This document shows positions 1 through 64,000 of a stretch of DNA of 64,000 bases, piece after piece. The DNA is from a virus: positions 62,001-126,000 of IMG/VR virus record IMGVR_UViG_3300013093_000022; one strand, 5' to 3'. Position numbers and translations under genes: made by a program. The notes beneath the pieces were generated by a model. That model made no database searches. It was not told the DNA's origin and worked only from the letters and a program-made list of their open reading frames with translations. Numbering within the stretch: the first letter of the stretch is position 1; the number at the start of each line of letters is the position of its first letter.

Positions 1-809
1 GTCCCCAGCGGGTCGCCGGGCTGGTAGCCGACCGCCGCCATCGGCCCGGGCGAGGTGTCGTCGCCGAGGATCGTGCCCGTGAAGGCCTGGCCCAAGGCCT
101 GGTTCTTCTCGGGGATCTGGTTCGCCACCAGGTACTGGTTGCACGAGGAGATGAATTGCTGCGGCACGTCTTGGATGTGGACCGTGTCGGGTGTCCACTT
201 CCCGACGTCGCGCATGATGTTCCGCAGGACATTGCCGATACCGCTGTCGGTGAAGCTCCCGTCGCCTGTGTCGGTCTCCTGGCCTATCTGATCGAAGTAG
301 GCCTGGCTGTCGGGCAGCGAGGGGTTCCACCAGGTGTGCATCAGCCGCTTCAAGGTGCATGTCGCCACGAAGTCCACGGTCCCCGGGTAGGCCTGCAGGA
401 ACGGCACCGTGTCCAGGTAGCCGCTGAACACCTGTATCTTCGAGACCCGGGTCAGGTACAGGACCACCGTGTCCATCCGGGAGAACAGGCCGTTGTAGCG
501 GAGGCTCTGGTTGGCCAATGTGAAGAAGAGCGACGACGCCGAGTTCTCCCTCTTCAGGACCTGGCCCCGCACGATGTCTTTTGACACGTCGTACTGGATG
601 CCGTTGTGCCGTATCAGGATGGTGACGTCCGGGGCGTAGACCGCCGTTCCCATCGGGGGAGGGTTCAGGGTCGGGAAGGTCGCGTTCTGGCTGTGGTTCC
701 CGATCGCCGTCTGGGTACCGGCGCTGGCGTTGGCCGGGACCCCACCGATCGCGCCGCCGGTGGTCGTGGTCCCCGGGGCCGACGCCGACGGGGTGTTGGG
801 CGCGGTCAA
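1..809 (-). CDS. Baseplate hub-like protein, partial (N-terminal part)
   Basis: This gene runs off the left edge of the window, leaving at least 269 codons. A TTG start overlaps the TGA stop of the upstream gene (TTGA overlap); an internal ATG (MGTAVYAPDV) is the alternative. The first 45 residues are a Pro/Thr/Ala-rich leader. A beta-rich region follows (DVTILIRHNGIQYDVSKDIV, then RVSKIQVFSGYLDTV), resembling the first barrel of tail-hub proteins (gpD/gp27-like), which sit under the tail tube and hold the spike. It is the last of four tail genes after the tape measure, where baseplate hub genes usually lie. The hub call is by position and fold impression; a generic baseplate protein is possible. 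Confidence 0.6.
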   Translation of the reverse strand, partial: MTAPNTPSASAPGTTTTGGAIGGVPANASAGTQTAIGNHSQNATFPTLNPPPMGTAVYAPDVTILIRHNGIQYDVSKDIVRGQVLKRENSASSLFFTLANQSLRYNGLFSRMDTVVLYLTRVSKIQVFSGYLDTVPFLQAYPGTVDFVATCTLKRLMHTWWNPSLPDSQAYFDQIGQETDTGDGSFTDSGIGNVLRNIMRDVGKWTPDTVHIQDVPQQFISSCNQYLVANQIPEKNQALGQAFTGTILGDDTSPGPMAAVGYQPGDPLG

Positions 810-1444
810 AACGCGATACCCCCGGTGAGGGCCTGGGTGATGCCGGGGATGACCGACGCCGTGCCGCCCGACAGGAGGTTGCTCCCCAAGGTGCTCTGCA
901 CGGCACCGTAGAGGGCGGCGTTGCCCTGGGTGACCGCCCCGCCGATGAAGTCCTCGGCCAGCGTGAACAGGGTGTCGACGTTGCTGCCGACCGACGTGCT
1001 CTGGAACAGCCCCTGCCAGCCGCTGGCGAAGCTCTGGAACACCTGCAGGTTGCTGACCAGGGACACCACGAGCTGGAACTCGACCTGGGTTCGGGGCGCG
1101 TAGTTCCACCTCATCCCCCCGGCCTTCGTTACCGGGATGATCCCGGTCCAGTTGTTGATGTTGCGCTCCGGCCAGTTCAGGGTCACGCCGGGCAGCCCGG
1201 TTGAGTTCGAGCTCTGCGAGTTGACCATGTTGGTCCTCGCCCAGTCTTGCCACTGCTCCCACACCGCCTCGCTGGGGAACACGACGCTGCACACCAGGTC
1301 GGGCTGGAAGGCCTTGATCGGGAAGTACTGCGCCTGGGTCTTGGTCTGGACGCCACGTATCTCGCCTGAGATCGGGGAGTTGAAGCTGACGACGTTCAGG
1401 TAGAAGTCGGGCTGCCCCACCCCGCTGACCCGGAGCTGGCTCAC
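806..1444 (-). CDS. Baseplate/tail structural protein, unidentified
   Basis: This encodes 212 residues with a GTG start overlapping the previous stop by four bases (GTGA), so translation is probably coupled. There is no signal peptide and the sequence is beta-rich. The motif EFQLVVSLVSNLQVFQSFAS and a Gly/Ser-rich C-terminus that may insert into a complex are visible. It lies among baseplate genes downstream of the tape measure, so a small baseplate or tail-tip subunit is likely. I do not recognise the family. Confidence 0.65.
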   Translation of the reverse strand: MSQLRVSGVGQPDFYLNVVSFNSPISGEIRGVQTKTQAQYFPIKAFQPDLVCSVVFPSEAVWEQWQDWARTNMVNSQSSNSTGLPGVTLNWPERNINNWTGIIPVTKAGGMRWNYAPRTQVEFQLVVSLVSNLQVFQSFASGWQGLFQSTSVGSNVDTLFTLAEDFIGGAVTQGNAALYGAVQSTLGSNLLSGGTASVIPGITQALTGGIAF

Positions 1445-1650
1445 TGCTGCCTCGACTTCCCGAGCGCACCGATGCTGCCGCCCGCCGGAGGGGGCGCGGC
1501 CGGCGGCTCGCCACTGGCCGACGCCGCCGTCGCCGGGAACAGGAAGCCTACGGTCTTGCTGAACATGAAGCCGTTCAGGTCGGTGTCGGGCCGTGCGGCG
1601 ACCGTGATCGGCGACGACATCTTGACGTTCGACGTGTAGCGCATGGCCAC
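1441..1650 (-). CDS. Small baseplate-region protein
   Basis: This encodes 69 residues from GTG, or 67 from the in-frame ATG two codons later. A purine-rich GTAGGGGG lies about 10 bases before the GTG. The body has beta-strand character (NVKMSSPITVAARPDTDLNG) and the tail is low-complexity Pro/Ala/Gly. It overlaps the next gene by GTGA and sits between two baseplate-region proteins. Function is unknown; a LysM-less hub accessory or small wedge protein would fit. Confidence 0.55.
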   Translation of the reverse strand: MAMRYTSNVKMSSPITVAARPDTDLNGFMFSKTVGFLFPATAASASGEPPAAPPPAGGSIGALGKSRQQ

Positions 1651-1663
1651 AGGACGATACCCC

Positions 1664-2383
1664 CTACCCGCCTATGTAGCTGGCGATTGAGCCGATGATG
1701 TTTCCCGCCCCGGGAATCCCGGGGACCGGTGGGGCGGTCTGGACGGTCGGTGCCACGGGGTTCAGTGTCGACTGGAACCCCGACGACCCGCCGTACTCGT
1801 TGTTCGGGATGTTCACCCCGGCGAAGTCGAAGTTGTTGAAACCGGACGTCACGAACCCGATGCCGTCGGAGATCGCCTTGAACGCCTGGTCCAGTGAGGC
1901 CGACGTCTGGACGCCCGAGATGTCCTCTTGGATGCGGAAGCTCAACTCCAGCTCACGGACCGTCTCCCCGACCGCGTCGTGGTAGGGGAGGCTGTCGGCG
2001 AACACCTTGAGACGCCAGTTGCGGGTCGTGTAGGTGAACGTCGCCGCCAGCCCGTTGCGCTGCTGCACCATCAGGTCGCGCACCCACTGGACGACGTACA
2101 TGGCGTAGTTCCAGCCGCCCTGACCGCAGTCGATGGTGACCTTCAGGTTGTCCATCTTGATGCCCAGGATCTGGATGACCCGGCCCCCGTAGGTTTCCGT
2201 GACGAACGTCTTCATCTCGTAGTTCCAGGTGATCGAGTTCGGGTTGGTGCGGAACTGGAGCGGGGCACCGACCGCCGGGTGGCTCAGGGTGCATATCCCG
2301 CGGGCCGCTTGGAGCTGGGTCGGGGGCACGTTGAGGCTCGGCGCGGCGACCTGCGGGATCGGCGACGGGGTGGGGCTGGTCAT
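1664..2383 (-). CDS. Tail/baseplate protein after the tape measure
   Basis: This encodes 239 residues, with an ATG coupled to the tape-measure stop (ATGA). The core, residues about 40-150, has alternating strands and aromatic residues (QFRTNPNSITWNYEMKT, then GGWNYAMYVVQWVRDLMVQQ). Such patterns occur in the tail protein that carries the LysM-like or distal-tail domain directly after the tape measure in contractile phages (compare T4 gp53/Mu gp45-type genes). The last 60 residues are Pro/Gly/Asn-rich. I infer an adaptor between tube and hub; the exact family is not certain. Confidence 0.65.
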   Translation of the reverse strand: MTSPTPSPIPQVAAPSLNVPPTQLQAARGICTLSHPAVGAPLQFRTNPNSITWNYEMKTFVTETYGGRVIQILGIKMDNLKVTIDCGQGGWNYAMYVVQWVRDLMVQQRNGLAATFTYTTRNWRLKVFADSLPYHDAVGETVRELELSFRIQEDISGVQTSASLDQAFKAISDGIGFVTSGFNNFDFAGVNIPNNEYGGSSGFQSTLNPVAPTVQTAPPVPGIPGAGNIIGSIASYIGG

Positions 2384-4731
2384 CAGTGGGCCCCGGTCGA
2401 CGTGTTCGGCCCGTAGCCGACCGGCTCGTTGTTCACGCTCGCCCCGCCGACACCGGCGTTCGCCTGCTGCTGGTTCGGGGTCAGCGGCACCGGGTTCGGC
2501 GACGCCGAGGCGTTGCCCTGCTTGTCGATCGAGATCCTCACCGAGGCGGGGGAGAAGTTGACGTGGGTCTGCCCCCCGGTCCGGAAGGCCTGGTCCGAGT
2601 TCGCCGAGGTCTGGGCCAGTGTGATGCCCGGGCCGTCGTCACCCTTCTTCCGCCACTTGGCCTGGCCGCTGGCCAGGGCCTGGACCTGCTCTCGGTTTCC
2701 CGACAGGGCCGCCCACTGTCCGCCCTGGTTGACCTCGACCTGGTCGGCACCGTACTGGCCGACGATCTGGCTGATGATCGGGTTCTGGGCCTCGGCGTTG
2801 ATGTTGTAGTGGGCCTGGTCTATGACCTTGTTCCCGTGGTCCCACGCCCTCCCGGCCGCGTCGAAGTCGCCGTGGAGCACGTCGGCCCCCGCTTTGACCA
2901 TGTCCCAGACTCCGTCGCCGACGGCCCCCAACCCCTGGCCTACATCAGCGACCGCGCCCATCTCCGGGTTGACCTCGCCGACGATCTTCTGGCGCTCCTC
3001 CTTGCCCTGCTTCGCCGGGTTCTGCCCGCCCATCACCTGGAGCACGAACTGGATCGACTGCTCGGTGTCCATCTGCTGGCCCGGGAACATCCGCTGCGAG
3101 ATGTTCATGAACACCGCGACCCGGTTCAGGAACCGGGGGTCGCCACGGTCGGCCGGGTATCCCCGGAAGAGCTTCCTCACCAGGTTCTCCATCGCCTGGC
3201 CGCTCACGTCGTTGGCGTTCATGCCCTTCGACTGCATGTACGGCAACAGCATCTGGGGGTTCAGGCCCGGGACCCGGACACCGCTGTAGGTCTCCAGCAG
3301 GGCCGACGAGGCGGCGGTCGAACCGGCGCTGCCCACCATGTTCCCCCACTGACCGGCCAGCGCCTTGTTGTCCTTGAACCCCCCGAGGGCGTCGAGCATC
3401 GCCTCCGACGCCTCCGGGCCCCCGGCACCGCCCGAGATCAACTGACTCGTGCCCTGGGTGAACATCCGGTCCAGGTCGGGCTGGCTCAGGTAGCCGGTCT
3501 TGGACATCTCCTTGAGCGTGCCGAGCGACGCCGCCAGGCCCATGACCGACTGGCCGCCCTCGGCGACGTTCTTCCTCAACATCGAGACCGTGTCGCTGAC
3601 CTGGATGTTCATGTCCTTCAGGTTCTGGGCCATGAACTGGGTGACCGTGTCGAACTGCTTGCCCTTGTACCCCTCCGACAGGCCGGCCATGATGACCTGG
3701 CGCGACTGCTCGGTCGAGATGAACGGGTTCAGGGCCAGCGACCGGATCCCGACCTCGGTCTCCATGCCCTCGGCGGCACCGCCGCCGTTGATCGACCCCA
3801 GGTTCTTGTAGTTCTGGTAGATCGAGCCGCCCTTCTCGAGGAAACCCAGACCGGCCAGTCCCAGGCCCACCGGGCCGGTGATGCCGCCCAGCTTCCTCAA
3901 CAGTCCGCCGCCGAGACCGGCCATGAGCGATCCCCCGGGCAGGCCCGGGAGGCCCTGCTGGGCCGGCCCGGAGCTGTTCGGGGCCGCCTGCGAGTTGGGG
4001 CGCATCATGTTGCCCACCGCGCCCAGGACCTTGTTGCCCATGCTCATGGCGCTCAGCCCCGAGCCGCCGCCGACGTTCATCTCGTTCGCGATGTTGTTCA
4101 GCAGCCCGCCGGCCCCGAAGCCGCTCGTGATCCCCTGACCGGCACCCCCGCCGCTGGCGGTATTCATCGCCTGCTGGGCCTGGATCTTGTCCCGGGCCTC
4201 GACCCGGGCAGCCGACGCCTGCATGTCGGCCGGGGCCCCGCTGCCCGTCACTGGGATGTCGCCCGGCTGGATCCGGTTCCTGCCCGTCTGGGCGTTCACG
4301 TACTTGTACGGGTCCTGCTGCTGGATTTGGTCGGCCGTGTTCGGTGCCGGTGCCCGGCCCGACCCCATCCCGGCACCCATCCCGGCGAAGGCGTCCACAT
4401 AGCCTTGGGGGGCCGACCGGGACAGGGGCAGCGCTTGGGCCGAGCTGCCCCCCCCGACGCCGCCCATCGCCCTCTGCTGCAGGTCGGCGTTGCGCTCCAG
4501 TTGGGCGGCCAGGTTCCGGTAGGCCTCGGTGGCCATGTTCCCGGCCTGCACCATCTGCTGGATGTAGCCGACGAACGTGGTGCTGCTCTTCGCGGCGGCC
4601 TCGACCGAGGCCCGGAAGTTGTTGATGCCGGTCGACATCTCCTTCAGCGACTGGATGCCCTCGGTGGGGACGTCGATCGAGACCCTGGCGGCGACGTAGT
4701 CGTCGCCTTGGGTGAAGCCCGGCCCGGTCAC
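2383..4731 (-). CDS. Tape measure protein
   Basis: This encodes 782 residues from GTG, with GAGGGGG about 9 bases upstream. It directly follows the frameshifted tail-assembly chaperones, the normal place for the tape measure, and is the longest gene between the tube and baseplate genes. Residues 1-90 are helical. Long Gly/Ala/Gln-rich stretches follow, with a hydrophobic patch (GGLLRKLGGITGPVGLGLAG, about residues 270-300) like the membrane-active segments of these proteins. It fixes tail length and is ejected at infection. Using about 0.15 nm per residue, a tail near 115-120 nm would be expected (inference). I saw no lysozyme or peptidase domain. Confidence 0.88.
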   Translation of the reverse strand: MTGPGFTQGDDYVAARVSIDVPTEGIQSLKEMSTGINNFRASVEAAAKSSTTFVGYIQQMVQAGNMATEAYRNLAAQLERNADLQQRAMGGVGGGSSAQALPLSRSAPQGYVDAFAGMGAGMGSGRAPAPNTADQIQQQDPYKYVNAQTGRNRIQPGDIPVTGSGAPADMQASAARVEARDKIQAQQAMNTASGGGAGQGITSGFGAGGLLNNIANEMNVGGGSGLSAMSMGNKVLGAVGNMMRPNSQAAPNSSGPAQQGLPGLPGGSLMAGLGGGLLRKLGGITGPVGLGLAGLGFLEKGGSIYQNYKNLGSINGGGAAEGMETEVGIRSLALNPFISTEQSRQVIMAGLSEGYKGKQFDTVTQFMAQNLKDMNIQVSDTVSMLRKNVAEGGQSVMGLAASLGTLKEMSKTGYLSQPDLDRMFTQGTSQLISGGAGGPEASEAMLDALGGFKDNKALAGQWGNMVGSAGSTAASSALLETYSGVRVPGLNPQMLLPYMQSKGMNANDVSGQAMENLVRKLFRGYPADRGDPRFLNRVAVFMNISQRMFPGQQMDTEQSIQFVLQVMGGQNPAKQGKEERQKIVGEVNPEMGAVADVGQGLGAVGDGVWDMVKAGADVLHGDFDAAGRAWDHGNKVIDQAHYNINAEAQNPIISQIVGQYGADQVEVNQGGQWAALSGNREQVQALASGQAKWRKKGDDGPGITLAQTSANSDQAFRTGGQTHVNFSPASVRISIDKQGNASASPNPVPLTPNQQQANAGVGGASVNNEPVGYGPNTSTGAH

Positions 4732-4744
4732 CTACCACACCCCC

Positions 4745-5143
4745 TCACTGCCACGGACCCCACTCCTGGCCGACCGCGCTCGCACCCGACACGGTGTGGG
4801 TGCCGTTCAGGACCTGCTGGAGCCTGCGGTCGTCCTTCCACTTGCGCTCCTGCTCGGCGAAGTACTGGTCCATCTCGGCGACGTCGGTGACCGGGGCACC
4901 CTCGGGGTCGGACCACTGGCCCAGCACCTTGTCCTTGAAGAACTTCATCCAGTTCTCGGGTGCCAGGTACAGGGTCAGCGACTCCAGCATCTTGTCCCTG
5001 TCCTCCAACTCGTCGCGGCGGCGCATCCAGAAGGCGTACGACTGGGCCCAGTGCTGGACCTTGTTCACCGACCTGCTGGTGAGGTGTCCCCGCTCGTAGG
5101 CTAGACGGACCAGGGCTTCCGACCTGGGGTCTAGCCGGTCAAT
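4745..5143 (-). CDS. Tail assembly chaperone, -1 frameshift extension (gpGT-like)
   Basis: This reading frame is entered by a -1 slip from the upstream chaperone at the GGGAAAA heptamer (5143-5149) and adds 132 residues, giving a predicted fusion of 173 + 132 = 305 residues. Codons after the slip read ATT GAC CGG CTA and stay open to 4745. A GTG at 5068 (VNKVQHWAQ) could start an independent product, but the open frame continues upstream of it without a stop, as expected of a frameshift product. The extension is helical and charged. Such fusions coat the tape measure during tail assembly. Its place between tube and tape measure agrees. Confidence 0.87.
   Translation of the reverse strand: MDRLDPRSEALVRLAYERGHLTSRSVNKVQHWAQSYAFWMRRRDELEDRDKMLESLTLYLAPENWMKFFKDKVLGQWSDPEGAPVTDVAEMDQYFAEQERKWKDDRRLQQVLNGTHTVSGASAVGQEWGPWQ
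5101..5134 (-). promoter_or_regulatory. Stimulatory stem-loop for -1 frameshift
   Basis: The minus strand folds with CTAGAC pairing to GTCTAG (6 bp) and CCAGG pairing to CCTGG (5 bp) inside it. The stem begins 8 bases after the slippery heptamer, the usual spacing for a ribosome-pausing structure, and includes the TAG stop of the zero frame. Confidence 0.8.
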
Positions 5144-5661
5144 TTTCCCAATTTGATCGCCAACTCCGCGAACTCTTTGTCCAGGTTCAGGATGTGCGGG
5201 TAGGCCTCCATGATCACCGAGGCGTGGGCCTTCCGCAGGACGTTCAGCTTGGCCTCGAAAACCGACTCAGGGGACTCGTCGGACGACCAGGGGGTGTAGA
5301 TGGGGCGACCGTCTATGGTCTTGATTCCGGCGGCGCACGTGGCCAACTGGACGGCTCTGGCGTAGGCCTCGGTCCCCAGGTAGTCCTTGGTGAACACCCC
5401 GACGCGGAGGTCGTCGTCGACGTTCAAAGACTCGATGCCGACGCTGTGGCCCATGACTGAGATCGTCTTGGCCCTCTTCCCGCAGTTCAACAGGGTCGCG
5501 AAGGCTTCCTGCTCCTCGTCGTCGGGCTCCCACACGGTTTCGGTGTCGTCCCCGCCGACCAGTCGCCGGGTCTGGGGGACCGTGATCTCCTGCGGGGGGA
5601 TGAACGACGACGTGGGGTCGTCGGTGAGTCCGGTCTGCTCGGTGAATCCGGTGGCTGCCAT
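5131..5661 (-). CDS. Tail assembly chaperone, zero frame (gpG-like)
   Basis: This encodes 176 residues from ATG with a good site (TTGAGGAGTT, 8 bases upstream). The N-terminal third is acidic (DDTETVWEPDDEEQEAF), followed by a globular alpha/beta part ending AIKLGKLTG. A minority of ribosomes should slip at the Gly-Lys codons near the end to make the long form. Both forms act in tail assembly, probably binding the tape measure and recruiting tube subunits, and are absent from the mature virion in studied phages. Position between tail tube and tape measure plus the slippery site make the call strong despite weak sequence conservation in this family. Confidence 0.87.
   Translation of the reverse strand: MAATGFTEQTGLTDDPTSSFIPPQEITVPQTRRLVGGDDTETVWEPDDEEQEAFATLLNCGKRAKTISVMGHSVGIESLNVDDDLRVGVFTKDYLGTEAYARAVQLATCAAGIKTIDGRPIYTPWSSDESPESVFEAKLNVLRKAHASVIMEAYPHILNLDKEFAELAIKLGKLTG
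5143..5149 (-). promoter_or_regulatory. Slippery heptamer GGGAAAA for programmed -1 frameshift
   Basis: In the zero frame it reads TTG GGA AAA, so the X XXY YYZ pattern (G GGA AAA) is in phase. It lies 9 bases before the TAG stop and 8 bases before a stable stem-loop. Confidence 0.85.
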
Positions 5662-5675
5662 GCGGGGAACTCCTC

Positions 5676-5697
5676 AAAAAGGAAAAGGCGAACGCCT
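5676..5697 (-). terminator. Possible weak terminator before the chaperone gene
   Basis: The minus strand reads AGGC GTTC GCCT followed by TTTTCCTTTTT. The stem is only 4 bp but the T-rich tail is long. It lies 15-36 bases before the chaperone start, so it could attenuate expression between tail tube and chaperone. Confidence 0.35.
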
Positions 5698-5743
5698 CTA
5701 CTCTTTACCTGGGTGAATGCCCGGTCTTTCACAGGCACCAGGA

Positions 5744-5754
5744 GTTTATCCCCG
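5744..5754 (-). promoter_or_regulatory. Copy of recurrent intergenic motif (CGGGGATAAAC)
   Basis: One of five intergenic copies of a (C)GGGGAATAAAC-like word (others at 29141, 30529, 32013 and 44386). Here GTTT lies 17 bases upstream, resembling actinobacterial SigF/SigB-type promoters (GTTT..GGGWAT). The function is unproven. Confidence 0.35.
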
Positions 5755-5774
5755 AGCGTTTCGGACCAGCAAAC

Positions 5775-5924
5775 TCACCGATATTCGGTGTCTTCGGTCC
5801 TTTTCATAGTGCCGGTCGGGATCCGGGCACCGCCCAACAGGCCAGCCACCTCCGACACGGGGGGCACCCCTCGGGCCTCCCGGTTCGGCAGCCCGTACTG
5901 CTGAGACTGCGGGGTGATCTGCAT
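5775..5924 (-). CDS. Short hypothetical protein (49 aa)
   Basis: An ATG-to-TGA frame begins two bases after the stop of the small membrane protein upstream, suggesting coupled translation; there is no clear Shine-Dalgarno. The product begins MQITPQSQQYGLPNREAR and ends IPTGTMKRTEDTEYR, is hydrophilic with a short Gly/Leu centre, and has no recognised domain. It fills what would otherwise be a 265-base gap between a holin-like gene and the tail chaperone. A small tail accessory or non-functional frame are both possible. Confidence 0.5.
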   Translation of the reverse strand: MQITPQSQQYGLPNREARGVPPVSEVAGLLGGARIPTGTMKRTEDTEYR

Positions 5925-5925
5925 G

Positions 5926-6114
5926 TCAGGCGGCGGGCTTGTTCGGGACCAGCCAGGTGGCGACCACGGTCAGCACGCCCAGCAGGGTCGACACCAGGGG
6001 CTGGTCGGGCAGGAATGGAATCTGGTTGTAGGCGGTCAACAGGGTTACCGCGACGCCGACCGCAGCGACGGCCGCCTTGCGTGCCGTGGCGACCCAATCC
6101 AAGAAGTTCGTCAT
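5926..6114 (-). CDS. Small two-helix membrane protein, holin-like
   Basis: This encodes 62 residues from ATG with an AAGGGACGA site. It has two hydrophobic segments, residues about 12-28 (AAVAAVGVAVTLLTAY) and 40-57 (LVSTLLGVLTVVATWLV), a short polar turn and a PNKPAA tail. Size, topology and the N-terminal helix match small membrane proteins of actinobacteriophages often called holins (DUF7439-like by memory). It lies between the tail tube and chaperone genes rather than in a lysis cassette, and an r1t-type holin exists near 63.6 kb, so this may be an accessory holin, an antiholin or a different membrane protein. Confidence 0.65.
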   Translation of the reverse strand: MTNFLDWVATARKAAVAAVGVAVTLLTAYNQIPFLPDQPLVSTLLGVLTVVATWLVPNKPAA

Positions 6115-6136
6115 CTCATTCGTCCCTTTTTTGTGG

Positions 6137-6607
6137 TTAAACGGGCGTCGTGTAGCAGTACTGCATGGTCAGGGTCTTGGGCAGGGTCATCGTCCCGATG
6201 TTGATGTTCTCGCCCTCGTCGATGTCGGTGATCACCACGTTGTGGTACACCCTCGAGCGCATGAAGCCGGTCGGCGACTTGATGACCTTCTGCATCGTCA
6301 CCGTCCCCAGGTTGATCTGGGCCTGCAGCACCTGAAGCAGGTTCGCCGTCCCCTGCAGGCCGGGCAGCATTGACCAGACCGGCTCGTTCCACAGCTCGTA
6401 GAACGTGCAACGCAGGGTGCCGCACCCGACCGCGAGCGCGGTCACGATCTCCAGCGGCACCGACTCGTCGATCGGCTGCACCGCCTGGGCGGTCGCCACC
6501 GGGGCCGGGGGCGTGTCCTGCATGACCTGGAGGTAGGCCAGGCGCTGGCCGTTCCACATCATGGTGGTGAACCCGGAACCACCGATCCTGGTTACTGACG
6601 CGACCAT
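6137..6607 (-). CDS. Tail tube protein
   Basis: This encodes 156 residues from ATG, with GGGTAGGGGACAG as the ribosome-binding site. It directly follows the sheath gene, the universal order sheath then tube in myoviruses. The length is typical for a single-domain tube subunit, and the sequence is consistent with the tube beta-barrel: MVASVTRIGG start, a loop-rich middle, and paired strands at residues 120-155 ending TLTMQYCYTT. It polymerises inside the sheath to form the DNA conduit and may assemble on the tape measure. Confidence 0.83.
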   Translation of the reverse strand: MVASVTRIGGSGFTTMMWNGQRLAYLQVMQDTPPAPVATAQAVQPIDESVPLEIVTALAVGCGTLRCTFYELWNEPVWSMLPGLQGTANLLQVLQAQINLGTVTMQKVIKSPTGFMRSRVYHNVVITDIDEGENINIGTMTLPKTLTMQYCYTTPV

Positions 6608-6625
6608 ACTCTGTCCCCTACCCTA

Positions 6626-8236
6626 CTAGTCGCTCTGGAGCGTGTTTGACGCGCCGCCGAAGTCGTTGACCGCCGAGCTCGACGGGCCAGCGGCCGAACT
6701 CATCAAGCCGCTCTGCGTGTTCTGGGTGGTCGTGAAGTCCGACGCATTCGGAGACGCCCCGGTTGAGGTTACGGTCCCGGTGCTCAGGTCGATCCCGAAG
6801 GTCAACACGATGTAGTTCAACGGCATCGAGGGCTTCCAGTTGTACGAGATTTCCAGCACGTCGGGGTTGGTGATCAGTTGGCGTACGGTCAGGGAGTTAT
6901 AGCCCGCGATCAGGCCGTTCACGAGCAGCGACTGGAGGCCGGCCTCGGCGGCGGCCTTCACATTGATCATCGTGTAGTCGTAGATCGGCTGGCCGATGAG
7001 GTTCGAGTTCTGCAGGTAGGCCCGCAGCGTGTACACCATCGAGTCCTGCTGGCCGACGATGTTCCACTCCCGGTGGAAGAGGTCGGCGTTGTTGGTGGTC
7101 ACCCCGTGGCGGACCCACATCCGGCCCCCGTTCGGGGGTGCCATCTCGATGACCATCAGCCCGTTCTGCGACTCGAAGCTCTTCTGGCTGTCGTTCACGC
7201 TGTCGTTGATCCCGGCGAAACCGGTGATCGCCTTGTGGGTCAGGGGTTGGGCGGCGCTCATGCTGACCGCCATACCGGCCAGGGCGCACGCGATGTACTG
7301 TCCCCCCAGGTTGATGGTCTGGCTCAGCTCCGGAGAGTAGTACGAGAAGCTGGTCGGCGAGACGAGTGCGATCCGCTCGTCGTACAGGTCGGAGGCGTAC
7401 TGGATCCGCTGCGTGCTCGACACCGTGTTCCCGGCCGTGCCGTCCATGCCGAGGATCGCCCGCCGCTCGAAACGGCTCGCCGACTGCTGGTCGACGTGCT
7501 CCTGGACCGCCTGGTTCAGGGGGCCCAGGTACGATCCGCTGCACGGCACCACGACCGACACCAGGGCCTGGTCGTTGAGGAGCTGGAGGGCGTTGTAGTA
7601 GTCGCCGTAGTTGGGGGCGCTCGGGTTGGCCGGATTCACCGCGACCGTCATCACCTGGCTGGCACCGTTCAAGAAGGCGAACTTCGCGCCCAAGGTCAGC
7701 TCCGACTGGACGACGAAGCCGTTCGGGTTGGTGGTCGTCGGGACCGACGCGAACGGGGCACCGTACATGGTGACCACGTCGTTGTAGGTGTAGAAGACCT
7801 GCGGCTGGTAGTAGCTGGCGTCGGTGTAGGTGTACGAGATCTGGACGACCTGGCCGACGTTGATGTGCCCCGAGATGACGCGGGAGATCGCGTACGCCGA
7901 GGCGGCGGTGCCGCTCGCGGTTCCGTTGACCGACACGACCGTGTAGTCGGTGTTCAGGGTGTACACCTGGCCGGTGCTGGGGTTGGACACCACGATCGTG
8001 GCCTGGTCGATGCCCAACTGGGCCAGGGTGGCGTTGATCGCCGGGACCGAGGTGCTGGTGTCGGGGTTGATGACGATGCTCTGCACGAACTTGTTCGACC
8101 CGATCGACAGGCCGACCAAGGCGACGGCCGTGGGGATCGCGTTGTTGATCGCCAGGACGGTCGTCTCAGTGGGGTTGGTGTAGACCCCGGGCGGCAGGTA
8201 CCTGGAGAAGTCGACAGCCTGCGACGGAGTGCTCAT
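6626..8236 (-). CDS. Tail sheath protein
   Basis: This encodes 536 residues from ATG. The start DFSRYLPPGVYTNP matches sheath N-termini, where a PGVY motif begins the strand that links neighbouring subunits. Variable beta domains occupy residues about 60-250. The C-terminal sheath domain is recognisable by VWVRHGVTTN-type sequence (here MWVRHGVTTNNADLFHREWN), AAAEAGLQSLLVNGLIAGYN and a final beta-hairpin (ISYNWKPSMPLNYIVLTFGI), which completes the intersubunit mesh. Contraction of this sheath drives the tube through the cell envelope. The last 50 residues are Ser/Thr-rich and may be exposed. This gene fixes the phage as contractile-tailed. Confidence 0.93.
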   Translation of the reverse strand: MSTPSQAVDFSRYLPPGVYTNPTETTVLAINNAIPTAVALVGLSIGSNKFVQSIVINPDTSTSVPAINATLAQLGIDQATIVVSNPSTGQVYTLNTDYTVVSVNGTASGTAASAYAISRVISGHINVGQVVQISYTYTDASYYQPQVFYTYNDVVTMYGAPFASVPTTTNPNGFVVQSELTLGAKFAFLNGASQVMTVAVNPANPSAPNYGDYYNALQLLNDQALVSVVVPCSGSYLGPLNQAVQEHVDQQSASRFERRAILGMDGTAGNTVSSTQRIQYASDLYDERIALVSPTSFSYYSPELSQTINLGGQYIACALAGMAVSMSAAQPLTHKAITGFAGINDSVNDSQKSFESQNGLMVIEMAPPNGGRMWVRHGVTTNNADLFHREWNIVGQQDSMVYTLRAYLQNSNLIGQPIYDYTMINVKAAAEAGLQSLLVNGLIAGYNSLTVRQLITNPDVLEISYNWKPSMPLNYIVLTFGIDLSTGTVTSTGASPNASDFTTTQNTQSGLMSSAAGPSSSAVNDFGGASNTLQSD

Positions 8237-8299
8237 CGGCAGAAACCCCTAACGGTCAGTAAATGTCTTCACTCTTTAGAGGGGCAGACCGGTGCCGGT

Positions 8300-9229
8300 T
8301 CACATCACCGGGTAGTCGACGTTCACCCCGTTCGTTTGCCCAGTCATGTCAAAGGGCGCGTACCCTGCGGGTATGACCGGGGAGTTCCCCAGCCACGCCT
8401 GGGGGGTGTAATCCTGCCCGGTCTCGGAGACCGTGACCCCCGACCGGATCTCGGCCAGGGTGTACAGGCCGTCGTTGTTGTACGAGAGGTTGAACTGGCC
8501 GACCATGTCGACGCTCCACGAGTCCTGGTAGGTGAGCAGGTCGTCGGAGAAGGGGGTGCCTTGGCTGGCCTGCTGGCCGCCGGGCAGGAGGGTGTCCAAC
8601 TGCAGGGTCATCGCCACGTACGGGTTCTGGTCGAGGGCGGTGATCAGGCTCCGGTACTGCTGGGTGTCGGCCTGGGGCCTGGTCAGCAGGAGCTGCGGGG
8701 TCCGGGCGAAGGCCAGGACCGAGATCAGCGAGTCGGACAGCCGGTCCCGGTCGAGGCTCTTGAGGGCCAGGATCGTCATCGTGATCCGGCCTTGGAAGGT
8801 CCAGTCCTGGATGAACGACCACTCCCCGGTCTCGGGGTTCTTGACCTGGACCTCGTGGCCCAGGCCCGACCGGTTGATCTTGGTGACCGAGAACTCGACG
8901 AACACCGACGGGTACTCGACCTGCTTGAGCGGGTAGTCGAGGGCGATCTGGACCTTCTGGGTCTTGTCGAACGACATCGAGCCTTGGAGGGCGTCGCGCA
9001 GCGCCTGGACGGTGGCCGTCTTGACCGACTGGATCAGGCCCCCGTCGGAGCGGGGCAGGGGAGGGATCTGGACCGACCCGCCGGGGGGGAAGTCGTAGTC
9101 GGCCATGAACACCGACGGCCCGAACTCGGGGTGGTCGGGGCCGAAGGTCTCGGGGAGCTCGACCGGGAACGCATCCGAGTTGGACACCGGTGCCCCGGGC
9201 TCGCCGGGCGGCGTCAGGGGCCCGGTCAC
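8300..9229 (-). CDS. Neck/tail-terminator region protein
   Basis: This encodes 309 residues; a GTG start overlaps the upstream stop (GTGA). Residues 65-215 contain LIQSVKTATVQALRDALQGS, a helix then strands (YPSVFVEFSVTKINRSG; WTFQGRITMTILALKSLDRD) in the order seen in tail-terminator and neck proteins that cap the tube. The C-terminal 90 residues are an extra beta-rich part. It lies directly upstream of the sheath gene, where tail terminators commonly sit. I infer that it joins tail to neck; the domain identification is by eye and moderate. Confidence 0.6.
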   Translation of the reverse strand: MTGPLTPPGEPGAPVSNSDAFPVELPETFGPDHPEFGPSVFMADYDFPPGGSVQIPPLPRSDGGLIQSVKTATVQALRDALQGSMSFDKTQKVQIALDYPLKQVEYPSVFVEFSVTKINRSGLGHEVQVKNPETGEWSFIQDWTFQGRITMTILALKSLDRDRLSDSLISVLAFARTPQLLLTRPQADTQQYRSLITALDQNPYVAMTLQLDTLLPGGQQASQGTPFSDDLLTYQDSWSVDMVGQFNLSYNNDGLYTLAEIRSGVTVSETGQDYTPQAWLGNSPVIPAGYAPFDMTGQTNGVNVDYPVM

Positions 9230-9678
9230 GAGAACCCCTGGTCCCGCATCAACTGGTTGATGTCGTAGTCGCCGACCGACTTTTGGGGTCGGCCGTAGTT
9301 CTCGGCGTAGTGCTGCTCGGCGGCCGCCTTGGCCTTCTCCGGGGTCTTGAACCGGCCCAACTGCTCGGGCTCGTCGCTGAGCGAGTACCTCGGCGAGGTG
9401 ATGCTGCCGTAGTCGCCGCTCGGCGGTTCAATGGTTTCCATGCCTTGGTGGAGACCGTGGTGGTTGACACCCCAGACGACGGGGTTCCTGCCTCCCCCAC
9501 CCCGGTAGATATGATACTTGACGTGGGTTTCACCGAAGGGTGGGTGCCACTTTTCGGTACCCGTGTTCGTGCCGGGCCAGCGGGGCCGCCAGTCGTCGTG
9601 CGGCTCGTCGGGCGGGAGGACGACGTCCTCGGCGGCGATTCTGAAGGCGAACGTGTCGCGCTGCGTCTGGACTCTCAC
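9226..9678 (-). CDS. QTQRD-family small protein 1
   Basis: This encodes 150 residues, GTG start in a GTGA overlap. It begins MRVQTQRDTFAFRIA and ends DYDINQLMRDQGFS, and the next two upstream genes share both ends, so they are paralogues. The middle is polar, rich in Trp/His/Tyr, with a segment WGVNHHGLHQGM and a short basic helix (EKAKAAAEQHYAENYG). No catalytic motif is recognised. The three lie between HK97-gp10-like and tail-terminator genes, so minor neck-region virion proteins or cargo proteins are plausible. Confidence 0.6.
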   Translation of the reverse strand: MRVQTQRDTFAFRIAAEDVVLPPDEPHDDWRPRWPGTNTGTEKWHPPFGETHVKYHIYRGGGGRNPVVWGVNHHGLHQGMETIEPPSGDYGSITSPRYSLSDEPEQLGRFKTPEKAKAAAEQHYAENYGRPQKSVGDYDINQLMRDQGFS

Positions 9679-10298
9679 CGGAACCCCTCGTCCCGCATGA
9701 TCTGGTTGATGTCCATTTCGCCCAGGCCGCTGCCCTGCCGCTGCGTGTGCCTTCCCCAGGCGGTCTCAGCGGCACGCTGGGCGCTCTCCCGGTCGGGCTG
9801 ATAGCCCCACAGCTCGCCCCGGCTGCCGTCTTGGAACCTCTCGTCCTCGAGGGTCGTCCCGAGGGGGCCGCCGGTGTGGGAGATCTGGTCCCAGCAGTCG
9901 GGGTCGCACTGCTTGCCCGGCTCGGCACCGCACATGCCGCACTCCAAGTCCCGGTCGCCCGGGTCGAGGTGCTCCCACCCGTGGGAGGTGGCGGGATCCG
10001 CGCCGCCGGGGCCGTGGTAGGCGTGGATGGACCACAGGTAGGGCTCGCCGACGATGGTCTTCTCGTGGTTGACCTGCAGGGCGTGCGGACGCTCGCCGTG
10101 GTAGACGATGGCGGTGGACAGGTCCTTTGGCTTCCACGGGGGCGACCCGCCGTACAGGCCGCGCTCCTGCCCCTCGTTGTAGTAGTCCATGTGGTCGGCG
10201 GTGTCCGGCAGCACGAGGCCGCGCCGCCAGTCGACCGGTCCGGGGCCCGCGATTCTGATGGGAAACGTGTCCCGCTGGGACTGGACGCAGCGGGTCAC
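9675..10298 (-). CDS. QTQRD-family small protein 2, with Cys4 module
   Basis: This encodes 207 residues, GTG start (GTGA overlap). It begins MTRCVQSQRDTFPIRIAG and ends GEMDINQIMRDEGFR like its neighbours. About residue 113 it carries CGMCGAEPGKQCDPDC, almost the same as CGACGADAGEECRPYC in the 1365-residue protein at 38877-42974, so a metal-binding module has been shared. The segment VNHEKTIVGEPYLWSIHAYH is a beta-like core also hinted at in paralogue 1 (VNHHG). Function unknown; a structural zinc role is inferred. Confidence 0.6.
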   Translation of the reverse strand: MTRCVQSQRDTFPIRIAGPGPVDWRRGLVLPDTADHMDYYNEGQERGLYGGSPPWKPKDLSTAIVYHGERPHALQVNHEKTIVGEPYLWSIHAYHGPGGADPATSHGWEHLDPGDRDLECGMCGAEPGKQCDPDCWDQISHTGGPLGTTLEDERFQDGSRGELWGYQPDRESAQRAAETAWGRHTQRQGSGLGEMDINQIMRDEGFR

Positions 10299-10795
10299 GA
10301 CCTCTCCCCGAAGATGTCGCCGTAGTCGTCGTTCAGTTCCTGCCCCGGGCCCATCAGCGACTCGTAGTCAACGCCGGAGTCGCCGCCGCCTCGGGAGCGG
10401 CTGCGGTGGTTCAGCCCGTGGAAATGGGCCTCGGCGGCCGCCTTCGCCTCATCATGGGTGGGGTAAATGGTCTTGCCGTTGTCCCCCTGCCACAGGAGGT
10501 CCCCGTCTCCGTTGCCGTAGTCGCGGTGGTTGCCCGACTGCCCGTCCTCGTCCTCAAACGGCTCATTGGTCCAGACGCCGTATCCCCAGCCGATGGGCGG
10601 CAGGTCGTGCCGCACGCGGGACCAGCCGTCGGGGCCGGGGGGGTCTTTCTGGTGCTCCAGATTGGTCTGGAGGAAGTCCCCGAGCTCGCTGTAGGCTTCG
10701 GCCCCGCGACCATCGCGGTCGTCCTCCCAGTTGAACTGGAGCCCCGAGGCCAAGATTGACCTCGCGAAACTGTCCCGTTGCGTCTGTATCCTCAC
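10295..10795 (-). CDS. QTQRD-family small protein 3
   Basis: This encodes 166 residues, GTG start overlapping the previous stop. It starts MRIQTQRDSFARSILASG and keeps the TIYPTHDEAKAAAEAHFHG helix that corresponds to EKAKAAAEQHYAEN of paralogue 1. The C-terminus (YESLMGPGQELNDDYGDIF) is changed relative to the DINQ-MRDGF end of the others. The conserved N-terminal tag on otherwise divergent proteins suggests a common docking or targeting signal. No function recognised. Confidence 0.6.
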   Translation of the reverse strand: MRIQTQRDSFARSILASGLQFNWEDDRDGRGAEAYSELGDFLQTNLEHQKDPPGPDGWSRVRHDLPPIGWGYGVWTNEPFEDEDGQSGNHRDYGNGDGDLLWQGDNGKTIYPTHDEAKAAAEAHFHGLNHRSRSRGGGDSGVDYESLMGPGQELNDDYGDIFGERS

Positions 10796-11253
10796 AGCTC
10801 ACCCCTGATCGCCCGTTTGATTTCGTTCTCGATGTCCTTGCGCGAGTCCTGGAGCGCCCGCCGGATCGCGTCGTGCATGATGTTCGTCGGCTTCAAACCG
10901 GGGTGACGCCACCTCTGGGCCCGCCACACCCTGCCCCGGTGGGGGATGTCGACGTAGCCGGGGGTCCCGACCACCCCCTGACCGGCGCGCCGGTAGTGGG
11001 GCCCGTCGCCCTGCTTGCAGCCCATCGGCAGCGTCCGGCCCTCGACCCACTTCATCAGGAAAGGTTTGGTCCCTGACTCCTGGTACAGCAGGTACCGGGT
11101 CTCGGTCCGGATCCCGACCTGCCCCGTTTTCGCCATCGGCTCCAAGGTGCGGGCCGACCTCCAGCCCTTGCCGGTCATGTCCTGCCGGGCGTACTGGACC
11201 GCCTTGTAGGCCACCGCGCGGGCCAGGTCCTCGGGGATCGGTATCAGCGCCAT
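10792..11253 (-). CDS. HK97 gp10-like neck / tail completion protein
   Basis: This encodes 153 residues; the ATG (MALIPIPEDLARAV) overlaps the upstream stop as TGATG. A basic helix near the start, then TETRYLLYQESGTKPFLMKW, matches the signature of HK97-gp10-family proteins, in which a short strand is followed by an E-x-G-T turn. These proteins sit at the head-tail junction. The C-terminal helix is basic (RRALQDSRKDIENEIKRAI). Location among neck genes upstream of the tail terminator supports it. Confidence 0.65.
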   Translation of the reverse strand: MALIPIPEDLARAVAYKAVQYARQDMTGKGWRSARTLEPMAKTGQVGIRTETRYLLYQESGTKPFLMKWVEGRTLPMGCKQGDGPHYRRAGQGVVGTPGYVDIPHRGRVWRAQRWRHPGLKPTNIMHDAIRRALQDSRKDIENEIKRAIRGEL

Positions 11254-12143
11254 CAGACCAGCACCGCCACGCCCGACTGGGGGGAGCCGAAAGCGATCAG
11301 CACCAGGCCCGGGCTCGGGTACGAGACGTCGGCGCTGACCGCCTGGCCGTCGACCACCACCGTCACCTCCGGGTCGTGGCCCAGGGCGTGGGCCACCGTC
11401 CACAGCGCCGACGGCGCGGTCTGGGTGTAGGTGATCATCTGCGGGCTCCCTCCGCCGGCCCCCGGCAGGAACGGCGTCCCCGGCGGCGGCGCGACCGGGG
11501 GCCCCGACGGGGGGCTGGCCGGGACCGGGTTCGGCGGTGCCGACGAGCCCACGTTCCTGTCGGGGAACGACCAGCCCTCCACCGGGAAGGCCGTCACCCC
11601 TTTAGTTCTCGGCGGCACCCAGTTCACCGTGGCCGCCTGGCCGATCACGTCTCGCCACGTCTGCCCGTACTGGGGGCCGGTCCGCAGGCTGTTGCGGGTC
11701 ACGGCCGTCACCTCGAAGAACTCACCGGCCCGGACCACCGTGTTGTTGTCGCCCCACTGCCTGACCCGCACGATGTAGTCGTGCTCGACCAGCATCGGGA
11801 AGGCCTCGCACTGGACCTGGCGCTGGTCGGCCTCCAAGGTCCCGAACTGTCCGTACTGCTCGGTCACCACGTGGTCGGTGAACTGGCACCAGGCCACGGC
11901 CGCCATCTTCACCCCGCCCTGGCCGGTCGCCTCGCTGAACCACGAGGTGCCGTAGCACACCGGGCACTGCTCCTCGGCGTCCAGGTACTCGCTCGACGCG
12001 CACCGGGGGCAGCGTTGGACGTCGTCCTCCTCCCGGTACATCGACAGCAGGACCGCCCTCTCACCGTGGTATTGGAGAGAGTCCCGGACGCACGAGCGCA
12101 GGTAGGTGACCGTGTACGGCTCGGTGAGCTTGACGATCGACAT
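11253..12143 (-). CDS. Virion protein with zinc ribbon and fibre-like C-terminal domain
   Basis: This encodes 296 residues from ATG (MSIVKLTEPYTVTYLR). Residues about 43-62 contain CPRCASSEYLDAEEQCPVC, a zinc-ribbon pair. Residues 75-165 form a beta-rich domain, then a Pro/Gly-rich linker (about 185-225) leads to a C-terminal domain of about 55 residues, ALWTVAHALGHDPEVTVVVD and following. That pattern (W-V-H-LG-x-P-V-V) recurs at the ends of many phage fibre and baseplate proteins. It lies between a fibre-like gene and the gp10-like gene. I infer a neck or connector protein bearing an adhesin-like domain; uncertain. Confidence 0.6.
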   Translation of the reverse strand: MSIVKLTEPYTVTYLRSCVRDSLQYHGERAVLLSMYREEDDVQRCPRCASSEYLDAEEQCPVCYGTSWFSEATGQGGVKMAAVAWCQFTDHVVTEQYGQFGTLEADQRQVQCEAFPMLVEHDYIVRVRQWGDNNTVVRAGEFFEVTAVTRNSLRTGPQYGQTWRDVIGQAATVNWVPPRTKGVTAFPVEGWSFPDRNVGSSAPPNPVPASPPSGPPVAPPPGTPFLPGAGGGSPQMITYTQTAPSALWTVAHALGHDPEVTVVVDGQAVSADVSYPSPGLVLIAFGSPQSGVAVLV

Positions 12144-12145
12144 GG

Positions 12146-13783
12146 TCAGGCGATCGGGGGGCCGAGGAAGCTCAGCTCGACCCAGCAGGCCTGGCTGTTC
12201 CCCGGGGTGCTGGAGTGGAAGAGCCAGCACGTGTACTGGGAGTTGTGCTGGGCGGTCACGTGCAGCACGTCGCCGTACCTGAAGTTGTAGGTGAACGAGC
12301 ACGACTGGGTCTGGGCGAAGCCGGGGGCGTAGCCGTTGCCGCGCATGAAGTTCTTCGCCAGCCGGGCGATGTCCTGGCCGTTGACCGTGAAGCCCACCCC
12401 GGCGTTGTCGAACGAGTCGTACCCCGGGTCCCAGCAGATGGAGGCGTTCACCTGGTAGACGCCGGTCTCCTTGATGACGATGTCGGTCTGGCTGGTCGAC
12501 ACATTGATGAACGGGTCGGGGATCCAGTTCCCGAACAGGGTGTCGAAGCCCAGAACGGTCGGGTTCAGCGGGTAGACCTGCTGCCGGAACTGGGCCTGGG
12601 CGATGATGTGGGGCTTGTTCCCGATCGGCAGCAACTGCCAGGTCATGCCGCTGTTGCTGGTGTAGTACGGGAGGTCGGCGACCGACACCTGGGACAGGCC
12701 GTTGGGGACCGTCTGGGCGGTCTGGCCCTGGCCGGCCTGCATGCCGATCCCCCAGCCCCGGTACGAGGGGCCGACGCCGACCGAGTTAGCGTTGTCGACC
12801 ACCGCCAGGACCTGCTGGCCGTTGGCGTACACCAGGTAGGTGTTCCCGACCGCCTTGAACAGCCACGTCGTCCCGGCGGTGCTGGTCGGGCACACCGCCC
12901 CGCCCAACAGGGCCTCACCCGTCGGGCCGGTCGTCGTGCAGTACACGTACACCCCGGTGTCCTGGACCGAGTACCTCACGTACGACTGAAGGCTCGACGA
13001 GGCCCGGAGGTAGAAGTCGTTGCTCGGCGACGGGTTTGACGAGTACCGGGCCTGCAGTAGGGTCGACCCGGTGACCGCCGTGATCTGCTGGTCGTCGGTG
13101 GCGAAAGGGCTCGCCACGCTCTTCTCGATCACCCGGCACGTCACGTTCGCCCCCGGGTACCAAGCGCAGACGCCCGCCGACGGGGCACCCATCGACCCGT
13201 CGCCCGTCGACCCGGTCACGAGGGTCGGCGTGAACACCGTGCTGTCGAGGCTCGACGCGCTGTTGCGGGTGTTGAACGTGTACGTGTACTGGGTTCCGGT
13301 GGTCGGGGCGATGGCCGGGAACTGCCCCCAGACACGCATCGTCTGGGTGTCGGACTCCCAGATCATCTGCCCGACCTGGGGGTCGACCGGCCGGGTCTGG
13401 GTCGTGCAGAGCAGGAAGGGCTTGTTGAAGATGTCGCCCGAGTTGTAGTCGTGGGCGTGGTTGCCGGGCGCTGCCTGGGTGGCGTTGCGGCCCAGGGTGT
13501 GGTGGATCGACGAGATCGACGAGTCGGTGTCGGCGTTCTGGTGGGTGTTGACTTGGCTCAGCCGGTTGGTCGGCCAGACCCCGTTGCCGTCGGCCGTCGA
13601 GTGGTCGTGGGCCAGCGGGGCGGCGTTCGCCTCGAGGGCCTGGATCGCGGCACCCAGGTCAACGTGGGCCTGGTAGTGGTTACGGCCGTCGCCCCCGTCC
13701 GACGAGAGGCTGGTCGTCTCCGGGTTCGTCGGCGGGTTGAACGTGTCGATGTACGGCGATGTGCTGGGGTAGACGATCCCCAT
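12146..13783 (-). CDS. Tail fibre / receptor-binding protein with C1q-like tip
   Basis: This encodes 545 residues from ATG, with GAGGGGGCTCC upstream. Residues 1-115 are His/Asp/Asn-rich with HDHSTADG and NHAHDY repeats, as in metal-binding trimeric fibre shafts. Residues 150-370 are a beta-rich, lectin-like region (YTFNTRNSASSLDSTVFTPT). The last 130 residues (ETGVYQVNASICW; VGFTVNGQDIARL; YNFRYGDVLHVTAQHNS; CWVELSFLG) match the pattern of a C1q/TNF-like jelly-roll, a common fibre tip. It probably trimerises and binds a cell-surface receptor. Confidence 0.72.
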   Translation of the reverse strand: MGIVYPSTSPYIDTFNPPTNPETTSLSSDGGDGRNHYQAHVDLGAAIQALEANAAPLAHDHSTADGNGVWPTNRLSQVNTHQNADTDSSISSIHHTLGRNATQAAPGNHAHDYNSGDIFNKPFLLCTTQTRPVDPQVGQMIWESDTQTMRVWGQFPAIAPTTGTQYTYTFNTRNSASSLDSTVFTPTLVTGSTGDGSMGAPSAGVCAWYPGANVTCRVIEKSVASPFATDDQQITAVTGSTLLQARYSSNPSPSNDFYLRASSSLQSYVRYSVQDTGVYVYCTTTGPTGEALLGGAVCPTSTAGTTWLFKAVGNTYLVYANGQQVLAVVDNANSVGVGPSYRGWGIGMQAGQGQTAQTVPNGLSQVSVADLPYYTSNSGMTWQLLPIGNKPHIIAQAQFRQQVYPLNPTVLGFDTLFGNWIPDPFINVSTSQTDIVIKETGVYQVNASICWDPGYDSFDNAGVGFTVNGQDIARLAKNFMRGNGYAPGFAQTQSCSFTYNFRYGDVLHVTAQHNSQYTCWLFHSSTPGNSQACWVELSFLGPPIA

Positions 13784-13797
13784 TGGAGCCCCCTCGG

Positions 13798-14151
13798 CTA
13801 GACGATGGGAACCCCGCCGCTGCGGGCGATCGACGCCTCCAGGTAGAAGTCCATGACGAAGTCGAAGTTACGGGTCACCAGGCTCTGGGCGGTGGCCGGG
13901 GTGTACCAGGGCTTGCCGTAGTTGGAGCTCGTCGTGGCCGTGGTGCCCTTGGCCTGGGCGTGGGACAGCGAGGCGAGCTCGGAGGTGATCCCGGAGGCCG
14001 GGGGGTTGACCAGGTAGTCGAACACGGTCCCGCCGCCACCGGCCGAGGCGTAGGCCCCGACGTAGAGGTTGCCCAGACCGGGGGTGCGGCTCAGGTAGGA
14101 GCCGGTGAACGTGGTCGGCAGCGGGCCGGACCAGGGTGTGGGTGCGGACAT
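13798..14151 (-). CDS. Small virion protein, NPPA-motif paralogue 1
   Basis: This encodes 117 residues from ATG with GCAGGAGGAGC eight bases upstream. It starts MSAPTPWSG and contains VFDYLVNPPASGITSELASL, similar in order to VFDSLANPPATGTTAEAETA in the gene at 17393-17908 and to ISSALASPPSNMTTAAT in the gene at 14215-14487. These three probably descend from one small structural protein. The C-terminus (NFDFVMDFYLEASIARSG) is helical. Function unknown; a fibre or collar attachment protein is a guess. Confidence 0.6.
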   Translation of the reverse strand: MSAPTPWSGPLPTTFTGSYLSRTPGLGNLYVGAYASAGGGGTVFDYLVNPPASGITSELASLSHAQAKGTTATTSSNYGKPWYTPATAQSLVTRNFDFVMDFYLEASIARSGGVPIV

Positions 14152-14214
14152 CGTTTGCTCCTCCTGCGGAAGTTTCTCACTAATTCAGGGGGCGGGCGGC
14201 CCCCGATGACAGCG

Positions 14215-14487
14215 TTACGGGTGGTGGTAGTTGAAGATGTCGGACGCGGTGACCGCATACAGGGCGGCCGCGTGGGTCACCGAGTCGGTGGCTGCGGTCG
14301 TCATGTTCGACGGAGGGCTGGCCAGGGCCGAACTGATGTCGATCGGCCGACCGACCGTGGCGACCGCGCCGACGCCGAACTGGCGGACCTGGTAGGCCCC
14401 CGTGTACAGCACCGGCAGCGACGGCGACGTCCCGTAGTACTGCTCCTCCGGGTTTTCGAAACCGGTGTATCCCATAGGGCTGCTCAT
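14215..14487 (-). CDS. Small virion protein, NPPA-motif paralogue 2
   Basis: This encodes 90 residues from the ATG (MSSPMGYTGF) that follows GGAGGAGGCGAGC; an upstream in-frame start would add five residues but hide the ribosome site. It contains YTGAYQVRQFGVGAVATVG, nearly identical in pattern to YTAGYQQRQFGVGSILTPA in the 17393-17908 gene, then the SPPSN segment. A recurrent AATAGGTG word lies 13-20 bases before the start. Family unknown. Confidence 0.6.
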   Translation of the reverse strand: MSSPMGYTGFENPEEQYYGTSPSLPVLYTGAYQVRQFGVGAVATVGRPIDISSALASPPSNMTTAATDSVTHAAALYAVTASDIFNYHHP

Positions 14488-14537
14488 GCTCGCCTCCTCC
14501 ACCTATTCTTTGACGGCCGGTAAGCCCGTCACAGTGC

Positions 14538-15518
14538 CTACAGTCCGCCCGGGATACCGGCCCCGTGGTTGGTCGAGCCCCATGAGATCGACGGTGCCGC
14601 CGGGTAGAACCGCCACGAGCGGACCTGGGAGGCGTAGGTGCCCGCCTGGAAGATGCCCAGTGCGTTGCCGCCGTAGATGCCGCCGCCGACCAGCAGGGCA
14701 CCCCGGCCTAGGCTGAGCAGCTTCCTCTTCGCCATCTTGGTGTATGTCACGTACTCGGGCCACTCCTGGGTCCAGATCGTGTTCCACCGCTGCTGGTAGT
14801 CGCGCCGGTCGGCGAACGTGATGTTTGAGCCCTGGAACACCGGGATCTCGGTGTAGGAGGCGACCAGGAATCGGACCACCTCCAGGTAGGTGCCCAGGAC
14901 CAGCAGGCCGTGGAAGTCTTGGTTGACCTCCTGGGTGTCGGGCCCCACACCCCAGTACATGACCGGGAAGCCGATCAGGTTCATCCGGGTCACGGCACGC
15001 TTCTCGCACTGGGCCAGCCGCTCGTAGTCGAAGTGGGTCTGGAACGGCTCGATCAGGTTCGGGCCGCCGGTCGACGAGTCGAACAGGTCTCCCAGCATCC
15101 ACGACACCTCCTCGACGACGCTCCTCTCCGAGTCGCGCAGGGAGTCGTAGAGGGGCATCTGGTTGAGGATCTGCGCGTTGTCGTAGAAGGAGAGGGTCTG
15201 GCCGTTGACGGCGTAGGTCCACACCATCGTCAGGACTCCCCGGTACATGGTGTTCGGGGGCCCGATGTCGTAAGAGTAGTGGCCGGTGTCGACCCAGGTG
15301 ATCTGGTCGGCGGTCGCGGTGACGATCAGGTTGCCGGGCGGCTGGGACAGCAGTTCGCCCGGGTTGGCCGGGTCGGCCTGGTTGAAGTACACGTTCAGTT
15401 GCAGGCTGCCCGGGTCGGCGTCGGTGTACGAGGATCCGTTCGTGATCGACAGGGCCGTGTAGCCGGAGCCGTTCTGGGAGATGAACTTCCGGACCAGGGT
15501 CTGATCCTGGAGCTTCAC
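14538..15518 (-). CDS. Virion structural protein, unidentified
   Basis: This encodes 326 residues; a GTG start (VKLQDQTLVRKFISQ) overlaps the tiny upstream gene by GTGA. Residues 1-110 are beta-rich, resembling carrier domains of baseplate-upper proteins (SLQLNVYFNQADPANPGELL; WVDTGHYSYDIGPPNTMYRG). Residues 120-270 are helical and charged (YDSLRDSERSVVEEVSWML; DRRDYQQRWNTIWTQEWPEY). A Gly-rich hydrophobic stretch (LGRGALLVGGGIYGGNALG) follows. It may anchor fibres to the baseplate or neck. Family not recognised. Confidence 0.6.
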   Translation of the reverse strand: MKLQDQTLVRKFISQNGSGYTALSITNGSSYTDADPGSLQLNVYFNQADPANPGELLSQPPGNLIVTATADQITWVDTGHYSYDIGPPNTMYRGVLTMVWTYAVNGQTLSFYDNAQILNQMPLYDSLRDSERSVVEEVSWMLGDLFDSSTGGPNLIEPFQTHFDYERLAQCEKRAVTRMNLIGFPVMYWGVGPDTQEVNQDFHGLLVLGTYLEVVRFLVASYTEIPVFQGSNITFADRRDYQQRWNTIWTQEWPEYVTYTKMAKRKLLSLGRGALLVGGGIYGGNALGIFQAGTYASQVRSWRFYPAAPSISWGSTNHGAGIPGGL

Positions 15519-15643
15519 TGCTGCCCCGATTCCTCTAGGGTCGTGTCGGACGCCATCTTCGGCGACACCACGTACTGGCCCCACGGCAACATCCTGGAGA
15601 TGACCGCCGGGTCGTTGTAGACGTTGGGCGAGGGTTCGGTCAC
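15515..15643 (-). CDS. Tiny protein coupled to the next virion gene (42 aa)
   Basis: A GTG start lies behind a strong GGGGAGGAGGGCGGC site. The product starts MTEPSPNVYNDPAVISRM and ends ASDTTLEESGQQ. Its stop overlaps the start of the following virion gene (GTGA), so it may serve to drive that gene by translational coupling, or be a small virion component. No domain recognised. Confidence 0.5.
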   Translation of the reverse strand: MTEPSPNVYNDPAVISRMLPWGQYVVSPKMASDTTLEESGQQ

Positions 15644-15659
15644 GCCGCCCTCCTCCCCG

Positions 15660-17012
15660 CTAGTCGAGGTTGTAGGTGGTGGACTGGACCTGCGCGATGG
15701 TGATGGTGGGCTGGGTGCCACCGGTCCCGGAGATGAACCCGAGTCCCATGATCTGGCCCGCCGCCAGGCTGGCCGAACCCACGGTGCCGCTGAAGTGAGA
15801 AGAGCTACCGGTTGTCATTCCGAACCCGGTGGCCGACGGTGCGACGTGGGTCGTGACAATCGAGTAATAGTAGGCAGAGGCACCGGTGAAGGTGACCTGG
15901 ACCTCGACCGTCATGTTGTCGGCGACGGCGGTCTGGGTGCCCAAGGACACCGTCGCGTCCACCGTGTCGGCGGTCGTCCCGTTCGGGCCCCGGTAGAAGA
16001 CGAGGCTGAAGGTCCCGGTTCCGTTGGCGTTCTTGTTGATTGCCACGTCCCAGATGAACGTCGTCTTGTTGGCGGTCACGCCGGTGAGCAAGGTTGACGG
16101 CAATGCCAGGGCGCTGCCGGGAATGTATACCGCCGTGCCCGCCGTGGGCTGCGCCGAGTACGCCGTGGTGTTGAAGTTGGTGATCCCGTTGGGCAGGTTG
16201 GCCGGAGGAATCGGGGTCGAGGAGTTGAAGGCGACGAACCACTGGGCGGCCGTGGTCGGGGTGTTCGTTTTGGCGACGAACGTCGCCGTCTGACCGCCGA
16301 GCAGGGTCGTGATCGTGTTCAGGCCCGACGACTGGACGGTCACCGCGCCCGTCGACTGGTTCACGATCGTGTACGAGTAGCCTGCGTTGACGCCCGTCGT
16401 CGGCAGGGCCACCGTCTGGGTCGAGGTGCCGGTGAAGATCTGGGTCTGGGCGCTGGCGATCGTCAGGGTCGTCGTCCCGGCGGCGGTCGCCGTCGAAGTC
16501 TGGGCCGGGAGCAGGGCGTTCGCCGAGAGGTTCTTGCTCGCGTCCCACTGGGCGACCGTCGACGCGGTCGGGGTCGAGGTCGGGGCGGTCGCCAACACGT
16601 ACCGGGCGTCCATCCCCGACAGAGGCACGTCGGTGCTGACCACGTACCACACCGACTGGGAGAGCGAGTACAGCAGCTTCACCGCCTGGTACTGAAGGGA
16701 CAGCGACAGCGAAATCCCGTCGTTGGACCGGTTGAAGTGGTCGGAGCCCGAGGCGGCCACCGTGACCGCGTTCGTGCCCGGGTCGACCTTCTTGACCACG
16801 ATCAGGGCCTGGTCGACCGGTGCCGAAGGCAGGGTCACCGTGACCGGGGCCGACGTGGCGTCGACCGGCACCAACTGGCCCGGCGAGGCGGTGTAGTTGG
16901 CGGTCTGGACCGCCACCGGGGCCAGTTGCAGGTTGTCGATCGCGGCCTCGACCGCGTTCTCGGCGGCGGCGGTGAACTGCTGGCCAGAGGCCCAGTTGGC
17001 GGGGAGTGTCAT
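15660..17012 (-). CDS. Tail fibre-like protein
   Basis: This encodes 450 residues from ATG. Residues 1-30 are a helical attachment segment (NAVEAAIDNLQLAPVAVQTA). Residues 35-300 consist of repeated short strands rich in Thr, Val, Ala and Ser (VTVTLPSAPVDQALIVVKKV; TIVNQSTGAVTVQSSGLNTI), the pattern of beta-prism or beta-helix fibre shafts. The C-terminal 150 residues form a separate beta-sandwich-like domain (FIWDVAINKNANGTGTFSLV). It sits among fibre genes and probably projects from the virion to contact the host. No enzyme motif seen. Confidence 0.65.
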   Translation of the reverse strand: MTLPANWASGQQFTAAAENAVEAAIDNLQLAPVAVQTANYTASPGQLVPVDATSAPVTVTLPSAPVDQALIVVKKVDPGTNAVTVAASGSDHFNRSNDGISLSLSLQYQAVKLLYSLSQSVWYVVSTDVPLSGMDARYVLATAPTSTPTASTVAQWDASKNLSANALLPAQTSTATAAGTTTLTIASAQTQIFTGTSTQTVALPTTGVNAGYSYTIVNQSTGAVTVQSSGLNTITTLLGGQTATFVAKTNTPTTAAQWFVAFNSSTPIPPANLPNGITNFNTTAYSAQPTAGTAVYIPGSALALPSTLLTGVTANKTTFIWDVAINKNANGTGTFSLVFYRGPNGTTADTVDATVSLGTQTAVADNMTVEVQVTFTGASAYYYSIVTTHVAPSATGFGMTTGSSSHFSGTVGSASLAAGQIMGLGFISGTGGTQPTITIAQVQSTTYNLD

Positions 17013-17028
17013 ATTTTTAACCTATTCC

Positions 17029-17370
17029 TTAGAAGGTGCCGGGGAGTTTGATCGGAAGAACATCGCCCGCCCGGCCCCGGCCTGTGTAGTCCTGGGGGGA
17101 GCCGGTGTCGGCGGTGTAGACGCCTTGCTGGTCGAAGTCCAGTTCGAAGTTCTCGGCCTCGACCTGGTGCGGGTCGGCGGCCATCTCTGTCTCGACCGTG
17201 ACCTGCTCGGCGGCGATTCCCCACGCGGGGGCGTTGGAGCCCATCGAGTCGAGTACCGAGACCCACGACTCCCCGCCCGGGTAGGAACCGGCACGCGACT
17301 GCCGTACCGGGAAGCCGACCGAACTCAGCCAGCCCGGACCCTGAACGCCCTGGACGCCGGGGAACGTCAT
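17029..17370 (-). CDS. Small virion-region protein
   Basis: This encodes 113 residues from ATG with GAAGGAGAAGAG upstream. It begins with a Gly/Pro-rich segment (MTFPGVQGVQGPGWLSSVG) and continues with an acidic stretch (QVEAENFELDFDQQGVYTAD), ending KLPGTF. No domain recognised; it is flanked by fibre-like and NPPA-motif genes. Confidence 0.5.
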   Translation of the reverse strand: MTFPGVQGVQGPGWLSSVGFPVRQSRAGSYPGGESWVSVLDSMGSNAPAWGIAAEQVTVETEMAADPHQVEAENFELDFDQQGVYTADTGSPQDYTGRGRAGDVLPIKLPGTF

Positions 17371-17392
17371 CTCTTCTCCTTCGCGCAGTCGA

Positions 17393-17908
17393 TCAGAACG
17401 GGACGATGCCCTGCTGCTGGCCGGTCGTGGTGACGGTCACGGTCGGCTCGGTGCCGCCGGTCAGGTTGTACTGCCGGACCGCGATCAACTGGAGCGGCAC
17501 ACCCGACGCGAAACCGGTCACCGTCCACGGCCCGCCCTGGTTGCCGGAAACGGTCACATTGGCCACCTCGCCGCCCAGGGCCCGCAGCGCGGTCTGGACG
17601 TTGGCGGCGGTCGCGTTGTAGTTCAGGACCGACGTCGGGTTGCCGTAGTAGCCGAGGACGAAGTTGCCCCCGTTCGGGCCGCCGTTGACCGTGATCGTCT
17701 GGGTCGTGAAGCCGAAGAACTTCGCCTCCAGGGTCAGGGCCGTCTCGGCCTCGGCCGTGGTCCCGGTCGCCGGGGGGTTGGCCAGCGAGTCGAACACCGA
17801 GATCGGCGGGGTCGGGGCCGGGGTGAGGATGCTGCCCACCCCGAACTGGCGCTGCTGGTAACCGGCGGTGTACGGGTTCGAACCCGACAGTGGCAGTGGG
17901 GCGCTCAT
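17393..17908 (-). CDS. NPPA-motif paralogue 3 with C-terminal beta domain
   Basis: This encodes 171 residues, ATG in an ATGA overlap. The first 65 residues carry YQQRQFGVGSILTPAP and VFDSLANPPATGTTAEAETA, shared with the two short proteins near 14 kb. About 100 residues of beta-rich sequence are added (TQTITVNGGPNGGNFVLGYY; VTVSGNQGGPWTVTGF), resembling a carbohydrate-binding or Ig-like module. So a small base unit has been fused to an adhesin-like domain here. Confidence 0.6.
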   Translation of the reverse strand: MSAPLPLSGSNPYTAGYQQRQFGVGSILTPAPTPPISVFDSLANPPATGTTAEAETALTLEAKFFGFTTQTITVNGGPNGGNFVLGYYGNPTSVLNYNATAANVQTALRALGGEVANVTVSGNQGGPWTVTGFASGVPLQLIAVRQYNLTGGTEPTVTVTTTGQQQGIVPF

Positions 17909-18504
17909 CAGTTCTCCTTGCTGCGGCTGGGCGACGTCACCGTCACCGACTTGATGATGTCGGAGATCGACACCGACTCTTCCTCGGACCGGGCCTCGGT
18001 GATCTCACCGGTCATCACGTCCATCACCTTGTCGCCGATCTTCACCGGCGACGGGTTGGTGAACTCGTCGATGTCGTTGCGGAACTGGGACTGGGCGACA
18101 CGCTTCTTCACCGACCGGTCGATCAGTCCCTGGGTCTGCTCCTTGGCGTCGATCGCCCGGCTCTGCGGGGCATCCTCGACGACCAGCTTCGCCTTGATCT
18201 CGGTCAGCACGTTCCCGACGACAGACTGCTCGGGTGCCATCAGGCCCATCATCTCGTCCTCCAGGTCGGGGGAGATGGTGACCTTTCCGGCGGCGTAGTT
18301 GCGGGCCACGCCCGGCAGGTCGAGGGCGGCGGGGGGCAGGTAGGCGATCGAGTCGGGGCCACCGGAGGCCTTCAACTCGATGTCAACTTTCTGCCCGTTC
18401 CCGGCCTTCTCGTGCAGGGTCCACGGCAGGCCGGTGTTGTTCCGGATGAACAGCGACTTCTTCGACGCCCGGAGTTGGGCCATCGTGTAGGTCTTTTCGG
18501 TCAC
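17908..18504 (-). CDS. Virion-region protein, unidentified
   Basis: This encodes 198 residues from GTG (VTEKTYTMAQLRAS), chosen because GAGGGAAGG lies 6-8 bases upstream. The N-terminal half has strands (KSLFIRNNTGLPWTLH; QKVDIELKASGG) and the C-terminal half is helical and charged (KEQTQGLIDRSVKKRVAQSQ), ending SVTVTSPSRSKEN. A recurrent AATAGGTG word lies 28-35 bases before the start. Function unknown. Confidence 0.5.
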   Translation of the reverse strand: MTEKTYTMAQLRASKKSLFIRNNTGLPWTLHEKAGNGQKVDIELKASGGPDSIAYLPPAALDLPGVARNYAAGKVTISPDLEDEMMGLMAPEQSVVGNVLTEIKAKLVVEDAPQSRAIDAKEQTQGLIDRSVKKRVAQSQFRNDIDEFTNPSPVKIGDKVMDVMTGEITEARSEEESVSISDIIKSVTVTSPSRSKEN

Positions 18505-18568
18505 AGGACCTTCCCTCGATTCTGGTTCTTGCACCTATTGGTCAGCCGGAGTATAGCCGACTACAGGG

Positions 18569-21500
18569 TCAGAGGTAGAACGCCAGGAACTCGCCCGAGT
18601 TGCCCGCCGAGTAGGGCTCGACCGAACTGTAGAGGCGTCCATGCCCCGACGAGAGTGGCTTCGAGGTCTGGGTGACTGAGGCGACGACCCGGCCCGTGCT
18701 TCGGAATGTCACACCGGTGACCGTGGTCGGCGCGACGATGCCGACCAGAGACCCCCTGCCGTGGATTGAGGCGGGAATGAACTGGCGAACAAAAACACTG
18801 GGGGCCGAGAGCATTCCATTCCCGGCGGGCAGCGCAGACACGGCGAACCGGATCAGTTCGGTCGCCGAGTCGCCGCCCGACCCGCGCAGGGGCACCGACA
18901 CGAAGAACCTGGCCGTCGTGGCGGCGGTGAAAGCGCCCCGGCCGGTGAGGGCGGCGGGAGACTTGAAGACCGGAACCGTCTTGGCGGTGAGGGAACCGTG
19001 GCCGGTGGGGGACGCCGTGGCGTACCGGCGGGGTATGGTGGCCGCCGTCAGCGAGCCTTTGCCTGACACTTTCTCGGTGTAGTCGATCAGGTCGACGGCG
19101 GTAAGCCTTCCCTGGCCGGTCAAAGCCTTTGAGATCGGCACGATCTGTTTGGTGGTCGCGGCCAGGGTGCCGTGGCCGGTGACCGCCTTCGAGATCGGGA
19201 TGACGGCCCTGGTGGTCGCGGTGAGGGCACCGTGGCCGGTGACGGCCTTGTTGACGAAGAAGATGGGCACGAATACCCCGGTCAGGGCACCCGAGCCGTG
19301 GGTTTGAGCCGCCGAGTTGATCGAGTACATGCGGGCCGCCGCAGACACGGTGCCCCGGCCTGGCAGGGCGGCGGCGGAGGCGAGCCTGGGGTAGGCGGCC
19401 CCCGACACGGTGCCGCTGCCCGCGAGGGGGGACGACCGGCTGAACCTAGGCGTCGCCGCCGCCCCAAGGGTGCCCCGCCCAGTCAGCGACGCCGACAGCC
19501 TGGGGGTCGCCTTGGCGGTGAGGGTGCCGCTCCCCTGGAGCGTGGCGGGGGCACTGATCCTCGGGACGGTGGCGGTTGTGATCGTGCCCCGGCCCTTAAG
19601 TCCCGGGGTGCCGACGCTGAACCTGGGGTAGGCGGTCCCCGCGAGTGCCCCGTTCCCAGTCGGGGAGCCACTGTCGGGGATCCTCGCGAAGTCGGACAGG
19701 GTCAGTGATCCGGACCCGGTGAGGGCGGCGGTCCGGGAGAACCTTTGGTATTGGGAGGCCGACAGCGAGCCGCTCCCGGCCGTGGCGGCCGACCTGACGA
19801 ATTGGGGGGTTGCCGGAGCCGACAGCGAGCCCCGACCGGCCGCTTGGCCCGTGAACGAGAAGCCGGTCGCCAGGGCGGTCGCCGACACCGACCCCTGGCC
19901 CCTGGCCGTGGGTGAGATCGGCGTGTATCCGAAAGGCTTCCCGGTCAGGGCGACCGCGATCGCCACCCAGTTCTGCGACGAGGCCAGGGTCGTGGAGAAG
20001 GTGGGGTTCTTCAGCCCCGACTCCTCCCCGACCAGGGTCGGGTAGGACACCCCGTTGACGTAGCCGTCCACGGCGATCTGCGACTCCGGGGCCGCGTAGG
20101 TTCCGAAAGACGAGGTGCTATTGCTGCCGAACGACTGCAGCACCAGGTCGCCGGTGCCCGCCGTGACCGACTGCGACGGGGTGGACGACGTGGCGGTGGC
20201 CGTCTGTGCCGACCCGATCCCCACACTGCCGACGTAGGAGACCCCGTGGGCGGTCAGGATCGAGCCGTACCCGCCCCCACCGGAGGCGTTGATGACTATT
20301 TGGTTGGTGCCCGCAGACGGGTTGGTCAGCGAGTAGATGAAGGATTTGTGAGCCGACGCCGACACCGACCCGACCAGGTTCATCGCCGCGCCGTTGTAGG
20401 TCACGCCGGAGACGTTCGCGCCCCCGTAGCAGTAGTCGTGGAGCACCACCATGAGCACGCCGCTCAGCGACGCCGCCGACGACACGGTGTGGTTCCAAGA
20501 CATCGAGCCGGTGCCGCCGATGGACAGCGACTTGCTCGACACCGAGTCCCGGACCGGGGGAGCGGCACCGGCCAAAGAGCCCTGGCCGGTCAGCGACTTC
20601 GAGACGATGAACTTGGTCGAATTGGCGTTCGCCGAGAGGGAGCCGTGGCCGGACAGCGGGACCGATACGTTGAACTTTAGGGCGGCCGACAGTGTGCCGC
20701 GACCCGAAACCTGCGCCGTAAGCCCTGGGACGGCTTTACCGGTCAGCGAGCCGTTGCCGTGCGGCGACGACGGGGTCGGGATCCTAGGTGTCGTGAACCC
20801 GGTCAGCGACCCGGCACCGGTCAGTGGGGCGGTCGCGGCGATCCTCGGATAGGTGGCCGCCGTCAGGGTGCCGCTGCCGGTCAATGCGGCCGACCGGCTG
20901 AACCTCTGGGCGGTCAGGCACGTCAGCGAGCCGGAGCCCGACAGGAGGGCGAACCGGGCGAAACGCGGGGTAGCGGTCGCCGAGACGAGGCCGTGGCCGG
21001 ACAGGGCCGACGACGCGGAAAAACTGGGGGTGCAGGAACCGGCGAGGGTGCCGTGGCCGGATACCGAGGCCGCCGAACCGAAACTCTGGTAGGTGGCACC
21101 GGTCAGGCGGCCGTTCCCGGTCGGCGACCCGTTGTCGGGGATCTTGGCGTAGTCGGACAGCGACAGGGCCCCGTGGCCAGTCAGCGAGACCGAAACCGAG
21201 AGCCTCGGGTATCGGGTGGCGGACAGGGACCCGTTGCCCGTCAAGGCAACCGAAACGGGTATTCGGGCGTACTTGGCCGCCGACAGGAGGCCCTGGCCGC
21301 TTGTCGACGCCGACCGGGAGAAAATCGCGTAGCAGGACCCCGACAGGGATCCGCTGCCCGAGAGGCCCGTCGGGCGGGAGTACCTGGCGTACGCGGCGGC
21401 CGCCAGCGTCCCAGACCCTACCGGTGAACCGGTGTCGGGAATCTTCGCGAAGTCGGAGACGGCCAGGGTGCCGTGGCCCGAGACCGGGGCCGTCTGGCTG

Positions 21501-21727
21501 AACACGGGCCTGGTCGAGGCCGACAACGATCCGTGGCCGGACAGTGAACCGGCCCGGTAGGTCGCCGTGGAGCCGGAGAGGGCACCGTTACCGGTTAGTG
21601 AGGCCGACGCCGAAGTCGAACCCGACGAGGGCGGGGTCCACAGGAACGAGGTCGGGCCGTTCATCCCGGCCAGGCCGACCAGGCCCCCCGACGCTACCGA
21701 GAGCGAGGGTTCGGTCGCCAAAGCCAC
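18569..21727 (-). CDS. Giant repeat fibre protein (1052 aa) with inserted beta-sandwich
   Basis: A GTG start follows GGGGAGGGTAGATC. From residue 44 to about 390 the sequence repeats every 20 residues with the core SGHGSLSA or TGNGSLSA followed by a PRFS-type segment; the G-x-G triplets fall at residues 63, 83, 103 and so on in register. Residues about 394-597 are a different domain (SGVLMVVLHDYCYGGANVSG) of the same type as the adhesin cassette at 22.3-25.9 kb. The 20-residue repeats resume to about 1030 and a short end (EFLAFYL) follows. Such repeats form long beta fibres. It probably is a long side or tail fibre. Confidence 0.72.
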   Translation of the reverse strand: MALATEPSLSVASGGLVGLAGMNGPTSFLWTPPSSGSTSASASLTGNGALSGSTATYRAGSLSGHGSLSASTRPVFSQTAPVSGHGTLAVSDFAKIPDTGSPVGSGTLAAAAYARYSRPTGLSGSGSLSGSCYAIFSRSASTSGQGLLSAAKYARIPVSVALTGNGSLSATRYPRLSVSVSLTGHGALSLSDYAKIPDNGSPTGNGRLTGATYQSFGSAASVSGHGTLAGSCTPSFSASSALSGHGLVSATATPRFARFALLSGSGSLTCLTAQRFSRSAALTGSGTLTAATYPRIAATAPLTGAGSLTGFTTPRIPTPSSPHGNGSLTGKAVPGLTAQVSGRGTLSAALKFNVSVPLSGHGSLSANANSTKFIVSKSLTGQGSLAGAAPPVRDSVSSKSLSIGGTGSMSWNHTVSSAASLSGVLMVVLHDYCYGGANVSGVTYNGAAMNLVGSVSASAHKSFIYSLTNPSAGTNQIVINASGGGGYGSILTAHGVSYVGSVGIGSAQTATATSSTPSQSVTAGTGDLVLQSFGSNSTSSFGTYAAPESQIAVDGYVNGVSYPTLVGEESGLKNPTFSTTLASSQNWVAIAVALTGKPFGYTPISPTARGQGSVSATALATGFSFTGQAAGRGSLSAPATPQFVRSAATAGSGSLSASQYQRFSRTAALTGSGSLTLSDFARIPDSGSPTGNGALAGTAYPRFSVGTPGLKGRGTITTATVPRISAPATLQGSGTLTAKATPRLSASLTGRGTLGAAATPRFSRSSPLAGSGTVSGAAYPRLASAAALPGRGTVSAAARMYSINSAAQTHGSGALTGVFVPIFFVNKAVTGHGALTATTRAVIPISKAVTGHGTLAATTKQIVPISKALTGQGRLTAVDLIDYTEKVSGKGSLTAATIPRRYATASPTGHGSLTAKTVPVFKSPAALTGRGAFTAATTARFFVSVPLRGSGGDSATELIRFAVSALPAGNGMLSAPSVFVRQFIPASIHGRGSLVGIVAPTTVTGVTFRSTGRVVASVTQTSKPLSSGHGRLYSSVEPYSAGNSGEFLAFYL
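18638..19903 (-). repeat. Second block of degenerate 60-nt coding repeats
   Basis: About 20 repeats of a unit encoding (S/T)GxGxLxA plus a PRFS-like segment, spaced about 60 bases; nucleotide identity between units is low, but protein periodicity is clear. Confidence 0.7.
20558..21598 (-). repeat. First block of degenerate 60-nt coding repeats
   Basis: About 17 units encoding a 20-residue repeat with near-perfect register; the block ends where a beta-sandwich domain is inserted. Confidence 0.72.
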
Positions 21728-21752
21728 GATCTACCCTCCCCCTGTCACCTAT

Positions 21753-22337
21753 TTAGGGGGTGACAGTGACCGTGTTCGACACCTCCGAGGTGGCGGTGTG
21801 GCCGTAGTGGTCGGTGGCGGTCACCGTGAACGAGACGTCGGCACCGGGGGTCAGGCCGGTGACCGTCAGGGTGACGTCGCCACCGGAAACGACCGGGGAT
21901 CCCGACACCGTCACGGCACCCGAAGGGTCGGACACGGTGTACGTCCACGGGGCGTTGGGCGACGACGGTTGCGGGAAGGTGAGGGTCGCCTCCGAACCCG
22001 CGATCGGGTTTGCGACCGGGGTCGCCGACCACGCCAGGGGCACGTCGGCGGTGAAGGTGGCGGCGAACTCGCTGGGCGTGTAGCAAGTAATCGTTTCGCC
22101 GTCCGACACGATCCAGTCGTGTTCGTAAGCGACCTGGGTTTCAAGCCGGGGCTGGACGAAGCTGATCTGCCAGATCGGTGCCTCGATGGTGCCCTGGCAC
22201 AGGGCGTTGGTCTGGTAGCCCAGTTGTGCCCCGACGATCATGGCCGTCATGGCGTCGGCGGGGTGGTCGAAGTCCACCTGCCATGCGCTGAACGTCGGCG
22301 CGGCGGGAGGGGTGATGAGGGTGGGGTTGATGGTCAT
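21753..22337 (-). CDS. Ig/FN3-like virion protein
   Basis: This encodes 194 residues from ATG with TAAGGACTG upstream. Residues 1-85 are an alpha/beta segment (AMTAMIVGAQLGYQTNALCQ). Residues 95-194 form an immunoglobulin or fibronectin-type module (LTVTGLTPGADVSFTVTATD; SEVSNTVTVTP). Such modules decorate virions and bind glycans weakly. It precedes the giant repeat fibre and may connect it. Confidence 0.6.
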   Translation of the reverse strand: MTINPTLITPPAAPTFSAWQVDFDHPADAMTAMIVGAQLGYQTNALCQGTIEAPIWQISFVQPRLETQVAYEHDWIVSDGETITCYTPSEFAATFTADVPLAWSATPVANPIAGSEATLTFPQPSSPNAPWTYTVSDPSGAVTVSGSPVVSGGDVTLTVTGLTPGADVSFTVTATDHYGHTATSEVSNTVTVTP

Positions 22338-22352
22338 GTGTCAGTCCTTAAA

Positions 22353-23084
22353 TTAGATCGCTGGTGCTAGAACGGTGGACATTGCTGTGTAAAACCTCGC
22401 GTAAGATGCGGTGCCGCTGATGGTTCCGGTGAAGGTCTTCGTGGTGCTTGCATCGGCAATGTTTGAGCCGACGTAATATACCCCCGCACCGTTCCAGCCG
22501 CTTAAGTTGAACCTTTGATCCCCCCCGGCAGGGGAGGTGATGCCGGAAGGCGAGTTGAAGCAACTGAACATGAATCCATTTACGACCATATTGTTGACAG
22601 GGCAGGAAATGGTGTTACTGAGGCTGATCGCCGCTGTTGTTGACGTAACCGGATTCACTGTGGTCGCCTGACTGGTGACATTCAAGTAGGACATTGAGGA
22701 AATACAGGTCCAGACTGCGTTGCCGCCAAATGTGATGTAGAGGCTTACCGGGCCTCCGCTGACATTCGGCAATCCGTATCGGGAATACATCCCAGCGGTA
22801 CTCAAGCCAGATTCTGTAAAGGTGACCGACGAGAGAAGCTGCATTGCGGTTCCCGACGACCCACCGTACTGGACGCTGGTTATTGGCACGCGGTCGGTCA
22901 CAACATCTACAATCAAATACGACCCCGCCGTGGCAACACTGTTGATTGAGTAAGTGGTGGCGTTGATATACTGCTGGTAGGTCGTCGGGTAGCCCGTCCC
23001 GCTCTGGTCGTATTTGACAGCGATCCCCTCCGATGGCTGTGGGGCAATTGGCCTGATCGGGAACCGACGCAACAGGTGCGCCAT
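22353..23084 (-). CDS. Adhesin-cassette protein 5 (beta-sandwich)
   Basis: This encodes 243 residues, ATG in a TGATG overlap. It starts MAHLLRRFPIRP, a variant of the R-x-GR-x-(F/Y)P tag shared by the four genes before it. The body (SYLIVDVVTDRVPITSVQYG; GPVSLYITFGGNAVWTCISS) is the same beta-sandwich type as in the genes at 24419 and 25165 and the insert of the repeat fibre. The common C-terminal tag is absent or diverged (ends STVLAPAI), fitting its place as last member. Codons are AT-richer than in surrounding genes. Confidence 0.6.
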   Translation of the reverse strand: MAHLLRRFPIRPIAPQPSEGIAVKYDQSGTGYPTTYQQYINATTYSINSVATAGSYLIVDVVTDRVPITSVQYGGSSGTAMQLLSSVTFTESGLSTAGMYSRYGLPNVSGGPVSLYITFGGNAVWTCISSMSYLNVTSQATTVNPVTSTTAAISLSNTISCPVNNMVVNGFMFSCFNSPSGITSPAGGDQRFNLSGWNGAGVYYVGSNIADASTTKTFTGTISGTASYARFYTAMSTVLAPAI

Positions 23085-23764
23085 CAGAGCCTCGCCATCC
23101 CCACCGCACTCGACATAGGCATTTGCATTTGACTCAATCCCTGCGGCGGCACGTCCACGTTGGTGTAGGTGTAAATCCAGGCCGCGCCGTTACCCCCTGA
23201 CCCACCCGGACCGTAGTAAAAACTGCCGCTATTTCCCGCACTCCCAGGCGAACCACCACTACCAAATACCGCGCTAGCCGCAGTGCCCCCTAAATAGGTT
23301 TTAAAATCAAACGTGAAGTTTCCGGCAGGTTGCCCCTGAACAGCGTCGTATCCTGCGGTGACGTAACCTGCAACGCCGCCAGCCGCCGTTAAAGACCACG
23401 ATCCAGATGAGGCGGAACTGTTACTCCCGGCGATGCCGGGATAGGCGTAACCAGCGTAAGGCAAGGGACCGCCAGCGCCACCCGCGCCGACAGTCACAGT
23501 GATTTTTGCGCCGACCGGCACCGTCACACCAACTGCGAGGGTTTGGCCTTCCCACTTGCCAGCGCCACCGCCGCCGCAGTAGGTTCCACCACCGGAACCA
23601 CCACCCCCGCCGCCGATCAACACCACGTCCACGAAGTTGACACCGGCAGGAATCGTGAAAGCAAACGTACCGGGCGTGTTGAGTTGGAGGGCGAGCTGTT
23701 TATAAATCGGGGTTGGTAAAAAAACTCGTGTCTGCGGGTATCCGCGACCAAGGCGAGATGCCAT
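23084..23764 (-). CDS. Adhesin-cassette protein 4 (glycine-rich tip type)
   Basis: This encodes 226 residues from ATG. N-terminal tag MASRLGRGYPQTRVFLP. The body contains FTIPAGVNFVDVVLIGGGGG and several further Gly-rich loops, the hallmark of glycine-rich phage receptor-binding domains in which polyglycine II-like loops present specificity residues. C-terminal tag SQMQMPMSSAVGMARL is a variant of the QVPVTMSRG-x-x-L end of neighbours. It is probably a cell-surface binding protein. Confidence 0.65.
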   Translation of the reverse strand: MASRLGRGYPQTRVFLPTPIYKQLALQLNTPGTFAFTIPAGVNFVDVVLIGGGGGGSGGGTYCGGGGAGKWEGQTLAVGVTVPVGAKITVTVGAGGAGGPLPYAGYAYPGIAGSNSSASSGSWSLTAAGGVAGYVTAGYDAVQGQPAGNFTFDFKTYLGGTAASAVFGSGGSPGSAGNSGSFYYGPGGSGGNGAAWIYTYTNVDVPPQGLSQMQMPMSSAVGMARL

Positions 23765-23765
23765 G

Positions 23766-24419
23766 TCAGATCAGCCCCCCACGAGTCATCATGGTAGTGG
23801 CTGTTATTTGGGAATAATTTTCCGGCAGGGTCAGGATGTAGGGGTTGACGTAGGCGTAGAACCAGATTGCCCCCTGACCTCCAGCGCCGCCACCGTAAGC
23901 AAAAAAAGATGGCCCCCCGCCGCCACCCGGCACCGCGCCAGTTTGACCGAAACCCAAAGAAATTAGTGGACCGCCAATGTAGCTTCTCCCATTGTAGCTA
24001 ATTCCCCCAGGTGACGTAGAGGAAGCGGTCCCAGCATTCTGCGCTCCAGCCGCGACGAGGCCGGACCAGCCAGTAGAAGTCGCCGTGGTGTTGCCCCCCA
24101 CCCCGAACCCGTAGACTCCACCACCCCCACCGGCACCGACTGAACCCGCAATGGTGGGACCGACCTGAGATACCTTGACTGTTGCCCACGCCCAGTTTCC
24201 TGGGTTACCTACGAAGCCGTAGCCCCCACCGGAGCCGCCACCTAAAGCGACCACGTCCACATACACTGCACCCACTGGAATTGTGTAGGTGTATGCACCT
24301 ACTGCGGTGAATTGTGCCATCGCATTGTTGGAGTGGACAGTGCCGGGTGCAGACTGTTTGGCCCAACCCGTGTAAGGCTGGGTGGACTGCATTGGGAAGC
24401 CTCGACCGATGACGGGCAT
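23766..24419 (-). CDS. Adhesin-cassette protein 3 (glycine-rich tip type)
   Basis: This encodes 217 residues, coupled to the upstream stop. N-terminal MPVIGRGFPMQSTQPYTG, then YTIPVGAVYVDVVALGGGSG and long Gly-rich stretches (VGAGGGGGVYGFGVGGNTT), as in protein 4, with which it is clearly paralogous (IPxGxxxVDVVxxGGG). C-terminus SQITATTMMTRGGLI carries the shared end tag. Likely receptor-binding tip protein. Confidence 0.65.
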   Translation of the reverse strand: MPVIGRGFPMQSTQPYTGWAKQSAPGTVHSNNAMAQFTAVGAYTYTIPVGAVYVDVVALGGGSGGGYGFVGNPGNWAWATVKVSQVGPTIAGSVGAGGGGGVYGFGVGGNTTATSTGWSGLVAAGAQNAGTASSTSPGGISYNGRSYIGGPLISLGFGQTGAVPGGGGGPSFFAYGGGAGGQGAIWFYAYVNPYILTLPENYSQITATTMMTRGGLI

Positions 24420-25165
24420 CAGAACAACCTCCCCCTGGACATAGGGATTGTCACCGGAACCTGGGAAGGCTCCTTAAGGTACGGGGTCTGTATCAGCGGC
24501 ACAGCGATAGAGCAATACCCGAGGCTGCCGCTCGACGTGGTCGCAAAGGTCGCGGGAGGAACGGCATCACCAATATACAGCGTAGAACATGCAAAACGTT
24601 CTGTTTTTGTGAGATAACCCGTCACCGCTGTATCGCTGAGTGCGGCCCCCATCCACGCCTGGGAAATGAGCTGTCCACCCGACACTGTTGTTGAGATGGT
24701 TCCGGCAGTGTTCTGTCCTTGGAGGATGACAGGTATTCCGAATCGTCCGACGTTGTTATACGAAACTGAACCAACATAAACACCATTGGCGTTAATGTTA
24801 CAGTTGGAAACAGAAACGGAAATCGTCTGAGTACCCTTGGGTGGATTGCTCAATCCGAAAACAAAACCATATCCCCAAAAATAATAGCTGGCGATAAACA
24901 GGTAGTAAGGACCAACCTGATAGGCGATTGGTGTCATGCTTAATCCCCCACAGGAAACATTCACCGTGGGCGCGGAGTTATAGACATCTACTTCCACATA
25001 AACCAACAAAGCATTGCCAGCTATGGTGTGAGAAAAGGAGGGGTTTGCTGCCCCTGTCCCACCAGCGAAACCCGCACCAGCGGAGTCGAACGTGATCGGG
25101 GAAACCGCGCCGTCCGACAACGTCAAGGTAGAGGCGACGGGTAGGGTGCGACCAAGCCGTGCCAT
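24419..25165 (-). CDS. Adhesin-cassette protein 2 (beta-sandwich)
   Basis: This encodes 248 residues; ATG overlaps the upstream stop (TAATG). N-terminal MARLGRTLPVASTLTL. Body NALLVYVEVDVYNSAPTVNV, SCGGLSMTPIA, LSNPPKGTQTISVSVSNCN and VSYNNVGRFGIP match protein 1 and the repeat-fibre insert position by position. C-terminal tag SQVPVTIPMSRGRLF. Base composition is visibly lower in GC than flanking genes, suggesting transfer or distinct selection. Confidence 0.65.
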   Translation of the reverse strand: MARLGRTLPVASTLTLSDGAVSPITFDSAGAGFAGGTGAANPSFSHTIAGNALLVYVEVDVYNSAPTVNVSCGGLSMTPIAYQVGPYYLFIASYYFWGYGFVFGLSNPPKGTQTISVSVSNCNINANGVYVGSVSYNNVGRFGIPVILQGQNTAGTISTTVSGGQLISQAWMGAALSDTAVTGYLTKTERFACSTLYIGDAVPPATFATTSSGSLGYCSIAVPLIQTPYLKEPSQVPVTIPMSRGRLF

Positions 25166-25893
25166 TACAGGTACGCTCCGCGACTCATCGTTACTGGAAC
25201 CTGATTGTAAAGTTCCGGCAGTGCAGGGGGGAACGGTAGGGGGTTAAGTGGCAGAGAAAAGGAACTCCAAGCATTGGCGCTAGCGGTAGCCGAAATGTTT
25301 CCAGAGGTAGATGTTCCCAGTAGAACTTGCTGTGTTGACGCAATCGTTCCGCTGTAGCCGGAACTGTAAGAGGTCATTGCGTTGAAGATCAGCCCATTAT
25401 TTTCCAACCCGGTCACGGTTTGGCTGATCGACGTTGTAGTACCGCTGGCGGTCTGTATTCTCCCCACCGAACCAACATTGCGGAACGATATCGCGTTCAA
25501 ACCCAAGGCGCTGTTGTAGCCGGTATTTGCCGTGTTTGATATTGTCTGTAGTCCTTGCGGCGGGTTCCAGAGTAGGTATAAAAGAGCGCTCTGCGCCTGA
25601 TTGACTACGTTAACGTAGTTTAGAACGGCAGAAACGAATTTCATCGTCTGACCACCGACACTGATCGTACATGGGTTTCCTCCAATCGGACCCTGCGTAT
25701 ACAGAGTCACGAAAACGAGTAACAAGTTGCCGTAGATGTACTGTTGCTGTGTCGGGGCATTGCTAATCGCAATCGTGAACCCAGCATTGCAGCCTGGACC
25801 GACAACGTCCACCGTGACCGGGGAAAACGGGGCAATGCGGGGAGCAAGCTGATTATTCTTTGTTGAGGCGAGTTGGCTGTGAAACCTCCCCAC
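25165..25893 (-). CDS. Adhesin-cassette protein 1 (beta-sandwich)
   Basis: This encodes 242 residues from GTG behind GGAGGGGAGG. N-terminal MGRFHSQLASTKNNQLAP. Body GNLLLVFVTLYTQGPIGG, ISVGGQTMKFVSAV, LWNPPQGLQTISNTANTG, ISFRNVGSVGRI; the same domain as protein 2. C-terminal NQVPVTMSRGAYL defines the shared end tag. First gene of a tightly overlapping five-gene run. Likely virion adhesin. Confidence 0.65.
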   Translation of the reverse strand: MGRFHSQLASTKNNQLAPRIAPFSPVTVDVVGPGCNAGFTIAISNAPTQQQYIYGNLLLVFVTLYTQGPIGGNPCTISVGGQTMKFVSAVLNYVNVVNQAQSALLYLLWNPPQGLQTISNTANTGYNSALGLNAISFRNVGSVGRIQTASGTTTSISQTVTGLENNGLIFNAMTSYSSGYSGTIASTQQVLLGTSTSGNISATASANAWSSFSLPLNPLPFPPALPELYNQVPVTMSRGAYL

Positions 25894-25939
25894 GACGACC
25901 TCCCCTCCGCGAAATCAGTTCACCAGAACAACGGTGAAC

Positions 25940-26440
25940 TCACTCCTCCCAGATGCAGTAGCACAGGACGGTCGTCGCCGCAGACGTCGAAGGGGTGGCC
26001 CGAATCCGAAGGCTGTACCCGGCGTTCGCCTCAACCTCTCTCCCGAGAGGGAACTGCTGCTTGAAGTAGGTGCTCAGGTCGTACGTCATCGCCAACAGCC
26101 GGGTCGCGGTGATCGTGCCCTCCGCGCTCGCGTTGAACCCGGTCGCCGCCGTGCCGGTCGTGGCCTGAGACGCCGGGCCGGTCGTGTCGTTGTAGTTCGA
26201 GATCGTCCCGGCGGTGACCGTGGCGAACACGGTGCCGGTCTCGATCAACTCCATCTGGACTGGGCTGGTCGGGGCGGCCGCGAACATGTACCCCCACTCA
26301 ACGACCCGGATCTTCTTCAGCGGGGCGATCTGGAGAATAGTTTTCACCGTCCCCGAAGAGGTCGAGGTAGCCGTCCCGGCCATAGGTGCCGTCAGGGCAG
26401 TCGTGGACGCATTCCACGAGATGAAGCAGGGTGCCGCCAT
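25940..26440 (-). CDS. Virion decoration/fibre protein, beta-rich
   Basis: This encodes 166 residues from ATG with CGAGGAGTGAG upstream. It begins MAAPCFISWNASTTALTAP and continues with alternating strands rich in Ala/Thr (SGTVKTILQIAPLKKIRVVE; SPVQMELIETGTVFATVTAG), ending TTVLCYCIWEE. The pattern is that of a compact jelly-roll-like virion protein. It separates the glycosyltransferase from the adhesin cassette. Function not recognised. Confidence 0.55.
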   Translation of the reverse strand: MAAPCFISWNASTTALTAPMAGTATSTSSGTVKTILQIAPLKKIRVVEWGYMFAAAPTSPVQMELIETGTVFATVTAGTISNYNDTTGPASQATTGTAATGFNASAEGTITATRLLAMTYDLSTYFKQQFPLGREVEANAGYSLRIRATPSTSAATTVLCYCIWEE

Positions 26441-26465
26441 TGTTACTCACTCCTCGTAATCGATG

Positions 26466-27185
26466 TCACGCTATCTCCAGGGGTACATCTTCCAGCCCGG
26501 CCTCCCGGGCCTGTTCCCACGTCTTCACGTCGGGGTCGATGGCCAAAGCGGCCTGCGAGTGGCCGTACCCGATCGGGACCTCGGTCAGGTGTCCGCACCC
26601 GATCCCCGAGTCGAGCCACACCTTGAACCCTTGCTGGCGTGCGGCGTGGCAGAACCACAGGTCGTGGCCGACCAGCGGCGGCTGGGCGTCCCACATCGGG
26701 ATCCTCGGGTCCCAACCCTCGAACACCCGGCGGTGGATCGACGTCAAACCCATCGCCACCCCGTCGACCGGGTACAGGGCTGGGTTGTCGACCATTACCC
26801 TGGTCACCTCGGCCGTCAGGGGCGAGAACATCGGCGGCTTGACCTGCATCCAGGCCATCACGTGGTGGGGGGCGTCGTGCTTGAAGTAGGTGGTCCCGAC
26901 GATGTCATAATCCGCACCGTCGGGGGCGTCTCCGTAGGTGGAGATCCGGTTAAGGGCGTCCAGCGGGGGAATCATGTCGTGCTCGTAGACGACCACCCGG
27001 TCCCAGTCGTCGCCGAAATGCTTGTACGTCAAATCGACCAGGGTCGCCATCGCCTGGGGCAGGTAGATGCCCTCGGTGGCGACGGTGCCGACCACGTGGT
27101 CCTTCTTCAACTGCAGCCACTGGAAGAACCAGTTCACCGACACCTGTCGGTACATGGGGAAGGCGACGACGAGCCGATCGGTCAC
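26466..27185 (-). CDS. Glycosyltransferase, GT-A fold (family 2-like)
   Basis: This encodes 239 residues; GTG start (VTDRLVVAFPMYRQVSVNWF) overlaps the upstream stop by GTGA. N-terminal nucleotide-binding strand-helix, then RVVVYEHDMIPPLDALNRI, where EHDM takes the place of the metal-binding DxD motif. The C-terminal acceptor region GHDLWFCHAARQQGFKVWLD then CGHLTEV contains the D and H residues typical of these enzymes. It probably transfers a sugar from a nucleotide donor to a virion protein or cell-wall glycan. Its place inside the fibre cluster suggests modification of adhesins. Confidence 0.75.
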   Translation of the reverse strand: MTDRLVVAFPMYRQVSVNWFFQWLQLKKDHVVGTVATEGIYLPQAMATLVDLTYKHFGDDWDRVVVYEHDMIPPLDALNRISTYGDAPDGADYDIVGTTYFKHDAPHHVMAWMQVKPPMFSPLTAEVTRVMVDNPALYPVDGVAMGLTSIHRRVFEGWDPRIPMWDAQPPLVGHDLWFCHAARQQGFKVWLDSGIGCGHLTEVPIGYGHSQAALAIDPDVKTWEQAREAGLEDVPLEIA

Positions 27186-27730
27186 GGGGCCACACCGAAG
27201 GAGAATGAGTTCACGCCGGTAGAGTAGCACTGCGACTGGCCCGAACCGTTAACGACAACAACCTCGCCACTGTCGCCCGGATTGCCGCCCGGCGAGTCGA
27301 TCGTGATCTCGGTGTCGGAGACAACTGTGTAATCGGGCGTTAAAGGCCCGCTATCGGTCCCCAGAACGATCAGAATCGTCCCGGTGAAGAACTGGCCGGT
27401 GACGGTGATCGTGTCGCCCCCAGAGGGGCTCAGGACGGTCGGGGAGATGCCGGTGATGACCGGGACCGCCGAGTACAGGTACTGGCCTTCCGGTGCCACA
27501 GGGGAAATCCCAGAGGGGCCGGTGACCGTGACGTCGACCTGTCCGACGGCATTCGCCGGGGCGACGGCGGAGATGTAGGTGTCCTCGACGACCTCCCAGC
27601 CCGTCGCCTGGACCGAGCCGAAAGTCACGGCGGTCGCGTCGGTGAACCCCGAGCCCTCGATGCCGACGGTGTTGCCGCCGACCGTGGGACCCGAACCCGG
27701 CCAGACGCCTGTCACGACAGGGCTGGTCAT
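27182..27730 (-). CDS. Protein with two IPT/TIG-like beta domains
   Basis: This encodes 182 residues from ATG (MTSPVVTGVWPGSGPTVGG). Two tandem repeats of about 85 residues each start with P-x-(V/I)-TG(V/I)-x-P and contain GGNTVGIEGSGFTDATAVTF and SGGDTITVTGQFFTGTILIV, the signature of IPT/TIG immunoglobulin-like folds. Such domains occur as surface-exposed decorations on phage capsids and fibres. It is coupled to the glycosyltransferase that follows, which might modify it. Confidence 0.72.
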   Translation of the reverse strand: MTSPVVTGVWPGSGPTVGGNTVGIEGSGFTDATAVTFGSVQATGWEVVEDTYISAVAPANAVGQVDVTVTGPSGISPVAPEGQYLYSAVPVITGISPTVLSPSGGDTITVTGQFFTGTILIVLGTDSGPLTPDYTVVSDTEITIDSPGGNPGDSGEVVVVNGSGQSQCYSTGVNSFSFGVAP

Positions 27731-27734
27731 GCTC

Positions 27735-28082
27735 TTAGGTCTGGGTGAAGGTCGGGGTGACGACGATCTGGCCCTGTGCGCCCATGACGACCGAGGTGAT
27801 GCTCGCATTGTCGGTCATGTTATTACCCGACGACGACGACGCGATCAGCATGTAGGTGTAGGTGGCTGCCGGAACGTTGATCGTGACTGCGGTACCCGAC
27901 TGGACACCGGCGCTACCGGCCGACCAAGTGGTCTGGACCCGGGCGTAGGCCGGGGAACCGCCCGAGGCCTCACCGGTCGGAGTCGACGAGGTGCCGGGGC
28001 TCGCGGTCGCCAAACCGATCCAGTTGCCGTAACCGGCGTACGCGGCTGCCAGCGAGGTCAACGTCGCGGTGCAGGTAACCAT
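27735..28082 (-). CDS. Minor tail/fibre protein, short adhesin-like
   Basis: This encodes 115 residues from ATG (MVTCTATLTSLAAAYAGY) with TTTTAGGAGC seven bases upstream, the reason for choosing this start. The segment GNWIGLATASPGTSSTPTGE then SPAYARVQTTWSAG resembles small fibre proteins of actinobacteriophages that begin WLxLHTADPG and contain YAR. The C-terminal strand pair (YTYMLIASSSSGNNM) fits a jelly-roll. Likely a virion surface protein. Confidence 0.6.
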   Translation of the reverse strand: MVTCTATLTSLAAAYAGYGNWIGLATASPGTSSTPTGEASGGSPAYARVQTTWSAGSAGVQSGTAVTINVPAATYTYMLIASSSSGNNMTDNASITSVVMGAQGQIVVTPTFTQT

Positions 28083-28093
28083 TGATGCTCCTA

Positions 28094-28123
28094 AAAGGGT
28101 GAGATTGAGGTTCCTCACCCTTT
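28094..28123 (-). terminator. Rho-independent terminator/attenuator
   Basis: On the minus strand AAAGGGTGAG pairs perfectly with CTCACCCTTT (10 bp, 10-base loop) and is followed by TTTT-type sequence that merges into the AGGAG of the next gene. It lies between two fibre genes and can act in either direction because of the A run on the other side. Confidence 0.7.
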
Positions 28124-28153
28124 ACTGCCGGGGTCGGGAGAGGCTTTACAGGA

Positions 28154-28492
28154 TTATGACTGGATGGCCGCCGACAGGGCAAACCAGGCCTGTGCCGACG
28201 ACGAGTAGCGGAAACCGAAGAAGCCGGTCTTGCCGGGGCCGACCGTGTAGAAGCTCACCATCCCGGCGGTCAACAGCACCCCCGCCGGGAAGGTCACCGA
28301 GACGGCGACGGTCGGGGCCACCACCTCGACCAGGAACATGGCCTGGTCGGCCGGGCCCGACGGCAGTGCGACCGTGTACGGACCGTAGGTGGTGACCCGG
28401 GCGCTGGTCGACGGGTAGTTTGTCTGCAGGTACTGCAGGTCGACGTAGTCGTTCGGCCTCGACGGCGGCTCGCCGAAGTTCTGTAGCGACAT
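28154..28492 (-). CDS. Small virion protein at the head of the fibre cluster
   Basis: This encodes 112 residues from ATG with AGGAGGGGG eight bases upstream. It starts MSLQNFGEPPSRPNDYVDLQ and is beta-rich (ATVAVSVTFPAGVLLTAGMV; is similar in pattern to the ADQALIVV segment of the 15660-17012 fibre: ADQAMFLVEVV). This shared strand suggests a common shaft module. It is insulated by hairpins on both sides. Confidence 0.55.
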   Translation of the reverse strand: MSLQNFGEPPSRPNDYVDLQYLQTNYPSTSARVTTYGPYTVALPSGPADQAMFLVEVVAPTVAVSVTFPAGVLLTAGMVSFYTVGPGKTGFFGFRYSSSAQAWFALSAAIQS

Positions 28493-28499
28493 GAAGAAA

Positions 28500-28533
28500 C
28501 CCCCTCCTACCCTTGGTGTGGGGCGGGAGGGGG
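28500..28533 (-). terminator. Hairpin overlapping a ribosome-binding site
   Basis: CCCCCTCC pairs with GGAGGGGG (8 bp) on the minus strand, and the 3-prime arm is the Shine-Dalgarno of the next gene, followed by TTTC. It may terminate upstream transcription or control the start of the fibre cluster. Confidence 0.5.
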
Positions 28534-28550
28534 CTCCTACAGGTGGGAAC

Positions 28551-29114
28551 TCAGTAGCCGATCTTGGCCAGGCAGACCGGGCCGATGCCCCGCTCCTTGG
28601 ACGCCAGGACGTCCAATTTGCGGCCGCAGATGAAGCACTGGTCGAACTGGATCGACAGGGCCTCGATCTCGGCGACCGACAGCTTGGTGCCGTTGGTGGC
28701 CAGCCTGTACTGCATGCCCGGGGCCTTGACCCAGTCGACCCGGTGGGCGTCGGCGTGGTTGGCCGGGACGACCCTGTGGCCGGCCGTGGTGAACTGACCG
28801 CGCTTGGCGTAGCGGATCACCTTGCCCTCGGCCTTGAACTGGCGGACGGCGAAGATGTCGCCGCCCATCGAGTAGACGCCCAGCTCGGCCGGGACGTCGG
28901 AGCGGGGGGCGGCCGACTGGACGACCTTCTTGGGGGCCGCCTTGAGGGTGACGATCCACTCGATGCCGCCGCTGTTCGTCATGCCCTTCTTGGCCTCGGC
29001 GAACAGCTCGTCGCGCTGCTCGGCGGTGACCTCGCGCTCGGTGAGGAGGGCGCGGATGAGGTTCTTGCGGCCCTCGGAGATGGGCTCTCGGGCCCAGACT
29101 GCGTTGTTGGTCAT
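28551..29114 (-). CDS. DUF6011-like zinc protein
   Basis: This encodes 187 residues from ATG (MTNNAVWAREPISEGRKN). The N-terminal 50 residues are helical and basic, the middle is beta-rich (GGDIFAVRQFKAEGKVIRYA). The C-terminus CFICGRKLDVLASKERGIGP then VCLAKIGY has the C-x2-C-GRxL-x-S-x3-GIGP-x-C pattern of DUF6011, a small zinc module found on phage proteins that also carry a beta domain. The function of the family is unknown. A GGGAATAAA motif lies 28 bases before the start. Confidence 0.75.
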   Translation of the reverse strand: MTNNAVWAREPISEGRKNLIRALLTEREVTAEQRDELFAEAKKGMTNSGGIEWIVTLKAAPKKVVQSAAPRSDVPAELGVYSMGGDIFAVRQFKAEGKVIRYAKRGQFTTAGHRVVPANHADAHRVDWVKAPGMQYRLATNGTKLSVAEIEALSIQFDQCFICGRKLDVLASKERGIGPVCLAKIGY

Positions 29115-29140
29115 AACCGTTCCAACATAGGGGCCGGCGG

Positions 29141-29151
29141 CTTTATTCCCG
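29141..29151 (-). promoter_or_regulatory. Copy of recurrent motif CGGGAATAAAG
   Basis: Lies in the loop of a GCCGG..CCGGC stem between the 29168 and 28551 genes. See the finding on this motif; promoter, operator or terminator roles are open. Confidence 0.4.
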
Positions 29152-29167
29152 ATCCGGCAGAGACTTT

Positions 29168-29365
29168 CTACCAGACCGGAGAGTCGACCGGCTCGTTCTC
29201 GACCGCGATCAGCATCGGCAGGAAGGGCAGGTCCGGCAGGGCCAGGATCCAGTCCTCGAGGCCGCAGTCGCACCCGACCCGGACGCGGATCTGGTGGACC
29301 CGGGGGTGGGGCAGCGAGTCGTCCATCAGGGTCGCCAAGATCATTCGTTCAGGTTTGCTGCACAT
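29168..29365 (-). CDS. Small hypothetical protein (65 aa)
   Basis: An ATG start follows GAGAAGAGGAGCC. The product MCSKPERMILATLMDDSLPH has a Cys pair (GCDCG) in the middle and a hydrophobic end (ILALPDLPFLPMLIAVENEP). No family recognised. It is the first gene after a candidate promoter at 29433-29462. Confidence 0.55.
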   Translation of the reverse strand: MCSKPERMILATLMDDSLPHPRVHQIRVRVGCDCGLEDWILALPDLPFLPMLIAVENEPVDSPVW

Positions 29366-29432
29366 GTGACGGCTCCTCTTCTCAGACGGGTCACAGATCC
29401 TATTCCACTCTGAACTGATTCACTTGCTACTG

Positions 29433-29462
29433 ATTGTACGGCGAAACGGGCGACCTTTTCAG
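29433..29462 (-). promoter_or_regulatory. Candidate SigA-type promoter
   Basis: Minus strand CTGAAA (-35-like), an 18-base spacer and TACAAT (-10) precede the 29168-29365 gene. The surrounding 90 bases are the most AT-rich part of this strip. The -35 overlaps the stop of the upstream gene. Confidence 0.4.
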
Positions 29463-29680
29463 GGTGCCACCTCCTGCAGGTGCCTCTTCATCTCATCGGG
29501 GTGGGACCGGAAGCCGGTCCAGTCGATGCTCCTGAGCGGCTCGAGGTCGAGGGAGAACACGGTCGCGAAGATCCTCATCCCGGGCAGGACGACGAACGAG
29601 TAGTGGCGGACCCCGTCGCTGGCCCAGTAGACCCACGCCCCCCGCGACTGGCGGTGGGTGAAGTGGAGGGCCCCGCCCAT
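29459..29680 (-). CDS. Small hypothetical protein (73 aa)
   Basis: ATG (MGGALHFTHRQSRGAWVYWA) overlaps the upstream stop as TGATG; an upstream TTG would overlap more. Beta-rich with a KRHLQEVAP end. No recognised domain. Part of a run of overlapping small accessory genes. Confidence 0.55.
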   Translation of the reverse strand: MGGALHFTHRQSRGAWVYWASDGVRHYSFVVLPGMRIFATVFSLDLEPLRSIDWTGFRSHPDEMKRHLQEVAP

Positions 29681-29997
29681 CACCACCCCCGGAGCCAACT
29701 CTCGGCCTCGCCGGGGTTCCGGCGGGCCGCCGTGACCGCCTTGCGGGCGGCCGCTGCCATCTCCCGGGCCGCCTTACCCGCACCGGTGCGTCCGTCCATG
29801 ACCTCGCGGCCGAAGATCTGCCAGCCGTCGATGGTCGTCGGGACCGGCCTGACCTTGCCGCCCCACCGGGCTGCGTCGACGACCGAGTCGATCAGCAGGG
29901 CGAACACGGCCCGGGGCTCGGTGTCGCACGCCCCGAACTCGGCGTGACGCTCCTGGACCTCTTGGAAGGCCTTGGCGGTTTCCTTGAATGTGGTCAT
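29680..29997 (-). CDS. Small alpha-helical hypothetical protein (105 aa)
   Basis: ATG in an ATGA overlap. Two helical regions (TTFKETAKAFQEVQERHAEF and GKAAREMAAAARKAVTAARR) flank VPTTIDGWQIFGREVMDGR. The basic Ala-rich C-terminal helix might bind nucleic acid, but no family is recognised. Confidence 0.55.
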   Translation of the reverse strand: MTTFKETAKAFQEVQERHAEFGACDTEPRAVFALLIDSVVDAARWGGKVRPVPTTIDGWQIFGREVMDGRTGAGKAAREMAAAARKAVTAARRNPGEAESWLRGW

Positions 29998-30335
29998 GCT
30001 TCCTCCTCGTGTTGTGTGGACAGGACGGTCTCGGTCTGGCGCTCCAGGTGGTCGCGGATCGCCCGCAGCATCACCTTGTAGGCGTCGTGGCGGTCGAAGC
30101 CCCAGCCGGTGAGGCCCAGCGGGGTGTAGGTGCAGCCCGGGCCGTCCACGCCGTCGACGAAGGCGTAGTCGCCGTCCCCGATCCAGGGCATCTTGACCTC
30201 TGTCGGGAAGGGTCGGCGGGCCAGGGTCGACCCGGCGTGCTTGGCGTGGACCTCCCGCGCCTTGCCCTCGACGACGGTCTGGACCGAAGCGCCGTTCGGG
30301 AGCCGGACGATGTAGAGGGTGTCGGGAGTGGTCAC
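29994..30335 (-). CDS. Small hypothetical protein (113 aa)
   Basis: GTG in a GTGA overlap. Begins MTTPDTLYIVRLPNGASVQT, contains a compact GDGDYAFVDGVDGPGCTYTP segment and ends in a Glu-rich helix. No recognised domain; accessory gene in a coupled run. Confidence 0.55.
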   Translation of the reverse strand: MTTPDTLYIVRLPNGASVQTVVEGKAREVHAKHAGSTLARRPFPTEVKMPWIGDGDYAFVDGVDGPGCTYTPLGLTGWGFDRHDAYKVMLRAIRDHLERQTETVLSTQHEEEA

Positions 30336-30508
30336 GACTGCGCCTCCTTCTGGTGTAGTGCCAGCCGATCCTCGGCGTGCTCGCGGGTCTTGCCTTGGGA
30401 GACGTAGCCACAGCTACAGTGAGCCCGGTAGGGGGTCGGGTTGCGGTGGTTGCGGCCAGACTCAATGATCTTGCGAGTTTTTTCGTGGGTGTGGTTGATC
30501 ATGCTCAT
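30332..30508 (-). CDS. Small His/Cys protein (58 aa)
   Basis: ATG (MSMINHTHEKTRKIIESG); a second ATG two codons later is possible. RAHCSCGYVSQGKTREHAED offers a possible zinc site (H-x-C-x-C with later His). A GGGGAATAAAC motif with a CCCC-AATC-GGGG hairpin lies 20-40 bases upstream, so this gene may head its own transcript. Confidence 0.55.
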   Translation of the reverse strand: MSMINHTHEKTRKIIESGRNHRNPTPYRAHCSCGYVSQGKTREHAEDRLALHQKEAQS

Positions 30509-30528
30509 TTCAACCGCAGTTGATCCCT

Positions 30529-30547
30529 GTTTATTCCCCGATTGGGG
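30529..30547 (-). promoter_or_regulatory. Recurrent GGGGAATAAAC motif with small hairpin
   Basis: CCCC AATC GGGG followed by AATAAAC, directly after the stop of the 39-residue membrane protein. Identical 11-base word to the copy at 32013. Confidence 0.45.
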
Positions 30548-30551
30548 AGAA

Positions 30552-30671
30552 TTATTTGCGCCCCTTGCCGAAGCGGTCGAGGCAACGCTCGGCAAGATGC
30601 AACAGCGAGACGGCACTGAAGGCGGCGGCCACCGCACCCACCGCCGAACCGGCGACGACCATGAGGGTCAT
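30552..30671 (-). CDS. Miniature membrane protein B (39 aa)
   Basis: ATG overlaps the stop of the preceding 26-residue frame (TGATG type). Product MTLMVVAGSAVGAVAAAFSA then VSLLHLAERCLDRFGKGRK has one membrane helix and a basic amphipathic tail. It could be a small holin-like or membrane-signalling peptide. Too short for family assignment; the paired arrangement with another miniature membrane protein supports that both are real. Confidence 0.55.
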   Translation of the reverse strand: MTLMVVAGSAVGAVAAAFSAVSLLHLAERCLDRFGKGRK

Positions 30672-30748
30672 CTCCTGTCCAGGGCGGCGAAGGCGAGCGA
30701 CACCACCGAGAACACGGCGATGAACGAGAACAGGACCAGGTCGGTCAT
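30668..30748 (-). CDS. Miniature membrane protein A (26 aa)
   Basis: ATG with GAGAGGA seven bases upstream. Product MTDLVLFSFIAVFSVVSLAF plus AALDRR is one hydrophobic helix with a charged end. It overlaps miniature protein B by one base. Size and topology resemble single-helix accessory peptides of phage lysis or toxin systems, but nothing specific is recognised. Confidence 0.5.
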   Translation of the reverse strand: MTDLVLFSFIAVFSVVSLAFAALDRR

Positions 30749-30760
30749 GGTGGAATCCTC

Positions 30761-31114
30761 TCAGACGGCGATCTTGGTGGCGATCATCTGGTCGCCGCAC
30801 CCGGGGCACGGCTCGCCGTAGGTGTAGCTGGTGTCGAGGTCCTTGACCGACGCCCCGACCTCGGACAGGTCGTTGGGACCGGCGTCGTCCTTCCACTGGG
30901 GGTTGTAGAAGCAGCCGTGCTCCCAGACCGCCTTGATGTGCTTGCAGGTCCGGTCGGCGGGCTCGCCCTTGAAGTAGGCGTAGGCCGGGCAGTCGCAGTG
31001 GGCGAAGCCGGTCCCGGCCAGGGAGACCGTGTACACGCTGCCACCCGACCCCTGGACCGAGAAGGTGGAGTAGTACTGGGGGCAGAACCCCACGGTGACG
31101 ATGTCGGCGCTCAT
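30761..31114 (-). CDS. SWIM-type zinc-finger protein
   Basis: This encodes 117 residues from ATG (MSADIVTVGFCPQYYSTF) with GAGAGGAAAGCG upstream. GFAHCDCPAYAYFKG then RTCKHIKAVW fits the CxCx(n)CxH SWIM finger, a DNA/protein-binding module of transposases and recombination factors. A C-terminal CPGCG pair adds a second half-site. As a stand-alone small protein it might regulate nucleic acid processing; the function is inferred only from the module. Confidence 0.72.
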   Translation of the reverse strand: MSADIVTVGFCPQYYSTFSVQGSGGSVYTVSLAGTGFAHCDCPAYAYFKGEPADRTCKHIKAVWEHGCFYNPQWKDDAGPNDLSEVGASVKDLDTSYTYGEPCPGCGDQMIATKIAV

Positions 31115-31338
31115 GCTCGCTTTCCTCTCAGGTAGTCGGCGACGAACCGTTCGGCGGACTGCTTGGCCGACTCCTTGGAGGCGAAGCCCTCGCCGTGGCC
31201 GACCACGTGGGCGTCGTGGACCGACCAGCGCCACGACACGAGATCGTAGACGGCGGCCGTGACCCGGCCGATCTTGAGCTGCTCGTCCTCGTCTCCCTCC
31301 GAGTACGGCTCCCACTCGCCGGTCAGTGTCAGATCCAT
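31111..31338 (-). CDS. Small hypothetical protein (75 aa)
   Basis: ATG start (MDLTLTGEWEPYSEGDEDEQ) and ATGA coupling to the SWIM gene. A beta part (GRVTAAVYDLVSWRWSVHDA) is followed by a basic helix (SKESAKQSAERFVADYLRGK), a layout like double-stranded-RNA or small DNA-binding domains, but I cannot name it. Confidence 0.55.
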   Translation of the reverse strand: MDLTLTGEWEPYSEGDEDEQLKIGRVTAAVYDLVSWRWSVHDAHVVGHGEGFASKESAKQSAERFVADYLRGKRA

Positions 31339-31496
31339 CGCCGTCCCTCCCTGGTGGGCAGGTCCCGCTTGACGATGTGGGCGCTCTTGTCGCCCCGCCG
31401 GTAGCGGCGCTCGTAGCGCAGGTTCAGGGCCGGTGTGGGCGTGGGGAACGTGGCCAGCAGGACGCCGGCCCCGCTGTACACCTCGTAGGCGGTCAT
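31329..31496 (-). CDS. Small basic hypothetical protein (55 aa)
   Basis: ATG in an ATGA overlap with the upstream zinc peptide. MTAYEVYSGAGVLLATFPTP then a strongly basic stretch LRYERRYRRGDKSAHIVKRD. Likely nucleic-acid binding by composition only. Confidence 0.5.
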   Translation of the reverse strand: MTAYEVYSGAGVLLATFPTPTPALNLRYERRYRRGDKSAHIVKRDLPTREGRRWI

Positions 31497-31615
31497 TTGG
31501 CGGTCCTGAGAGCGACGTGGCCGCACGAAAGGGTCATGCGGAGCCGGTCCATGCCGCCGAAGGCGTACGGCTCGGTGACGCGGGCCTGACGGCCGCACTG
31601 TGGGCATGTGGTCAT
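31493..31615 (-). CDS. Small zinc peptide (40 aa)
   Basis: ATG with a strong AGGAGAGGAAGC site. The product MTTCPQCGRQARVTEPYAFG continues to a CGHVALRTAK end: C-x2-C at the start and C-x-H near the end, enough for one treble-clef-like zinc site. First gene after the candidate structured RNA and first of a coupled run. Confidence 0.6.
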   Translation of the reverse strand: MTTCPQCGRQARVTEPYAFGGMDRLRMTLSCGHVALRTAK

Positions 31616-31639
31616 GCTTCCCTCTCCTGTTGATCCTAT

Positions 31640-32003
31640 CGTCGTGTGTGGTGCCCGAAAACTTAAGGGAGCACCCAGCCAGCCTTCCGGTTCCCCTACC
31701 CTCCCCGGATTGTGGCCACGCCCCGGCTGCTCTTGAGTACTACGTCCAACTGTTCTCCTGCTTCACTCGCGGCGGATTTCGCCCTCCGTGCCGCCTTTCG
31801 GCGACTCCCCCACCTAAGGGGCTCGTCCTTCGTTCAGGGATCGCTCTTCAGGGGCTGCACCACTTAAGGTGTCTGTCCTGAGCCGCTTGCGGCAAAGAGT
31901 CGTGGTCGTTAGCCGTCAGGGACGCTTCTGGGGTACTTGCACGGTACCTCGCAGGTCTGGATGCTCTCTTCAGTTGTCGGTCTTACACACGGTCCAACAG
32001 AAC
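31640..32003 (-). ncRNA. Candidate structured non-coding RNA (unknown class)
   Basis: About 360 bases without a credible reading frame, downstream of a perfect 10-bp hairpin. The minus strand contains at least seven local hairpins: GGTAC/GTACC (31932-31948), GCCG-CAAG-CGGC (31882-31893), CACC-TTAAGT-GGTG (31858-31871), CCCC-TTAGGT-GGGG (31808-31821), GTCGCC-GAAA-GGCGGC with a GNRA loop (31790-31805), GGCG-AAATC-CGCC (31771-31783) and GGTGC/GCACC (31650-31675). CTGAAGAG occurs twice. Large structured RNAs of phages (GOLLD, ROOL) are a precedent, but I cannot match this to any class. Confidence 0.5.
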
Positions 32004-32030
32004 GGGGCCCGGGTTTATTCCCCGGGCCCC
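32004..32030 (-). terminator. Perfect GC hairpin with GAATAAA loop
   Basis: GGGGCCCGGG pairs with CCCGGGCCCC (10 bp) around the loop GAATAAA, starting 17 bases after the stop of the 32048 gene. No T run follows, so termination by this hairpin alone is uncertain; it may also bound or protect the candidate RNA. Contains the recurrent GGGGAATAAAC word. Confidence 0.6.
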
Positions 32031-32047
32031 GAACTTTCTTCCCGCCG

Positions 32048-32818
32048 CTAGTCGAACCGTTCCTGAGCGTCCTTCTGGGTGGGCTTCGGCAGGCTCGCCA
32101 GGTTGATGAAGTCGCCGCTCAGGTCCTTGCAGGCGTGGACCGGCTCACCGGCCAGCCAACGGTTGTACGTCCTGATCCAGACCGCGTACTCGTTCATCAG
32201 CGCCGTGTAGCTGCCCGTCCCCCCGATCTTCAGTGGGCGGACGTTGATCAGGCGGCGGCGCATCGCGCCGAAGGTGGCCCGCTCGGTCTCGTCGCCGCAC
32301 ACCCCGGTGGCGACCCCGGTCGCGAACTCCATGTGCTTCACCGGGTCGGCACCGGCCCGGTCGAGGTGGATGTGGAGCGCCGCCAGCGCCGAGGCGGTGA
32401 TCGACTTGTTCCTGCCCGAGGCCGTCTTGGTGTACGGCGACTCGTCCGACAGCGCTATCGCCCACTGGACGATCGGACGCCACTCGTCGTTGAAGACCTG
32501 GACGTAGTCGGCCACCAGGCCCTTGTCCTGGGTGGCGACCATGCCCATCTCCTCGACGATGAACAGCCGGGCGACGGCGGCGAGCCGCCCGACCAGGGAC
32601 ATCCTCGCGCCCCGGGTCTGGAGGACGTTGCCGATCGTGCGGGGCTTGTTCATGTCGATCACGTCCCCGGCGGAGGGCTCAACGCCCTCGACGATCATCA
32701 TCGGGACGTCCTGGGACTTGTCGTTGATGTTGACGCCCATCCCCGTGTGGGGAATTGCAGCCGTGCGCCACGGTGACAGCAGTTCCACCTGCTCCCTCGC
32801 CGTCCAGATGCGCCTCAC
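32048..32818 (-). CDS. Unidentified protein (256 aa)
   Basis: I chose the GTG (VRRIWTAREQVELLSPWRTA) whose GTGA overlaps the stop of the small secreted gene; an internal ATG (MGVNINDKSQ, position 32740) is the alternative. The segment GDVIDMNKPRTIGNVLQTRG and a long helical middle (SLVGRLAAVARLFIVEEMGM) are the most distinctive parts; the C-terminal half is helical with RLINVRPLKIGGTGSYTALM. No catalytic motif or family is recognised. It is the last gene before the non-coding strip. Confidence 0.6.
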   Translation of the reverse strand: MRRIWTAREQVELLSPWRTAAIPHTGMGVNINDKSQDVPMMIVEGVEPSAGDVIDMNKPRTIGNVLQTRGARMSLVGRLAAVARLFIVEEMGMVATQDKGLVADYVQVFNDEWRPIVQWAIALSDESPYTKTASGRNKSITASALAALHIHLDRAGADPVKHMEFATGVATGVCGDETERATFGAMRRRLINVRPLKIGGTGSYTALMNEYAVWIRTYNRWLAGEPVHACKDLSGDFINLASLPKPTQKDAQERFD

Positions 32819-33021
32819 ACCAATTCTGGTCGCACACCGGGAACTTTCCACCCCGCGTACGTGCCCCTCGTTGACACGTAGCAGCCACCCACGACGGTCT
32901 TGCGGGGGATGTCTTTCGGGTGGCACGCCGAGTACGGTACACGGCGGTGGTGGGCCGAGGCGGGGGCGTTCGCCAGGCACACGGCGACGGCGATCAGCCT
33001 CATGAAGCGACGCCGGTTCAC
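32815..33021 (-). CDS. Small secreted protein with Tat-like signal peptide
   Basis: This encodes 68 residues from ATG. MNRRRFMRLIAVAVCLANAP then ASA-HH is a signal peptide; RRRFM fits the twin-arginine RRxF(L/M) pattern, and ASA is a good cleavage site. The mature part is about 45 residues with two Cys (SACHPKD, GGCYVSTRG) that could form a disulphide. A secreted phage protein could affect the cell envelope, for example superinfection exclusion, but that is speculation. It follows a homing nuclease. Confidence 0.55.
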   Translation of the reverse strand: MNRRRFMRLIAVAVCLANAPASAHHRRVPYSACHPKDIPRKTVVGGCYVSTRGTYAGWKVPGVRPELV

Positions 33022-33051
33022 ACTAATTACACGTGCGATATTGGCCAGTAT

Positions 33052-33960
33052 TTAGGCTCGGAGAACGGCGAGAAACTGATTCTTGTTGAAGATGCGCTCC
33101 AACTCCCCCAGTCGCTGCCGATCAACCACCACCAGTGGCTCTGAGAGGTCCCAGGAGTCCCGAATCCGAGGTTGGGGACTGTTGGGGTGGTCCCAACCCT
33201 TAGTCTCGATGGCGAGCCCTTCAACTAAAAAGTCGGGACGATACTCGTGGCCGTCAAGAATAAACGGACGGTCGTCGGGCCACGGTGCCCAAGAAATATT
33301 TAAGCGAGTCAGGCAAGCGATGAATCGAATCTCGTAACCACTGTTGAGATTTACTTCACCGTGACGGTAGTGCTGTGCCCGTTTTCGGCTGTGCTGCAAG
33401 TTGGAGCATTTTAACGAACAGAACATCATCTGCCCCGGCCACGTTCCAGGGCGGGAAAATTCTTCTTTGCACTGCTGACAGACGGCAGTCTTTCTGGGGA
33501 TGGGTTTGCGGCCTGGGCGAGATGTTCGATGTTCGCTGCAGTAAATCCGGTTGTATGACCCCGTGGAGACGCCACACACCTTGCACTCTGGGTAGTGAAT
33601 GCCACTTGACCGAGCAATTGCGGCGCACTTCACCGAACAGGTGTTGCGGTCCTGACGGGCGTAGTGGGTGAATTCGTTACCGCATACGGTACACGTACTG
33701 GCGGCCCTAGCTTCCTGTGCCGCCATTTTTCCTCGGCATTTTACGGAACAGGTGTTGTAGGGCTTGCTCCTGCGGTATTTGAACTCTTCGCCGCACCCTG
33801 GGCAGACCTTGACTATCCAAGTTTCCTGAGCCTCATAAGTGGCTTTCATGTTGCGGGTGCGGAGTTCCTTCCCACACGCGGTTGAGCACGTCCGTTTTGT
33901 TCGATATCTGGGCTGCTCGAACTCGTCGCCGCAGATCTCACAATTACTTTTGTCAGACAA
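33052..33960 (-). CDS. Freestanding homing endonuclease, zinc array plus PD-(D/E)XK
   Basis: This encodes 302 residues from TTG (LSDKSNCEICGDEF) because GGAGGGG lies 6 bases upstream; a further upstream TTG exists but has no site. Residues 1-190 hold five Cys4-type modules (CEICG..CSTAC; CPGCG..CSVKC; CTVCG..CSVKC; CKVCG..CSEH; CQQCK..CSLKC), probably for DNA recognition. The C-terminal nuclease core is GYEIRF, then EYRPDFLVEGLAIETKGW, giving the E..PD..ExK pattern. Lower GC than neighbours. It lies directly after the major capsid gene, a typical invasion site for such genes. Confidence 0.75.
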   Translation of the reverse strand: MSDKSNCEICGDEFEQPRYRTKRTCSTACGKELRTRNMKATYEAQETWIVKVCPGCGEEFKYRRSKPYNTCSVKCRGKMAAQEARAASTCTVCGNEFTHYARQDRNTCSVKCAAIARSSGIHYPECKVCGVSTGSYNRIYCSEHRTSRPGRKPIPRKTAVCQQCKEEFSRPGTWPGQMMFCSLKCSNLQHSRKRAQHYRHGEVNLNSGYEIRFIACLTRLNISWAPWPDDRPFILDGHEYRPDFLVEGLAIETKGWDHPNSPQPRIRDSWDLSEPLVVVDRQRLGELERIFNKNQFLAVLRA

Positions 33961-34017
33961 AGCAAAACCCCTCCATTTCGGTTGGTTACCCAACCTTACA
34001 TGAAGGGGCCTTGCTTT
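33959..34017 (-). promoter_or_regulatory. Long hairpin sequestering the homing nuclease ribosome site
   Basis: On the minus strand AAAGCAA pairs with TTGCTTT, CCCCTTCAT with ATGGAGGGG (one mismatch bulge), and an inner GGTTGG-GTAA-CCAACC stem has a GNRA tetraloop. The Shine-Dalgarno GGAGGGG and the TTG start lie in the 3-prime arm, so the folded mRNA would block translation, as known for T4 I-TevI. Confidence 0.7.
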
Positions 34018-34051
34018 TCAAACTAGGCTTGGTTTACACCCGCAAGAGTTA

Positions 34052-35053
34052 CTAGCTCTTACGAAGTATAACTATGCCGCGTGGGTTTAACACAGCCATC
34101 CCGACGAGCTCGTCCATCACCCATCCCTTGTGGAACTGCTCCACGAGGTTGTTCTCGGTGACGTCCAGGCTGTACATGACCGGGAACACGCCCAGGAAGG
34201 ACGGGTCCGGGGTCAGGTACGTGGTGCCCGGGGGGATGATGATCGACTTGCCGATCTGGAACTCGCCGAACTGGACGATCCGCTCACCGGCCACGACACT
34301 GTCCTTGAAGGCCCAGCCGGTCGTGTTGATGTCCCACCTGTAGAAGTCACGGTACTCCTGCGGGTTGCACAGCAGACGGGTGCTGTCCAACATGCGCTGG
34401 TCGGTGAAGGTCACCGCCGTGTACAGGTCGTCCGGGGACAGGTAGGTACCCGCCACCTGGATCTCGTTCGGCAGCGACCCGGTGCCCGGTGCCGAGGTCG
34501 GGTCGACCGACCGGTACTGGGCCGCCGAGACCTCCAGCAGGGTCACCAGGCGGGCGTCTTCCTGACGCATGATCGCCTGCTTCGTCATGTCCTGGGTGTA
34601 CTCGACGATGTTGGACCGCAGGTAGTACAGGTCTTCCTTCTTGATCTTCGGGAAGGAGGCGATGCGGAACAGGAGGATCTCGACACGCTTGCCCTCGAAG
34701 GGCGTGATCTTGATCTCGCCCTCGTCGCCGTGCAGGAGGTACGCCTGACCCAGGTCGTCCAGGATGTCGTACTGAATGGGCACGCCGGGGGTCAAAGTGT
34801 CCTCCAGCAGAACATTCCGCAGAATACCCTGGTAGCGAAGCTGAAGCTGGATCGGGCCGATCATCGACTGACCGAGGCGAACCATCCCATTCTGGCGGTC
34901 GGCCAGAATGTTCGCCAGCTTGACCTGCTTGTCGCGGGCCGACAGCTTACGCCCGCCCATCTTCCGCATCGTCGACTGCATGTCGGAGACGTACTCGTCG
35001 GACTTCTTCGCGAACCGGCCGAAGCCGGAACCGGTAGCAACAGGAACAGCCAT
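34052..35053 (-). CDS. Major capsid protein, HK97 fold
   Basis: This encodes 333 residues from ATG with TTAGGAAGGGG upstream. N-arm and helix (VSDMQSTMRKMGGRKLSARD), a long spine-helix region (LYYLRSNIVEYTQDMTKQAIMR), and beta-rich P- and A-domain segments (LGQAYLLHGDEGEIKITPFE; TTYLTPDPSFLGVFPVMYSL) fit the HK97-type capsid seen in large myoviruses. It follows protease/scaffold and decoration genes. No propeptide is obvious; the first 35 residues might be cleaved. It forms the icosahedral shell. Confidence 0.88.
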   Translation of the reverse strand: MAVPVATGSGFGRFAKKSDEYVSDMQSTMRKMGGRKLSARDKQVKLANILADRQNGMVRLGQSMIGPIQLQLRYQGILRNVLLEDTLTPGVPIQYDILDDLGQAYLLHGDEGEIKITPFEGKRVEILLFRIASFPKIKKEDLYYLRSNIVEYTQDMTKQAIMRQEDARLVTLLEVSAAQYRSVDPTSAPGTGSLPNEIQVAGTYLSPDDLYTAVTFTDQRMLDSTRLLCNPQEYRDFYRWDINTTGWAFKDSVVAGERIVQFGEFQIGKSIIIPPGTTYLTPDPSFLGVFPVMYSLDVTENNLVEQFHKGWVMDELVGMAVLNPRGIVILRKS

Positions 35054-35067
35054 TGTCCTACCCCTTC

Positions 35068-35604
35068 CTAACTCGCCGAACCGACGGCGACGGAACTGGC
35101 GAAGTTGAACGGGTTCAGGCGGACGAGGATGACCGAGGTCGACTCCACGTCAATCAGCTCCGCGATCGCGTTCGAGTTGTTCGCGCCGGTTGGGGTGAGA
35201 AGGCCGACCGAGTTCCCGGTCAGCAGCACACGGCCGCCATTGACAGGGTTCAGGCCGGACCAGTTGGCGGTCGCGTCGAACGCCGGGGCGACGACCTCGA
35301 AAACCGCGTCGATAGCGCCGGTCCACACCGTGAACAGGTTGGTGCCGGTCGCTGTCACCTCGTCGATGCCGAGGGACGGGGCGCAGAACAGGGCCGAGAG
35401 CCCGAAGGGCTTCTGGTTGGCCGCGCCGGTGTAGGGGGTGAAGACTTCAGCCGTCTTGCGGCACATCACCGAACCAGGAAGGATGTCGAACGAACGGCTC
35501 CAAGACGGGTCCAGGAATCCGCCGTACGGTGTCGCCTGGTGCTGCGCGTAGATCGGGCGCAGGGTGCGCTTCTGGGCCGGGTTGGCCACAGTGGGTCGGA
35601 ACAT
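35068..35604 (-). CDS. Capsid decoration/stabilisation protein
   Basis: This encodes 178 residues from ATG with AAAGGAGGAAGAGAG upstream. It lies between maturation protease and major capsid genes, the usual place of decoration proteins. Pro/Tyr-rich N-terminus (MFRPTVANPAQKRTLRPIYA) then a compact beta-rich body (GLSALFCAPSLGIDEVTATG; TGAIDAVFEVVAPAFDATAN) ending in ELIDVESTSVILVRLNPFNF, a typical end of small beta-tulip decoration proteins. Confidence 0.72.
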   Translation of the reverse strand: MFRPTVANPAQKRTLRPIYAQHQATPYGGFLDPSWSRSFDILPGSVMCRKTAEVFTPYTGAANQKPFGLSALFCAPSLGIDEVTATGTNLFTVWTGAIDAVFEVVAPAFDATANWSGLNPVNGGRVLLTGNSVGLLTPTGANNSNAIAELIDVESTSVILVRLNPFNFASSVAVGSAS

Positions 35605-35642
35605 AACTCTCTTCCTCCTTTCAGAGGTGTCTAGTCAGGCCC

Positions 35643-38600
35643 TCAGAAGAAGAGGGCGCTGTCGGTGTCGGGATCACTGGCGGAAATCCGACGGGTGCTC
35701 GCCACGCGCTGGTTGGCGAATCCGACCGGAATCCCTCTGGTCCCGCGAGAGCCTGCTGCGGCGACCTTGCGTGCGGTCTTCTTGCTTTGCTTGCCCTGGT
35801 CCGCGACGACCGCCTCGAGGACACGGATCCGGTCACGAACAACCGGCGAGCGAAGGGTTTCGAACCGGGCGGTCAGAGTCCACCGGTCCTTCTCCGAGTA
35901 GGTACCCGGGTAGGCCTTGATGTAGGCGTCGGCCAGACGAACGGCCTCCACACCCGTGGCCAGCTTCCTGGACTCCTTACCCTTGTCGGGTGCCCAGGTG
36001 CCCGCGTTACCGTCCACGACATCGAGGACCGGGTCAGCGAGCTGGTCACCGGCGTTGTGCGCGAAGTCGCTGAGATCGAACTGCGATGCCTGCGCGTCTG
36101 CGTCGGTAACATTCTTGACAGGAGCCTCGACGTCGATCCGGTCCTGTGGTGCCGCCACGCTCAAAGACTCGTCCTGAGCCCTGCGTTGACGCATATTGCC
36201 TCCCTCGAACTTGCGGGCCTCGGCCAGAACGTATTCCAGCGTCGGGAACAGTGTGGCCAGCTTGGCCTGCGGGTTCTGCCACCGGGCCGAGTACGAGGCG
36301 GCGGCGCGGCGGATGAAGTTGGCGTTGCGGTGCTGGCGTGCAGTCCGGCCGGTCGCCTTGTGGAGCCACGAGTCGAAGGCCCGGAAGGCGTGGATGGAGG
36401 CGTCCTTGGGCTGGGTTTCGACATTGTCCAGGGCCAGCGAGTCGAAGTCGTCGCCCGCCAGTTCCTGGACGTCGGTGCCCGACAGTTCGGGGTCGACGGT
36501 CGTCGGGTCCTCAAGTTCCTCGGCGTAGAAGTAGCGGTTGCCTCGTTTCACGACAGGAACGGCGGCCGCCTCGTAGAAGGTGCGGCCGTTGAAGTTCGGG
36601 TGGTCGGCGGTGAGCATGGCCACCATCTTGCGGGCCATCGCGCCGCGCTGGGCCGGGGGCAGGGCGCGGACCACGTCGGCCAGGCGCTGGTAGTGGCCCG
36701 GGTCGAACTGGGGCCGGCGCGAGGCCACCAGGTTGTTCTCGGTGTTCGAGATCGGGGAGTCGCCCTCGACCGGGGCGGCCACCGCCTCGGCACCGGGCAC
36801 CTGGGAGATGAACACCTCCTCGGAGTTGCCCTGGCTGTCGTCGATGCCGTACGGGCCGCCGTCGGTGTGTCCGCTGTCGTCGGCCATGAAGTGCCGCCCC
36901 TTGGCGGTCCGGCTGGCCAGTGTGGTGCGTCGCATGGTGCCTCCTCGCTTATTGCCACGCGAACGTGCGCTTCTCACAGGATCGGCGTAGAGGTAACCAG
37001 ATTCCTTCTTGTTGCCTCCATCAAGGTGGTCGTCAACAATGTCCTTAATGCCGTCCATAGTGTCGGCAGAGTGCATGCCTTTGCCGTCAAGCATCACGGA
37101 GTACATTCCGTTGCCGCGATGCCGAGAAATGGAATGATCGCGGTAGGATGACCCCGATTCATCGTCACGATAATCGAGGGCAGCCCTACGGCGGGCTTCC
37201 ATCTGCTGGCCGTCGGCACCGGCGTAGTCCTCGTCGTAGTCGCCCATAGGGTCCGAGTCGTCGTCACCGTCGTCGTCGTAGTCGCCCCCGTCGCCGTCCT
37301 CAAGGCCCTCTTCGCTCTCAAAGGCCTCGATGTCGCCCTCGGCCTCGTCGAGCAGCGACTCGATGTCCCCGCCGCCCATCTCCGGGCCCATGTCCTCGCC
37401 ACCCATGTCGGGGCCGCCCTGCTCATCCCCGTAGCCCGGGTCCTCGTCGCCGTAGCCCTCGTCGCCGCCGTAGGCCTCGTCCTCGGGGCCCGCCTCGTCG
37501 CCGTAGCCTTCGTCCTCGTCGGCCGCGTAGTAGCGACTCATGCCTACTCCTTTGGTGGTCCGTCTACCCTTTTTAAGTTCCGGGGGGTTGATTGGCATTA
37601 CAGGGTTGTTTTTTTTCTTACCGCTCGGCATTGCCACCTCTTCGGCAGATTCCGAATTGCGGTCGTCGTCGAGGCCGCCCTTTTCCTGGTCGGCGTCCAA
37701 TTTGTGGGAGCGGTCCATCGACGGTGCCCGCAATTCCATCGGGCTCTGCACCCAATGGTGAAAAAGGTCGGTGTCGTCGTCCGACTCGTCGCGCAAAGTG
37801 TCGATGTCCTCGGGGGCCTTGTTCTTCAACAGGCGGGGCAATTCGGCCTTCTTGTACCAGTGGGCCATGAAGTCGCCCTTTCTCTTCGCCTTCTTGATGG
37901 TCGCCCCGTACAGGGCCCGCAGGTCCTGGTTCGGGTCCCACTCGTCGACACCCAGGTTCTTGGCCCCCAAGGCGTTGCGGTACGAGGCCAGCGCCTGTTC
38001 CTTGGCGTGGTCGGCGCTCTCGGCGTGCCCCCAGTTGGAGGGCCTGTAGTCAACAATGTGCGGGTTGTGGGGGTGCGGGCCCCCCTCCTCGTGGACCCAC
38101 TGCCAGCGCGAGTCGGGGAAGGTCTCGTCCGGCGAGAAGACCGACAGCCGGTGGCCGCCGGGCAGGACCGCCACTGAGTGGGCACCCGACTCGTCCGAGA
38201 ACTGGACGTCGTCGACGGCACCGGCCGACCTGCGGTTCGCTGAGATGACCCGCGACACGACCGCCGTCTCGTCGGCCGGGTCGAACACGTAGCTCAGCTC
38301 GAAGAAGCCCAGCTTGTAGCACTTCTCGTACACCAGGGTCCGCTTCCCGGTCTTGGCGTTCTTCATGTGCTCGCCCTTGTGCAGCAGGATGTGGTCGCAC
38401 ATGTTCGACTCGTCGGTCGCCCTGTGGTCGCAGACCGAGCAGATCGTGAAGCCCGCCTCGACGCCCATCGACACCGAGTCCAGGCCGCCCGACACGATCT
38501 CGCGGGCCAGCTTCGGGAACCGGACCGCGTCGGTCTCCATGATCGTCTCGACGTATCGGTCGGCACCCTTCTCGATGTAGCGGGCAGCCACCACCACCCC

Positions 38601-38873
38601 GCGCGCCCTCTCGGGATCCTCGTTGCCGTGGTTGACGAACACCGGCTTGCCGACGAACGTCTTGTAGTACTTCTTCAACTGGCTCGACGGCCAGGCGTCG
38701 TAGTTCTGGTTCACCCGGGCCGAGATCGCCCTCACCTGGGTGTACACGAAACCCGGTTTGGCCTTCCACCCCTCGGCGGCGGCCCCGGCCTTCCGGTAGT
38801 CGGCCACCAGCCGGGTCGCGTCGTCGCCCGAGAGGGAGGCCCCGACCTTGGAGGAGCTGATCCTGCGCTGCAC
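35643..38873 (-). CDS. Capsid maturation protease fused to acidic scaffold-like region (1076 aa)
   Basis: GTG start three bases after the previous stop. Residues 70-140 (FVGKPVFVNHGNEDPERARG; FPKLAREIVSGG; LDSVSMGVEAG) fit a prohead-protease core with His82 and Ser135 as likely catalytic residues (U9/S80-like), and CSVCDHRATDESNMCDH adds a zinc site. Residues about 445-560 are an extreme Asp/Glu/Gly tract, expected of a scaffold. The C-terminal 500 residues include RTAKGRHF and helical segments. Usually protease and scaffold are separate or in-frame nested genes; here they are one very long protein upstream of capsid genes. Confidence 0.72.
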   Translation of the reverse strand: MQRRISSSKVGASLSGDDATRLVADYRKAGAAAEGWKAKPGFVYTQVRAISARVNQNYDAWPSSQLKKYYKTFVGKPVFVNHGNEDPERARGVVVAARYIEKGADRYVETIMETDAVRFPKLAREIVSGGLDSVSMGVEAGFTICSVCDHRATDESNMCDHILLHKGEHMKNAKTGKRTLVYEKCYKLGFFELSYVFDPADETAVVSRVISANRRSAGAVDDVQFSDESGAHSVAVLPGGHRLSVFSPDETFPDSRWQWVHEEGGPHPHNPHIVDYRPSNWGHAESADHAKEQALASYRNALGAKNLGVDEWDPNQDLRALYGATIKKAKRKGDFMAHWYKKAELPRLLKNKAPEDIDTLRDESDDDTDLFHHWVQSPMELRAPSMDRSHKLDADQEKGGLDDDRNSESAEEVAMPSGKKKNNPVMPINPPELKKGRRTTKGVGMSRYYAADEDEGYGDEAGPEDEAYGGDEGYGDEDPGYGDEQGGPDMGGEDMGPEMGGGDIESLLDEAEGDIEAFESEEGLEDGDGGDYDDDGDDDSDPMGDYDEDYAGADGQQMEARRRAALDYRDDESGSSYRDHSISRHRGNGMYSVMLDGKGMHSADTMDGIKDIVDDHLDGGNKKESGYLYADPVRSARSRGNKRGGTMRRTTLASRTAKGRHFMADDSGHTDGGPYGIDDSQGNSEEVFISQVPGAEAVAAPVEGDSPISNTENNLVASRRPQFDPGHYQRLADVVRALPPAQRGAMARKMVAMLTADHPNFNGRTFYEAAAVPVVKRGNRYFYAEELEDPTTVDPELSGTDVQELAGDDFDSLALDNVETQPKDASIHAFRAFDSWLHKATGRTARQHRNANFIRRAAASYSARWQNPQAKLATLFPTLEYVLAEARKFEGGNMRQRRAQDESLSVAAPQDRIDVEAPVKNVTDADAQASQFDLSDFAHNAGDQLADPVLDVVDGNAGTWAPDKGKESRKLATGVEAVRLADAYIKAYPGTYSEKDRWTLTARFETLRSPVVRDRIRVLEAVVADQGKQSKKTARKVAAAGSRGTRGIPVGFANQRVASTRRISASDPDTDSALFF

Positions 38874-38876
38874 GGG

Positions 38877-41800
38877 CTACCCGTCCTCGTAGTGGGTGCC
38901 CCGCAGGTCGAGGCTGCCCAGGTTCCGGGCCCCCTTCGGGTGCGACTCGTCCTCCAGCTCCCGCTGCTCGGCCGGGGTGTAGTTGCGTCCCGCCGTGCGG
39001 AGCATCTTCTGGGCCGCCGCAGCGATCCCGTCGTCGCTGTGCGACGGCTCGTCGAGGAACCCGCCGCCCGAGGCGTGGAAGCGTCGAACCACGTCCGAAT
39101 CGTCGAGGCTGGCGGCTTTCGGGACGGCTTTGAGGAGTTCGGTGATGGGCTTGCCCATATTCGCGACACCTCCCCCTTCACCGTCCTCCTCGTCGTCTTC
39201 CTCTTGGTTCTTTCTCTTTGGCCCGACCTCGCCCAGGCCGACGTCGCCCTTGTCGTAGGCGAGGTTCTTGGGGTTGTTCGGGTTGAAGTAGCCCCGCTCG
39301 CCCCCGTCGAAGGCGTCGGCCTCGTACACGAGCGAGGCACCCTTGGTGTTGCTCAAATCGCCGACCGTGTGGCCGCCGGACTGCTCGGCCGCCGACTCAA
39401 AGCCGCCGTGGCCCAGGCCCTCACCCGACCCCCCGGCGCTCAAGTGACCGGCCGACACCCCGCCCAGGGACCCGTAACCGGCGTCGCCCGAACCGGCGAA
39501 GTCCCCGTTGGCACGGACACGGCGCGACTTCTTCTGCTGGGGCAGCCGCTCGCTGTACACCGTGACGTCGCCGTCGCAGTCGGTCATCCAGGTCTCGTTG
39601 TGGCGGGGCCGCTCATGCTCCTTGACGTAGTCCTCCGACGTCGTCGACCACTCCTGCCGGTTGGGCCCGGAACCGGCGAACGAGTAGTCCATCCAGTTGG
39701 GTCCGCCCTTGGTCAGGAAAGCGCCGTCGGCCTCGAAGTACATCTTCGCGAACCTCTGCGGGTCGCTGCTGCCGTGGAACAGGTGGGTCAGCCCGGACAG
39801 GGCGCTCCCGATGCCGCTGCCGATCGAAGGGATCAGCGACGCCCCCTCGCCCAGCAGGGTCGGGACCATCGACATCATGTTCGCCGCACCGGCACCGCCG
39901 CCCATCTGGGGGCGCTGCCTCTGCTGGTCGGAGTCGGTGCCGCTCGGGGTGCCGTTCGGCTTCGGCGGGGCCATCGCCGTCCCGTTGTTCCCGTCGTGGG
40001 TGCCCTGCATGGGGCCGCTCGGGATGATCTGCTGGCCTTGGGCGTTCGTCGTCGGCTTCCGGGGCGTGTTCACCGAACCGCTCGGCGGTGCCACCGACTT
40101 GTAGGCCCCGCCCTGTCCGCCCGGGGTGCCGGGGGCGTTCGGGGCGGTGCTTGAAGCCGCTGCGGCGGCAGGCTCGTCGTCGTCGTCGGCACGCTTCCAC
40201 AGCGCGGCCTGTTTCATCGCGACCAGCGGCGAGGCGTCGAAGCCACGCTCGTGGAGTTCGTCGACGACGTTCCTGACCTCGTCGTTGTGGTCCCGGCAGT
40301 CCTGGAAGTGGTCCGACGGCTCGTCGTTCGACAGGTCGCGCAGCCTGTTCAGCAGGTCCTCGTCGGCGACCATCTTCAGCGACGAGAAGTGGACGATCCC
40401 GTCCTTGGGCATGTCCTCAATGCCCTCTGCGTGCCATGCGAAAGCCGGGTGGTGCTCGGTGATCTTTCCCTTGGCGGTCCGGCGGGCGTCCTTGCCCCAC
40501 TGCTTGCGCTCGTGTTTGTGCTGCTCCCATTCGGGCAGGGCCTCGTAGCCTTCCACGGCGTCGGCCCAATTGTTCCTCTGCTGCTTGGACCGCCAGTCGT
40601 CGGGGTCGCCCATGTAGTCTCGGGGGTCGCCGGTCGCGACCCCACCGGCCAGTTTGCGCCGGTCCCGGCGGCGGGCGTCCTTGACGTCGCGCCCGGGGGC
40701 TTGCCGGTCGTTTCCAGACTCCCCCTCGTAGGGCAGGGGTGCGTACTCGGTGTGGTCCACCGGTGCCCCGTTGCAGCAGTCGGTCACCGGGTACTCGTGG
40801 CCTTGGGCGTAGGGTCCGCGCTCGTCGTAGTTGGGCTCCTCGTACTCCCAGTGGATCGGCGGTGCCGGGGCCCCGCAGTTGTCGCACACCTCGTGGTTCC
40901 CGGCGGTGTCGGGCATCGGGTCCTCATAATCTGAGGGGTCGAGGTCCTCGGGGCGGGGGTCGGCACCCGGGCCCAGCAAACCGGCCCGGCGTCGAGAGGC
41001 CATGATCTGGTCGGGGCCGGTCGTCTCCCGGTCGTCGCCCAGGTCGGTGAAGTAGTGGTTCTGCTCGTCCGACAGCTCCGGCACCCAGTACAGGTTCGGT
41101 GTCAGCCGGTGGGGCTGGTGCTTGAGGACGTCGGCCTTCTTCTTGTAGGCGTCGTCGGGGTTGTTGCCGTACCCGTCCTGGTCGTAGTCGCGCTCCCATG
41201 ACGGGGAGCAGCCCGAGTCCTTGCCCTGGACGAAGTCGAAGACCTGCTCGGCCTGCTCCCGGGTGGCCGGCTCCTCCAGCGAGGTCAGGAAGTTGTCGGC
41301 GGCCGTCATGTCGACGTGGTTGTCGTTGTTCTCCTTCGCCCACGACTTGAACTCGTCGACGACCGACCCCTTGCGCTTCTTGAAGTGGTGGGGGTTGGTC
41401 TTGGCCTGCTGGGACTGCTGGGCCAGGTAGGTGGCGTAGCCGTGGGAGCACAGGCGGCCGACGAACGTGAACTTGCGCTTGAAGGCCCACTTGCCCCACT
41501 CGCAGCCGCACTTCCAGTTCGCGATCGCCCTCTTGCCGCCCGAGAAGCCGCCGTTCGGGTAGGCGGAACCGTTGAGGATCATCACCTCGTAGGTGGCGTG
41601 GTCGCCGTCGACGCTGGCCAGGATCGCGTTCGAGTCGGACGCCTTGACGTGGACCCCGCCGTCGCGCAGGATCCGGACCGCCTTCTGCCGGACGTCCTTC
41701 CAGGCTGCGGTGCGGATCGACCTGTCGGCCAGGACCAGGTCCATCCACTCGCCGGTCTCCCGGTCGAGCCCGGCGTCGAGCTCCATCGAGCCCTTGCGGA

Positions 41801-42974
41801 CGATCGCCCCGTACGGGTCCTGCCGGAAGCGGCCGACCTCGCTGTGGTCGGGGGCGTCGGGGATTGAGGCGTACCTGTCGCCCAGACCGGCGGGCCGCTC
41901 CCATTTGGCCTCGTGGTGGGCGAACGGGTCGTCGCCGTGGTCCTGGTGCTCGACCTCGCGCCGGTTGCCGCAGTCGTTGCAGCGGACCGTGGTGTCGTCG
42001 CCGAGAAGCTCCTCGTCCTCGTGGTCGCACGTGTCGGGGTCGTACGGGAAGTGGTCCTCCTGGACCCGATCCGGGCCCTCGCTGCGGAGCCGGTGCTCCA
42101 GCCGGGCGGCGTCCTCGTATTCGGGCGAGTTCAGGTCAACCTTGTCGGGGTTGAACAGGTCGAGGGGGACGATGCCGCCCGACTCGTGGAACAGTGAGCT
42201 CTCGTGGTGGGTGTGGCGCTCGTCGTCGTAGGCGGCCTTGCCGGTGCAGTAGGGGCGGCACTCCTCGCCAGCGTCGGCACCGCACGCCCCGCAGGGCTCG
42301 TCTTGGTGGGCGGCGTCCTTGGCGAAAAGGTCTTTGTGCAGGTTGAGTTCCTGCTGACGCTTTTTATTCCACTCCTGCTGCCGGGGACTGTGCTCCCGGA
42401 CCCAATCCGGGTCGTCCTCGGGGTCAACCTCAAAACCATCTTCGTCGTGGTAGGCCGCGTCCTTGGCGAACAGGTCGGGGTTGGGGCCCGGTCCCTCAGG
42501 CTCGTCGCGCCCCTCACCGGTACGGGAGTCGGTCCATTGGGTCCGCTCGTCGGCGTCGATCTCGTGGTCGGGGGAGATCGTCTGCTCGTCGCGGAAACCG
42601 TCGACCGGGTACTGGGGGGTCCAGTCGTAGGGCAGGGTCGTCGAGTTGTCGAAAACGTGGCCCGACGGCTCGAAGCCGAAACCGCCCGACGCCTCGCGCC
42701 GGGTGCCGTGGATCGCCCAAGCGTCCCCGCCGTGGTGGCCGCCGCCGAAGTGGGGCTCCTCCATCGGGGTGCCCGGGGTGTGCTCGGCGTAACCGGCCGC
42801 CTCCATCTCGGGGGCGTACGAGAACAGGTCCTCGCCGGCCGTGATGATCGCCGGGTCGGTGGCGTCCATCCACATCTCGAACCCGTAGCCCGCCACCTTG
42901 TAGCGGGTCTTCCCCATCCGGCCGCGCTCAACGCCGACGATGTCGCCGTCACCGAACTGAGTATGAATGGTCAC
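38877..42974 (-). CDS. Giant zinc/SWIM accessory protein of the head region (1365 aa)
   Basis: GTG start (MTIHTQFGDGDIVGVERGRM). N-terminal KOW-like beta segment (residues 5-40); two copies of DLFAKDAA (167-174 and 215-222); a Cys4 module CGACGADAGEECRPYC (228-243); CNDCG (332-336); a SWIM finger with C489-x-C491 and C509-x-H511; MASRRRAG and DARRTAKGK Arg-rich linkers; a Pro/Gly/Gln-rich stretch, then a Gly-rich C-terminal third. Extremely rich in Asp, Glu and His. It lies between the antirepressor and the maturation protease. I infer a head-associated or ejected DNA-binding protein; no whole-length family is known to me. Confidence 0.6.
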   Translation of the reverse strand: MTIHTQFGDGDIVGVERGRMGKTRYKVAGYGFEMWMDATDPAIITAGEDLFSYAPEMEAAGYAEHTPGTPMEEPHFGGGHHGGDAWAIHGTRREASGGFGFEPSGHVFDNSTTLPYDWTPQYPVDGFRDEQTISPDHEIDADERTQWTDSRTGEGRDEPEGPGPNPDLFAKDAAYHDEDGFEVDPEDDPDWVREHSPRQQEWNKKRQQELNLHKDLFAKDAAHQDEPCGACGADAGEECRPYCTGKAAYDDERHTHHESSLFHESGGIVPLDLFNPDKVDLNSPEYEDAARLEHRLRSEGPDRVQEDHFPYDPDTCDHEDEELLGDDTTVRCNDCGNRREVEHQDHGDDPFAHHEAKWERPAGLGDRYASIPDAPDHSEVGRFRQDPYGAIVRKGSMELDAGLDRETGEWMDLVLADRSIRTAAWKDVRQKAVRILRDGGVHVKASDSNAILASVDGDHATYEVMILNGSAYPNGGFSGGKRAIANWKCGCEWGKWAFKRKFTFVGRLCSHGYATYLAQQSQQAKTNPHHFKKRKGSVVDEFKSWAKENNDNHVDMTAADNFLTSLEEPATREQAEQVFDFVQGKDSGCSPSWERDYDQDGYGNNPDDAYKKKADVLKHQPHRLTPNLYWVPELSDEQNHYFTDLGDDRETTGPDQIMASRRRAGLLGPGADPRPEDLDPSDYEDPMPDTAGNHEVCDNCGAPAPPIHWEYEEPNYDERGPYAQGHEYPVTDCCNGAPVDHTEYAPLPYEGESGNDRQAPGRDVKDARRRDRRKLAGGVATGDPRDYMGDPDDWRSKQQRNNWADAVEGYEALPEWEQHKHERKQWGKDARRTAKGKITEHHPAFAWHAEGIEDMPKDGIVHFSSLKMVADEDLLNRLRDLSNDEPSDHFQDCRDHNDEVRNVVDELHERGFDASPLVAMKQAALWKRADDDDEPAAAAASSTAPNAPGTPGGQGGAYKSVAPPSGSVNTPRKPTTNAQGQQIIPSGPMQGTHDGNNGTAMAPPKPNGTPSGTDSDQQRQRPQMGGGAGAANMMSMVPTLLGEGASLIPSIGSGIGSALSGLTHLFHGSSDPQRFAKMYFEADGAFLTKGGPNWMDYSFAGSGPNRQEWSTTSEDYVKEHERPRHNETWMTDCDGDVTVYSERLPQQKKSRRVRANGDFAGSGDAGYGSLGGVSAGHLSAGGSGEGLGHGGFESAAEQSGGHTVGDLSNTKGASLVYEADAFDGGERGYFNPNNPKNLAYDKGDVGLGEVGPKRKNQEEDDEEDGEGGGVANMGKPITELLKAVPKAASLDDSDVVRRFHASGGGFLDEPSHSDDGIAAAAQKMLRTAGRNYTPAEQRELEDESHPKGARNLGSLDLRGTHYEDG

Positions 42975-43036
42975 AGACCCTCCCAGATATGCTCACCTAT
43001 TGAGCAGGGGAGAGGCGCGAGACTACAGGTTTACGA

Positions 43037-43056
43037 CGCCGTTTCCCCCGACGGCG
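43037..43056 (-). terminator. Possible hairpin after the antirepressor
   Basis: CGCCGT pairs with ACGGCG around an 8-base loop, 9 bases after the antirepressor stop. No T run. The remaining 45 bases before the next start hold a recurrent AATAGGTG word (42994-43001) and GGGAGGG. Confidence 0.35.
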
Positions 43057-43064
43057 CTCGCCCC

Positions 43065-43844
43065 CTAGTCGAAACTGATCGGCAGGGTGTCGGGCACCAG
43101 CTCGACCAGCAGCCGCCGGAAGCCGTCCATCGTCACCCGGGGCTGGGGCACGTCGAGGACCAGTCCCCCGGTGTTGGCGTCAAGGTGGCTCTGCGGCAGG
43201 ACCGACATCCAGCCCCGCTCGATCGCCCACTGCATCACCCGGTACCGCCTGTCGCCTCCCCGGCCGATCCAGTTCCGGCCCTCCAAGTGCTTGAACAGCC
43301 TGTTCTGGCCGACCTTGATCCCGGCCCGGGTCAGTGCCTGGGCCGTGTCGCGGACAGACATGTCACCGCTGGCGTTGAGGATCCTGTCGGCCACCAGGGC
43401 CCGGGGCCTCAATTCCTCGACCTCGGCCGCCAACTCCTGGACCCGGCGTGCCGTGATCGACAGGGCCCGGTGGACGATCTCGTCCTCGGTCAGCGCGGGC
43501 CGGGGGTCGCCGTACCGGCCTGTCCTGCGGATGGCCGGGAGAACCTCGCCGGTGATCCAGCGCCGGAAGCGGACCGCCTCGGGCTTGTCGCTGCGGATGA
43601 CGACCTCGTACATGCCCGACTCGGACACGATGACCGTCTGGCGCATCTGACCTCGGGCATTCTCAACCTCAGTTTGACTGAGGTTCATTGCATCAAGGCG
43701 GTCGGCGACCATCGACGGGTTGCCGATGTTCAGCACCGCACACAGGTCGGCCAGGACGAACCACGGGTCGCCGTCGACGAGCAGGACACGGACCTGGTGG
43801 GTGTCGAAGACGAACCCCTCAAGATCGGCGGGGCCGACGCTCAC
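43065..43844 (-). CDS. Phage antirepressor, BRO-N plus KilAC
   Basis: This encodes 259 residues; GTG in a GTGA overlap. N-terminal BRO-N domain (residues about 8-110): FVLADLCAVLNIGNPSMVAD, then VIVSESGMYEVVIRSDKPEA, RFRRWITGEVLPAIRRTGRY. C-terminal ANT/KilAC domain: ILNASGDMSVRDTAQALTRA, QNRLFKHLEGRNWI, ending with DGFRRLLVELVP. Such proteins bind and inactivate repressors to allow lytic growth. Its position inside head genes, away from any repressor or integrase in this window, is unusual. Confidence 0.85.
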   Translation of the reverse strand: MSVGPADLEGFVFDTHQVRVLLVDGDPWFVLADLCAVLNIGNPSMVADRLDAMNLSQTEVENARGQMRQTVIVSESGMYEVVIRSDKPEAVRFRRWITGEVLPAIRRTGRYGDPRPALTEDEIVHRALSITARRVQELAAEVEELRPRALVADRILNASGDMSVRDTAQALTRAGIKVGQNRLFKHLEGRNWIGRGGDRRYRVMQWAIERGWMSVLPQSHLDANTGGLVLDVPQPRVTMDGFRRLLVELVPDTLPISFD

Positions 43845-44359
43845 GCCGTCACCCCCTTACGGGCGACCAGTGCGGACAGCTCCGCCCGGCCGATGGCCGG
43901 GTCGGCGATCACGGCGCGGGCGAACGCCTTGAGGGCGTCGGCGGCCTCGTGGTACTGCTTCCAGCCGCAGGAGAACAGCACGTCGTGCTTGTCCTCGCCC
44001 CCGTAGGGGCCGTAGGGCTGCACGTCGGCGGTGGGGCACCCGTTGATGCAGATATCGTCGGAGTTGCGGTGCTCGTAGGCCGCGAACGTCCAGCCGCCGA
44101 CCGAGACCGTGATGCCGTGCTCTCGGCAGTTGTCAAACGTCCCGAAGTCGAGCAGCTCCTGCTCGCGGTAGAACTCGTCCAGCAGGCCGGCCTCCCCGAA
44201 GACACTGGAGGAGATGCGGACGTTCTCGTTGCCCGCCGCGATCTCGTCGCGGGTCTCCAAGGTTCCCAAAGTCTCGGGGAGCAGCTCATGGAGCCTCTGG
44301 GCGGCGGCGTGACGCTGGTCGATCAGGGCGGTGAGGGCGGAGGCGAATGTGTTGGTCAT
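43841..44359 (-). CDS. Hypothetical protein coupled to the antirepressor (172 aa)
   Basis: ATG start (MTNTFASALTALIDQRHAAA). Helical N-terminus, then GITVSVGGWTFAAYEHRNSD and CINGCPTADVQPYGPYGGED, and a C-terminal helix ending AELSALVARKGVTA. Its stop overlaps the antirepressor start, so the two are co-translated. No family recognised; a partner of the antirepressor is possible. A GGGAATAGTG hairpin lies just upstream. Confidence 0.6.
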   Translation of the reverse strand: MTNTFASALTALIDQRHAAAQRLHELLPETLGTLETRDEIAAGNENVRISSSVFGEAGLLDEFYREQELLDFGTFDNCREHGITVSVGGWTFAAYEHRNSDDICINGCPTADVQPYGPYGGEDKHDVLFSCGWKQYHEAADALKAFARAVIADPAIGRAELSALVARKGVTA

Positions 44360-44379
44360 AGCCGGGTCAACAGCGCACG

Positions 44380-44405
44380 CCCCGACACTATTCCCGGGGT
44401 CGGGG
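44380..44405 (-). promoter_or_regulatory. Hairpin with GGGAATAGTG loop
   Basis: CCCCGAC pairs with GTCGGGG (7 bp); the loop contains the recurrent GGGAATA word. It lies between the 44412 gene and the antirepressor operon, 21 bases before the next start, so it could terminate one transcript or start or control the next. Confidence 0.45.
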
Positions 44406-44411
44406 AAACTT

Positions 44412-44675
44412 TTAGGCGGCGGCGGGCTCCTCGCCCGGCAGGGGTGCCACCAAAGCGCTCGTCACCGGCACGCCCTCCGAGTGGTCGCTGACCTCGCGGG
44501 TCACCCACAGGTAGCGGGACGTGAAGTCGGGCTCGGGCCACTCCAACTCGACCGCCGTCTTCGACAGGGCCACCCGCATGTTCGCCCGGCCGTCCGGCGA
44601 CGAGAAGTCGTGGCCACGCCACGAGCCCCAGAAGATGCCCCCATTGGGGCACTGCAGACCGTATTCCAGCATCAA
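44412..44675 (-). CDS. Small hypothetical protein after portal (87 aa)
   Basis: ATG-ATG start with GAGAAGGG upstream, 9 bases after the portal stop. MMLEYGLQCPNGGIFWGSWR then VALSKTAVELEWPEPDFTSR is a small beta-rich protein. Unknown family. Confidence 0.55.
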   Translation of the reverse strand: MMLEYGLQCPNGGIFWGSWRGHDFSSPDGRANMRVALSKTAVELEWPEPDFTSRYLWVTREVSDHSEGVPVTSALVAPLPGEEPAAA

Positions 44676-44684
44676 AGACCCTTC

Positions 44685-47600
44685 TCAGAAGTTCCGACTC
44701 GGCCGCGTCCCCGTGATCGACTCGTAGTCCTCCAGGAGGCGCTCCAAGAGTTTACGGGACTCGGGGGCACCGCCGCCAACGATCTCCGGCCAGTCGGCCA
44801 CGATCTCGGCCTCGTGGCCCTGGGCGTGCAGCAGCTCGTAGAAGCCCGGGTCGTGGACGAGCCTCTCCACCGACACCGGGGCGGCGGCACGCCGGTGGAT
44901 CGCCTGCTCCACCCTCGACTGGTCGGCCAGGTACGACCTGCGGTACGACGACGGGCCAGACTTGAAGTTGCGGAGCTTGTTGGCCAGCTTCGCGATGTCG
45001 CGGGGCGAGGCCCCGCCCCTGCCCGGCAGGTGGACCGGCGGCAGCCGCCGGGCACCCTCCTTCGGCTGGCGGGCTGGCAACTCGCCGCTGCCCCGCCACT
45101 CGTCCGACTCCTCGGGGCGCTGCCGGTTCTTCGGCACGATCACCTCCGCCGAACCGCCCGGTGCGGACACCTCTCCGCCCGGCGGGAAAGCCGACGGGCC
45201 CGCCGCCCTCGGCCCGTGCATCGTCGCCGTCACCTGCTGCTGACCGGCGGCCGGTGGGGCGGCCTGCTGCTGGTCGGCCGACTGCTGCTGGGCGTCGCCC
45301 GCTAAGGGCTGCATCGTCGTCCCCGGCAACAAGCCCATCATCCCCGCCGGAGACGCCTGAGCGATCTGCTGATCCATCATCTTCGTCTGGTCCTCAAGCT
45401 GCTCGGTCTGAGCCAAACCCTGACGCAACTGCAGGGTCGCCATCAGGTGCTGGGTCAACTCGGGCGGGTAGGCGTAGTCCTGCTCGTCGCACATCTGCTG
45501 CAGGACGTGCATCGCCTCGGCCTGGGCTAGGCCCTTGTCGATCGTCTCCTGGGCCTGACGCTCCAACTCCTGCTCAAACTCGAACGGGATGTTGATCGCC
45601 AGGGTCTTGTCCGAGATCGGGACGCCCAACTGCTTCAACTGGGACACGAAGTTCCGCTCGGTCGCCTCGTCGCGCAGGTTCAGGGTGTTGTGCGACACCA
45701 GGCCAGCCGTAACATGGGTGTGGGTGCTGGTAATTCCCAGGGTAACGATATCGCCGCCCTCGGGGAGGTGAGTCACCGACAGGACCTGGTCCCACTCGAC
45801 CGGACGCGGGGCCTTCCTCCCCCGTGTGGATGGTCGGGCCATGTCATCCAGCGCGGCGATCTTGGTGCCGATCATCGGTGTCAGGGTGTCGCGCAGCATC
45901 TGGAAGTAGTGGTTGTTGCTGACTGTCAGGTGGTTCACCGACTGCATGCCGGGGCCCTTTTGAGACTTGTACCGGTAGGCGTAGGAGCGGACTTGGGCGC
46001 GAATGCCCAGCGACTCGAAAAGCACCTGGCAGTCGTCCAGCAGGGCACGGTTGACTGAACCGATCTTCAGTCCAGAACGACGACAGGCGTAGCCGTCGGC
46101 GTCAAAATATCCGGACAGGAACGCGGCGCGACCCTTGGCCCCTGCCGCCCAGACCATCGGCGGAACACGTTTGGTGTGGCCGTTCTCGCCCCACATGCCC
46201 TGCTCGCGGAGCAGGGTGTGTAGCGGGTTCCGCAGCACATTTCCCTTCCAAGGTGCAGGCCGGGAGAACGCCCGGTACCAGACCTTGTCGGTGCGGGCAT
46301 CGGCCTTTCGGCGAGCAGTAAGACCCATCCGCTCGGCCTGCTCGCAGACGAATGCATCCACCTCGGGGTCGCTGACCGACAAAGACACATGAGTGGTGGA
46401 ATAATTTCCATCACCGACCAGCAACCCCAGAAAGCGCAGCATGTCTATGTCGTCGTCGGAATCGACGTGTGCCGTCAACTGACCGGCGGACGTGCGGATC
46501 AGGCTGTCAGCGGTAAGATTTTCGGCCGACACCCACCCCCGGCTGGTCCAGAACGGGTGGTCGGCGGTGCAGCGCACCGTGCGCCCAGTGGCAGTGGCCA
46601 CCTCAACCAGGTGGTCGCGGTGCTCGATGCCGGTGTGTAGCGCGGTATCAATAACGTAGCCGGTGCCGTCCCAAGCGATGACCTCATCGCCGGTCTGGAT
46701 GTCCTCAACATTGCGCTGTCCGGTAGGCGTGAGGACCTGCGTGCCAGGAACGACACAGGCGAACTTCACCTCGGGGATCAGCAGCTTCGGTACCCGGACC
46801 GTGTACTGCTCGCCCGTCTCCTCGTCCTCCTCGACCACCGTCTCGTAGATCGGGACCCGCGTCCCGCCCTTGAGGTCGTAGTCGTAGAACTCCTGGGCCT
46901 CCGACACGATCTCCATCCTCTTGCGGAGGTGGCGGACGACCTTGTTCTGGGCCGATTTCATCAGTTGCTCGCACACCTCGCGGTTGATCGCCGTCCCGGC
47001 GTAGGTGTCGCCCGAGCCGCCCATGATCAGGCCCTGCCCGATCCCCCACGACTGCATGATCTGGGCGTCGACCCGGTCGTAGTCGGTGTCGAAACGGGGT
47101 ACCGACTCGCGGCCGAACACGCTCGTCACGTTCAGCCCGAAGTTGTGGCACAGCAGCTTGAAGTCGGCCGCCAGCGCCGACTGGATGTCGTCCCGCAGGT
47201 CCTCCAACTCGGCCTGGTCGGGGATCCACGGCTCGCCGTCGCCCATGTTCTCGATGCCCAGCGTCGCCAGGATCATCGGCGCGTACAGGCGATCGCAGTT
47301 GTGAACGGCGATCGGAGAGCAATACGAGTTGTCCTCTTTAACTTCGAGGTTGTACACCGTCTCTGTGACCTGATGGTGCCTGACGGACCGGACCTCCACC
47401 CAGTACCCGCCGCGATCGTTTCTGGCCGCACGGCGGGGCGTCTTGACCGCTGTTACGGACCCCCCTGTCCAGCCCCGTTCGGCGTCCCGTTTACCCGAAA
47501 ACACCGAGGTGATCATTCCGGCTCGGCGCATCAGCCACGCCGCAGATTCCTGCAGGGTTCGGTGCTTGGCCACACCAAGGTCACGGACATGGTTGCGGCA

Positions 47601-49385
47601 GCCATCGCCGTCAAGCCACCCCTCTACAAGGTGGTGTGTTTGTTCGGGGGTGAGGGTGAAGGCCCACGACGGAAAGCGTTTAGTCTCGCCGACGCCACAC
47701 ATTTCCCGGAAGAAAGGGCCCAGCACGGTGCTGTTCAGTTCCACGTTGATCGACTTGATGCGAGACCCATCCGAACGAAATCCTGTGGCTTTGACGATCG
47801 CGTCAAGTCCGAAAACATCCTTGATAACTTTGGCGGCCCGGGCAGCCTTATCAGATTCACCCTCGCCGACCACAATCCGAACCGATTTGCTGTTGGCGCT
47901 TCCATCTGCGACGTGAAGGCCGATCAGCCACAGCAGGTCGTCGGTGACCTTAAACTCGTCACCGCAGGACCGGACTGCTCTGTTTCTTAGGGCCGACAAG
48001 ATTTTCTCGTCCAGGTGCTCACCCAAAAAGAGCGAAACCTTTTCCAGACCGGGGGAATCGGGGTGGAGAACCTGATCGTACTTCCGAACATCGGCGGCCC
48101 TCACAAAGCCTTCAGAAAAATTGGAATGGCTGTGCATGTTGTATCGGGCCGGGACGTTTACAGGCCGCCGGACATAGACCGGGTGCTCACCCGTCAACGT
48201 CATCGGCCGGTCGTACCACCAGTTCAGAGTGACGCCCGGTTCGTCGGCCTCGCGGATCATCGTCCGGATAACCTTCCGGTACCTTCCCCTGTGGGTCAGT
48301 ACGGCGTCACCGGCCTTGACGTTCTGGATCTCAACAACGCCATTGGAGGTCAGAACGGGCTGGCCGTAGACCAGACACACGGCATCTTGTGCCGCGTTGA
48401 GGCTTTCCTCCAGCATCAGGGTCCGGAACGACCGCAGCAGGTGGGGGGTGCCCCGTAGGTCCCACCAGGCGGCCTTGTTGACCATGCGGCTGACCAGGGC
48501 GTCGGAGATGTCCAGCCCGTCGTTCTGGGCGGCGGCTGAGATGATCTCCGGGTAGTTCTTCGTGAGTTGCTGGTACTCCCAGGTCCGCTCGTACTTCTCG
48601 GACGGCGACTCGCCCGCCAGGGCCATCCCGCCCGGGCCGGTACGCAGCGACTCGACCAGGTCCTTCACCAGGAGTTGGACCCTCTCCTGCTCCACGAACA
48701 GCGACTTCGACACCCGGACCATGTCGGGGTTCAGGATCTCCTCCGACGACCAGATGCCCAGGTCTTCGTTGAAGTGGGCCAGGGCCGTCACCTCGCCGAC
48801 CATGAAGTACTCGCGCAGCAGGCCGTCGGGCAGGAACTCCTCATAGTTCAGGTCGTTCATGAACATCTGGGTGTAGAACTTCTCGATCTCCGGGTCCTTG
48901 CACACGAACTCCAGGCCCATGACCGGGAACTTCGAGTAGATGTCGATTAGCAGCGGGACTAGGGGGTGGGTGGCGAAAAACAGACGACACCACCTTCTGA
49001 GCTCGGTCAACTCGTCGGGGTCGTGGACGTTGAACGGGACGCCCTTGTCCATGAGGCTGCCCAGGGGCTGGCGGACCTTCGGCAGCACCATCTGGGTGTT
49101 GGCGGCGGTGCGGGTCATAGCCCCGCCCGAACCTGCCCGCCGGAACCTGTCCTGGCGCATCGCGGCCATCGCGGCCCGGTTCTGGACGTCGCTGACCGTG
49201 CCACGGCTCTGCAAGTCGGACGCCACCTTGCGGGCCTCCAGGCGGGCCATGACGGGGTTGTTGGGCATGGGGAAGCCGGAGGCCTTGAGGCGGCGCATCT
49301 CGGCGTCGCCGTTGCCCACGTAGAGGCCGGAGGCGGTCACCTGCCGGGCCGAGTGGCGCTGGTCATTGATCGGGAAGTCGGCCAC
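44685..49385 (-). CDS. Portal protein precursor with two inteins (1566 aa; mature about 849)
   Basis: GTG start directly after the previous stop. Extein parts: residues 1-336, 697-876 and 1234-1566. Portal features: a helical N-terminus, CRLFFATHPLVPLLIDIYSK, LNPDMVRVSKSLFVEQERVQ, YAPMILATLGIENMGDGEPW (clip/stem region), SGDTYAGTAINREVCEQLMK and a long C-terminal helix (FEFEQELERQAQETIDKGLA). The last 200 residues add Gln/Pro-rich and basic sequence. The dodecameric portal is the DNA gate and terminase dock. Inteins at 337-696 and 877-1233 must splice out for function; their host junctions are DAV/CDR and KFA/TLN. Confidence 0.83.
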   Translation of the reverse strand: MADFPINDQRHSARQVTASGLYVGNGDAEMRRLKASGFPMPNNPVMARLEARKVASDLQSRGTVSDVQNRAAMAAMRQDRFRRAGSGGAMTRTAANTQMVLPKVRQPLGSLMDKGVPFNVHDPDELTELRRWCRLFFATHPLVPLLIDIYSKFPVMGLEFVCKDPEIEKFYTQMFMNDLNYEEFLPDGLLREYFMVGEVTALAHFNEDLGIWSSEEILNPDMVRVSKSLFVEQERVQLLVKDLVESLRTGPGGMALAGESPSEKYERTWEYQQLTKNYPEIISAAAQNDGLDISDALVSRMVNKAAWWDLRGTPHLLRSFRTLMLEESLNAAQDAVCLVYGQPVLTSNGVVEIQNVKAGDAVLTHRGRYRKVIRTMIREADEPGVTLNWWYDRPMTLTGEHPVYVRRPVNVPARYNMHSHSNFSEGFVRAADVRKYDQVLHPDSPGLEKVSLFLGEHLDEKILSALRNRAVRSCGDEFKVTDDLLWLIGLHVADGSANSKSVRIVVGEGESDKAARAAKVIKDVFGLDAIVKATGFRSDGSRIKSINVELNSTVLGPFFREMCGVGETKRFPSWAFTLTPEQTHHLVEGWLDGDGCRNHVRDLGVAKHRTLQESAAWLMRRAGMITSVFSGKRDAERGWTGGSVTAVKTPRRAARNDRGGYWVEVRSVRHHQVTETVYNLEVKEDNSYCSPIAVHNCDRLYAPMILATLGIENMGDGEPWIPDQAELEDLRDDIQSALAADFKLLCHNFGLNVTSVFGRESVPRFDTDYDRVDAQIMQSWGIGQGLIMGGSGDTYAGTAINREVCEQLMKSAQNKVVRHLRKRMEIVSEAQEFYDYDLKGGTRVPIYETVVEEDEETGEQYTVRVPKLLIPEVKFACVVPGTQVLTPTGQRNVEDIQTGDEVIAWDGTGYVIDTALHTGIEHRDHLVEVATATGRTVRCTADHPFWTSRGWVSAENLTADSLIRTSAGQLTAHVDSDDDIDMLRFLGLLVGDGNYSTTHVSLSVSDPEVDAFVCEQAERMGLTARRKADARTDKVWYRAFSRPAPWKGNVLRNPLHTLLREQGMWGENGHTKRVPPMVWAAGAKGRAAFLSGYFDADGYACRRSGLKIGSVNRALLDDCQVLFESLGIRAQVRSYAYRYKSQKGPGMQSVNHLTVSNNHYFQMLRDTLTPMIGTKIAALDDMARPSTRGRKAPRPVEWDQVLSVTHLPEGGDIVTLGITSTHTHVTAGLVSHNTLNLRDEATERNFVSQLKQLGVPISDKTLAINIPFEFEQELERQAQETIDKGLAQAEAMHVLQQMCDEQDYAYPPELTQHLMATLQLRQGLAQTEQLEDQTKMMDQQIAQASPAGMMGLLPGTTMQPLAGDAQQQSADQQQAAPPAAGQQQVTATMHGPRAAGPSAFPPGGEVSAPGGSAEVIVPKNRQRPEESDEWRGSGELPARQPKEGARRLPPVHLPGRGGASPRDIAKLANKLRNFKSGPSSYRRSYLADQSRVEQAIHRRAAAPVSVERLVHDPGFYELLHAQGHEAEIVADWPEIVGGGAPESRKLLERLLEDYESITGTRPSRNF
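45687..46757 (-). other. Portal intein 2 (357 aa) with LAGLIDADG endonuclease
   Basis: Starts at Cys (CVVPGTQVLTPTGQRNVEDI), block B is CTADHPFW, endonuclease motifs are FLGLLVGDGNY and FLSGYFDADGYA with both acidic residues present, and the end is HVTAGLVSHN with Thr as +1 residue. Insertion is in the wing/clip part after KLLIPEVKFA. Confidence 0.9.
47298..48377 (-). other. Portal intein 1 (360 aa) with LAGLIDADG endonuclease
   Basis: Starts at Cys (CLVYGQPVLTSNGVVEIQNV), block B is LTGEHPVYV, endonuclease motifs are LIGLHVADGS and VEGWLDGDGC, and the end is NSYCSPIAVHN with Cys as +1 residue. The host joins AAQDAV to CDRLYAPM. Confidence 0.9.
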
Positions 49386-49772
49386 CTATCCCTCGACCCT
49401 CTGCATGCAGACCTCCGAGTACCAGACCTCGTCGGGTGCCTCCGGGTAGGCCTTCTCGTCCAGCGCCACCAGGAACATCGGGACGACTGGGCTCGCCAAA
49501 TCCTCGGGGTTGAACGAAACCCTCACCACGTGGCCGACGCCGTCGTAGACCTGGCCCCCGGTCTTGCACGACACCTTGTCGCCCTCCTTGTACGGGACGG
49601 TCAGGGCCAGGAAGGCCAGCAGCGCCGCCTCGCGGCTCTCGGGCATCAGCGACGCGCAGTCCCGGCAGTAGTCGCGGTCGGCACCGTCGACGACCGCGAT
49701 GGCCCGCATCTTCTTACACCCCCAGCACAGGGATGTCCTATCCCCGGGTGTATCGCTGGGTTCTGTGGTCAC
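49386..49772 (-). CDS. Small zinc-ribbon protein upstream of portal (128 aa)
   Basis: GTG start overlapping the previous gene by 35 bases; chosen because later starts would remove the first Cys pair. CWGCKKMRAIAVVDGADRDY then CRDC is a zinc ribbon; a beta domain follows (GDKVSCKTGGQVYDGVGHVV; VPMFLVALDEKAYPE), resembling a KOW/SH3 barrel. Its stop abuts the portal start. Function unknown. Confidence 0.6.
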   Translation of the reverse strand: MTTEPSDTPGDRTSLCWGCKKMRAIAVVDGADRDYCRDCASLMPESREAALLAFLALTVPYKEGDKVSCKTGGQVYDGVGHVVRVSFNPEDLASPVVPMFLVALDEKAYPEAPDEVWYSEVCMQRVEG

Positions 49773-51678
49773 GGCTGTGCCAATCGGGGGAGGTCTTTCC
49801 CTCGCTCACACCTTTGGACCGGGTGTCGGTCTTGGGGAGGTGGTCACTGGGGAACGGGTCGTCGTCATCGTAGTCGTCGCCGTTCGCACGCCGCAAACGC
49901 CGAGAGCCTTTAATGCGGGGGTCGTCGGGTCCGGGGCTGTCGTCGGGATCCCAATTCAAAGGGGTGCATGTCTCATCCTTGATGTGCAACTCCGGCGGCG
50001 TCCAGAAGTGTTTGACGCACCCGTGGACCTTGTTGAAGTAGTTCTGAAGTGTCGGATCCACCGGGTCATCGTCCGCCCCGTCCAAGCGGTTGGTGATGTG
50101 GGTCCACATAACATTGCTCAGCATGGAGCCGGGAAATGAGGGGTCCGACCGGCGGCGCTCGTGCTCACGCGCCAACTGGCCATCCTTAAGCTCGACGACT
50201 TGGTCCATGAGGTCTTGGAGCTCAACGTCGTCATCCGTGCCGTACATGTCACCAGCGCCGGGCGGCAGGCCGGGACCATCATAAGGCTCGGGTTGCCAGT
50301 CCCCGTCCTCCTTCGCACGCCGCAAACGTGTGCGACGGTTCGCGACGATGACATTGTCTCGGACCGGGATCTCGCGGGCGATGAACTTCTCGGCCGCCGC
50401 CTGGTGACGGTCGCCGCCGGTGCCGATCACGTACGTGTTCCAGATCTTGCCGCACTTGCAATGGTGGTAGTCGGGGACCTGTACAGGCTCGCCGCACGCA
50501 CACTCAAAACGGCGGGGCTTGTTGGAGATGTAGCCGTTGAGGTGGTTGTCCCACTCCCAACCGGCGACCCTGTGCCGCTTGGGTGACACGGACGGTCCCC
50601 AGCCCATCCAGGCCCGCTTACGGCGGCCCAGGTGCTTGATCTGGTCCTGGAAGATGCGGGCGTGGTCCTCCTCGTCGGAGATCACCTCCCGCATCGCGGC
50701 CGCAGCGTCGGGGTCGCCCTCCCGCATCGCGTCGTCGGCGTAGTCGTCGTACTCGCCGATCGTCTTGATCTCGTCGCCCTCGGCCTGCATCAGGTCGTTG
50801 CGGAGGTCGGCGCGACGCCGCCCACCCTCCTTCGGCGGAATCGGGGCGAACGAGTCGCCCGGGTGCGGGTACAGCCCCAAGGCGTAGCCGTTGTAGGGCT
50901 CCGCGTGGACCCCTATGGACCGGAGTTGGTCCTTCAGCGTGTCGTCCGCTGCGGCGTAGTCGGTCCAGCCCGGCCGCCCCTCAAACAGGATGTGAGGGCC
51001 TGGGCCGCTATCGCTCGGGACCGTCTCCCCCGTGAACGGGTGCTGGTAGGTGGGGAGCCAGTCTGGGTGGAGCATCGGCCCAGCCCCCGACTCGTAGGCC
51101 TTCCGGCCGGACGGCACGTCGTCCCGCTCGCCGTGCTCCTCGTCCCAGCCCATCCAGTCGCGAACCATGTTCAGGGCCCGGCGCTGGGTCAGGTCATCAA
51201 GCCGGGGCTTGCCCTTGGCGGTCCGGCGTCGGGACAGCATGTACCGGCCCAGGGCCTCGTTCGCCGAGCGGTGGGCGTCGCGGTCGGTGATCCTCCCGGC
51301 CGCATGGTGGTCGGCGATCTCGGAGATGATCTGCTTGAACACCGCGTCCGGGTGGTGGCCGGCACCGACACGGGCACCGAACTCGTCGCGCACCGTCGAC
51401 GGCGACTTCGACCACGGCTCGTCGGGGCTGGAGGACCGCTTCCGGCGGGCGGTCTGGGTCGGCAGCTTCGGCAACTGGGGCAGCTTGGTCGTGGCCGGGG
51501 TCAGGGCCGCCCCGCCGACGCCTTGGCTCTTCAGCTTCTGGACCCCCTGCGGGCCGACCCTCTTCCGGTTCACGAAGTCCTGGGCCGCGCCCGGGTCGCC
51601 CCGGTTCAGGCCCTGCTGCTCTGCCTTCTGTTGGGCCCTCTGCCAGTCGGCCATCAGGTCGGCCCGGCGGGGCCTCAC
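49738..51678 (-). CDS. Large head-region accessory protein with RRRTAKG and zinc site (646 aa)
   Basis: GTG start in a GTGA overlap (MRPRRADLMADWQRAQQKAE). Basic N-terminus, LSRRRTAKGKPRLDDLTQRR at about 150-170, a mid-section with Tyr/Asp/Pro-rich sequence, CACGEPVQVPDYHHCKCGK as a zinc ribbon near 400, and RRTRLRRAKEDGDWQPEP and SRRLRRANGDDYDDDD as Arg-rich joints before an acidic end. EVISDEEDHARIFQDQIKHL contains a ferritin-like E-x-x-H element, but no full four-helix core is evident. Unknown function; probably virion or packaging associated. Confidence 0.55.
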   Translation of the reverse strand: MRPRRADLMADWQRAQQKAEQQGLNRGDPGAAQDFVNRKRVGPQGVQKLKSQGVGGAALTPATTKLPQLPKLPTQTARRKRSSSPDEPWSKSPSTVRDEFGARVGAGHHPDAVFKQIISEIADHHAAGRITDRDAHRSANEALGRYMLSRRRTAKGKPRLDDLTQRRALNMVRDWMGWDEEHGERDDVPSGRKAYESGAGPMLHPDWLPTYQHPFTGETVPSDSGPGPHILFEGRPGWTDYAAADDTLKDQLRSIGVHAEPYNGYALGLYPHPGDSFAPIPPKEGGRRRADLRNDLMQAEGDEIKTIGEYDDYADDAMREGDPDAAAAMREVISDEEDHARIFQDQIKHLGRRKRAWMGWGPSVSPKRHRVAGWEWDNHLNGYISNKPRRFECACGEPVQVPDYHHCKCGKIWNTYVIGTGGDRHQAAAEKFIAREIPVRDNVIVANRRTRLRRAKEDGDWQPEPYDGPGLPPGAGDMYGTDDDVELQDLMDQVVELKDGQLAREHERRRSDPSFPGSMLSNVMWTHITNRLDGADDDPVDPTLQNYFNKVHGCVKHFWTPPELHIKDETCTPLNWDPDDSPGPDDPRIKGSRRLRRANGDDYDDDDPFPSDHLPKTDTRSKGVSEGKTSPDWHSRDHRTQRYTRG

Positions 51679-54617
51679 CCTAAAGGGGGGCGGCCCCTGG
51701 GGGGTTGGCGACCTTGGGACGACTTCTTCCTGCCCGGGGCGAACTTGCCGTACTGCTCATCAAACGGGTTGTCGCCCGGCTCGTGGAGATAGCCCTTCGT
51801 CAGGTTCAGCCCGTAGTTGTAGTGGCCGCCGCACTGGCTTCCCTCACTGTCGCAGTGCTCACAGCCGGGCTCCGGCTCCCCCCGCTCGAGCCGGTTCATC
51901 AGGGCGACCTCGAAAAGCTCCGGTGTGAGCTCCCCTGAGCCGACCATCTTCTTGCGGACATCGCGGAGCCGCTTCGGGAACTCGTTCATGTCAAGTATTT
52001 GCCGACCCAGGTAGTTCGCGTCGTGCGGGTGCATGCCCAGGTCCTTCAGCTTCTGGGCGTACTCAGGGGACGGCTCCCTTCCAAGCATCCCCGGGAAGTA
52101 CATGGGGTAGCTGGCCGACCCGTCTCCGTAGGTGAGGCCGCTGGCGGTGCGAATCCCGGTGGAGCCGCCGCGAACGGCGGCCTCACCTAAAGGGCGGCGG
52201 CCCCTAGAGGACTTCCTCTTGCGGCGCTCTGACTTGTCCGCGCAGTCCTCGCAGTGGAAGTCCAAGTCGCCGTGACCGCCGGTCTCAGTGACGTACATCT
52301 GATCCTTGGGCATCTCGACCCCGCAGGAGGGGCAGGAGGCGTGGTCGCCGTCGTCCCAGTTCCCGGCCTGACGGCGACGGGACGCCCCTCTCCCCTTGCA
52401 GTCGTGCGACTTGATCATCCGCTCGGCATCGGGGCCGGTCATTGCCGCGCCGCAGTCCGGGCATTCGGCCCGGCCCGCCTGACGGCGGCGTGCGGACTTG
52501 CGGTGGGTGTCGCACTTCTCACACGAGCCCTCGGCGCAGGGCTTGGTGCCCGGAACCCTCTTGTAGCCCTCCCAGCACTCGCAGTTCTTGGCCTGTCGCA
52601 GGCGGCGGGCCTGCATCTGCTGCGGGGCCTGCTGCCCGGCCAGACCGGCCGCAGCCGGGTCGACCTGCGGCATCCCACCGCCCTGCGGGGCACCGCCCGG
52701 CTGCTGGGGCATGACGTTCACCGTACCCGCCGGTGGGGACACGTTCAGCGGGTTCGTCAACTGCTCGGCCTGCTGGATCGTCACCAAGGCCTGCTGCAGC
52801 GGGGCGATCGTCTCCTGGAACTCCTGGGCCTTCTCGTTCAGGACCTTCGTCAGGGCCTCGTCGGCCTGCTGCAGGTAGTTCCGGTCGGCCAAGAGGCGCA
52901 ACGCGGCGTGGTGCCTGTTCGGGCGCGAGGTGTCATACCCCTCGGGAACCGGCCAGCGGGCGTCCGGGTCGCCCGGCTCGCCGCGCTCCAGTTGACCCTC
53001 GGGCCTCCCGCTGTAGGGGTTGCGGGCGTCCCCAAAGGCCCAGTCGTCGAGGTCCATGACGTTGTGCTCAGCGGCCGTGCGGCCGCCGATCATCCCGGCG
53101 ATGATCTGGAACTCGCGGCTCGCGGTCGGCATCATCGGCTGCGCCGGGTTCATCGCCATGTCGGGGGTCGTCGACGGGGCCGCCGGTGTGGTGCCGGTGC
53201 CGGGCCCGCCCTGCGGGGGCATCGCCGGGGGTCCCGACGGGGCAGCCATCGGGGCGTCGGCCCGCATCAACCGGGCGATCCGATAGAACTCCGGGTACAT
53301 TCCCGCCCCCTTCACGAAGTTGTGGTCGCCGTCGTCGTCGTGGCGCTCCACCTCGTACGGGCTGGACGACCGCGAGTCGGGGCCGACGAAGTCACGGTCA
53401 ACTTTGCCCTCTGCGCCCTGGTCGACCCGGCCCTTGTACGAGTCGAAGTCGCCCTCGGGCTCCAGCCGGTCGTAGGTGTGGGGCTCGTAGGTCGAGTGGT
53501 TGTCCACCTCGGGGTGGTCGCGCTCCTCCTCGAACTCGGCGTAGTAGCGGCGGCCGCCCCTGGGCATGCCGGTTTGACCCAACCCGGGGACCGGGGCGGG
53601 GGGCGGCGCTGCCGGGTTCGGGGACGGGGTGGGGCCACCGGCGGGGGGAGCGGCTGCCGCCGGTGCCCCGAGCGGCTTGTACAGCTTGTCGCCCGGGTGG
53701 ATCAGGTCGGGGTTCTTCCCGATGTCGGTGCCCGACGACATAGCCCCGGTGTTGGCCTTCTCCAGGTCGCCCAGGTCGGATCCCATGCCCTTGGCGATGT
53801 TGCTCAGCGTGTCGCCCGGCTTGACCGTGTACTCGCCGTCGCCGATGCTCCCCGGGGCGATGTCGCTCGCAGACCAGGAGGGGCCGCCGCTCCCGGAGAC
53901 CCCGGAGAGTGGCTTCCCGAGGCCGCCACCGGCGGCAGGAGCCCTGCCGGGGCCGGCCGCCGGACCGACTGGGACGGTGTCGCCCGAGAGGACCCCCTTG
54001 TTGTAGGCGGCCGAGTTCTCCGCCGCCGCGTTCTCCGACAGGCCGGTGGGGCTCTTGGTCGGGACCGGGACGCCGTTGTTGCGGTACACGGTCACGGGGG
54101 CACCGGGACCGCTGCTCCCAGGAGGTGGTCCGTTGGGGTTGGCCTTTGGAGCCGACTTTGGAGCCGACTGAGGGTCATTTATCCCGCCGCTATTGAATCC
54201 GTTGGCGAAACTGGCACCGCCCGCGAATGCGCCGGGTGCATCTACCGTCGGCCTCGGCGCTCGCCCCTCATCCAAGCCACCACCATTGAATCCGTTGGAG
54301 AAACTGGGCTCTTCGTTTTGATCGTCGGCCGTCCGGCGGGTCGACGCCTCGCGCCACTCCCGCTCCAGGGTCTTCAGGACCTTCTTGTACACGCCCAGCC
54401 GGGCGTGCAGGTGGGGCTCGATGGTCTTGCAGATGTCGACGTAGGCCAGCTTCGCCCGGTCGTGGAAGGCGTCCCGGTCGTGGGCACCGAACAGCCACGG
54501 CCCGTGCTTCTCCCGGACGTCGTAGGTGGCGGCCGCCAACTTGTCCTGGGCGGCCTGCTTGCGGACCTTTTCCTCGTCGTCACCGAACGACGCGACATCG
54601 AAAACACCGACGGACAT
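51675..54617 (-). CDS. Giant LysM/zinc accessory protein upstream of portal (980 aa)
   Basis: ATG (MSVGVFDVASFGDDEEKVRK) with GAAAGGTG upstream. Residues 1-95 helical. Residues 262-315 form a LysM domain (GEYTVKPGDTLSNIAKGMGS, HPGDKLYKP), which binds peptidoglycan. Pro/Gly linkers flank it. Residues 500-620 are helical (DRNYLQQADEALTKVLNEKA). Residues 679-792 hold three zinc modules, each preceded by RRLRQAK, ARRRQAG or SRRRQAG. CEHCDSEGSQCGGH is a further site near 919. Two ends read KSSRGRRPLG and RGRPPLG. Its mix of cell-wall and DNA-like modules suggests a virion protein acting at entry, but this is inference. Confidence 0.6.
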   Translation of the reverse strand: MSVGVFDVASFGDDEEKVRKQAAQDKLAAATYDVREKHGPWLFGAHDRDAFHDRAKLAYVDICKTIEPHLHARLGVYKKVLKTLEREWREASTRRTADDQNEEPSFSNGFNGGGLDEGRAPRPTVDAPGAFAGGASFANGFNSGGINDPQSAPKSAPKANPNGPPPGSSGPGAPVTVYRNNGVPVPTKSPTGLSENAAAENSAAYNKGVLSGDTVPVGPAAGPGRAPAAGGGLGKPLSGVSGSGGPSWSASDIAPGSIGDGEYTVKPGDTLSNIAKGMGSDLGDLEKANTGAMSSGTDIGKNPDLIHPGDKLYKPLGAPAAAAPPAGGPTPSPNPAAPPPAPVPGLGQTGMPRGGRRYYAEFEEERDHPEVDNHSTYEPHTYDRLEPEGDFDSYKGRVDQGAEGKVDRDFVGPDSRSSSPYEVERHDDDGDHNFVKGAGMYPEFYRIARLMRADAPMAAPSGPPAMPPQGGPGTGTTPAAPSTTPDMAMNPAQPMMPTASREFQIIAGMIGGRTAAEHNVMDLDDWAFGDARNPYSGRPEGQLERGEPGDPDARWPVPEGYDTSRPNRHHAALRLLADRNYLQQADEALTKVLNEKAQEFQETIAPLQQALVTIQQAEQLTNPLNVSPPAGTVNVMPQQPGGAPQGGGMPQVDPAAAGLAGQQAPQQMQARRLRQAKNCECWEGYKRVPGTKPCAEGSCEKCDTHRKSARRRQAGRAECPDCGAAMTGPDAERMIKSHDCKGRGASRRRQAGNWDDGDHASCPSCGVEMPKDQMYVTETGGHGDLDFHCEDCADKSERRKRKSSRGRRPLGEAAVRGGSTGIRTASGLTYGDGSASYPMYFPGMLGREPSPEYAQKLKDLGMHPHDANYLGRQILDMNEFPKRLRDVRKKMVGSGELTPELFEVALMNRLERGEPEPGCEHCDSEGSQCGGHYNYGLNLTKGYLHEPGDNPFDEQYGKFAPGRKKSSQGRQPPRGRPPLG

Positions 54618-54679
54618 GGGGCACCTTTCAAGAGCGGAGAAGAACAACCTCTACCAATTGCGTCGGTGAAACACGGGAA

Positions 54680-54904
54680 TTACATCTTGAACCCGAAGCC
54701 GGCCCGGTCGTCCCAGTCCCACGTGTACCGGTCGTCGGGCGACAGGGGTGCCGTGTCCCGCTCAAACGACCCCGACTGGCCGCCTGAGATCTCTCCCGGC
54801 TCCAGTCCCCCATCGGGCTGCTGGACCACGATCAGCGGCTTCTCGGTGAACCGGACCCCGAAGCTGAACACCTCGGCACCCAACAGGCTGAACCAGACCC
54901 TCAT
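54680..54904 (-). CDS. Small hypothetical protein (74 aa)
   Basis: ATG with GTGGGAGGGGG upstream. MRVWFSLLGAEVFSFGVRFT is beta-like with one hydrophobic face, followed by polar sequence ending WDWDDRAGFGFKM. Similar small proteins with a LFGVEVF-type start occur in actinobacteriophages; function unknown. First gene after a strong terminator, preceded by an AATTGGTG word. Confidence 0.55.
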   Translation of the reverse strand: MRVWFSLLGAEVFSFGVRFTEKPLIVVQQPDGGLEPGEISGGQSGSFERDTAPLSPDDRYTWDWDDRAGFGFKM

Positions 54905-54945
54905 GGCGTCCCCCTCCCACCAATTACGGTCAGGAGAGGGGCGCG

Positions 54946-55010
54946 AAAACGGTCCCGGAGAAGACTACCGGCGACGGATTGGAGTAAATCGCCGGGACTC
55001 GACGGGACCG
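54946..55010 (-). terminator. Two-tier intrinsic terminator
   Basis: Outer stem CGGTCCCG/CGGGACCG (8 bp) encloses inner stem CCGGCGA/TCGCCGG (7 bp) and is followed by TTTT on the minus strand. It separates the metallophosphoesterase transcript from the next block. The 139-base gap holds nothing else except the ribosome site and motif of the next gene. Confidence 0.75.
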
Positions 55011-55043
55011 CTTCCAGAAGCCACGGTAGCAGCAAGAGAGGTC

Positions 55044-56207
55044 CTAGACAACGGTCAGATAGGACGGGGTCCCCGACTCCAACAGGTACACCAGGCCGCC
55101 CCGCCGCGACGTCGACCCGTGCTTGTCCCGGTACCAGTCGGAGCCGCAGTCGTAGGTCGAGGCGCTGATCGCGACCCGGTTCTCGTTCGACCGGACCTGC
55201 ATCTCATGCCAGTGGCCGAACTGGAGCAACTGTGCCGCCCCGGGGGGCTGGTTGTTGATCGCCTGCTGGGCCCACCAGGTGAAGGCCTGGTTGCGCGACC
55301 ACTGGTGGCCGTGGGTAACGCAGACGGCGGTGTTGCCGACCGGGACGGTCATCATCCCGCACCACTTGTCAGGGGTCCTCACCTCGACATGGCCGTACGA
55401 CCCCTTGTTCATCCGCAGGGCGTCGGACACCTGGATCGCGCACTCGGTGGCCCACCCGTTGCCGGGGTACACGTTCTGCACCCTCGTGGCCTCGTCGTGG
55501 TTGCCGTTCACCACGTCCAGGTAGACCCGGTCAACCAGCGGGGCGAACTCCTCGACCGTGTGCATCATCAGGCGACGGAAGATACGGACCTGCTCGGTGA
55601 TCGGCTCCTGGGTCAGCCAGATGTTCTTGCTCGACTGGGACACCACGCCCTCGATGCAGTCGCCGGGCATCGAGATCTGAATCCCCTCAATACCCAGCCT
55701 CTTCAGGTTCTTGAAGTGCTGCTTCGCCAGGGACACCGAGTCGATGTAGCGTTCCACGATCTGCTCTGTCGACCCGTCCCTTGACCGCTTGCCGATCTGC
55801 AGGTCCGAGGCCTGGAACACGAACCAGTGCGGGCCCGACCCGGGGGCGGGTGACTTGCGGGACCTGTCGACGACCGCCTCGATGTCGACCGCCGACGACA
55901 TGGCCGGGTTGACGCACGCGAACTTGTAGGCGTGCAGCCACACCGTCTCGTACTCGCCGGTGTCCTTGTCGCGGGACCTCTGCTGCCAATGGGATTGTTT
56001 GAGGACCGAGCCCAGTTTGATTTTCTCCGGGTCCTCACCGGCCGACTCCAGGGCCTGCCGGAACATGGGGCTGAAGTCGGTGGGCGGGTCGCCCCGCAGG
56101 ACCCCGGTCTCCCACACCCCCGACGACCCGTCGAACTCGATCCTCGGTGAATACGAGGACTCCTGGGCCTCTGTCCGTGCCTTGGAGATGTCGTCGGCGG
56201 CGCTCAC
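55044..56207 (-). CDS. Calcineurin-like metallophosphoesterase
   Basis: This encodes 387 residues from GTG (VSAADDISKARTEAQ), with AGGGG 6 bases upstream; a TTG two codons earlier overlaps the previous stop. Motifs in order: FQASDLQIGK (DxQ variant of DxH), PGDCIEG (GDxxxx), VNGNHDEAT (GNHD), CVTHGHQW and FGHWHE (GHxH). These bind two metal ions. Such phage enzymes may act on DNA or nucleotides. It ends with a strong terminator. The first 130 residues are an extra N-terminal region. Confidence 0.87.
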   Translation of the reverse strand: MSAADDISKARTEAQESSYSPRIEFDGSSGVWETGVLRGDPPTDFSPMFRQALESAGEDPEKIKLGSVLKQSHWQQRSRDKDTGEYETVWLHAYKFACVNPAMSSAVDIEAVVDRSRKSPAPGSGPHWFVFQASDLQIGKRSRDGSTEQIVERYIDSVSLAKQHFKNLKRLGIEGIQISMPGDCIEGVVSQSSKNIWLTQEPITEQVRIFRRLMMHTVEEFAPLVDRVYLDVVNGNHDEATRVQNVYPGNGWATECAIQVSDALRMNKGSYGHVEVRTPDKWCGMMTVPVGNTAVCVTHGHQWSRNQAFTWWAQQAINNQPPGAAQLLQFGHWHEMQVRSNENRVAISASTYDCGSDWYRDKHGSTSRRGGLVYLLESGTPSYLTVV

Positions 56208-56209
56208 AA

Positions 56210-56446
56210 TCAACCCCTATTCAGCAGGCATTCCCGTACGTGCTTACGGAAAGTGGAGGCCTGAACCTTCAGGCCGTGAGGTTGGAGAATGGTAAGTAGC
56301 TTCTCCCGGGAGAGGCCGTCGTGGATCCACGACTCGACCTCGTCAATGAGCTGTCGGTCCTGACCCTCGAGCCAGGCACAGACCGTGCAGAGGTGGGGCT
56401 TGGTGAGCTGCTCGCGCCCTAGGCGAATGTCTTCGAGGATAGACAT
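56210..56446 (-). CDS. Small HTH-like DNA-binding protein (78 aa)
   Basis: ATG (MSILEDIRLGREQLTKPHLC). CTVCAWLEGQDRQLIDEVES and then LSREKLLTILQPHGLKVQAS with STFRKHVRECL resemble small helix-turn-helix proteins common in actinobacteriophages, with the last helix as recognition helix. Could be a regulator or a small terminase-like DNA binder. Coupled to the metallophosphoesterase gene. Confidence 0.6.
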   Translation of the reverse strand: MSILEDIRLGREQLTKPHLCTVCAWLEGQDRQLIDEVESWIHDGLSREKLLTILQPHGLKVQASTFRKHVRECLLNRG

Positions 56447-56493
56447 GGGGCGATCATACACAAGTTGTCCACAGATGCACCAACAGCCACTTC

Positions 56494-57459
56494 TCAGTAG
56501 CCGCGCCGGTGGGGCAGGGAGTTGCCGAGGGAGACCATGTCGCCGATGCAGGCATCCATCTGGGGGTAGTAGAGCCAGTGGGGGGCGTTGGTCCCGGCCG
56601 CGAAGAAAATCAAACCGTTTATGATCTCCTCCACCATTCCGATGGGGGTGAAAAGTGCTGCTGCGATTTCGATGGTGTTCACGAAAGTCGGGTTCTGGAT
56701 CTCACGGAATATGAGGTTGCCGACCCTTCCAGCGGAGGCAATGGCAGTCCACGGATTCATCCCTGTAGGGGCGGCCGTATAGATGTCCCCGTGATTGGCG
56801 CACGAATTGACCAGCCACGCCCCGTCGGGTGCCTTCATGTTCGCGATGTCGGGGGTGTAGTCCAGGTTGCCGCCGATGCCGCCGGTCTCCACGCCGTCCT
56901 GCTCAATGTCCTCGCTCAGACCAGCCAGCGCATTCCCGTGAGCGATCCCCGGGCACCTAAAAGGGTCACCGAAAAGGTAAATCCGGTAAAAACAGGGCAA
57001 TAAATGGGCGTGGGCACCGCTAACATTTAATACATAATTTCTGAAATAGGACATTACGCTCATGGCACCCTGGCTGTAACCGCTCATAGTGATGACGAAG
57101 CCATTCATGTTTCCATGCTGGGCGTACCAGTTGGCGGCGTCGTATTGAATGGACGTCGCCAGATTGGCGGCACCGGTCGCGTACGAACTCCCCATCGGGA
57201 TTGTTTGGGCCGGGTAGCCGATCATCCTCGACGCCCACAGCCCGTCCTGGACGTTCATCAGGCCACCGGCGATGCCCGACGAGAAACCAGACCAGGTGCC
57301 GGGGTTGCCCTGGCCGTCGGTGCCGTCGCCTAAAATCACCGCCGGGGGGTCCGGTGCCCCCGGGTAGGCGGTTCCGTCGACGGCGTAGAAGTAGCCCGCC
57401 GGGGCGTAGTCGAGGCCGTTCCCCGCCGCCCGGACGTTGACGAACAGGCTACTGGTCAC
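56494..57459 (-). CDS. lysB: Lysin B, mycolyl-arabinogalactan esterase-like
   Basis: This encodes 321 residues; GTG overlaps the upstream stop by 11 bases. Alpha/beta-hydrolase core with the nucleophile elbow GYSQGA (Ser129), probable Asp225 in NHGDIYTA and His294 in NAPHWLYYP, matching the order and spacing of lysin B enzymes such as that of phage D29. The enzyme cuts the ester bond between mycolic acids and arabinogalactan, freeing the outer membrane at lysis. No signal peptide, as expected for a holin-released enzyme. It is separated from holin and endolysin by about 6 kb. Confidence 0.87.
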   Translation of the reverse strand: MTSSLFVNVRAAGNGLDYAPAGYFYAVDGTAYPGAPDPPAVILGDGTDGQGNPGTWSGFSSGIAGGLMNVQDGLWASRMIGYPAQTIPMGSSYATGAANLATSIQYDAANWYAQHGNMNGFVITMSGYSQGAMSVMSYFRNYVLNVSGAHAHLLPCFYRIYLFGDPFRCPGIAHGNALAGLSEDIEQDGVETGGIGGNLDYTPDIANMKAPDGAWLVNSCANHGDIYTAAPTGMNPWTAIASAGRVGNLIFREIQNPTFVNTIEIAAALFTPIGMVEEIINGLIFFAAGTNAPHWLYYPQMDACIGDMVSLGNSLPHRRGY

Positions 57460-57826
57460 GGCTGCCCAGGGCCTCGTTCAGGGGGCTGGCCGCCTTGGGC
57501 GAGGAGGATTGGTTGTTGACGCTGAGATGCTCGTCGTCGTTGATGTGCGGGTTCTGCGACAACAACCACTTGGTGCAGGTCCTGACCATGTCGTAGAGGT
57601 CGTACTCATTCCCGTCGGCTAGGGTTGCGGTTCTGGTCAGCAGCTTGGCGAGGCTGGTGATCTGGTCCCACCGCGACGGGGAGACGTTGGAGCCCTCCGG
57701 GTTGGCGTAGTCCACGGCCCGGCCGAACATATGGGCGTCGTAGAACATGGCCACCAGGGCGTAGGGGAGGGCATTGGTGCCGTCGGTGCCGTTCCCGGCG
57801 TTGCTCACGTCCTGGTCCGCGCTCAT
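57449..57826 (-). CDS. Hypothetical protein upstream of lysin B (125 aa)
   Basis: ATG in an ATGA overlap. MSADQDVSNAGNGTDGTNAL, then a helical region ALVAMFYDAHMFGRAVDYAN and WDQITSLAKLLTRTATLADG, ending in Asn/Ser-rich tail. No family recognised. Tight coupling to the membrane protein before it and lysin B after it suggests a lysis-related role. Confidence 0.55.
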   Translation of the reverse strand: MSADQDVSNAGNGTDGTNALPYALVAMFYDAHMFGRAVDYANPEGSNVSPSRWDQITSLAKLLTRTATLADGNEYDLYDMVRTCTKWLLSQNPHINDDEHLSVNNQSSSPKAASPLNEALGSRDQ

Positions 57827-58236
57827 TTCCTGTTTCCCTCTTCTTCTTCGTCGATCAAAAGGTCCGCCAGGAGCTCCTCCGGCGGCTCCGGCCTGTCCTT
57901 GTGGTCGGTCCAGTTGTCGTCCACCCACTGCATGACCCTCCGCAGGTACGAGAGGGCGAGCGCATACATGCGGCCGACGTGGGCGGCACGCTGCTCGGCG
58001 ACGTCGCTGCGGGCCTCGGCGATCGCCAGGCGGCGCTCGACGTCGGCCAGCCTCTGCGAGAGCGCGGTCGTGAACGAGGCCCAGTCGGCGGTGGCCGCCT
58101 GGCGCTCGTGGGCGCGGGCGCTCATCAGGACCGCCTCGATCTTCTTCTTCCCGGCGCGGCGACCCAACTCGGGTGCCAGGATCACCCCCAGAAAGGTCAG
58201 CAGGGGGCCGAGGTAGTTGACGACGTTGTGCCACAC
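57823..58236 (-). CDS. Membrane-anchored coiled-coil protein, possible lysis accessory
   Basis: This encodes 137 residues from GTG. One N-terminal membrane helix (VVNYLGPLLTFLGVILAPEL), a basic RRAGKKK stop-transfer, a long coiled coil (residues about 45-90: LSQRLADVERRLAIAEARSD) and an acidic tail. Topology resembles spanin-like or holin-partner proteins of actinobacteriophages. Two genes upstream of lysin B in a coupled run, so a lysis role is reasonable but unproven. Confidence 0.6.
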   Translation of the reverse strand: MWHNVVNYLGPLLTFLGVILAPELGRRAGKKKIEAVLMSARAHERQAATADWASFTTALSQRLADVERRLAIAEARSDVAEQRAAHVGRMYALALSYLRRVMQWVDDNWTDHKDRPEPPEELLADLLIDEEEEGNRK

Positions 58237-58252
58237 GGTGATCGCCCCCGGC

Positions 58253-58963
58253 TTAGATGAACATGAGTTCGGGCGGGAAGTCCTGGTTGCTGGGTCGGGC
58301 CGCAGCGGTCCTCACGGGCGGCCTGTGCAGGGTGCTGACCTTGCGGACGAAGGCGGCTGTGATCGCCCGGGAGCGGGCCCGTGGGAGGGTGCTGGTGGCC
58401 TCTTGGGCGAAGTTGGCGGCCCGGGTCTGGAGCTCGTCGAGCGGTACCCGGTGGGCACGGGCGAACTTGGCGGCCTCGAGGTCGACGAAACGCCGGTCGG
58501 CGGGGGACAGATTAGCCTCGGCCCGGTGTTTGCCCTTGTAATCGCCGTCGAGGGCAATGTCGGCGAAGTCCAGCCCCTTGCCGTTCTCGCCCCAATAATG
58601 GTCGGTCATCAACGAGTCGTACGGCTCGTCGGACATGGTGTGCCGCCACGGCTCGTCGGGGTCGGTGTCGTGCTTTCCCGCCCCCCTGTCGGCACCGGCG
58701 GTCAACAAATGGCGGCGCAGTCCGGTCAGGGCCGAGAGCTGCTGCTCCAGTTCCGCGACACGATCCAGAGAAGCAGCCGAGAAGCCAGCCGACCCGATCC
58801 TCGCCTGAGCAGAGCCGAGGAGGCGGCGACACAGTCCCAGGCGACGGTCGACAGACTCGACGCTGCCGTCAAACCAAACTTCAGCCTCCCGACGCCATTG
58901 GGCGGCCGGAGAAATAGCTGCCTTAGACCTAGCATATTCAGCCTCGGATTGGATTCGCACCAC
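58253..58963 (-). CDS. Hypothetical protein (236 aa), helical
   Basis: GTG-GTG start behind GTGAGGAGGTC. N-terminal Trp-containing helix and a coiled segment (SLDRVAELEQQLSALTGLRR), a middle acidic loop (DTDPDEPWRHTMSDEPYDSL), then LSPADRRFVDLEAAKFARAH and a basic end with PSNQDFPPELMFI. The end is reminiscent of small virion-associated proteins in actinobacteriophages. No function recognised. Confidence 0.6.
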   Translation of the reverse strand: MVRIQSEAEYARSKAAISPAAQWRREAEVWFDGSVESVDRRLGLCRRLLGSAQARIGSAGFSAASLDRVAELEQQLSALTGLRRHLLTAGADRGAGKHDTDPDEPWRHTMSDEPYDSLMTDHYWGENGKGLDFADIALDGDYKGKHRAEANLSPADRRFVDLEAAKFARAHRVPLDELQTRAANFAQEATSTLPRARSRAITAAFVRKVSTLHRPPVRTAAARPSNQDFPPELMFI

Positions 58964-58999
58964 GACCTCCTCACCTGTTCCAAATGAAATCAGGGGTTA

Positions 59000-59266
59000 T
59001 TACAGGGAGGTCGGCTTGTCCTTCTCCGGCGAACGGCGGTAGCAGTAGACGACCTCGTCGTCCACGGTCCTGACCCCGTCAAAGACATACGCCAGAGTCC
59101 GGGACTTCTCATACGCGACCTTCTGGGCGAGGGGGCTGCGGACCGTCTGCCGGATCTCCTCCATCACCGTCAACGGCACGGCGAAGAACACGCTGGGCCG
59201 CTCAGGGGCGTTGACCTCCTGGGTCAGGCCGTCGCACTCCCCACCGTACAAGGTGACTCTCAGCAT
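59000..59266 (-). CDS. Small hypothetical protein (88 aa)
   Basis: ATG (MLRVTLYGGECDGLTQEVNA) behind GGGAGAGGGGGGC. Beta start with a YGGxxDG turn, then PERPSVFFAVPLTVMEEIRQ and LAYVFDGVRTVDDEVVYCYR. The first part resembles small phage proteins beginning GGxxDG, but the family is unknown. An AATAGGTG word lies about 36-43 bases upstream. Confidence 0.6.
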   Translation of the reverse strand: MLRVTLYGGECDGLTQEVNAPERPSVFFAVPLTVMEEIRQTVRSPLAQKVAYEKSRTLAYVFDGVRTVDDEVVYCYRRSPEKDKPTSL

Positions 59267-59328
59267 CGCCCCGCCCCCCTCTCCCGGCACCGAGCCGCGC
59301 TCACCTATTAGGGAAGGGGGGAAGGCGG

Positions 59329-59541
59329 TCATGTCTCCCGCAGGCCCGGGTCGTAGTCGGGGTCCGGGGCCGGGCCCCAATTGTAGCCCGAGTCCTCGTC
59401 GTCGGCGGCCCGCTTCAGCACAGGGCCGACCCTCAACGGGTCTACGTGATAGGCGTGGTCAGGAGAGGGGCAGTCGTCCAGGTCCTGAAACCTCATGACG
59501 CGCTGGGACTGCCCCCGCTGGGTCGCGACTTCTCTGAGCAT
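59329..59541 (-). CDS. Small protein with QTQRD-like start (70 aa)
   Basis: ATG with GGGAGAGGAAGG upstream. MLREVATQRGQSQRVMRFQD then an acidic end (DSGYNWGPAPDPDYDPG). The Q-x-QR element near the start recalls the QTQRD proteins at 9.2-10.8 kb, but the similarity is short. Function unknown. Confidence 0.5.
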   Translation of the reverse strand: MLREVATQRGQSQRVMRFQDLDDCPSPDHAYHVDPLRVGPVLKRAADDEDSGYNWGPAPDPDYDPGLRET

Positions 59542-59562
59542 GGCCTTCCTCTCCCTGCCCCG

Positions 59563-59856
59563 CTAGGGGCCTCGTTGACCTAGGATCTGGCTCAGCGGGA
59601 CATTCTGGAAATAGCCGTGCGGGGTGCTCACCAGAACCGAGAGGCTCGACGGGTACACGTAGACGACACGGCAATGGGGAAGGACCATCCCATTGGTCGT
59701 CACCCAGTTGATGTAGTCGCCCAGGTTCGGGCACGGCCCCACATCGGGGGCCGACTCCAGCATGTCCAGCTCGGCCCACATGGCGTCGGAATCAACGGTC
59801 TGCCTCATGCGAATCACCACCATAGTCATCAAAGGGAAAATGCCAGTGGACACCAT
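59563..59856 (-). CDS. Small hypothetical protein (97 aa)
   Basis: ATG (MVSTGIFPLMTMVVIRMRQT) chosen because GGTGGGGGG precedes it; a GTG five codons earlier is possible. Contains CPNLGDYINWVTTNGMVLPH, then YPSSLSVLVSTPHGYFQNVP. No family recognised. Confidence 0.5.
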   Translation of the reverse strand: MVSTGIFPLMTMVVIRMRQTVDSDAMWAELDMLESAPDVGPCPNLGDYINWVTTNGMVLPHCRVVYVYPSSLSVLVSTPHGYFQNVPLSQILGQRGP

Positions 59857-59885
59857 AACAGGACCCCCCACCCGGGGCGCAATAC

Positions 59886-60125
59886 CTAGGAACAGTTCAG
59901 ATGCGGGGTGTTGGGCGGGGTCACGAATCCCCTCGACTCCTGACCGGGATAGATGCCCAGCATCATCATCAACTGGGCCGCGTCGGCGGCGTCAATGGAG
60001 CCGCCGGCCACGACCCGGCGGGCGTGGGCCCTCTGGTCCTCGGTGAGGTCCGGGCGGTCGTCGTCGCCGACCCGGCCCTCGTCGCACTGGGCCATCTGGT
60101 GCTGGGGGTTGAAGCGGTGGGCCAT
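59886..60125 (-). CDS. Small hypothetical protein after terminase (79 aa)
   Basis: ATG (MAHRFNPQHQMAQCDEGRVG); no clear ribosome site. RPDLTEDQRAHARRVVAGGS then DAADAAQLMMMLGIYPG is a two-helix region. Not a recognisable small terminase, though its position beside the large subunit makes that worth testing. Confidence 0.5.
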   Translation of the reverse strand: MAHRFNPQHQMAQCDEGRVGDDDRPDLTEDQRAHARRVVAGGSIDAADAAQLMMMLGIYPGQESRGFVTPPNTPHLNCS

Positions 60126-60157
60126 GACACACACAGTAGCCGCGACTCAAGAAGCTA

Positions 60158-63100
60158 TCAACCCCGCCTCTGAACGCCTTTCGGCGTCTTCGGTTCCCGG
60201 GTGTGGATGGAGTTCAGGCTGGACGGCTCGTACCGGCCCCGGCGGTGCCTCCCGTCGGTCATGGCACGCCTCTCTTGGATCACCTCAGACGCCGGACGCC
60301 ACGTCTTGTCCTCCATGAACTTGTCCATCTCGCGGCCCGACTTCAGACCGGACACATTAGACGAGCCGTAGGCACCGGCGGTCAGCCTGTCCGACGACCA
60401 CCGGTCGAGCGCGTCACGCAACAGGTCGACCGCCACCACCATGACCGCGTCGGCCAGGTCCTTCGTCACCACCGGGCCCGTGTCCTGCTTCACGACCCGG
60501 CCGTTCCTCTCCGACAGGAACTTCAACTCCAACTCCAGCAGGCACGACTCGTTGTCCAGGTAGAAGCTGTCCGGGAAGCAGTGGATCCAGCCCAGGTTGA
60601 GCGCCGACTTGAACTTCTCACACCGGACCTGGTTCTCCTTCTCGGTGAACGGCAACTCGACCACCCGGATGCCGGGCATGAACTTCTGCCGCAGCGATGC
60701 GATGAACGAGGCGCTGTTGTGAGAAACCACGCCGTTGGCGATGTAAGACTCAGGGCCGGGGACGGAGAGGTCGTAGCAGTCGGTCACAGAATCCTCAATG
60801 CGGGACACCCTCACCCAGTACTCGTCCCCGTGTCGCTGATGTTTACTCCTAAGACCAACACCACGCCCCGAACTCCCCTGAACAACATTAACGGCTTGGA
60901 CGAGTTCCTGCTGCTTCCGCGAGCAAGAAAACCCAACTTCGTCGGCGAAGTCAAGCAAGTCAAGACCGTACATCTTGATGCGCCATTGGTCTCGCACCTC
61001 ACCCCTATAGCGATAAGTGCCCGACCAGAGAGTGGAGAAAACTCCGATTGACAGCAGCAGTTGCTGTACCACCTCGGCGATGTCGTAGGAGGTTGTCGTA
61101 GCCTCAATCCAGACCTCCCCCTCCCTACCAAAGCAGACGCCGCCATCACCCTCAAAGTATCCGCGCAAGAACGCCTTGACGACTTCGGCGGGGGACGTCC
61201 GAATAACCCAGGGAACCGCCTTCTCCGTTGCCCTGCCACTTAGGCCCAATTGGCGCAAGAATCGGGGAATCCGGCCACCCTTCCGCACCGTTCCCCAGTG
61301 ATACTTCCCCATCCAGTCATCCACGGTTTTGGAGGTCCAGGTTCCCCCGAAACTCTTCTCCATCAGGGTTCGGTACCGCTCAACCAACTCGTCGTCACTG
61401 TTACCGAACCGACAGTGAAGATCGGTGTAATCGCCCTCGGCCACCAGCAGACCGAGAGCCTCCCCCAATGCCTCGTCGCAGCCCGGGGACCACTCTCCTG
61501 TCCAGTTGGGCAGATTCGTCAGATCAAACTCTTCACTGGGGAGCATCGTATTGCGCTTCAGGCAGAGCCAGTCGCCGACCTCAATGTTCCCGCCGACCTC
61601 GTAACCCCACGGCTCGTCGGCGTGCCAAGGCCTCGCCTTGGCTTTCCTGACCCACAACCTATGCTCGGGCGTGATCTCAATCGTGTTGCCCAGTTTGGTG
61701 GTGATCTTCCTAGTCGGAACGACACCTTTGTGAAACCCCTGCCTAATCACCGCAGTCTGGGTATGGGACTCCACGCCAAGGTTCAAATCCACGACTTTCC
61801 CGACAGGAACCTCGTCTCCGACGATCTCATCAACTCGAAGCAGGCCACGTGCCGTCGGCACAAGGGTTGATCCAGCGAGGCAGTTCCACTGGTCGAACGA
61901 AATCTTCTCGGTCGACATGAACCGGGACAGGATGTCGTCAATGTCGGAGTGGACCTGCACGTAGTCGATCGTCCGCTTGTGGGTCTCGGCGTCCTCGGGG
62001 AAGTCCATCGGCCGCCACACCTTCAGGAAGTCAAACACCACGTGGGGCCAGACCCGGCCGTGCTCGTCGGGCGGGGCGTCCTCCAAATGGGCGACCGCCA
62101 GCGAAAAGTTCGCGCCGGTGCGGCCCGGGTCGCAGTGGATCCGATACTTGCGGTCAAACGTGCCGTACGCCTGCGGGGCCAGCGGCTCGCGCCAGTCGGG
62201 GTCGCGGTACATGGCATCGACCTTGTCCGAGTCGAGGTACTGGTCGAGAACCTCGCCGAACTGACCCTGCTTCTCCACCCGGAACTTGTCGGGGTCGCGG
62301 AGCCTCTCCCGAATTTGGCGCTCGTCGGTCAGGTCGGGCTCGGGCGACTTGTCGAATTTGTACCGAACGCCCAGGACGCGGCGCACGTCCCTCCAGTCGC
62401 GGTACAGGTCCCACGACGAGCCCTGGAAGATCAGCCACGACGGGTCGCAGTCAAGTTCGGCCTGGCGGCCCACGTTCATCAGGTTCTGGCGGGCCTCGTC
62501 GGCCATGCCGGTCTCATCGCTGTAGCTGCTCATCAGGACCCGGCCCGACTGGTACAGGACGTAGAACTGGCCCGCCTTCGTCGCCGGGGACGACGGGATG
62601 TAGGTCAGAGAGTCGTTGCCGAACTGTCCCAGCGACGGCTGCCAGGCGTGGTAAATCTCGGTGTCGGACTTACTCGACCCGGTCTGGACGTGGAACGCGA
62701 ACTCGTCGTACAGGTTGGCGAACGAGGTCTGGCCACGTCCCGACACCGAGTTCGTCGCCAGGGCCACCCCGACCAGAGAGGCGATCTGGTGGTCGATCGG
62801 GATCCTCGCGACCTTCATCTCCGAGATCCGGCGCAGGTCGGCCGGGGTTCGGATCCGCAGGATCGCGTCCTTCGACTCGGCGATCCACGGCGGCTGGCCG
62901 TCGGGCCGGAAGTACTTGCACTGCTCGACCATCGTCCGGACGTCGGCGAACAGTTGGCGGGCCGCCTGGGTTTGGGAGGTGCCTCCGACGTTGAGGTACA
63001 CATCCTTGCCACGGGCGACCCCGTACACGGCCTGCGGGTCGTCGAGCGAGTGGAGGTAGGCGATCTGCTCACAGGCCAGCAGACCCCCCATCGCCCCCTT

Positions 63101-63466
63101 CGAGGCGCGTCGGCCGAGGACCATCTGGATGTGGGGGAACCGGCGGTAGCCTCGCTGCTTCAGGTACTCGACCCGCTGCCAGATGTCGGGCTGGACCCCG
63201 AACGTCTCCCGGGCCAGGGTGAAGCCCTTGCGCCACTCGTTGATCACGTCGACGTCGTACTGGGTCATCTGCTCGGTCTCGAGGAAGATGAGCTTGAGCA
63301 GGGTCGCCTGCCTGGGGAAGATCGGGAATCCGCAGAAGCTGGGGTGGATCGCGAAGTCGACGATGCTGTCCCACGGTGCCCGCCGGTTCAGGCCGCCGAC
63401 CACCATCTCGACGGCGTCGAACCCCTTGGCGGCGAGCCTCTCCTGCTCCCGGGGGTTGAACGCCAT
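60158..63466 (-). CDS. terL: Terminase large subunit precursor with intein (1102 aa; mature 713)
   Basis: ATG start (MAFNPREQERLAAKGFDAVE). ATPase: variant Walker A GRRASKGAMGG (residues 118-128) and Walker B LYDEF (D254, E255). RNase H-like nuclease: D446 (HCDPGRTG), D525 (FDQWN) and D1006 (KDLADAVM). The intein (529-917) starts four residues after catalytic D525, so packaging enzyme activity depends on splicing, which rejoins FDQWN to SASFIASL. The enzyme cuts concatemeric DNA and drives it through the portal. Preceded by lysis genes and followed by small genes. Confidence 0.93.
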   Translation of the reverse strand: MAFNPREQERLAAKGFDAVEMVVGGLNRRAPWDSIVDFAIHPSFCGFPIFPRQATLLKLIFLETEQMTQYDVDVINEWRKGFTLARETFGVQPDIWQRVEYLKQRGYRRFPHIQMVLGRRASKGAMGGLLACEQIAYLHSLDDPQAVYGVARGKDVYLNVGGTSQTQAARQLFADVRTMVEQCKYFRPDGQPPWIAESKDAILRIRTPADLRRISEMKVARIPIDHQIASLVGVALATNSVSGRGQTSFANLYDEFAFHVQTGSSKSDTEIYHAWQPSLGQFGNDSLTYIPSSPATKAGQFYVLYQSGRVLMSSYSDETGMADEARQNLMNVGRQAELDCDPSWLIFQGSSWDLYRDWRDVRRVLGVRYKFDKSPEPDLTDERQIRERLRDPDKFRVEKQGQFGEVLDQYLDSDKVDAMYRDPDWREPLAPQAYGTFDRKYRIHCDPGRTGANFSLAVAHLEDAPPDEHGRVWPHVVFDFLKVWRPMDFPEDAETHKRTIDYVQVHSDIDDILSRFMSTEKISFDQWNCLAGSTLVPTARGLLRVDEIVGDEVPVGKVVDLNLGVESHTQTAVIRQGFHKGVVPTRKITTKLGNTIEITPEHRLWVRKAKARPWHADEPWGYEVGGNIEVGDWLCLKRNTMLPSEEFDLTNLPNWTGEWSPGCDEALGEALGLLVAEGDYTDLHCRFGNSDDELVERYRTLMEKSFGGTWTSKTVDDWMGKYHWGTVRKGGRIPRFLRQLGLSGRATEKAVPWVIRTSPAEVVKAFLRGYFEGDGGVCFGREGEVWIEATTTSYDIAEVVQQLLLSIGVFSTLWSGTYRYRGEVRDQWRIKMYGLDLLDFADEVGFSCSRKQQELVQAVNVVQGSSGRGVGLRSKHQRHGDEYWVRVSRIEDSVTDCYDLSVPGPESYIANGVVSHNSASFIASLRQKFMPGIRVVELPFTEKENQVRCEKFKSALNLGWIHCFPDSFYLDNESCLLELELKFLSERNGRVVKQDTGPVVTKDLADAVMVVAVDLLRDALDRWSSDRLTAGAYGSSNVSGLKSGREMDKFMEDKTWRPASEVIQERRAMTDGRHRRGRYEPSSLNSIHTREPKTPKGVQRRG
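60716..61882 (-). other. Terminase intein (389 aa) with LAGLIDADG endonuclease
   Basis: Starts at Cys (CLAGSTLVPTARGLLRVDEI), block B TPEHRLWV, endonuclease motifs ALGLLVAEGDY and FLRGYFEGDGGV (acidic residues present), block F/G ending ESYIANGVVSHN, with Ser as +1 residue. Lower GC than the host gene. Confidence 0.92.
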
Positions 63467-63484
63467 GTACTGATGCCCGCCGGG

Positions 63485-63745
63485 TCAGGCGCGGGGCAGC
63501 TCGTCGCGTGCCGGGAGGAAGCTGGCCGGTGCCGAGTTGGGGACACCCTCGCTGGCCAGGCTGGCCAGGCTCGACACCAGGGCACCGATCGCCCCGGCCG
63601 ACAGGGCCGTCTCCCACGGCACGGCCGCCAGGCCTCCGGCGAAGCCGGTGCCGATCACGCCCAGCACGCCACCGGCGAATGCGTGGATGCCGTTCTCGAA
63701 CAGCCGGACCCAGAAGGCCTTGGTGAAGATCTGTCCCATCGTCAT
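63485..63745 (-). CDS. Holin, r1t type
   Basis: This encodes 86 residues from ATG (MTMGQIFTKAFWVRLFENGI); the start overlaps the stop of the upstream gene by one base. FTKAFWVRLFENGIHAFAGG, a first membrane helix (GGVLGVIGTGFAGGL), the WETALSAGAIGALVSSLASL helix, and an SEGVPNSAPASFLP end fit the r1t holin family (start FTKAFW, second helix after a W-x-x-AL). It forms membrane holes that release endolysin and lysin B. The gene lies between endolysin and terminase. Confidence 0.85.
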   Translation of the reverse strand: MTMGQIFTKAFWVRLFENGIHAFAGGVLGVIGTGFAGGLAAVPWETALSAGAIGALVSSLASLASEGVPNSAPASFLPARDELPRA

Positions 63746-64000
63746 CAACCGATCTGCTGCTCGACGGCAGCCTTGATGGAGTCCACGTCGATAGACGCGG
63801 CCTTGCACAGGGCCTCGACGAGGGCCTGGGTCTGCAATTGCTCGGCACGCAGGCTCAGGATGTGCCCGTACAGGTCGTCGTTCTGTGTGGGGGTGCGGGG
63901 CCGGTCGTTGAGGCGCAGGGGCAGGGTGACCTTCGTCAGCACGGCCGCGACGGCCCCCCGCAGGGTGAGCGGGTTGCCGTTGGGGTCGGGCAGCGGCTGG
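63745..64000 (-). CDS. C-terminus of probable endolysin (lysin A), partial
   Basis: The frame is open to the right edge, with no need for the GTG at 63942. Visible residues begin QPLPDPNGNPLTLRGAVAAV and continue LTKVTLPLRLNDRPRTPTQN, DDLYGHILSLRAEQLQTQAL, ending KAAVEQQIG. This helical tail (PLTLRGAV, DDLYGHxLSLRAE) resembles C-terminal regions of actinobacteriophage endolysins as I recall them, and coupling to an r1t holin supports it. The catalytic part lies outside the window. A structural protein with the same tail is the alternative. Confidence 0.55.
   Translation of the reverse strand, partial: QPLPDPNGNPLTLRGAVAAVLTKVTLPLRLNDRPRTPTQNDDLYGHILSLRAEQLQTQALVEALCKAASIDVDSIKAAVEQQIG

Follow-up and report, generated by a model that had tools for sequence, protein, structure and literature searches.

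Short docking peptides are known from phage receptor-binding proteins (RBPs), and those described so far vary between phage groups. In phages K1E, K1-5 and SP6 and in the Klebsiella phages of the KP32/KP34 type, RBPs dock to an anchor protein through N-terminal peptides of 7–29 residues (PMC6872550). On Bacillus spores, a cleft of the ExsF trimer docks the short N-terminal leader of the BclA/F-Anchor exosporium fibre proteins (PMC11952670, PDB 9H3D).

Here we analyse a 64,000-nucleotide stretch of an uncultured virus record (hereafter the window) that encodes a cassette of tagged genes downstream of a small all-beta protein, which we call the anchor. As in the branched RBPs, variable bodies are combined with a short conserved N-terminal peptide: 83 tagged proteins of 83–1548 aa fall into 45 body clusters, and the peptide heads bodies that are unrelated to one another. 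In the KP32/K1-5/G7C kind the anchor is an RBP with a T4gp10-like docking domain, whereas the candidate here is a small beta-protein of its own, whose family matches nothing meaningful in Pfam or PHROG and no PDB fold with confidence. Further differences from the KP32/K1-5 kind are that a single leader is found again in dozens of divergent phage loci, that tags are also present at C-termini, with up to five tagged genes in tandem, and that the bodies are not recognised as depolymerases. Like the anchor, ExsF is small and all-beta, and its partners are fibre proteins with a common short N-terminal leader, but it belongs to a spore system and has no sequence relation to the anchor. A PDB profile search with the anchor gave no ExsF match, and Foldseek aligned the ExsF complex at E 0.0097 and TM 0.26; because the anchor fold has no confident PDB match, we treat the parallel as a functional analogy only.

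Results

A five-gene cassette downstream of the anchor gene

Judged by its structural genes, the source phage is a Ceeclamvirinae-like (Bxz1-type) myovirus: it encodes a Bxz1-type major capsid protein (about 81% to Bixzunavirus records), a tail sheath (phrog_2839) and a tape measure (phrog_2836). The features of the locus are as follows.

25940..26440, minus strand: anchor, a 166-aa all-beta protein of an undescribed family, just upstream of the cassette and a constant neighbour of tagged genes
25165..25893, minus strand: g1, beta-sandwich body, GTG start (MGRFHSQLAS), degenerate N-tag, clear C-tag
25867..25893, minus strand: g1 N-tag, MGRFHSQLA, degenerate; its 48%-identical relative in locus L002 begins MARFGRRIP
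25165..25206, minus strand: g1 C-tag and stop, NQVPVTMSRGAYL, also in L002_1
24419..25165, minus strand: g2, beta-sandwich body, N-tag and C-tag, modelled with AlphaFold2
25139..25165, minus strand: g2 N-tag, MARLGRTLP
24419..24466, minus strand: g2 C-tag and stop, SQVPVTIPMSRGRLF
23766..24419, minus strand: g3, PF21722 Gly-rich body, N-tag and C-tag
24393..24419, minus strand: g3 N-tag, MPVIGRGFP
23766..23813, minus strand: g3 C-tag and stop, SQITATTMMTRGGLI
23084..23764, minus strand: g4, PF21722 Gly-rich body, N-tag and weak C-tag
23735..23764, minus strand: g4 N-tag, MASRLGRGYP, with a one-residue insertion
23084..23134, minus strand: g4 weak C-tag and stop, SQMQMPMSSAVGMARL
22353..23084, minus strand: g5, last slot, beta-sandwich body, no C-tag
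23058..23084, minus strand: g5 N-tag variant, MAHLLRRFP
21753..22337, minus strand: 194-aa protein past the cassette, second half Ig/fn3-like

A sequence-only reading of the window had described five overlapping genes of low GC content with a common start, an end common to four of them and two types of body. The open reading frames bear out five consecutive real genes running from 25893 to 22353, whose neighbours overlap by 1 nt (TAATG/TGATG) except for g3 and g4, which are separated by 1 nt. The GC content of 22353–25893 is 55.6% compared to 65.5% for the window, and each of 605 sliding 3,541-nt windows has a higher value; in agreement with that reading, no other 3.5 kb of the window is so poor in GC. 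The common start fits g2 best, with variants in g3, g4 and g5 and a degenerate form in g1, and the common end is clear in g1–g3, weak in g4 and missing from g5.

The division of the bodies into two types also held. Those of g1, g2 and g5 form one homologous beta-sandwich family (g1–g2 E 1e-4), which g5 joins through the L002 and L004 bodies (5e-19 and 2e-30), and those of g3 and g4 belong to PF21722 Gly_rich_2 (E 2e-9 and 5e-17; 38.1 and 63.2 bits against a curated cut-off of 24.3). The bodies match minor tail protein families, among them PF21722 and the mycobacteriophage minor tail proteins of phrog_356, 416, 553 and 2106, and the g1 body resembles cluster A mycobacteriophage proteins such as Bxb1 gp5; these families describe bodies alone, not the tag-and-anchor arrangement. 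As a sole query g2 found no relatives, and tblastn of g3 against cultured phages gave no match, because the bodies diverge too fast. No confident PDB match to the g2 body was found with Foldseek.

Counterparts of g5 in the last slot are present in L004 and L006, and the first half of the 194-aa protein is similar to a small protein encoded ahead of the anchor gene in L006. Elsewhere in the phage record, a regular-expression scan brought up no additional tagged gene; in the window it gave a few extra matches, all in open reading frames that we do not consider genes. Major-capsid relatives of the phage (I3, Myrna, Skog, E3, RedWattleHog and Phrappuccino) have no anchor-family open reading frame in the stretches scanned. 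Baka (Omegavirus), examined for a related glycosyltransferase, has no such cassette among its annotated genes.

The anchor is a constant neighbour of tagged genes

The sequence-only reading tied the idea to one phage and overlooked the anchor gene, the most informative part of the locus. Its AlphaFold2 model has a pLDDT of 91, and a Foldseek search against the PDB returned nothing confident (all E >0.001). In IMG/VR, 10 relatives were found by single-sequence search and at least 255 by alignment search, and five anchor sequences gave 0 matches among 50,697 cultured-phage records.

When genes with the tag pattern were collected first, the anchor lay 0–3 kb upstream of 47 out of 57, and several of the ten without it are close to the end of their locus. 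The wide anchor search was built on 37 anchors, most of them from tag-selected contigs, and its count may be inflated for this reason; the single-sequence search, which is free of tag selection, gave 10 loci, and in all ten the anchor is followed by tagged genes.

Bodies are exchanged but the protein sequence of the tags is kept

Among relatives, the core leader on genes downstream of the anchor reads MAR(L/F)GRx(F/Y/Q)P. It is present in 43 of 55 testable anchor loci, or 51 when eight evident variants are counted, and four have no recognisable tag; the core 9-mer does not occur in 1.49 Mb of control DNA (471 kb upstream and 1,018 kb of reverse strand). Tag matches thus exceed chance. The codons of the tag vary while its residues are fixed (R3 is encoded by six codons and P9 by four), and therefore selection acts on the protein. 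R3, R6 and P9 are invariant although the bodies are unrecognisable. In many divergent loci this leader is joined to bodies of Gly-rich, LamG-like, beta-sandwich and long repeat types, and N-tags are also present on single genes without a tagged neighbour. The AlphaFold2 model of g2 predicts a disordered leader and a loose C-terminal tail on a folded body. On the anchor tree, tag residue 8 changes 13 times compared to 18.1 when shuffled, a moderate clustering that is too weak to support co-evolution of tag and anchor beyond shared descent. A full-text literature search with the tag strings found no paper.

Many genes immediately ahead of a tagged gene terminate in the general C-terminal tag of relatives, QA(V/I)xRAxxY: its strict form is found in 22 of 42 genes directly before an N-tagged gene, compared to 4 of 362 other genes. 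The window's NQVPVTMSRGxxL looks like a local form of this tag. The g2 C-tag codons AGGGGGAGG may double as a ribosome site for g3.

Comparison of the window with L002 shows slot-specific tags that hold their position while bodies are exchanged. The second L002 gene (L002_2) has g2-like tags, yet its best body match in the window is g5 (5e-19; g2 0.51); the third (L002_3) carries g3-like tags on a beta-sandwich body, whereas the window's g3 body is Gly-rich; and slot 4 begins with MASRLGRG in both. The sequence-only reading had suggested looking in related phages for such shuffling between fixed tags, and had named a lack of tag conservation in relatives as evidence against its idea; the tags are conserved far beyond close relatives.

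Tail tip or head, and other origins of the tags

These data show that the tags are kept as protein while bodies swap, and that they travel with the 166-aa anchor encoded just upstream. We consider it somewhat favoured, at a probability of about 0.58, that exchangeable adhesins are mounted on a virion scaffold by their disordered end-peptides, probably through the anchor and at the tail tip. The same docking logic could operate on the head, with the anchor as a cement-like capsid decoration and the tagged proteins as head fibres holding phages to surfaces, a reading that we regard as unlikely though worth keeping in view. A head position of the anchor is possible, as in some relatives (L118, L154) it is encoded near the major capsid gene, and in the window and L013 it lies on the capsid side of the structural genes; PHROG counts of its neighbours mix head, tail and packaging functions. 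Its viral-structure matches include a Bcep43 gp01-type protein, and trimeric beta cement proteins of similar size and the same all-beta class exist in GP4 (gp1) and Pam1 (PMC9698820). Phage cement proteins occupy the (quasi-)threefold axes of the capsid as trimers. However, neither the structure nor the sequence of the anchor matches a cement protein significantly, the bodies match minor tail families, and in the closest relatives the anchor gene sits among tail genes: after Dit and minor tail genes in L009, after minor tail genes in L106 and before baseplate genes in L012.

That the leader is instead a targeting or processing peptide, which would, for example, guide proteins to a protease or the prohead and then be removed without mounting anything, seems improbable: it shares with targeting peptides its shortness, N-terminal position, disorder and conservation, but neither a separate C-terminal tag nor the association with one particular small virion-like gene would be expected, and the bodies are tail-adhesin-like. 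One-base gene overlaps, and GGRGG-like strings in the window's C-tags at ribosome-site distance, would fit tags that are by-products of gene junctions, either a ribosome site at the gene end with a start favouring coupled translation or DNA handles for recombination. This origin is largely refuted by the freely degenerate codons and by spacing, as the general C-tag is kept where the next gene starts 12–15 nt away with its own GGAGG-like site; N-tags on single genes argue against it as well, and we hold it very improbable. Least probable of all, in our view, the shared ends are functionless remnants of a single ancestral gene that was duplicated in tandem and then diverged in its middle part. 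The homology of the g1, g2 and g5 bodies would agree with this, but not one leader on four kinds of body in many divergent loci, nor three invariant residues ahead of unrecognisable bodies.

Discussion

The docking-tag system that the sequence-only reading proposed is partly supported, in its tags, conserved on 45 body clusters, in the shuffling of bodies and in the predicted disordered tails; docking itself, receptor binding and the mounting of all five adhesins on one virion would be the further parts of that proposal. The locus would be a set of interchangeable virion adhesins, each with a short disordered leader, M-A-R-[LF]-G-R-x-[FYQ]-P or a slot variant, and most with an additional C-terminal tail tag. 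A fixed structural component would bind the leader, and probably the tail tag too, and this component would most likely be the anchor, present as oligomers on the tail tip or baseplate; any body with the right end-peptides could then be mounted. Slot variants (TLPVxST, xVxGRGxPxQSTQ, MASRLGRG and MAHLLRRFP) may address positions or assembly order, and the beta-sandwich, Gly-rich and LamG-like bodies would be host-surface binding domains.

More tentatively, and at slightly less than even odds, we suggest a widespread and undescribed virion-display system, in which one small beta-protein family captures a near-universal nine-residue leader and a C-terminal tail tag, many lineages mount dozens of unrelated adhesin bodies, and slot variants act as addresses within arrays that comprise up to five proteins. 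If true, a leader common to dozens of divergent loci and body types and accompanied by a dedicated companion protein would amount to a general display code. It would allow adhesin genes of uncultured phages to be recognised by sequence even where their bodies match nothing, and one small protein and two peptides would suffice for a direct test of how several different adhesins are carried by one virion.

Genomic setting of the cassette

Directly upstream of the cassette, whose five genes (g1 to g5) encode candidate adhesins with differing bodies between short matching ends (an N-terminal leader or N-tag, a C-terminal tail or C-tag), lies the gene for a 166-aa protein that we call the anchor.

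Anchor gene and cassette, window coordinates
25940-26440, minus, anchor gene (166 aa), directly preceding the five-gene cassette
25165-25893, minus, g1, cassette gene 1
24419-25165, minus, g2, cassette gene 2
23766-24419, minus, g3, cassette gene 3
23084-23764, minus, g4, cassette gene 4
22353-23084, minus, g5, cassette gene 5

Neighbouring cassette genes overlap by one base, except g3 and g4, which are one base apart. With 55.6% GC compared to 65.5% for the window, the cassette is the window's lowest-GC 3.5-kb stretch, and it lies between the sheath (6626-8236) and capsid (34052-35053) genes, an interval that tail-fibre, tail-spike and decoration genes occupy in some relatives. The source IMG/VR record is 126.5 kb long (the window being its 62001-126000). 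We assign the phage to the Ceeclamvirinae-like myoviruses on three proteins: its major capsid protein shares roughly 81% identity with Bixzunavirus (mycobacteriophage cluster C) records, whose type of sheath and tape measure it also has.

A glycosyltransferase beside the cassette (26466-27230, minus) is 53% identical to gp11 of Omegavirus, another phage group, which in a Bxz1-like myovirus points to mosaic exchange. A 1052-aa protein (18569-21727, minus) consists of repeats of roughly 20 residues (xSGxGSL), broken by a module with relatives among the cassette bodies of L008, L105 and L106. Three consecutive genes at 9226-10795 (minus) share another N-terminal motif (VRVQTQRDTF, VTRCVQSQRDTF, VRIQTQRDSF), two of them ending alike in DINQ(L/I)MRD(Q/E)GF, and may form another tandem set of tagged genes. 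In the pair at 60158-63466 and 44685-49385 (minus), the middle of a 1102-aa terminase matches an endonuclease PHROG and the terminase weakly resembles a 1566-aa protein (22%, E 5e-7), making inteins or homing insertions possible.

Conserved ends on exchanged bodies

The N-termini of g2 to g5 read MARLGRTLP, MPVIGRGFP, MASRLGRGYP and MAHLLRRFP, and that of g1 is a degenerate MGRFHSQLAS; g1 to g3 end in NQVPVTMSRGAYL, SQVPVTIPMSRGRLF and SQITATTMMTRGGLI, while the C-tag is weak in g4 and absent from g5. The consensus proposed for both ends in the sequence-only reading stands in outline, but few of the five genes fit it to the letter. The bodies of g1, g2 and g5 form one beta-sandwich family, those of g3 and g4 belong to PF21722, and in PHROG, g1, g3 and g4 each match minor tail proteins best. 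An AlphaFold2 model of g2 has a folded beta body, which found no confident structural match in the PDB; in the same model the leader (residues 1-17, pLDDT <50) is disordered and the C-tail loose.

In L002, the closest multi-gene relative, where the g1 relative starts MARFGRRIP, the slot-2 gene L002_2 (MPRLGRTLPVQST...MTRSRLF) carries slot-2 tags on a body whose best window match is g5 (E 5e-19; g2 only 0.51), and L002_3 (MAVVGRGYPSQSTQ...VTRGGLI) has g3 tags on a beta-sandwich body, whereas the g3 body is glycine-rich. In slot 4 (MASRLGRG), the window has a glycine-rich body and L002 one that by eye is LamG-like. L004 and L006 also have the last slot with its MAH[LF]L.R.P tag, and there too the C-tag is missing. 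Bodies are swapped between fixed slot tags, and since junction DNA of the window and L002 differs at many synonymous positions, this exchange is not only very recent.

Across 74 genes matching the core 9-mer MxRx[GF]RxxP, N-tag residues are fixed or nearly so despite codon variation (six codons at R3, six at R6, four at G5, four at P9); as R3, R6 and P9 belong to the match definition, the codon spread is informative there, not the residue count. We read this as selection on the tags as protein. Clustered by body, the 83 tagged proteins, which are 83-1548 aa long, form 45 groups.

Linkage of the anchor and the N-tag

A single-sequence IMG/VR search with the anchor returned ten contigs, L002 among them, all with a gene starting like MARLGR..P after it (in L011 and L012, the first tagged gene was counted from an internal start, MSRLLRRYP, and the second from MTRLGRRFP); in the GTDB contig L013, a gene after the anchor encodes a 964-aa repeat protein that starts MARLGRSYP. 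Searching anchor-blind for MAR[LF]GRx[FY]P at the DNA level yielded 85 contig stretches. Among 57 pattern-started genes in them (at least 100 aa), 47 are preceded at 0-3 kb, on their own strand, by a member of the anchor family; of the remaining ten, several are near a locus end. Conversely, a tag-blind alignment search found at least 255 uncultured anchor relatives in IMG/VR (80 fetched), and the core 9-mer occurs within 3 kb downstream in 43 of 55 loci (near-copies removed, enough downstream DNA), a count to be read knowing that the alignment members came mostly from tag-selected contigs. The same test gave no hits in 471 kb of upstream or 1,018 kb of reverse-strand DNA. Eight further loci carry evident variants (for example, MRLGRSQPFKP, MAILGRGFPIP, MPVLGRSRP), and four (L115, L150, L163 and L172) have neither core tag nor evident variant downstream.

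A single copy of the anchor gene is present in the record that holds the window and in each of the seven other whole records checked. L029 has two anchor-family genes (1393-1881 and 4117-4617, minus) around a C-tagged gene, which suggests duplication.

Anchor fold and virion location

The family has no meaningful sequence match in Pfam, PHROG or the PDB, and tblastn with five members found none in 50,697 cultured-phage records. The AlphaFold2 anchor model is all-beta (pLDDT 91); its PDB structure matches are weak (every E >0.001), the first few including jelly-roll-type folds and an ExsF/F-Anchor-peptide complex, and in the viral library, E values under 0.001 were reached mostly by uncharacterised phage proteins.

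Among close relatives, the anchor follows Dit and minor tail genes (L009), follows minor tail genes (L106) or precedes baseplate genes (L012); in the more distant L118 and L154 it lies near major capsid genes. For the phage of the window, the tail tip is the favoured location and the head a less likely one. Between two baseplate genes, L012 also has an extra 249-aa gene (5917-6666), by eye resembling homing-endonuclease-associated repeats and missing from the otherwise very similar L011.

A more general C-tag

At many loci an intervening gene without an N-tag, ending for example in RQAVNRASTY or LQAINRSNTY, separates the anchor from the N-tag gene. A strict form of this C-tag occurs in 22 of 42 genes directly preceding an N-tag gene; among the other genes of these regions, 4 of 362 have it. 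The tag is kept where the following gene begins 12-15 nt further on and has a ribosome site of its own, and is therefore more than such a site. By eye, the proteins of these C-tagged genes look like members of the broad beta-sandwich class to which g1, g2 and g5 belong. In the lineage of the window, a single protein carries both tags. Although the window's C-tags fail the strict pattern, NQVPVTMSRGxxL and QAVNRASxY are plausibly the same tag, judging by where they lie, how they are spaced and the SQSVxN forms of L006, which are intermediate.

Proposed docking of interchangeable adhesins

K1-5/SP6/KP32-type phages with their short docking peptides (PMC6872550) and Bacillus spores with their ExsF-leader complex (PMC11952670) provide functional precedents, but the window system belongs to neither family, lacking the T4gp10 domain that defines the former, and its anchor the ExsF homology that defines the latter. 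We infer docking, its partner, virion location and receptor binding alike. The anchor, as the sole constant neighbour, would be the favoured docking partner, and the leaders and tails would most likely serve as docking peptides for interchangeable adhesins.

Follow-up and report, generated by a model that had tools for sequence, protein, structure and literature searches.

Two packaging genes of this phage are interrupted by inteins, the portal gene by two and the large terminase gene by one, and we consider it very probable that all three are full-length class 1 homing inteins, each acquired separately, in a phage related to the cluster C actinobacteriophages. The window analysed here, 64,000 nucleotides in length, corresponds to bases 62001-126000 of the IMG/VR virus record IMGVR_UViG_3300013093_000022 (126,513 bases in total). 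The portal precursor ORF (44685-49385, minus strand; PHROG 2833, portal protein, E 5.5e-296) codes for 1566 residues, i.e. exteins of 336, 180 and 333 residues separated by intein A (47298-48377, minus strand; 360 residues; portal residues 337-696) and intein B (45687-46757, minus strand; 357 residues; portal residues 877-1233). The large terminase precursor ORF (60158-63466, minus strand; PHROG 2, terminase large subunit, E 3e-24) codes for 1102 residues, with exteins of 528 and 185 residues on either side of intein T (60716-61882, minus strand; 389 residues; terminase residues 529-917). Three Pfam models, run against the whole 126.5-kb record, revealed no fourth intein. The gene for an anti-repressor (Ant, PHROG 130, E 4e-57; 43065-43844, minus strand) is located a short distance downstream of the portal ORF. 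The preliminary description of this DNA had assigned the portal inteins to the interval 45687-48377, whose two ends coincide with the final base of B and the initial base of A; its lengths of 360 and 357 residues and its junctions AV/C...HN/CD and FA/C...HN/TL are borne out to the base, and the third intein that it reported is indeed present in the terminase.

The residues required for splicing identify A, B and T as predicted class 1 inteins. Residue 1, the N-terminal nucleophile, is Cys in each; block B has the Thr-x-x-His signature (TGEH in A, TADH in B and TPEH in T), and the penultimate His and C-terminal Asn are followed by a +1 nucleophile, Cys for A, Thr for B and Ser for T (V/C...HN/C, A/C...HN/T and N/C...HN/S, respectively). 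The differences in +1 residue and block B between the portal inteins had been described before and are confirmed here. None of the three has the class 3 arrangement, in which residue 1 is not a nucleophile and block F provides one instead. In contrast, the TerL intein of phage Phrappuccino, which starts with AQPLDT, has a class 3 look. The RefSeq label of that gp2 terminase (NC_054727; L032:1501-4761), 'DarB-like antirestriction', is probably a misannotation.

Each intein also harbours two LAGLIDADG motifs, as first reported; these retain their acidic residue and predict homing endonucleases. All were located by alignment on the minus strand: in A at 47901-47936 (LLWLIGLHVADG, with the core IGLHVADG) and 47601-47630 (LVEGWLDGDG, core EGWLDGDG), in B at 46407-46439 (LRFLGLLVGDG, core LGLLVGDG) and 46092-46121 (FLSGYFDADG, core SGYFDADG), and in T at 61433-61468 (LGEALGLLVAEG, core LGLLVAEG) and 61142-61171 (FLRGYFEGDG, core RGYFEGDG). 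The second motifs of B and T were also detected with Pfam LAGLIDADG_3; both inteins are above the Pfam cut-off for that family and for Intein_splicing, which assigns them the Hint fold. Intein A is under the cut-off (22.1 bits vs 35.8). Its structure model, of low confidence (pLDDT 55), has as best Foldseek match PI-SceI (E 4e-10), an intein with a LAGLIDADG endonuclease, and comparison of this low-confidence model with Hint domains gave VIA Z scores of 12-13, which suggests a Hint fold for A as well. We accept A as an intein because of this predicted fold and because its site is exactly empty in relatives. The third-codon-position GC content of the inteins (0.70-0.77) differs from that of the portal exteins (0.935).

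Precise removal of each intein restores a host protein sequence found in homologues. The extein pieces flanking A join without gap in the portals of the IMG/VR relatives L007-L018 (that of L009 being incomplete at its N-terminus), and those flanking B do so in intein-free relatives, with one-residue alignment trimming in a few. The window's nearest relatives, L008 and L009, have neither A nor B, and site B is empty in L008, L007 and L011. The terminase site is empty in six loci (L036, L037 and L047-L050), namely in the phages Stormageddon and Sebata and in four IMG/VR contigs; Stormageddon reads DQWNS at this position and the others DQFNS. Conversely, the codon junction occupied by B is identical in the named phages ET08, Gizmo, Colt, Cane17 and Blubba and in the IMG/VR contigs L013, L020 and L022, which excludes chance. 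An assembly artefact, or dead inteins that do not splice, might be envisaged since the record is metagenomic and A is under the Pfam cut-off. Nevertheless, both long ORFs are open throughout, all catalytic residues checked are present, the junction of B is identical in sequenced phage isolates and relatives have exact empty sites, making this explanation extremely unlikely.

The three inteins appear to have different origins. The similarity between A and B is not significant (E about 1), that between B and T has an E value of 2e-7, and each is better matched elsewhere. The best matches of A are portal inteins at other sites, those of contig L060 (E 6e-28) and of Eggerthella phage LE2-3 (E 6e-21), those of B are the portal inteins of ET08, Cane17, Blubba, L013, L020 and L022, and those of T are the TerL intein of Perkons, a Psychrobacillus phage terminase (E 5e-28), and an intein of the Eldridge DNA polymerase. 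The Perkons intein occupies another terminase position than T. In a maximum likelihood tree, A falls in the other well-supported half (96/97) than B and T, and B groups with its alleles (100/99); trees at about 25% identity are weak, and the placement of the L060 and L066 inteins rests on BLAST scores. Searching bacterial and archaeal genomes with A yielded a single distant Bathyarchaeota intein (23% identity), and IMG/VR gave no hits to intein T or to the N-terminal extein of the terminase. These comparisons support separate arrivals of A, B and T, as had been proposed from the sequence: the three are not mutual nearest relatives, the outcome named beforehand as speaking against independent invasions. 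The portal inteins had also been called unrelated-looking, and A and B are indeed without significant similarity; 'unrelated' is nevertheless too strong, as all three share the class 1 Hint and LAGLIDADG design.

Intein A resembles the portal inteins of LE2-3 and L060 in its +1 Cys and in motifs around VLTH.GR and near the C-terminus (VYNLEV.ED.SY in LE2-3). In contrast to A, which follows extein residue 336, these are inserted after residues 145 and 195, respectively, and they have about 25% identity with it. Compared with the ET08 portal intein, A has E values of 0.08-0.3 and a different insertion site; it shares neither the junction nor the high identity that characterize the ET08 gp79 type. 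Site A (PERMISSIVENESS) is within the most conserved stretch of the portal. Among 62 readable IMG/VR portal loci, the +1 residue at this site is Ala in 54, Ser in two and Cys in six (L007-L010, L078 and L105), and intein A is absent from all six loci with Cys. This indicates that the +1 Cys is probably older than the intein in the family neighbourhood of the window, and A should splice normally only in alleles with a +1 Cys.

Intein B, judging from its insertion junction and high identity, belongs as an allele with the portal intein already described from ET08 gp79 and Cane17 gp79 (Mycobacterium phage subcluster C1; 'PORT', Kelley et al. 2016), with which it shares the junction, the +1 Thr and a length within one residue. 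The window's B is 84-92% identical to these alleles, vs 56-61% for the spliced portals. The GenBank note for Gizmo gp94 (L006:2191-5883) mentions an HNH endonuclease; the protein actually contains a B intein with LAGLIDADG motifs. The clearest sign of mobility comes from cluster C itself. The portal exteins of Cane17 and ET08 are 99.5% identical (dS 0.038), whereas their B inteins, at the same site, are 85% identical (dS 0.91), and the near-identical portal of InterFolia (dS 0.045 to Cane17 and 0.023 to ET08) is devoid of intein. The contrast between intein and extein dS implies that B alleles arrived separately in cluster C and that common descent alone is insufficient.

The history of B in the window lineage itself is less clear-cut. 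Its B is 92% identical to that of Cane17, vs 56% for the spliced portals. The dN and dS values of the inteins are 0.053 and 0.74 (ratio about 0.07, with little difference between the endonuclease and splicing halves), and those of the portal exteins are 0.30 and 0.64. As dS is alike in intein and exteins, the high protein identity of B mainly reflects strong purifying selection, which acts on both its splicing and its endonuclease halves. Selection that keeps the endonuclease intact is the expectation from repeated homing, and the conservation of this half of B would fit such a history. We do not conclude from its high protein identity alone that the window's B was transferred recently, because intein dS is as large as extein dS; the Cane17-ET08 contrast alone is decisive. 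No co-conversion tract was seen beside site B, the flanking identity showing no steady rise towards the site, and AU tests of the B topology were marginal or non-significant (p-AU 0.046 for DNA and 0.13 for protein). The near-equal dS values could also mean that the portal family has long carried B by vertical inheritance with many losses, rather than the window lineage having acquired it from outside. We regard this as a tentative and rather unlikely reading: site B is unoccupied in the nearest relatives (L008, L007 and L011), lateral arrival is required in cluster C to account for two B alleles in portals that are nearly identical, and the codon composition of the intein is unlike that of the exteins.

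We surveyed portal loci fetched from IMG/VR and from named phages, expressing insertion sites in the extein numbering of the window. The portals have at least seven such sites, after residues 132 (Shnickers, Pier, L009 and L066), 145 (LE2-3), 161 (L066), 195 (L060), 271 (L020), 336 (intein A) and 516 (intein B). At least three portals carry two inteins, in pairs that are all different: the window (336 and 516), L020 and the overlapping record L051 (271 and 516), and L066 (132 and 161). A second portal intein is absent from eight of eight named-phage records with B, as determined from ORF length or a single-piece extein match. As a set, the seven sites show no significant bias towards conserved positions (p 0.066); the portal structure model (pLDDT 46) was too poor and was not used for site mapping. 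A literature search, with most subscription journals outside its scope, found no earlier report of a double-intein portal. While inteins in portal and terminase genes are of a known kind, the seven or more sites and three or more double-intein portals in one family are new here, and this multi-site hotspot is the most useful addition of our analysis.

Several of these portals have features of their own. The L066 ORF (L066:1244-5716, 1491 residues) contains inteins of 281 and 324 residues that end with Arg-Asn and Ser-Asn rather than His-Asn, and the inteins at site 132 (Shnickers, L029:2471-5899; L009; L066) end with Lys-Asn or Arg-Asn. The portal intein of Shnickers and the ET08 gp248 intein have a common start, CNTPDAPVW. 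In L020 (L020:757-4371, on a contig shared with L051), intein B is accompanied by a 262-residue intein at extein residue 271, which shares 40% identity with the intein of the ET08 terminase gp239; this likeness indicates the same intein type in both packaging genes. Finally, L008 (L008:3158-3241) and L009 (L009:3095-3181) contain a short stretch like the portal residues DGEPWIPDQ...ALAADF, located where the portal ORF ends or immediately beyond; its frame differs from that of the ORF in L008. It has the look of a duplicated portal fragment.

The arrangement in the window has partial counterparts in other systems. ET08, whose intein set comprises gp3, gp79, gp202, gp239 and gp248 (PMC3029335), likewise has inteins in both the portal (gp79) and the terminase (gp239), but with one intein per gene. 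The portals of ET08, Gizmo, Colt, Cane17 and Blubba have B alone; that of the window, 56% identical to those of ET08 and Cane17, adds a second intein. The terminase inteins of mycobacteriophages, including that of ET08, are in the ATPase domain (Kelley et al. 2016, PMC5050341), and the site of T differs from theirs: T directly follows DQWN in the nuclease half of TerL, most likely three residues after an Asp of that half (HCDPG...FDQWN...KDLADA). Two different inteins in one packaging protein are also found in the TerL of cyanophage Mic1, where one is in the nuclease domain (PMC7156551), and in a crAss-like TerL (OBYQ01000140; PMC7886860), although these are terminases, of unrelated host phages. 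The MCM gene of Haloferax mediterranei also contains two different homing inteins, and the pattern of empty sites determines their homing (PMC10643990); unlike the phage portal, it codes for an archaeal helicase and has been tested experimentally.

Each Hint domain would cut itself out after translation by an N-S acyl shift at Cys1, transesterification to the +1 Cys, Thr or Ser, cyclization of Asn and a final acyl shift, yielding a portal of 849 residues and a terminase of 713 residues. Splicing must be efficient, as normal portal and terminase proteins require it. If a co-infecting phage brings in an allele that lacks the intein, the corresponding LAGLIDADG endonuclease is expected to cleave it, and the intein would be copied across during repair of the break. 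When a gene holds two inteins, each may impede the other in homing into an allele with both sites empty (PMC10643990). The endonucleases might in addition serve as weapons: by cleaving the portal or terminase gene of relatives without the intein during co-infection, they would help the carrier compete. Their motifs are intact, with purifying selection on B, and they would be aimed at essential genes whose insertion sites are present in relatives; a precedent comes from phage PhiPA3, in which an intron endonuclease interferes with co-infecting relatives (PMC11620839). Homing alone nonetheless predicts the same pattern, and we consider such a role, which would add to homing rather than replace it, unlikely. 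More doubtful still is a broader scenario in which the portal is a repeatedly colonised hotspot whose endonucleases target packaging genes of relatives during co-infection, several inteins conferring a competitive edge and possibly acting as a packaging gate.

That packaging is delayed until splicing is complete, as the preliminary description suggested, is a speculation previously put forward for the two inteins of Mic1 TerL (PMC7156551). The inteins would then be kept because the portal and terminase remain inactive until all splicing has finished, possibly in response to cell signals. All three inteins are in packaging-motor proteins, which accords with this idea, as does conditional splicing, which has been described for the DnaB inteins of M. 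smegmatis (PMC6195587). Their distribution is sporadic, however: the InterFolia portal is near-identical to that of ET08 without the intein, and L008 and L009 lack both A and B. Moreover, the three inteins have separate ancestries and do not form a coordinated set, and conservation in B is equally strong in the endonuclease and splicing halves, whereas a pure timer would have no use for an endonuclease. A parasite fits the sporadic distribution and the near-identical phages without portal intein better than a required timer, and we find a gating function very improbable. Homing, perhaps together with interference of the kind described for PhiPA3, accounts for the pattern without it.

As the portal and the terminase are both essential to virion formation, accurate splicing would be needed for any progeny of this phage. 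For the family, a portal with multiple insertion sites, varied pairs of inteins and independent arrivals of B is a convenient system in which to study the homing of neighbouring inteins, their interference and their loss, and it is well suited to testing whether the endonucleases matter in co-infection.
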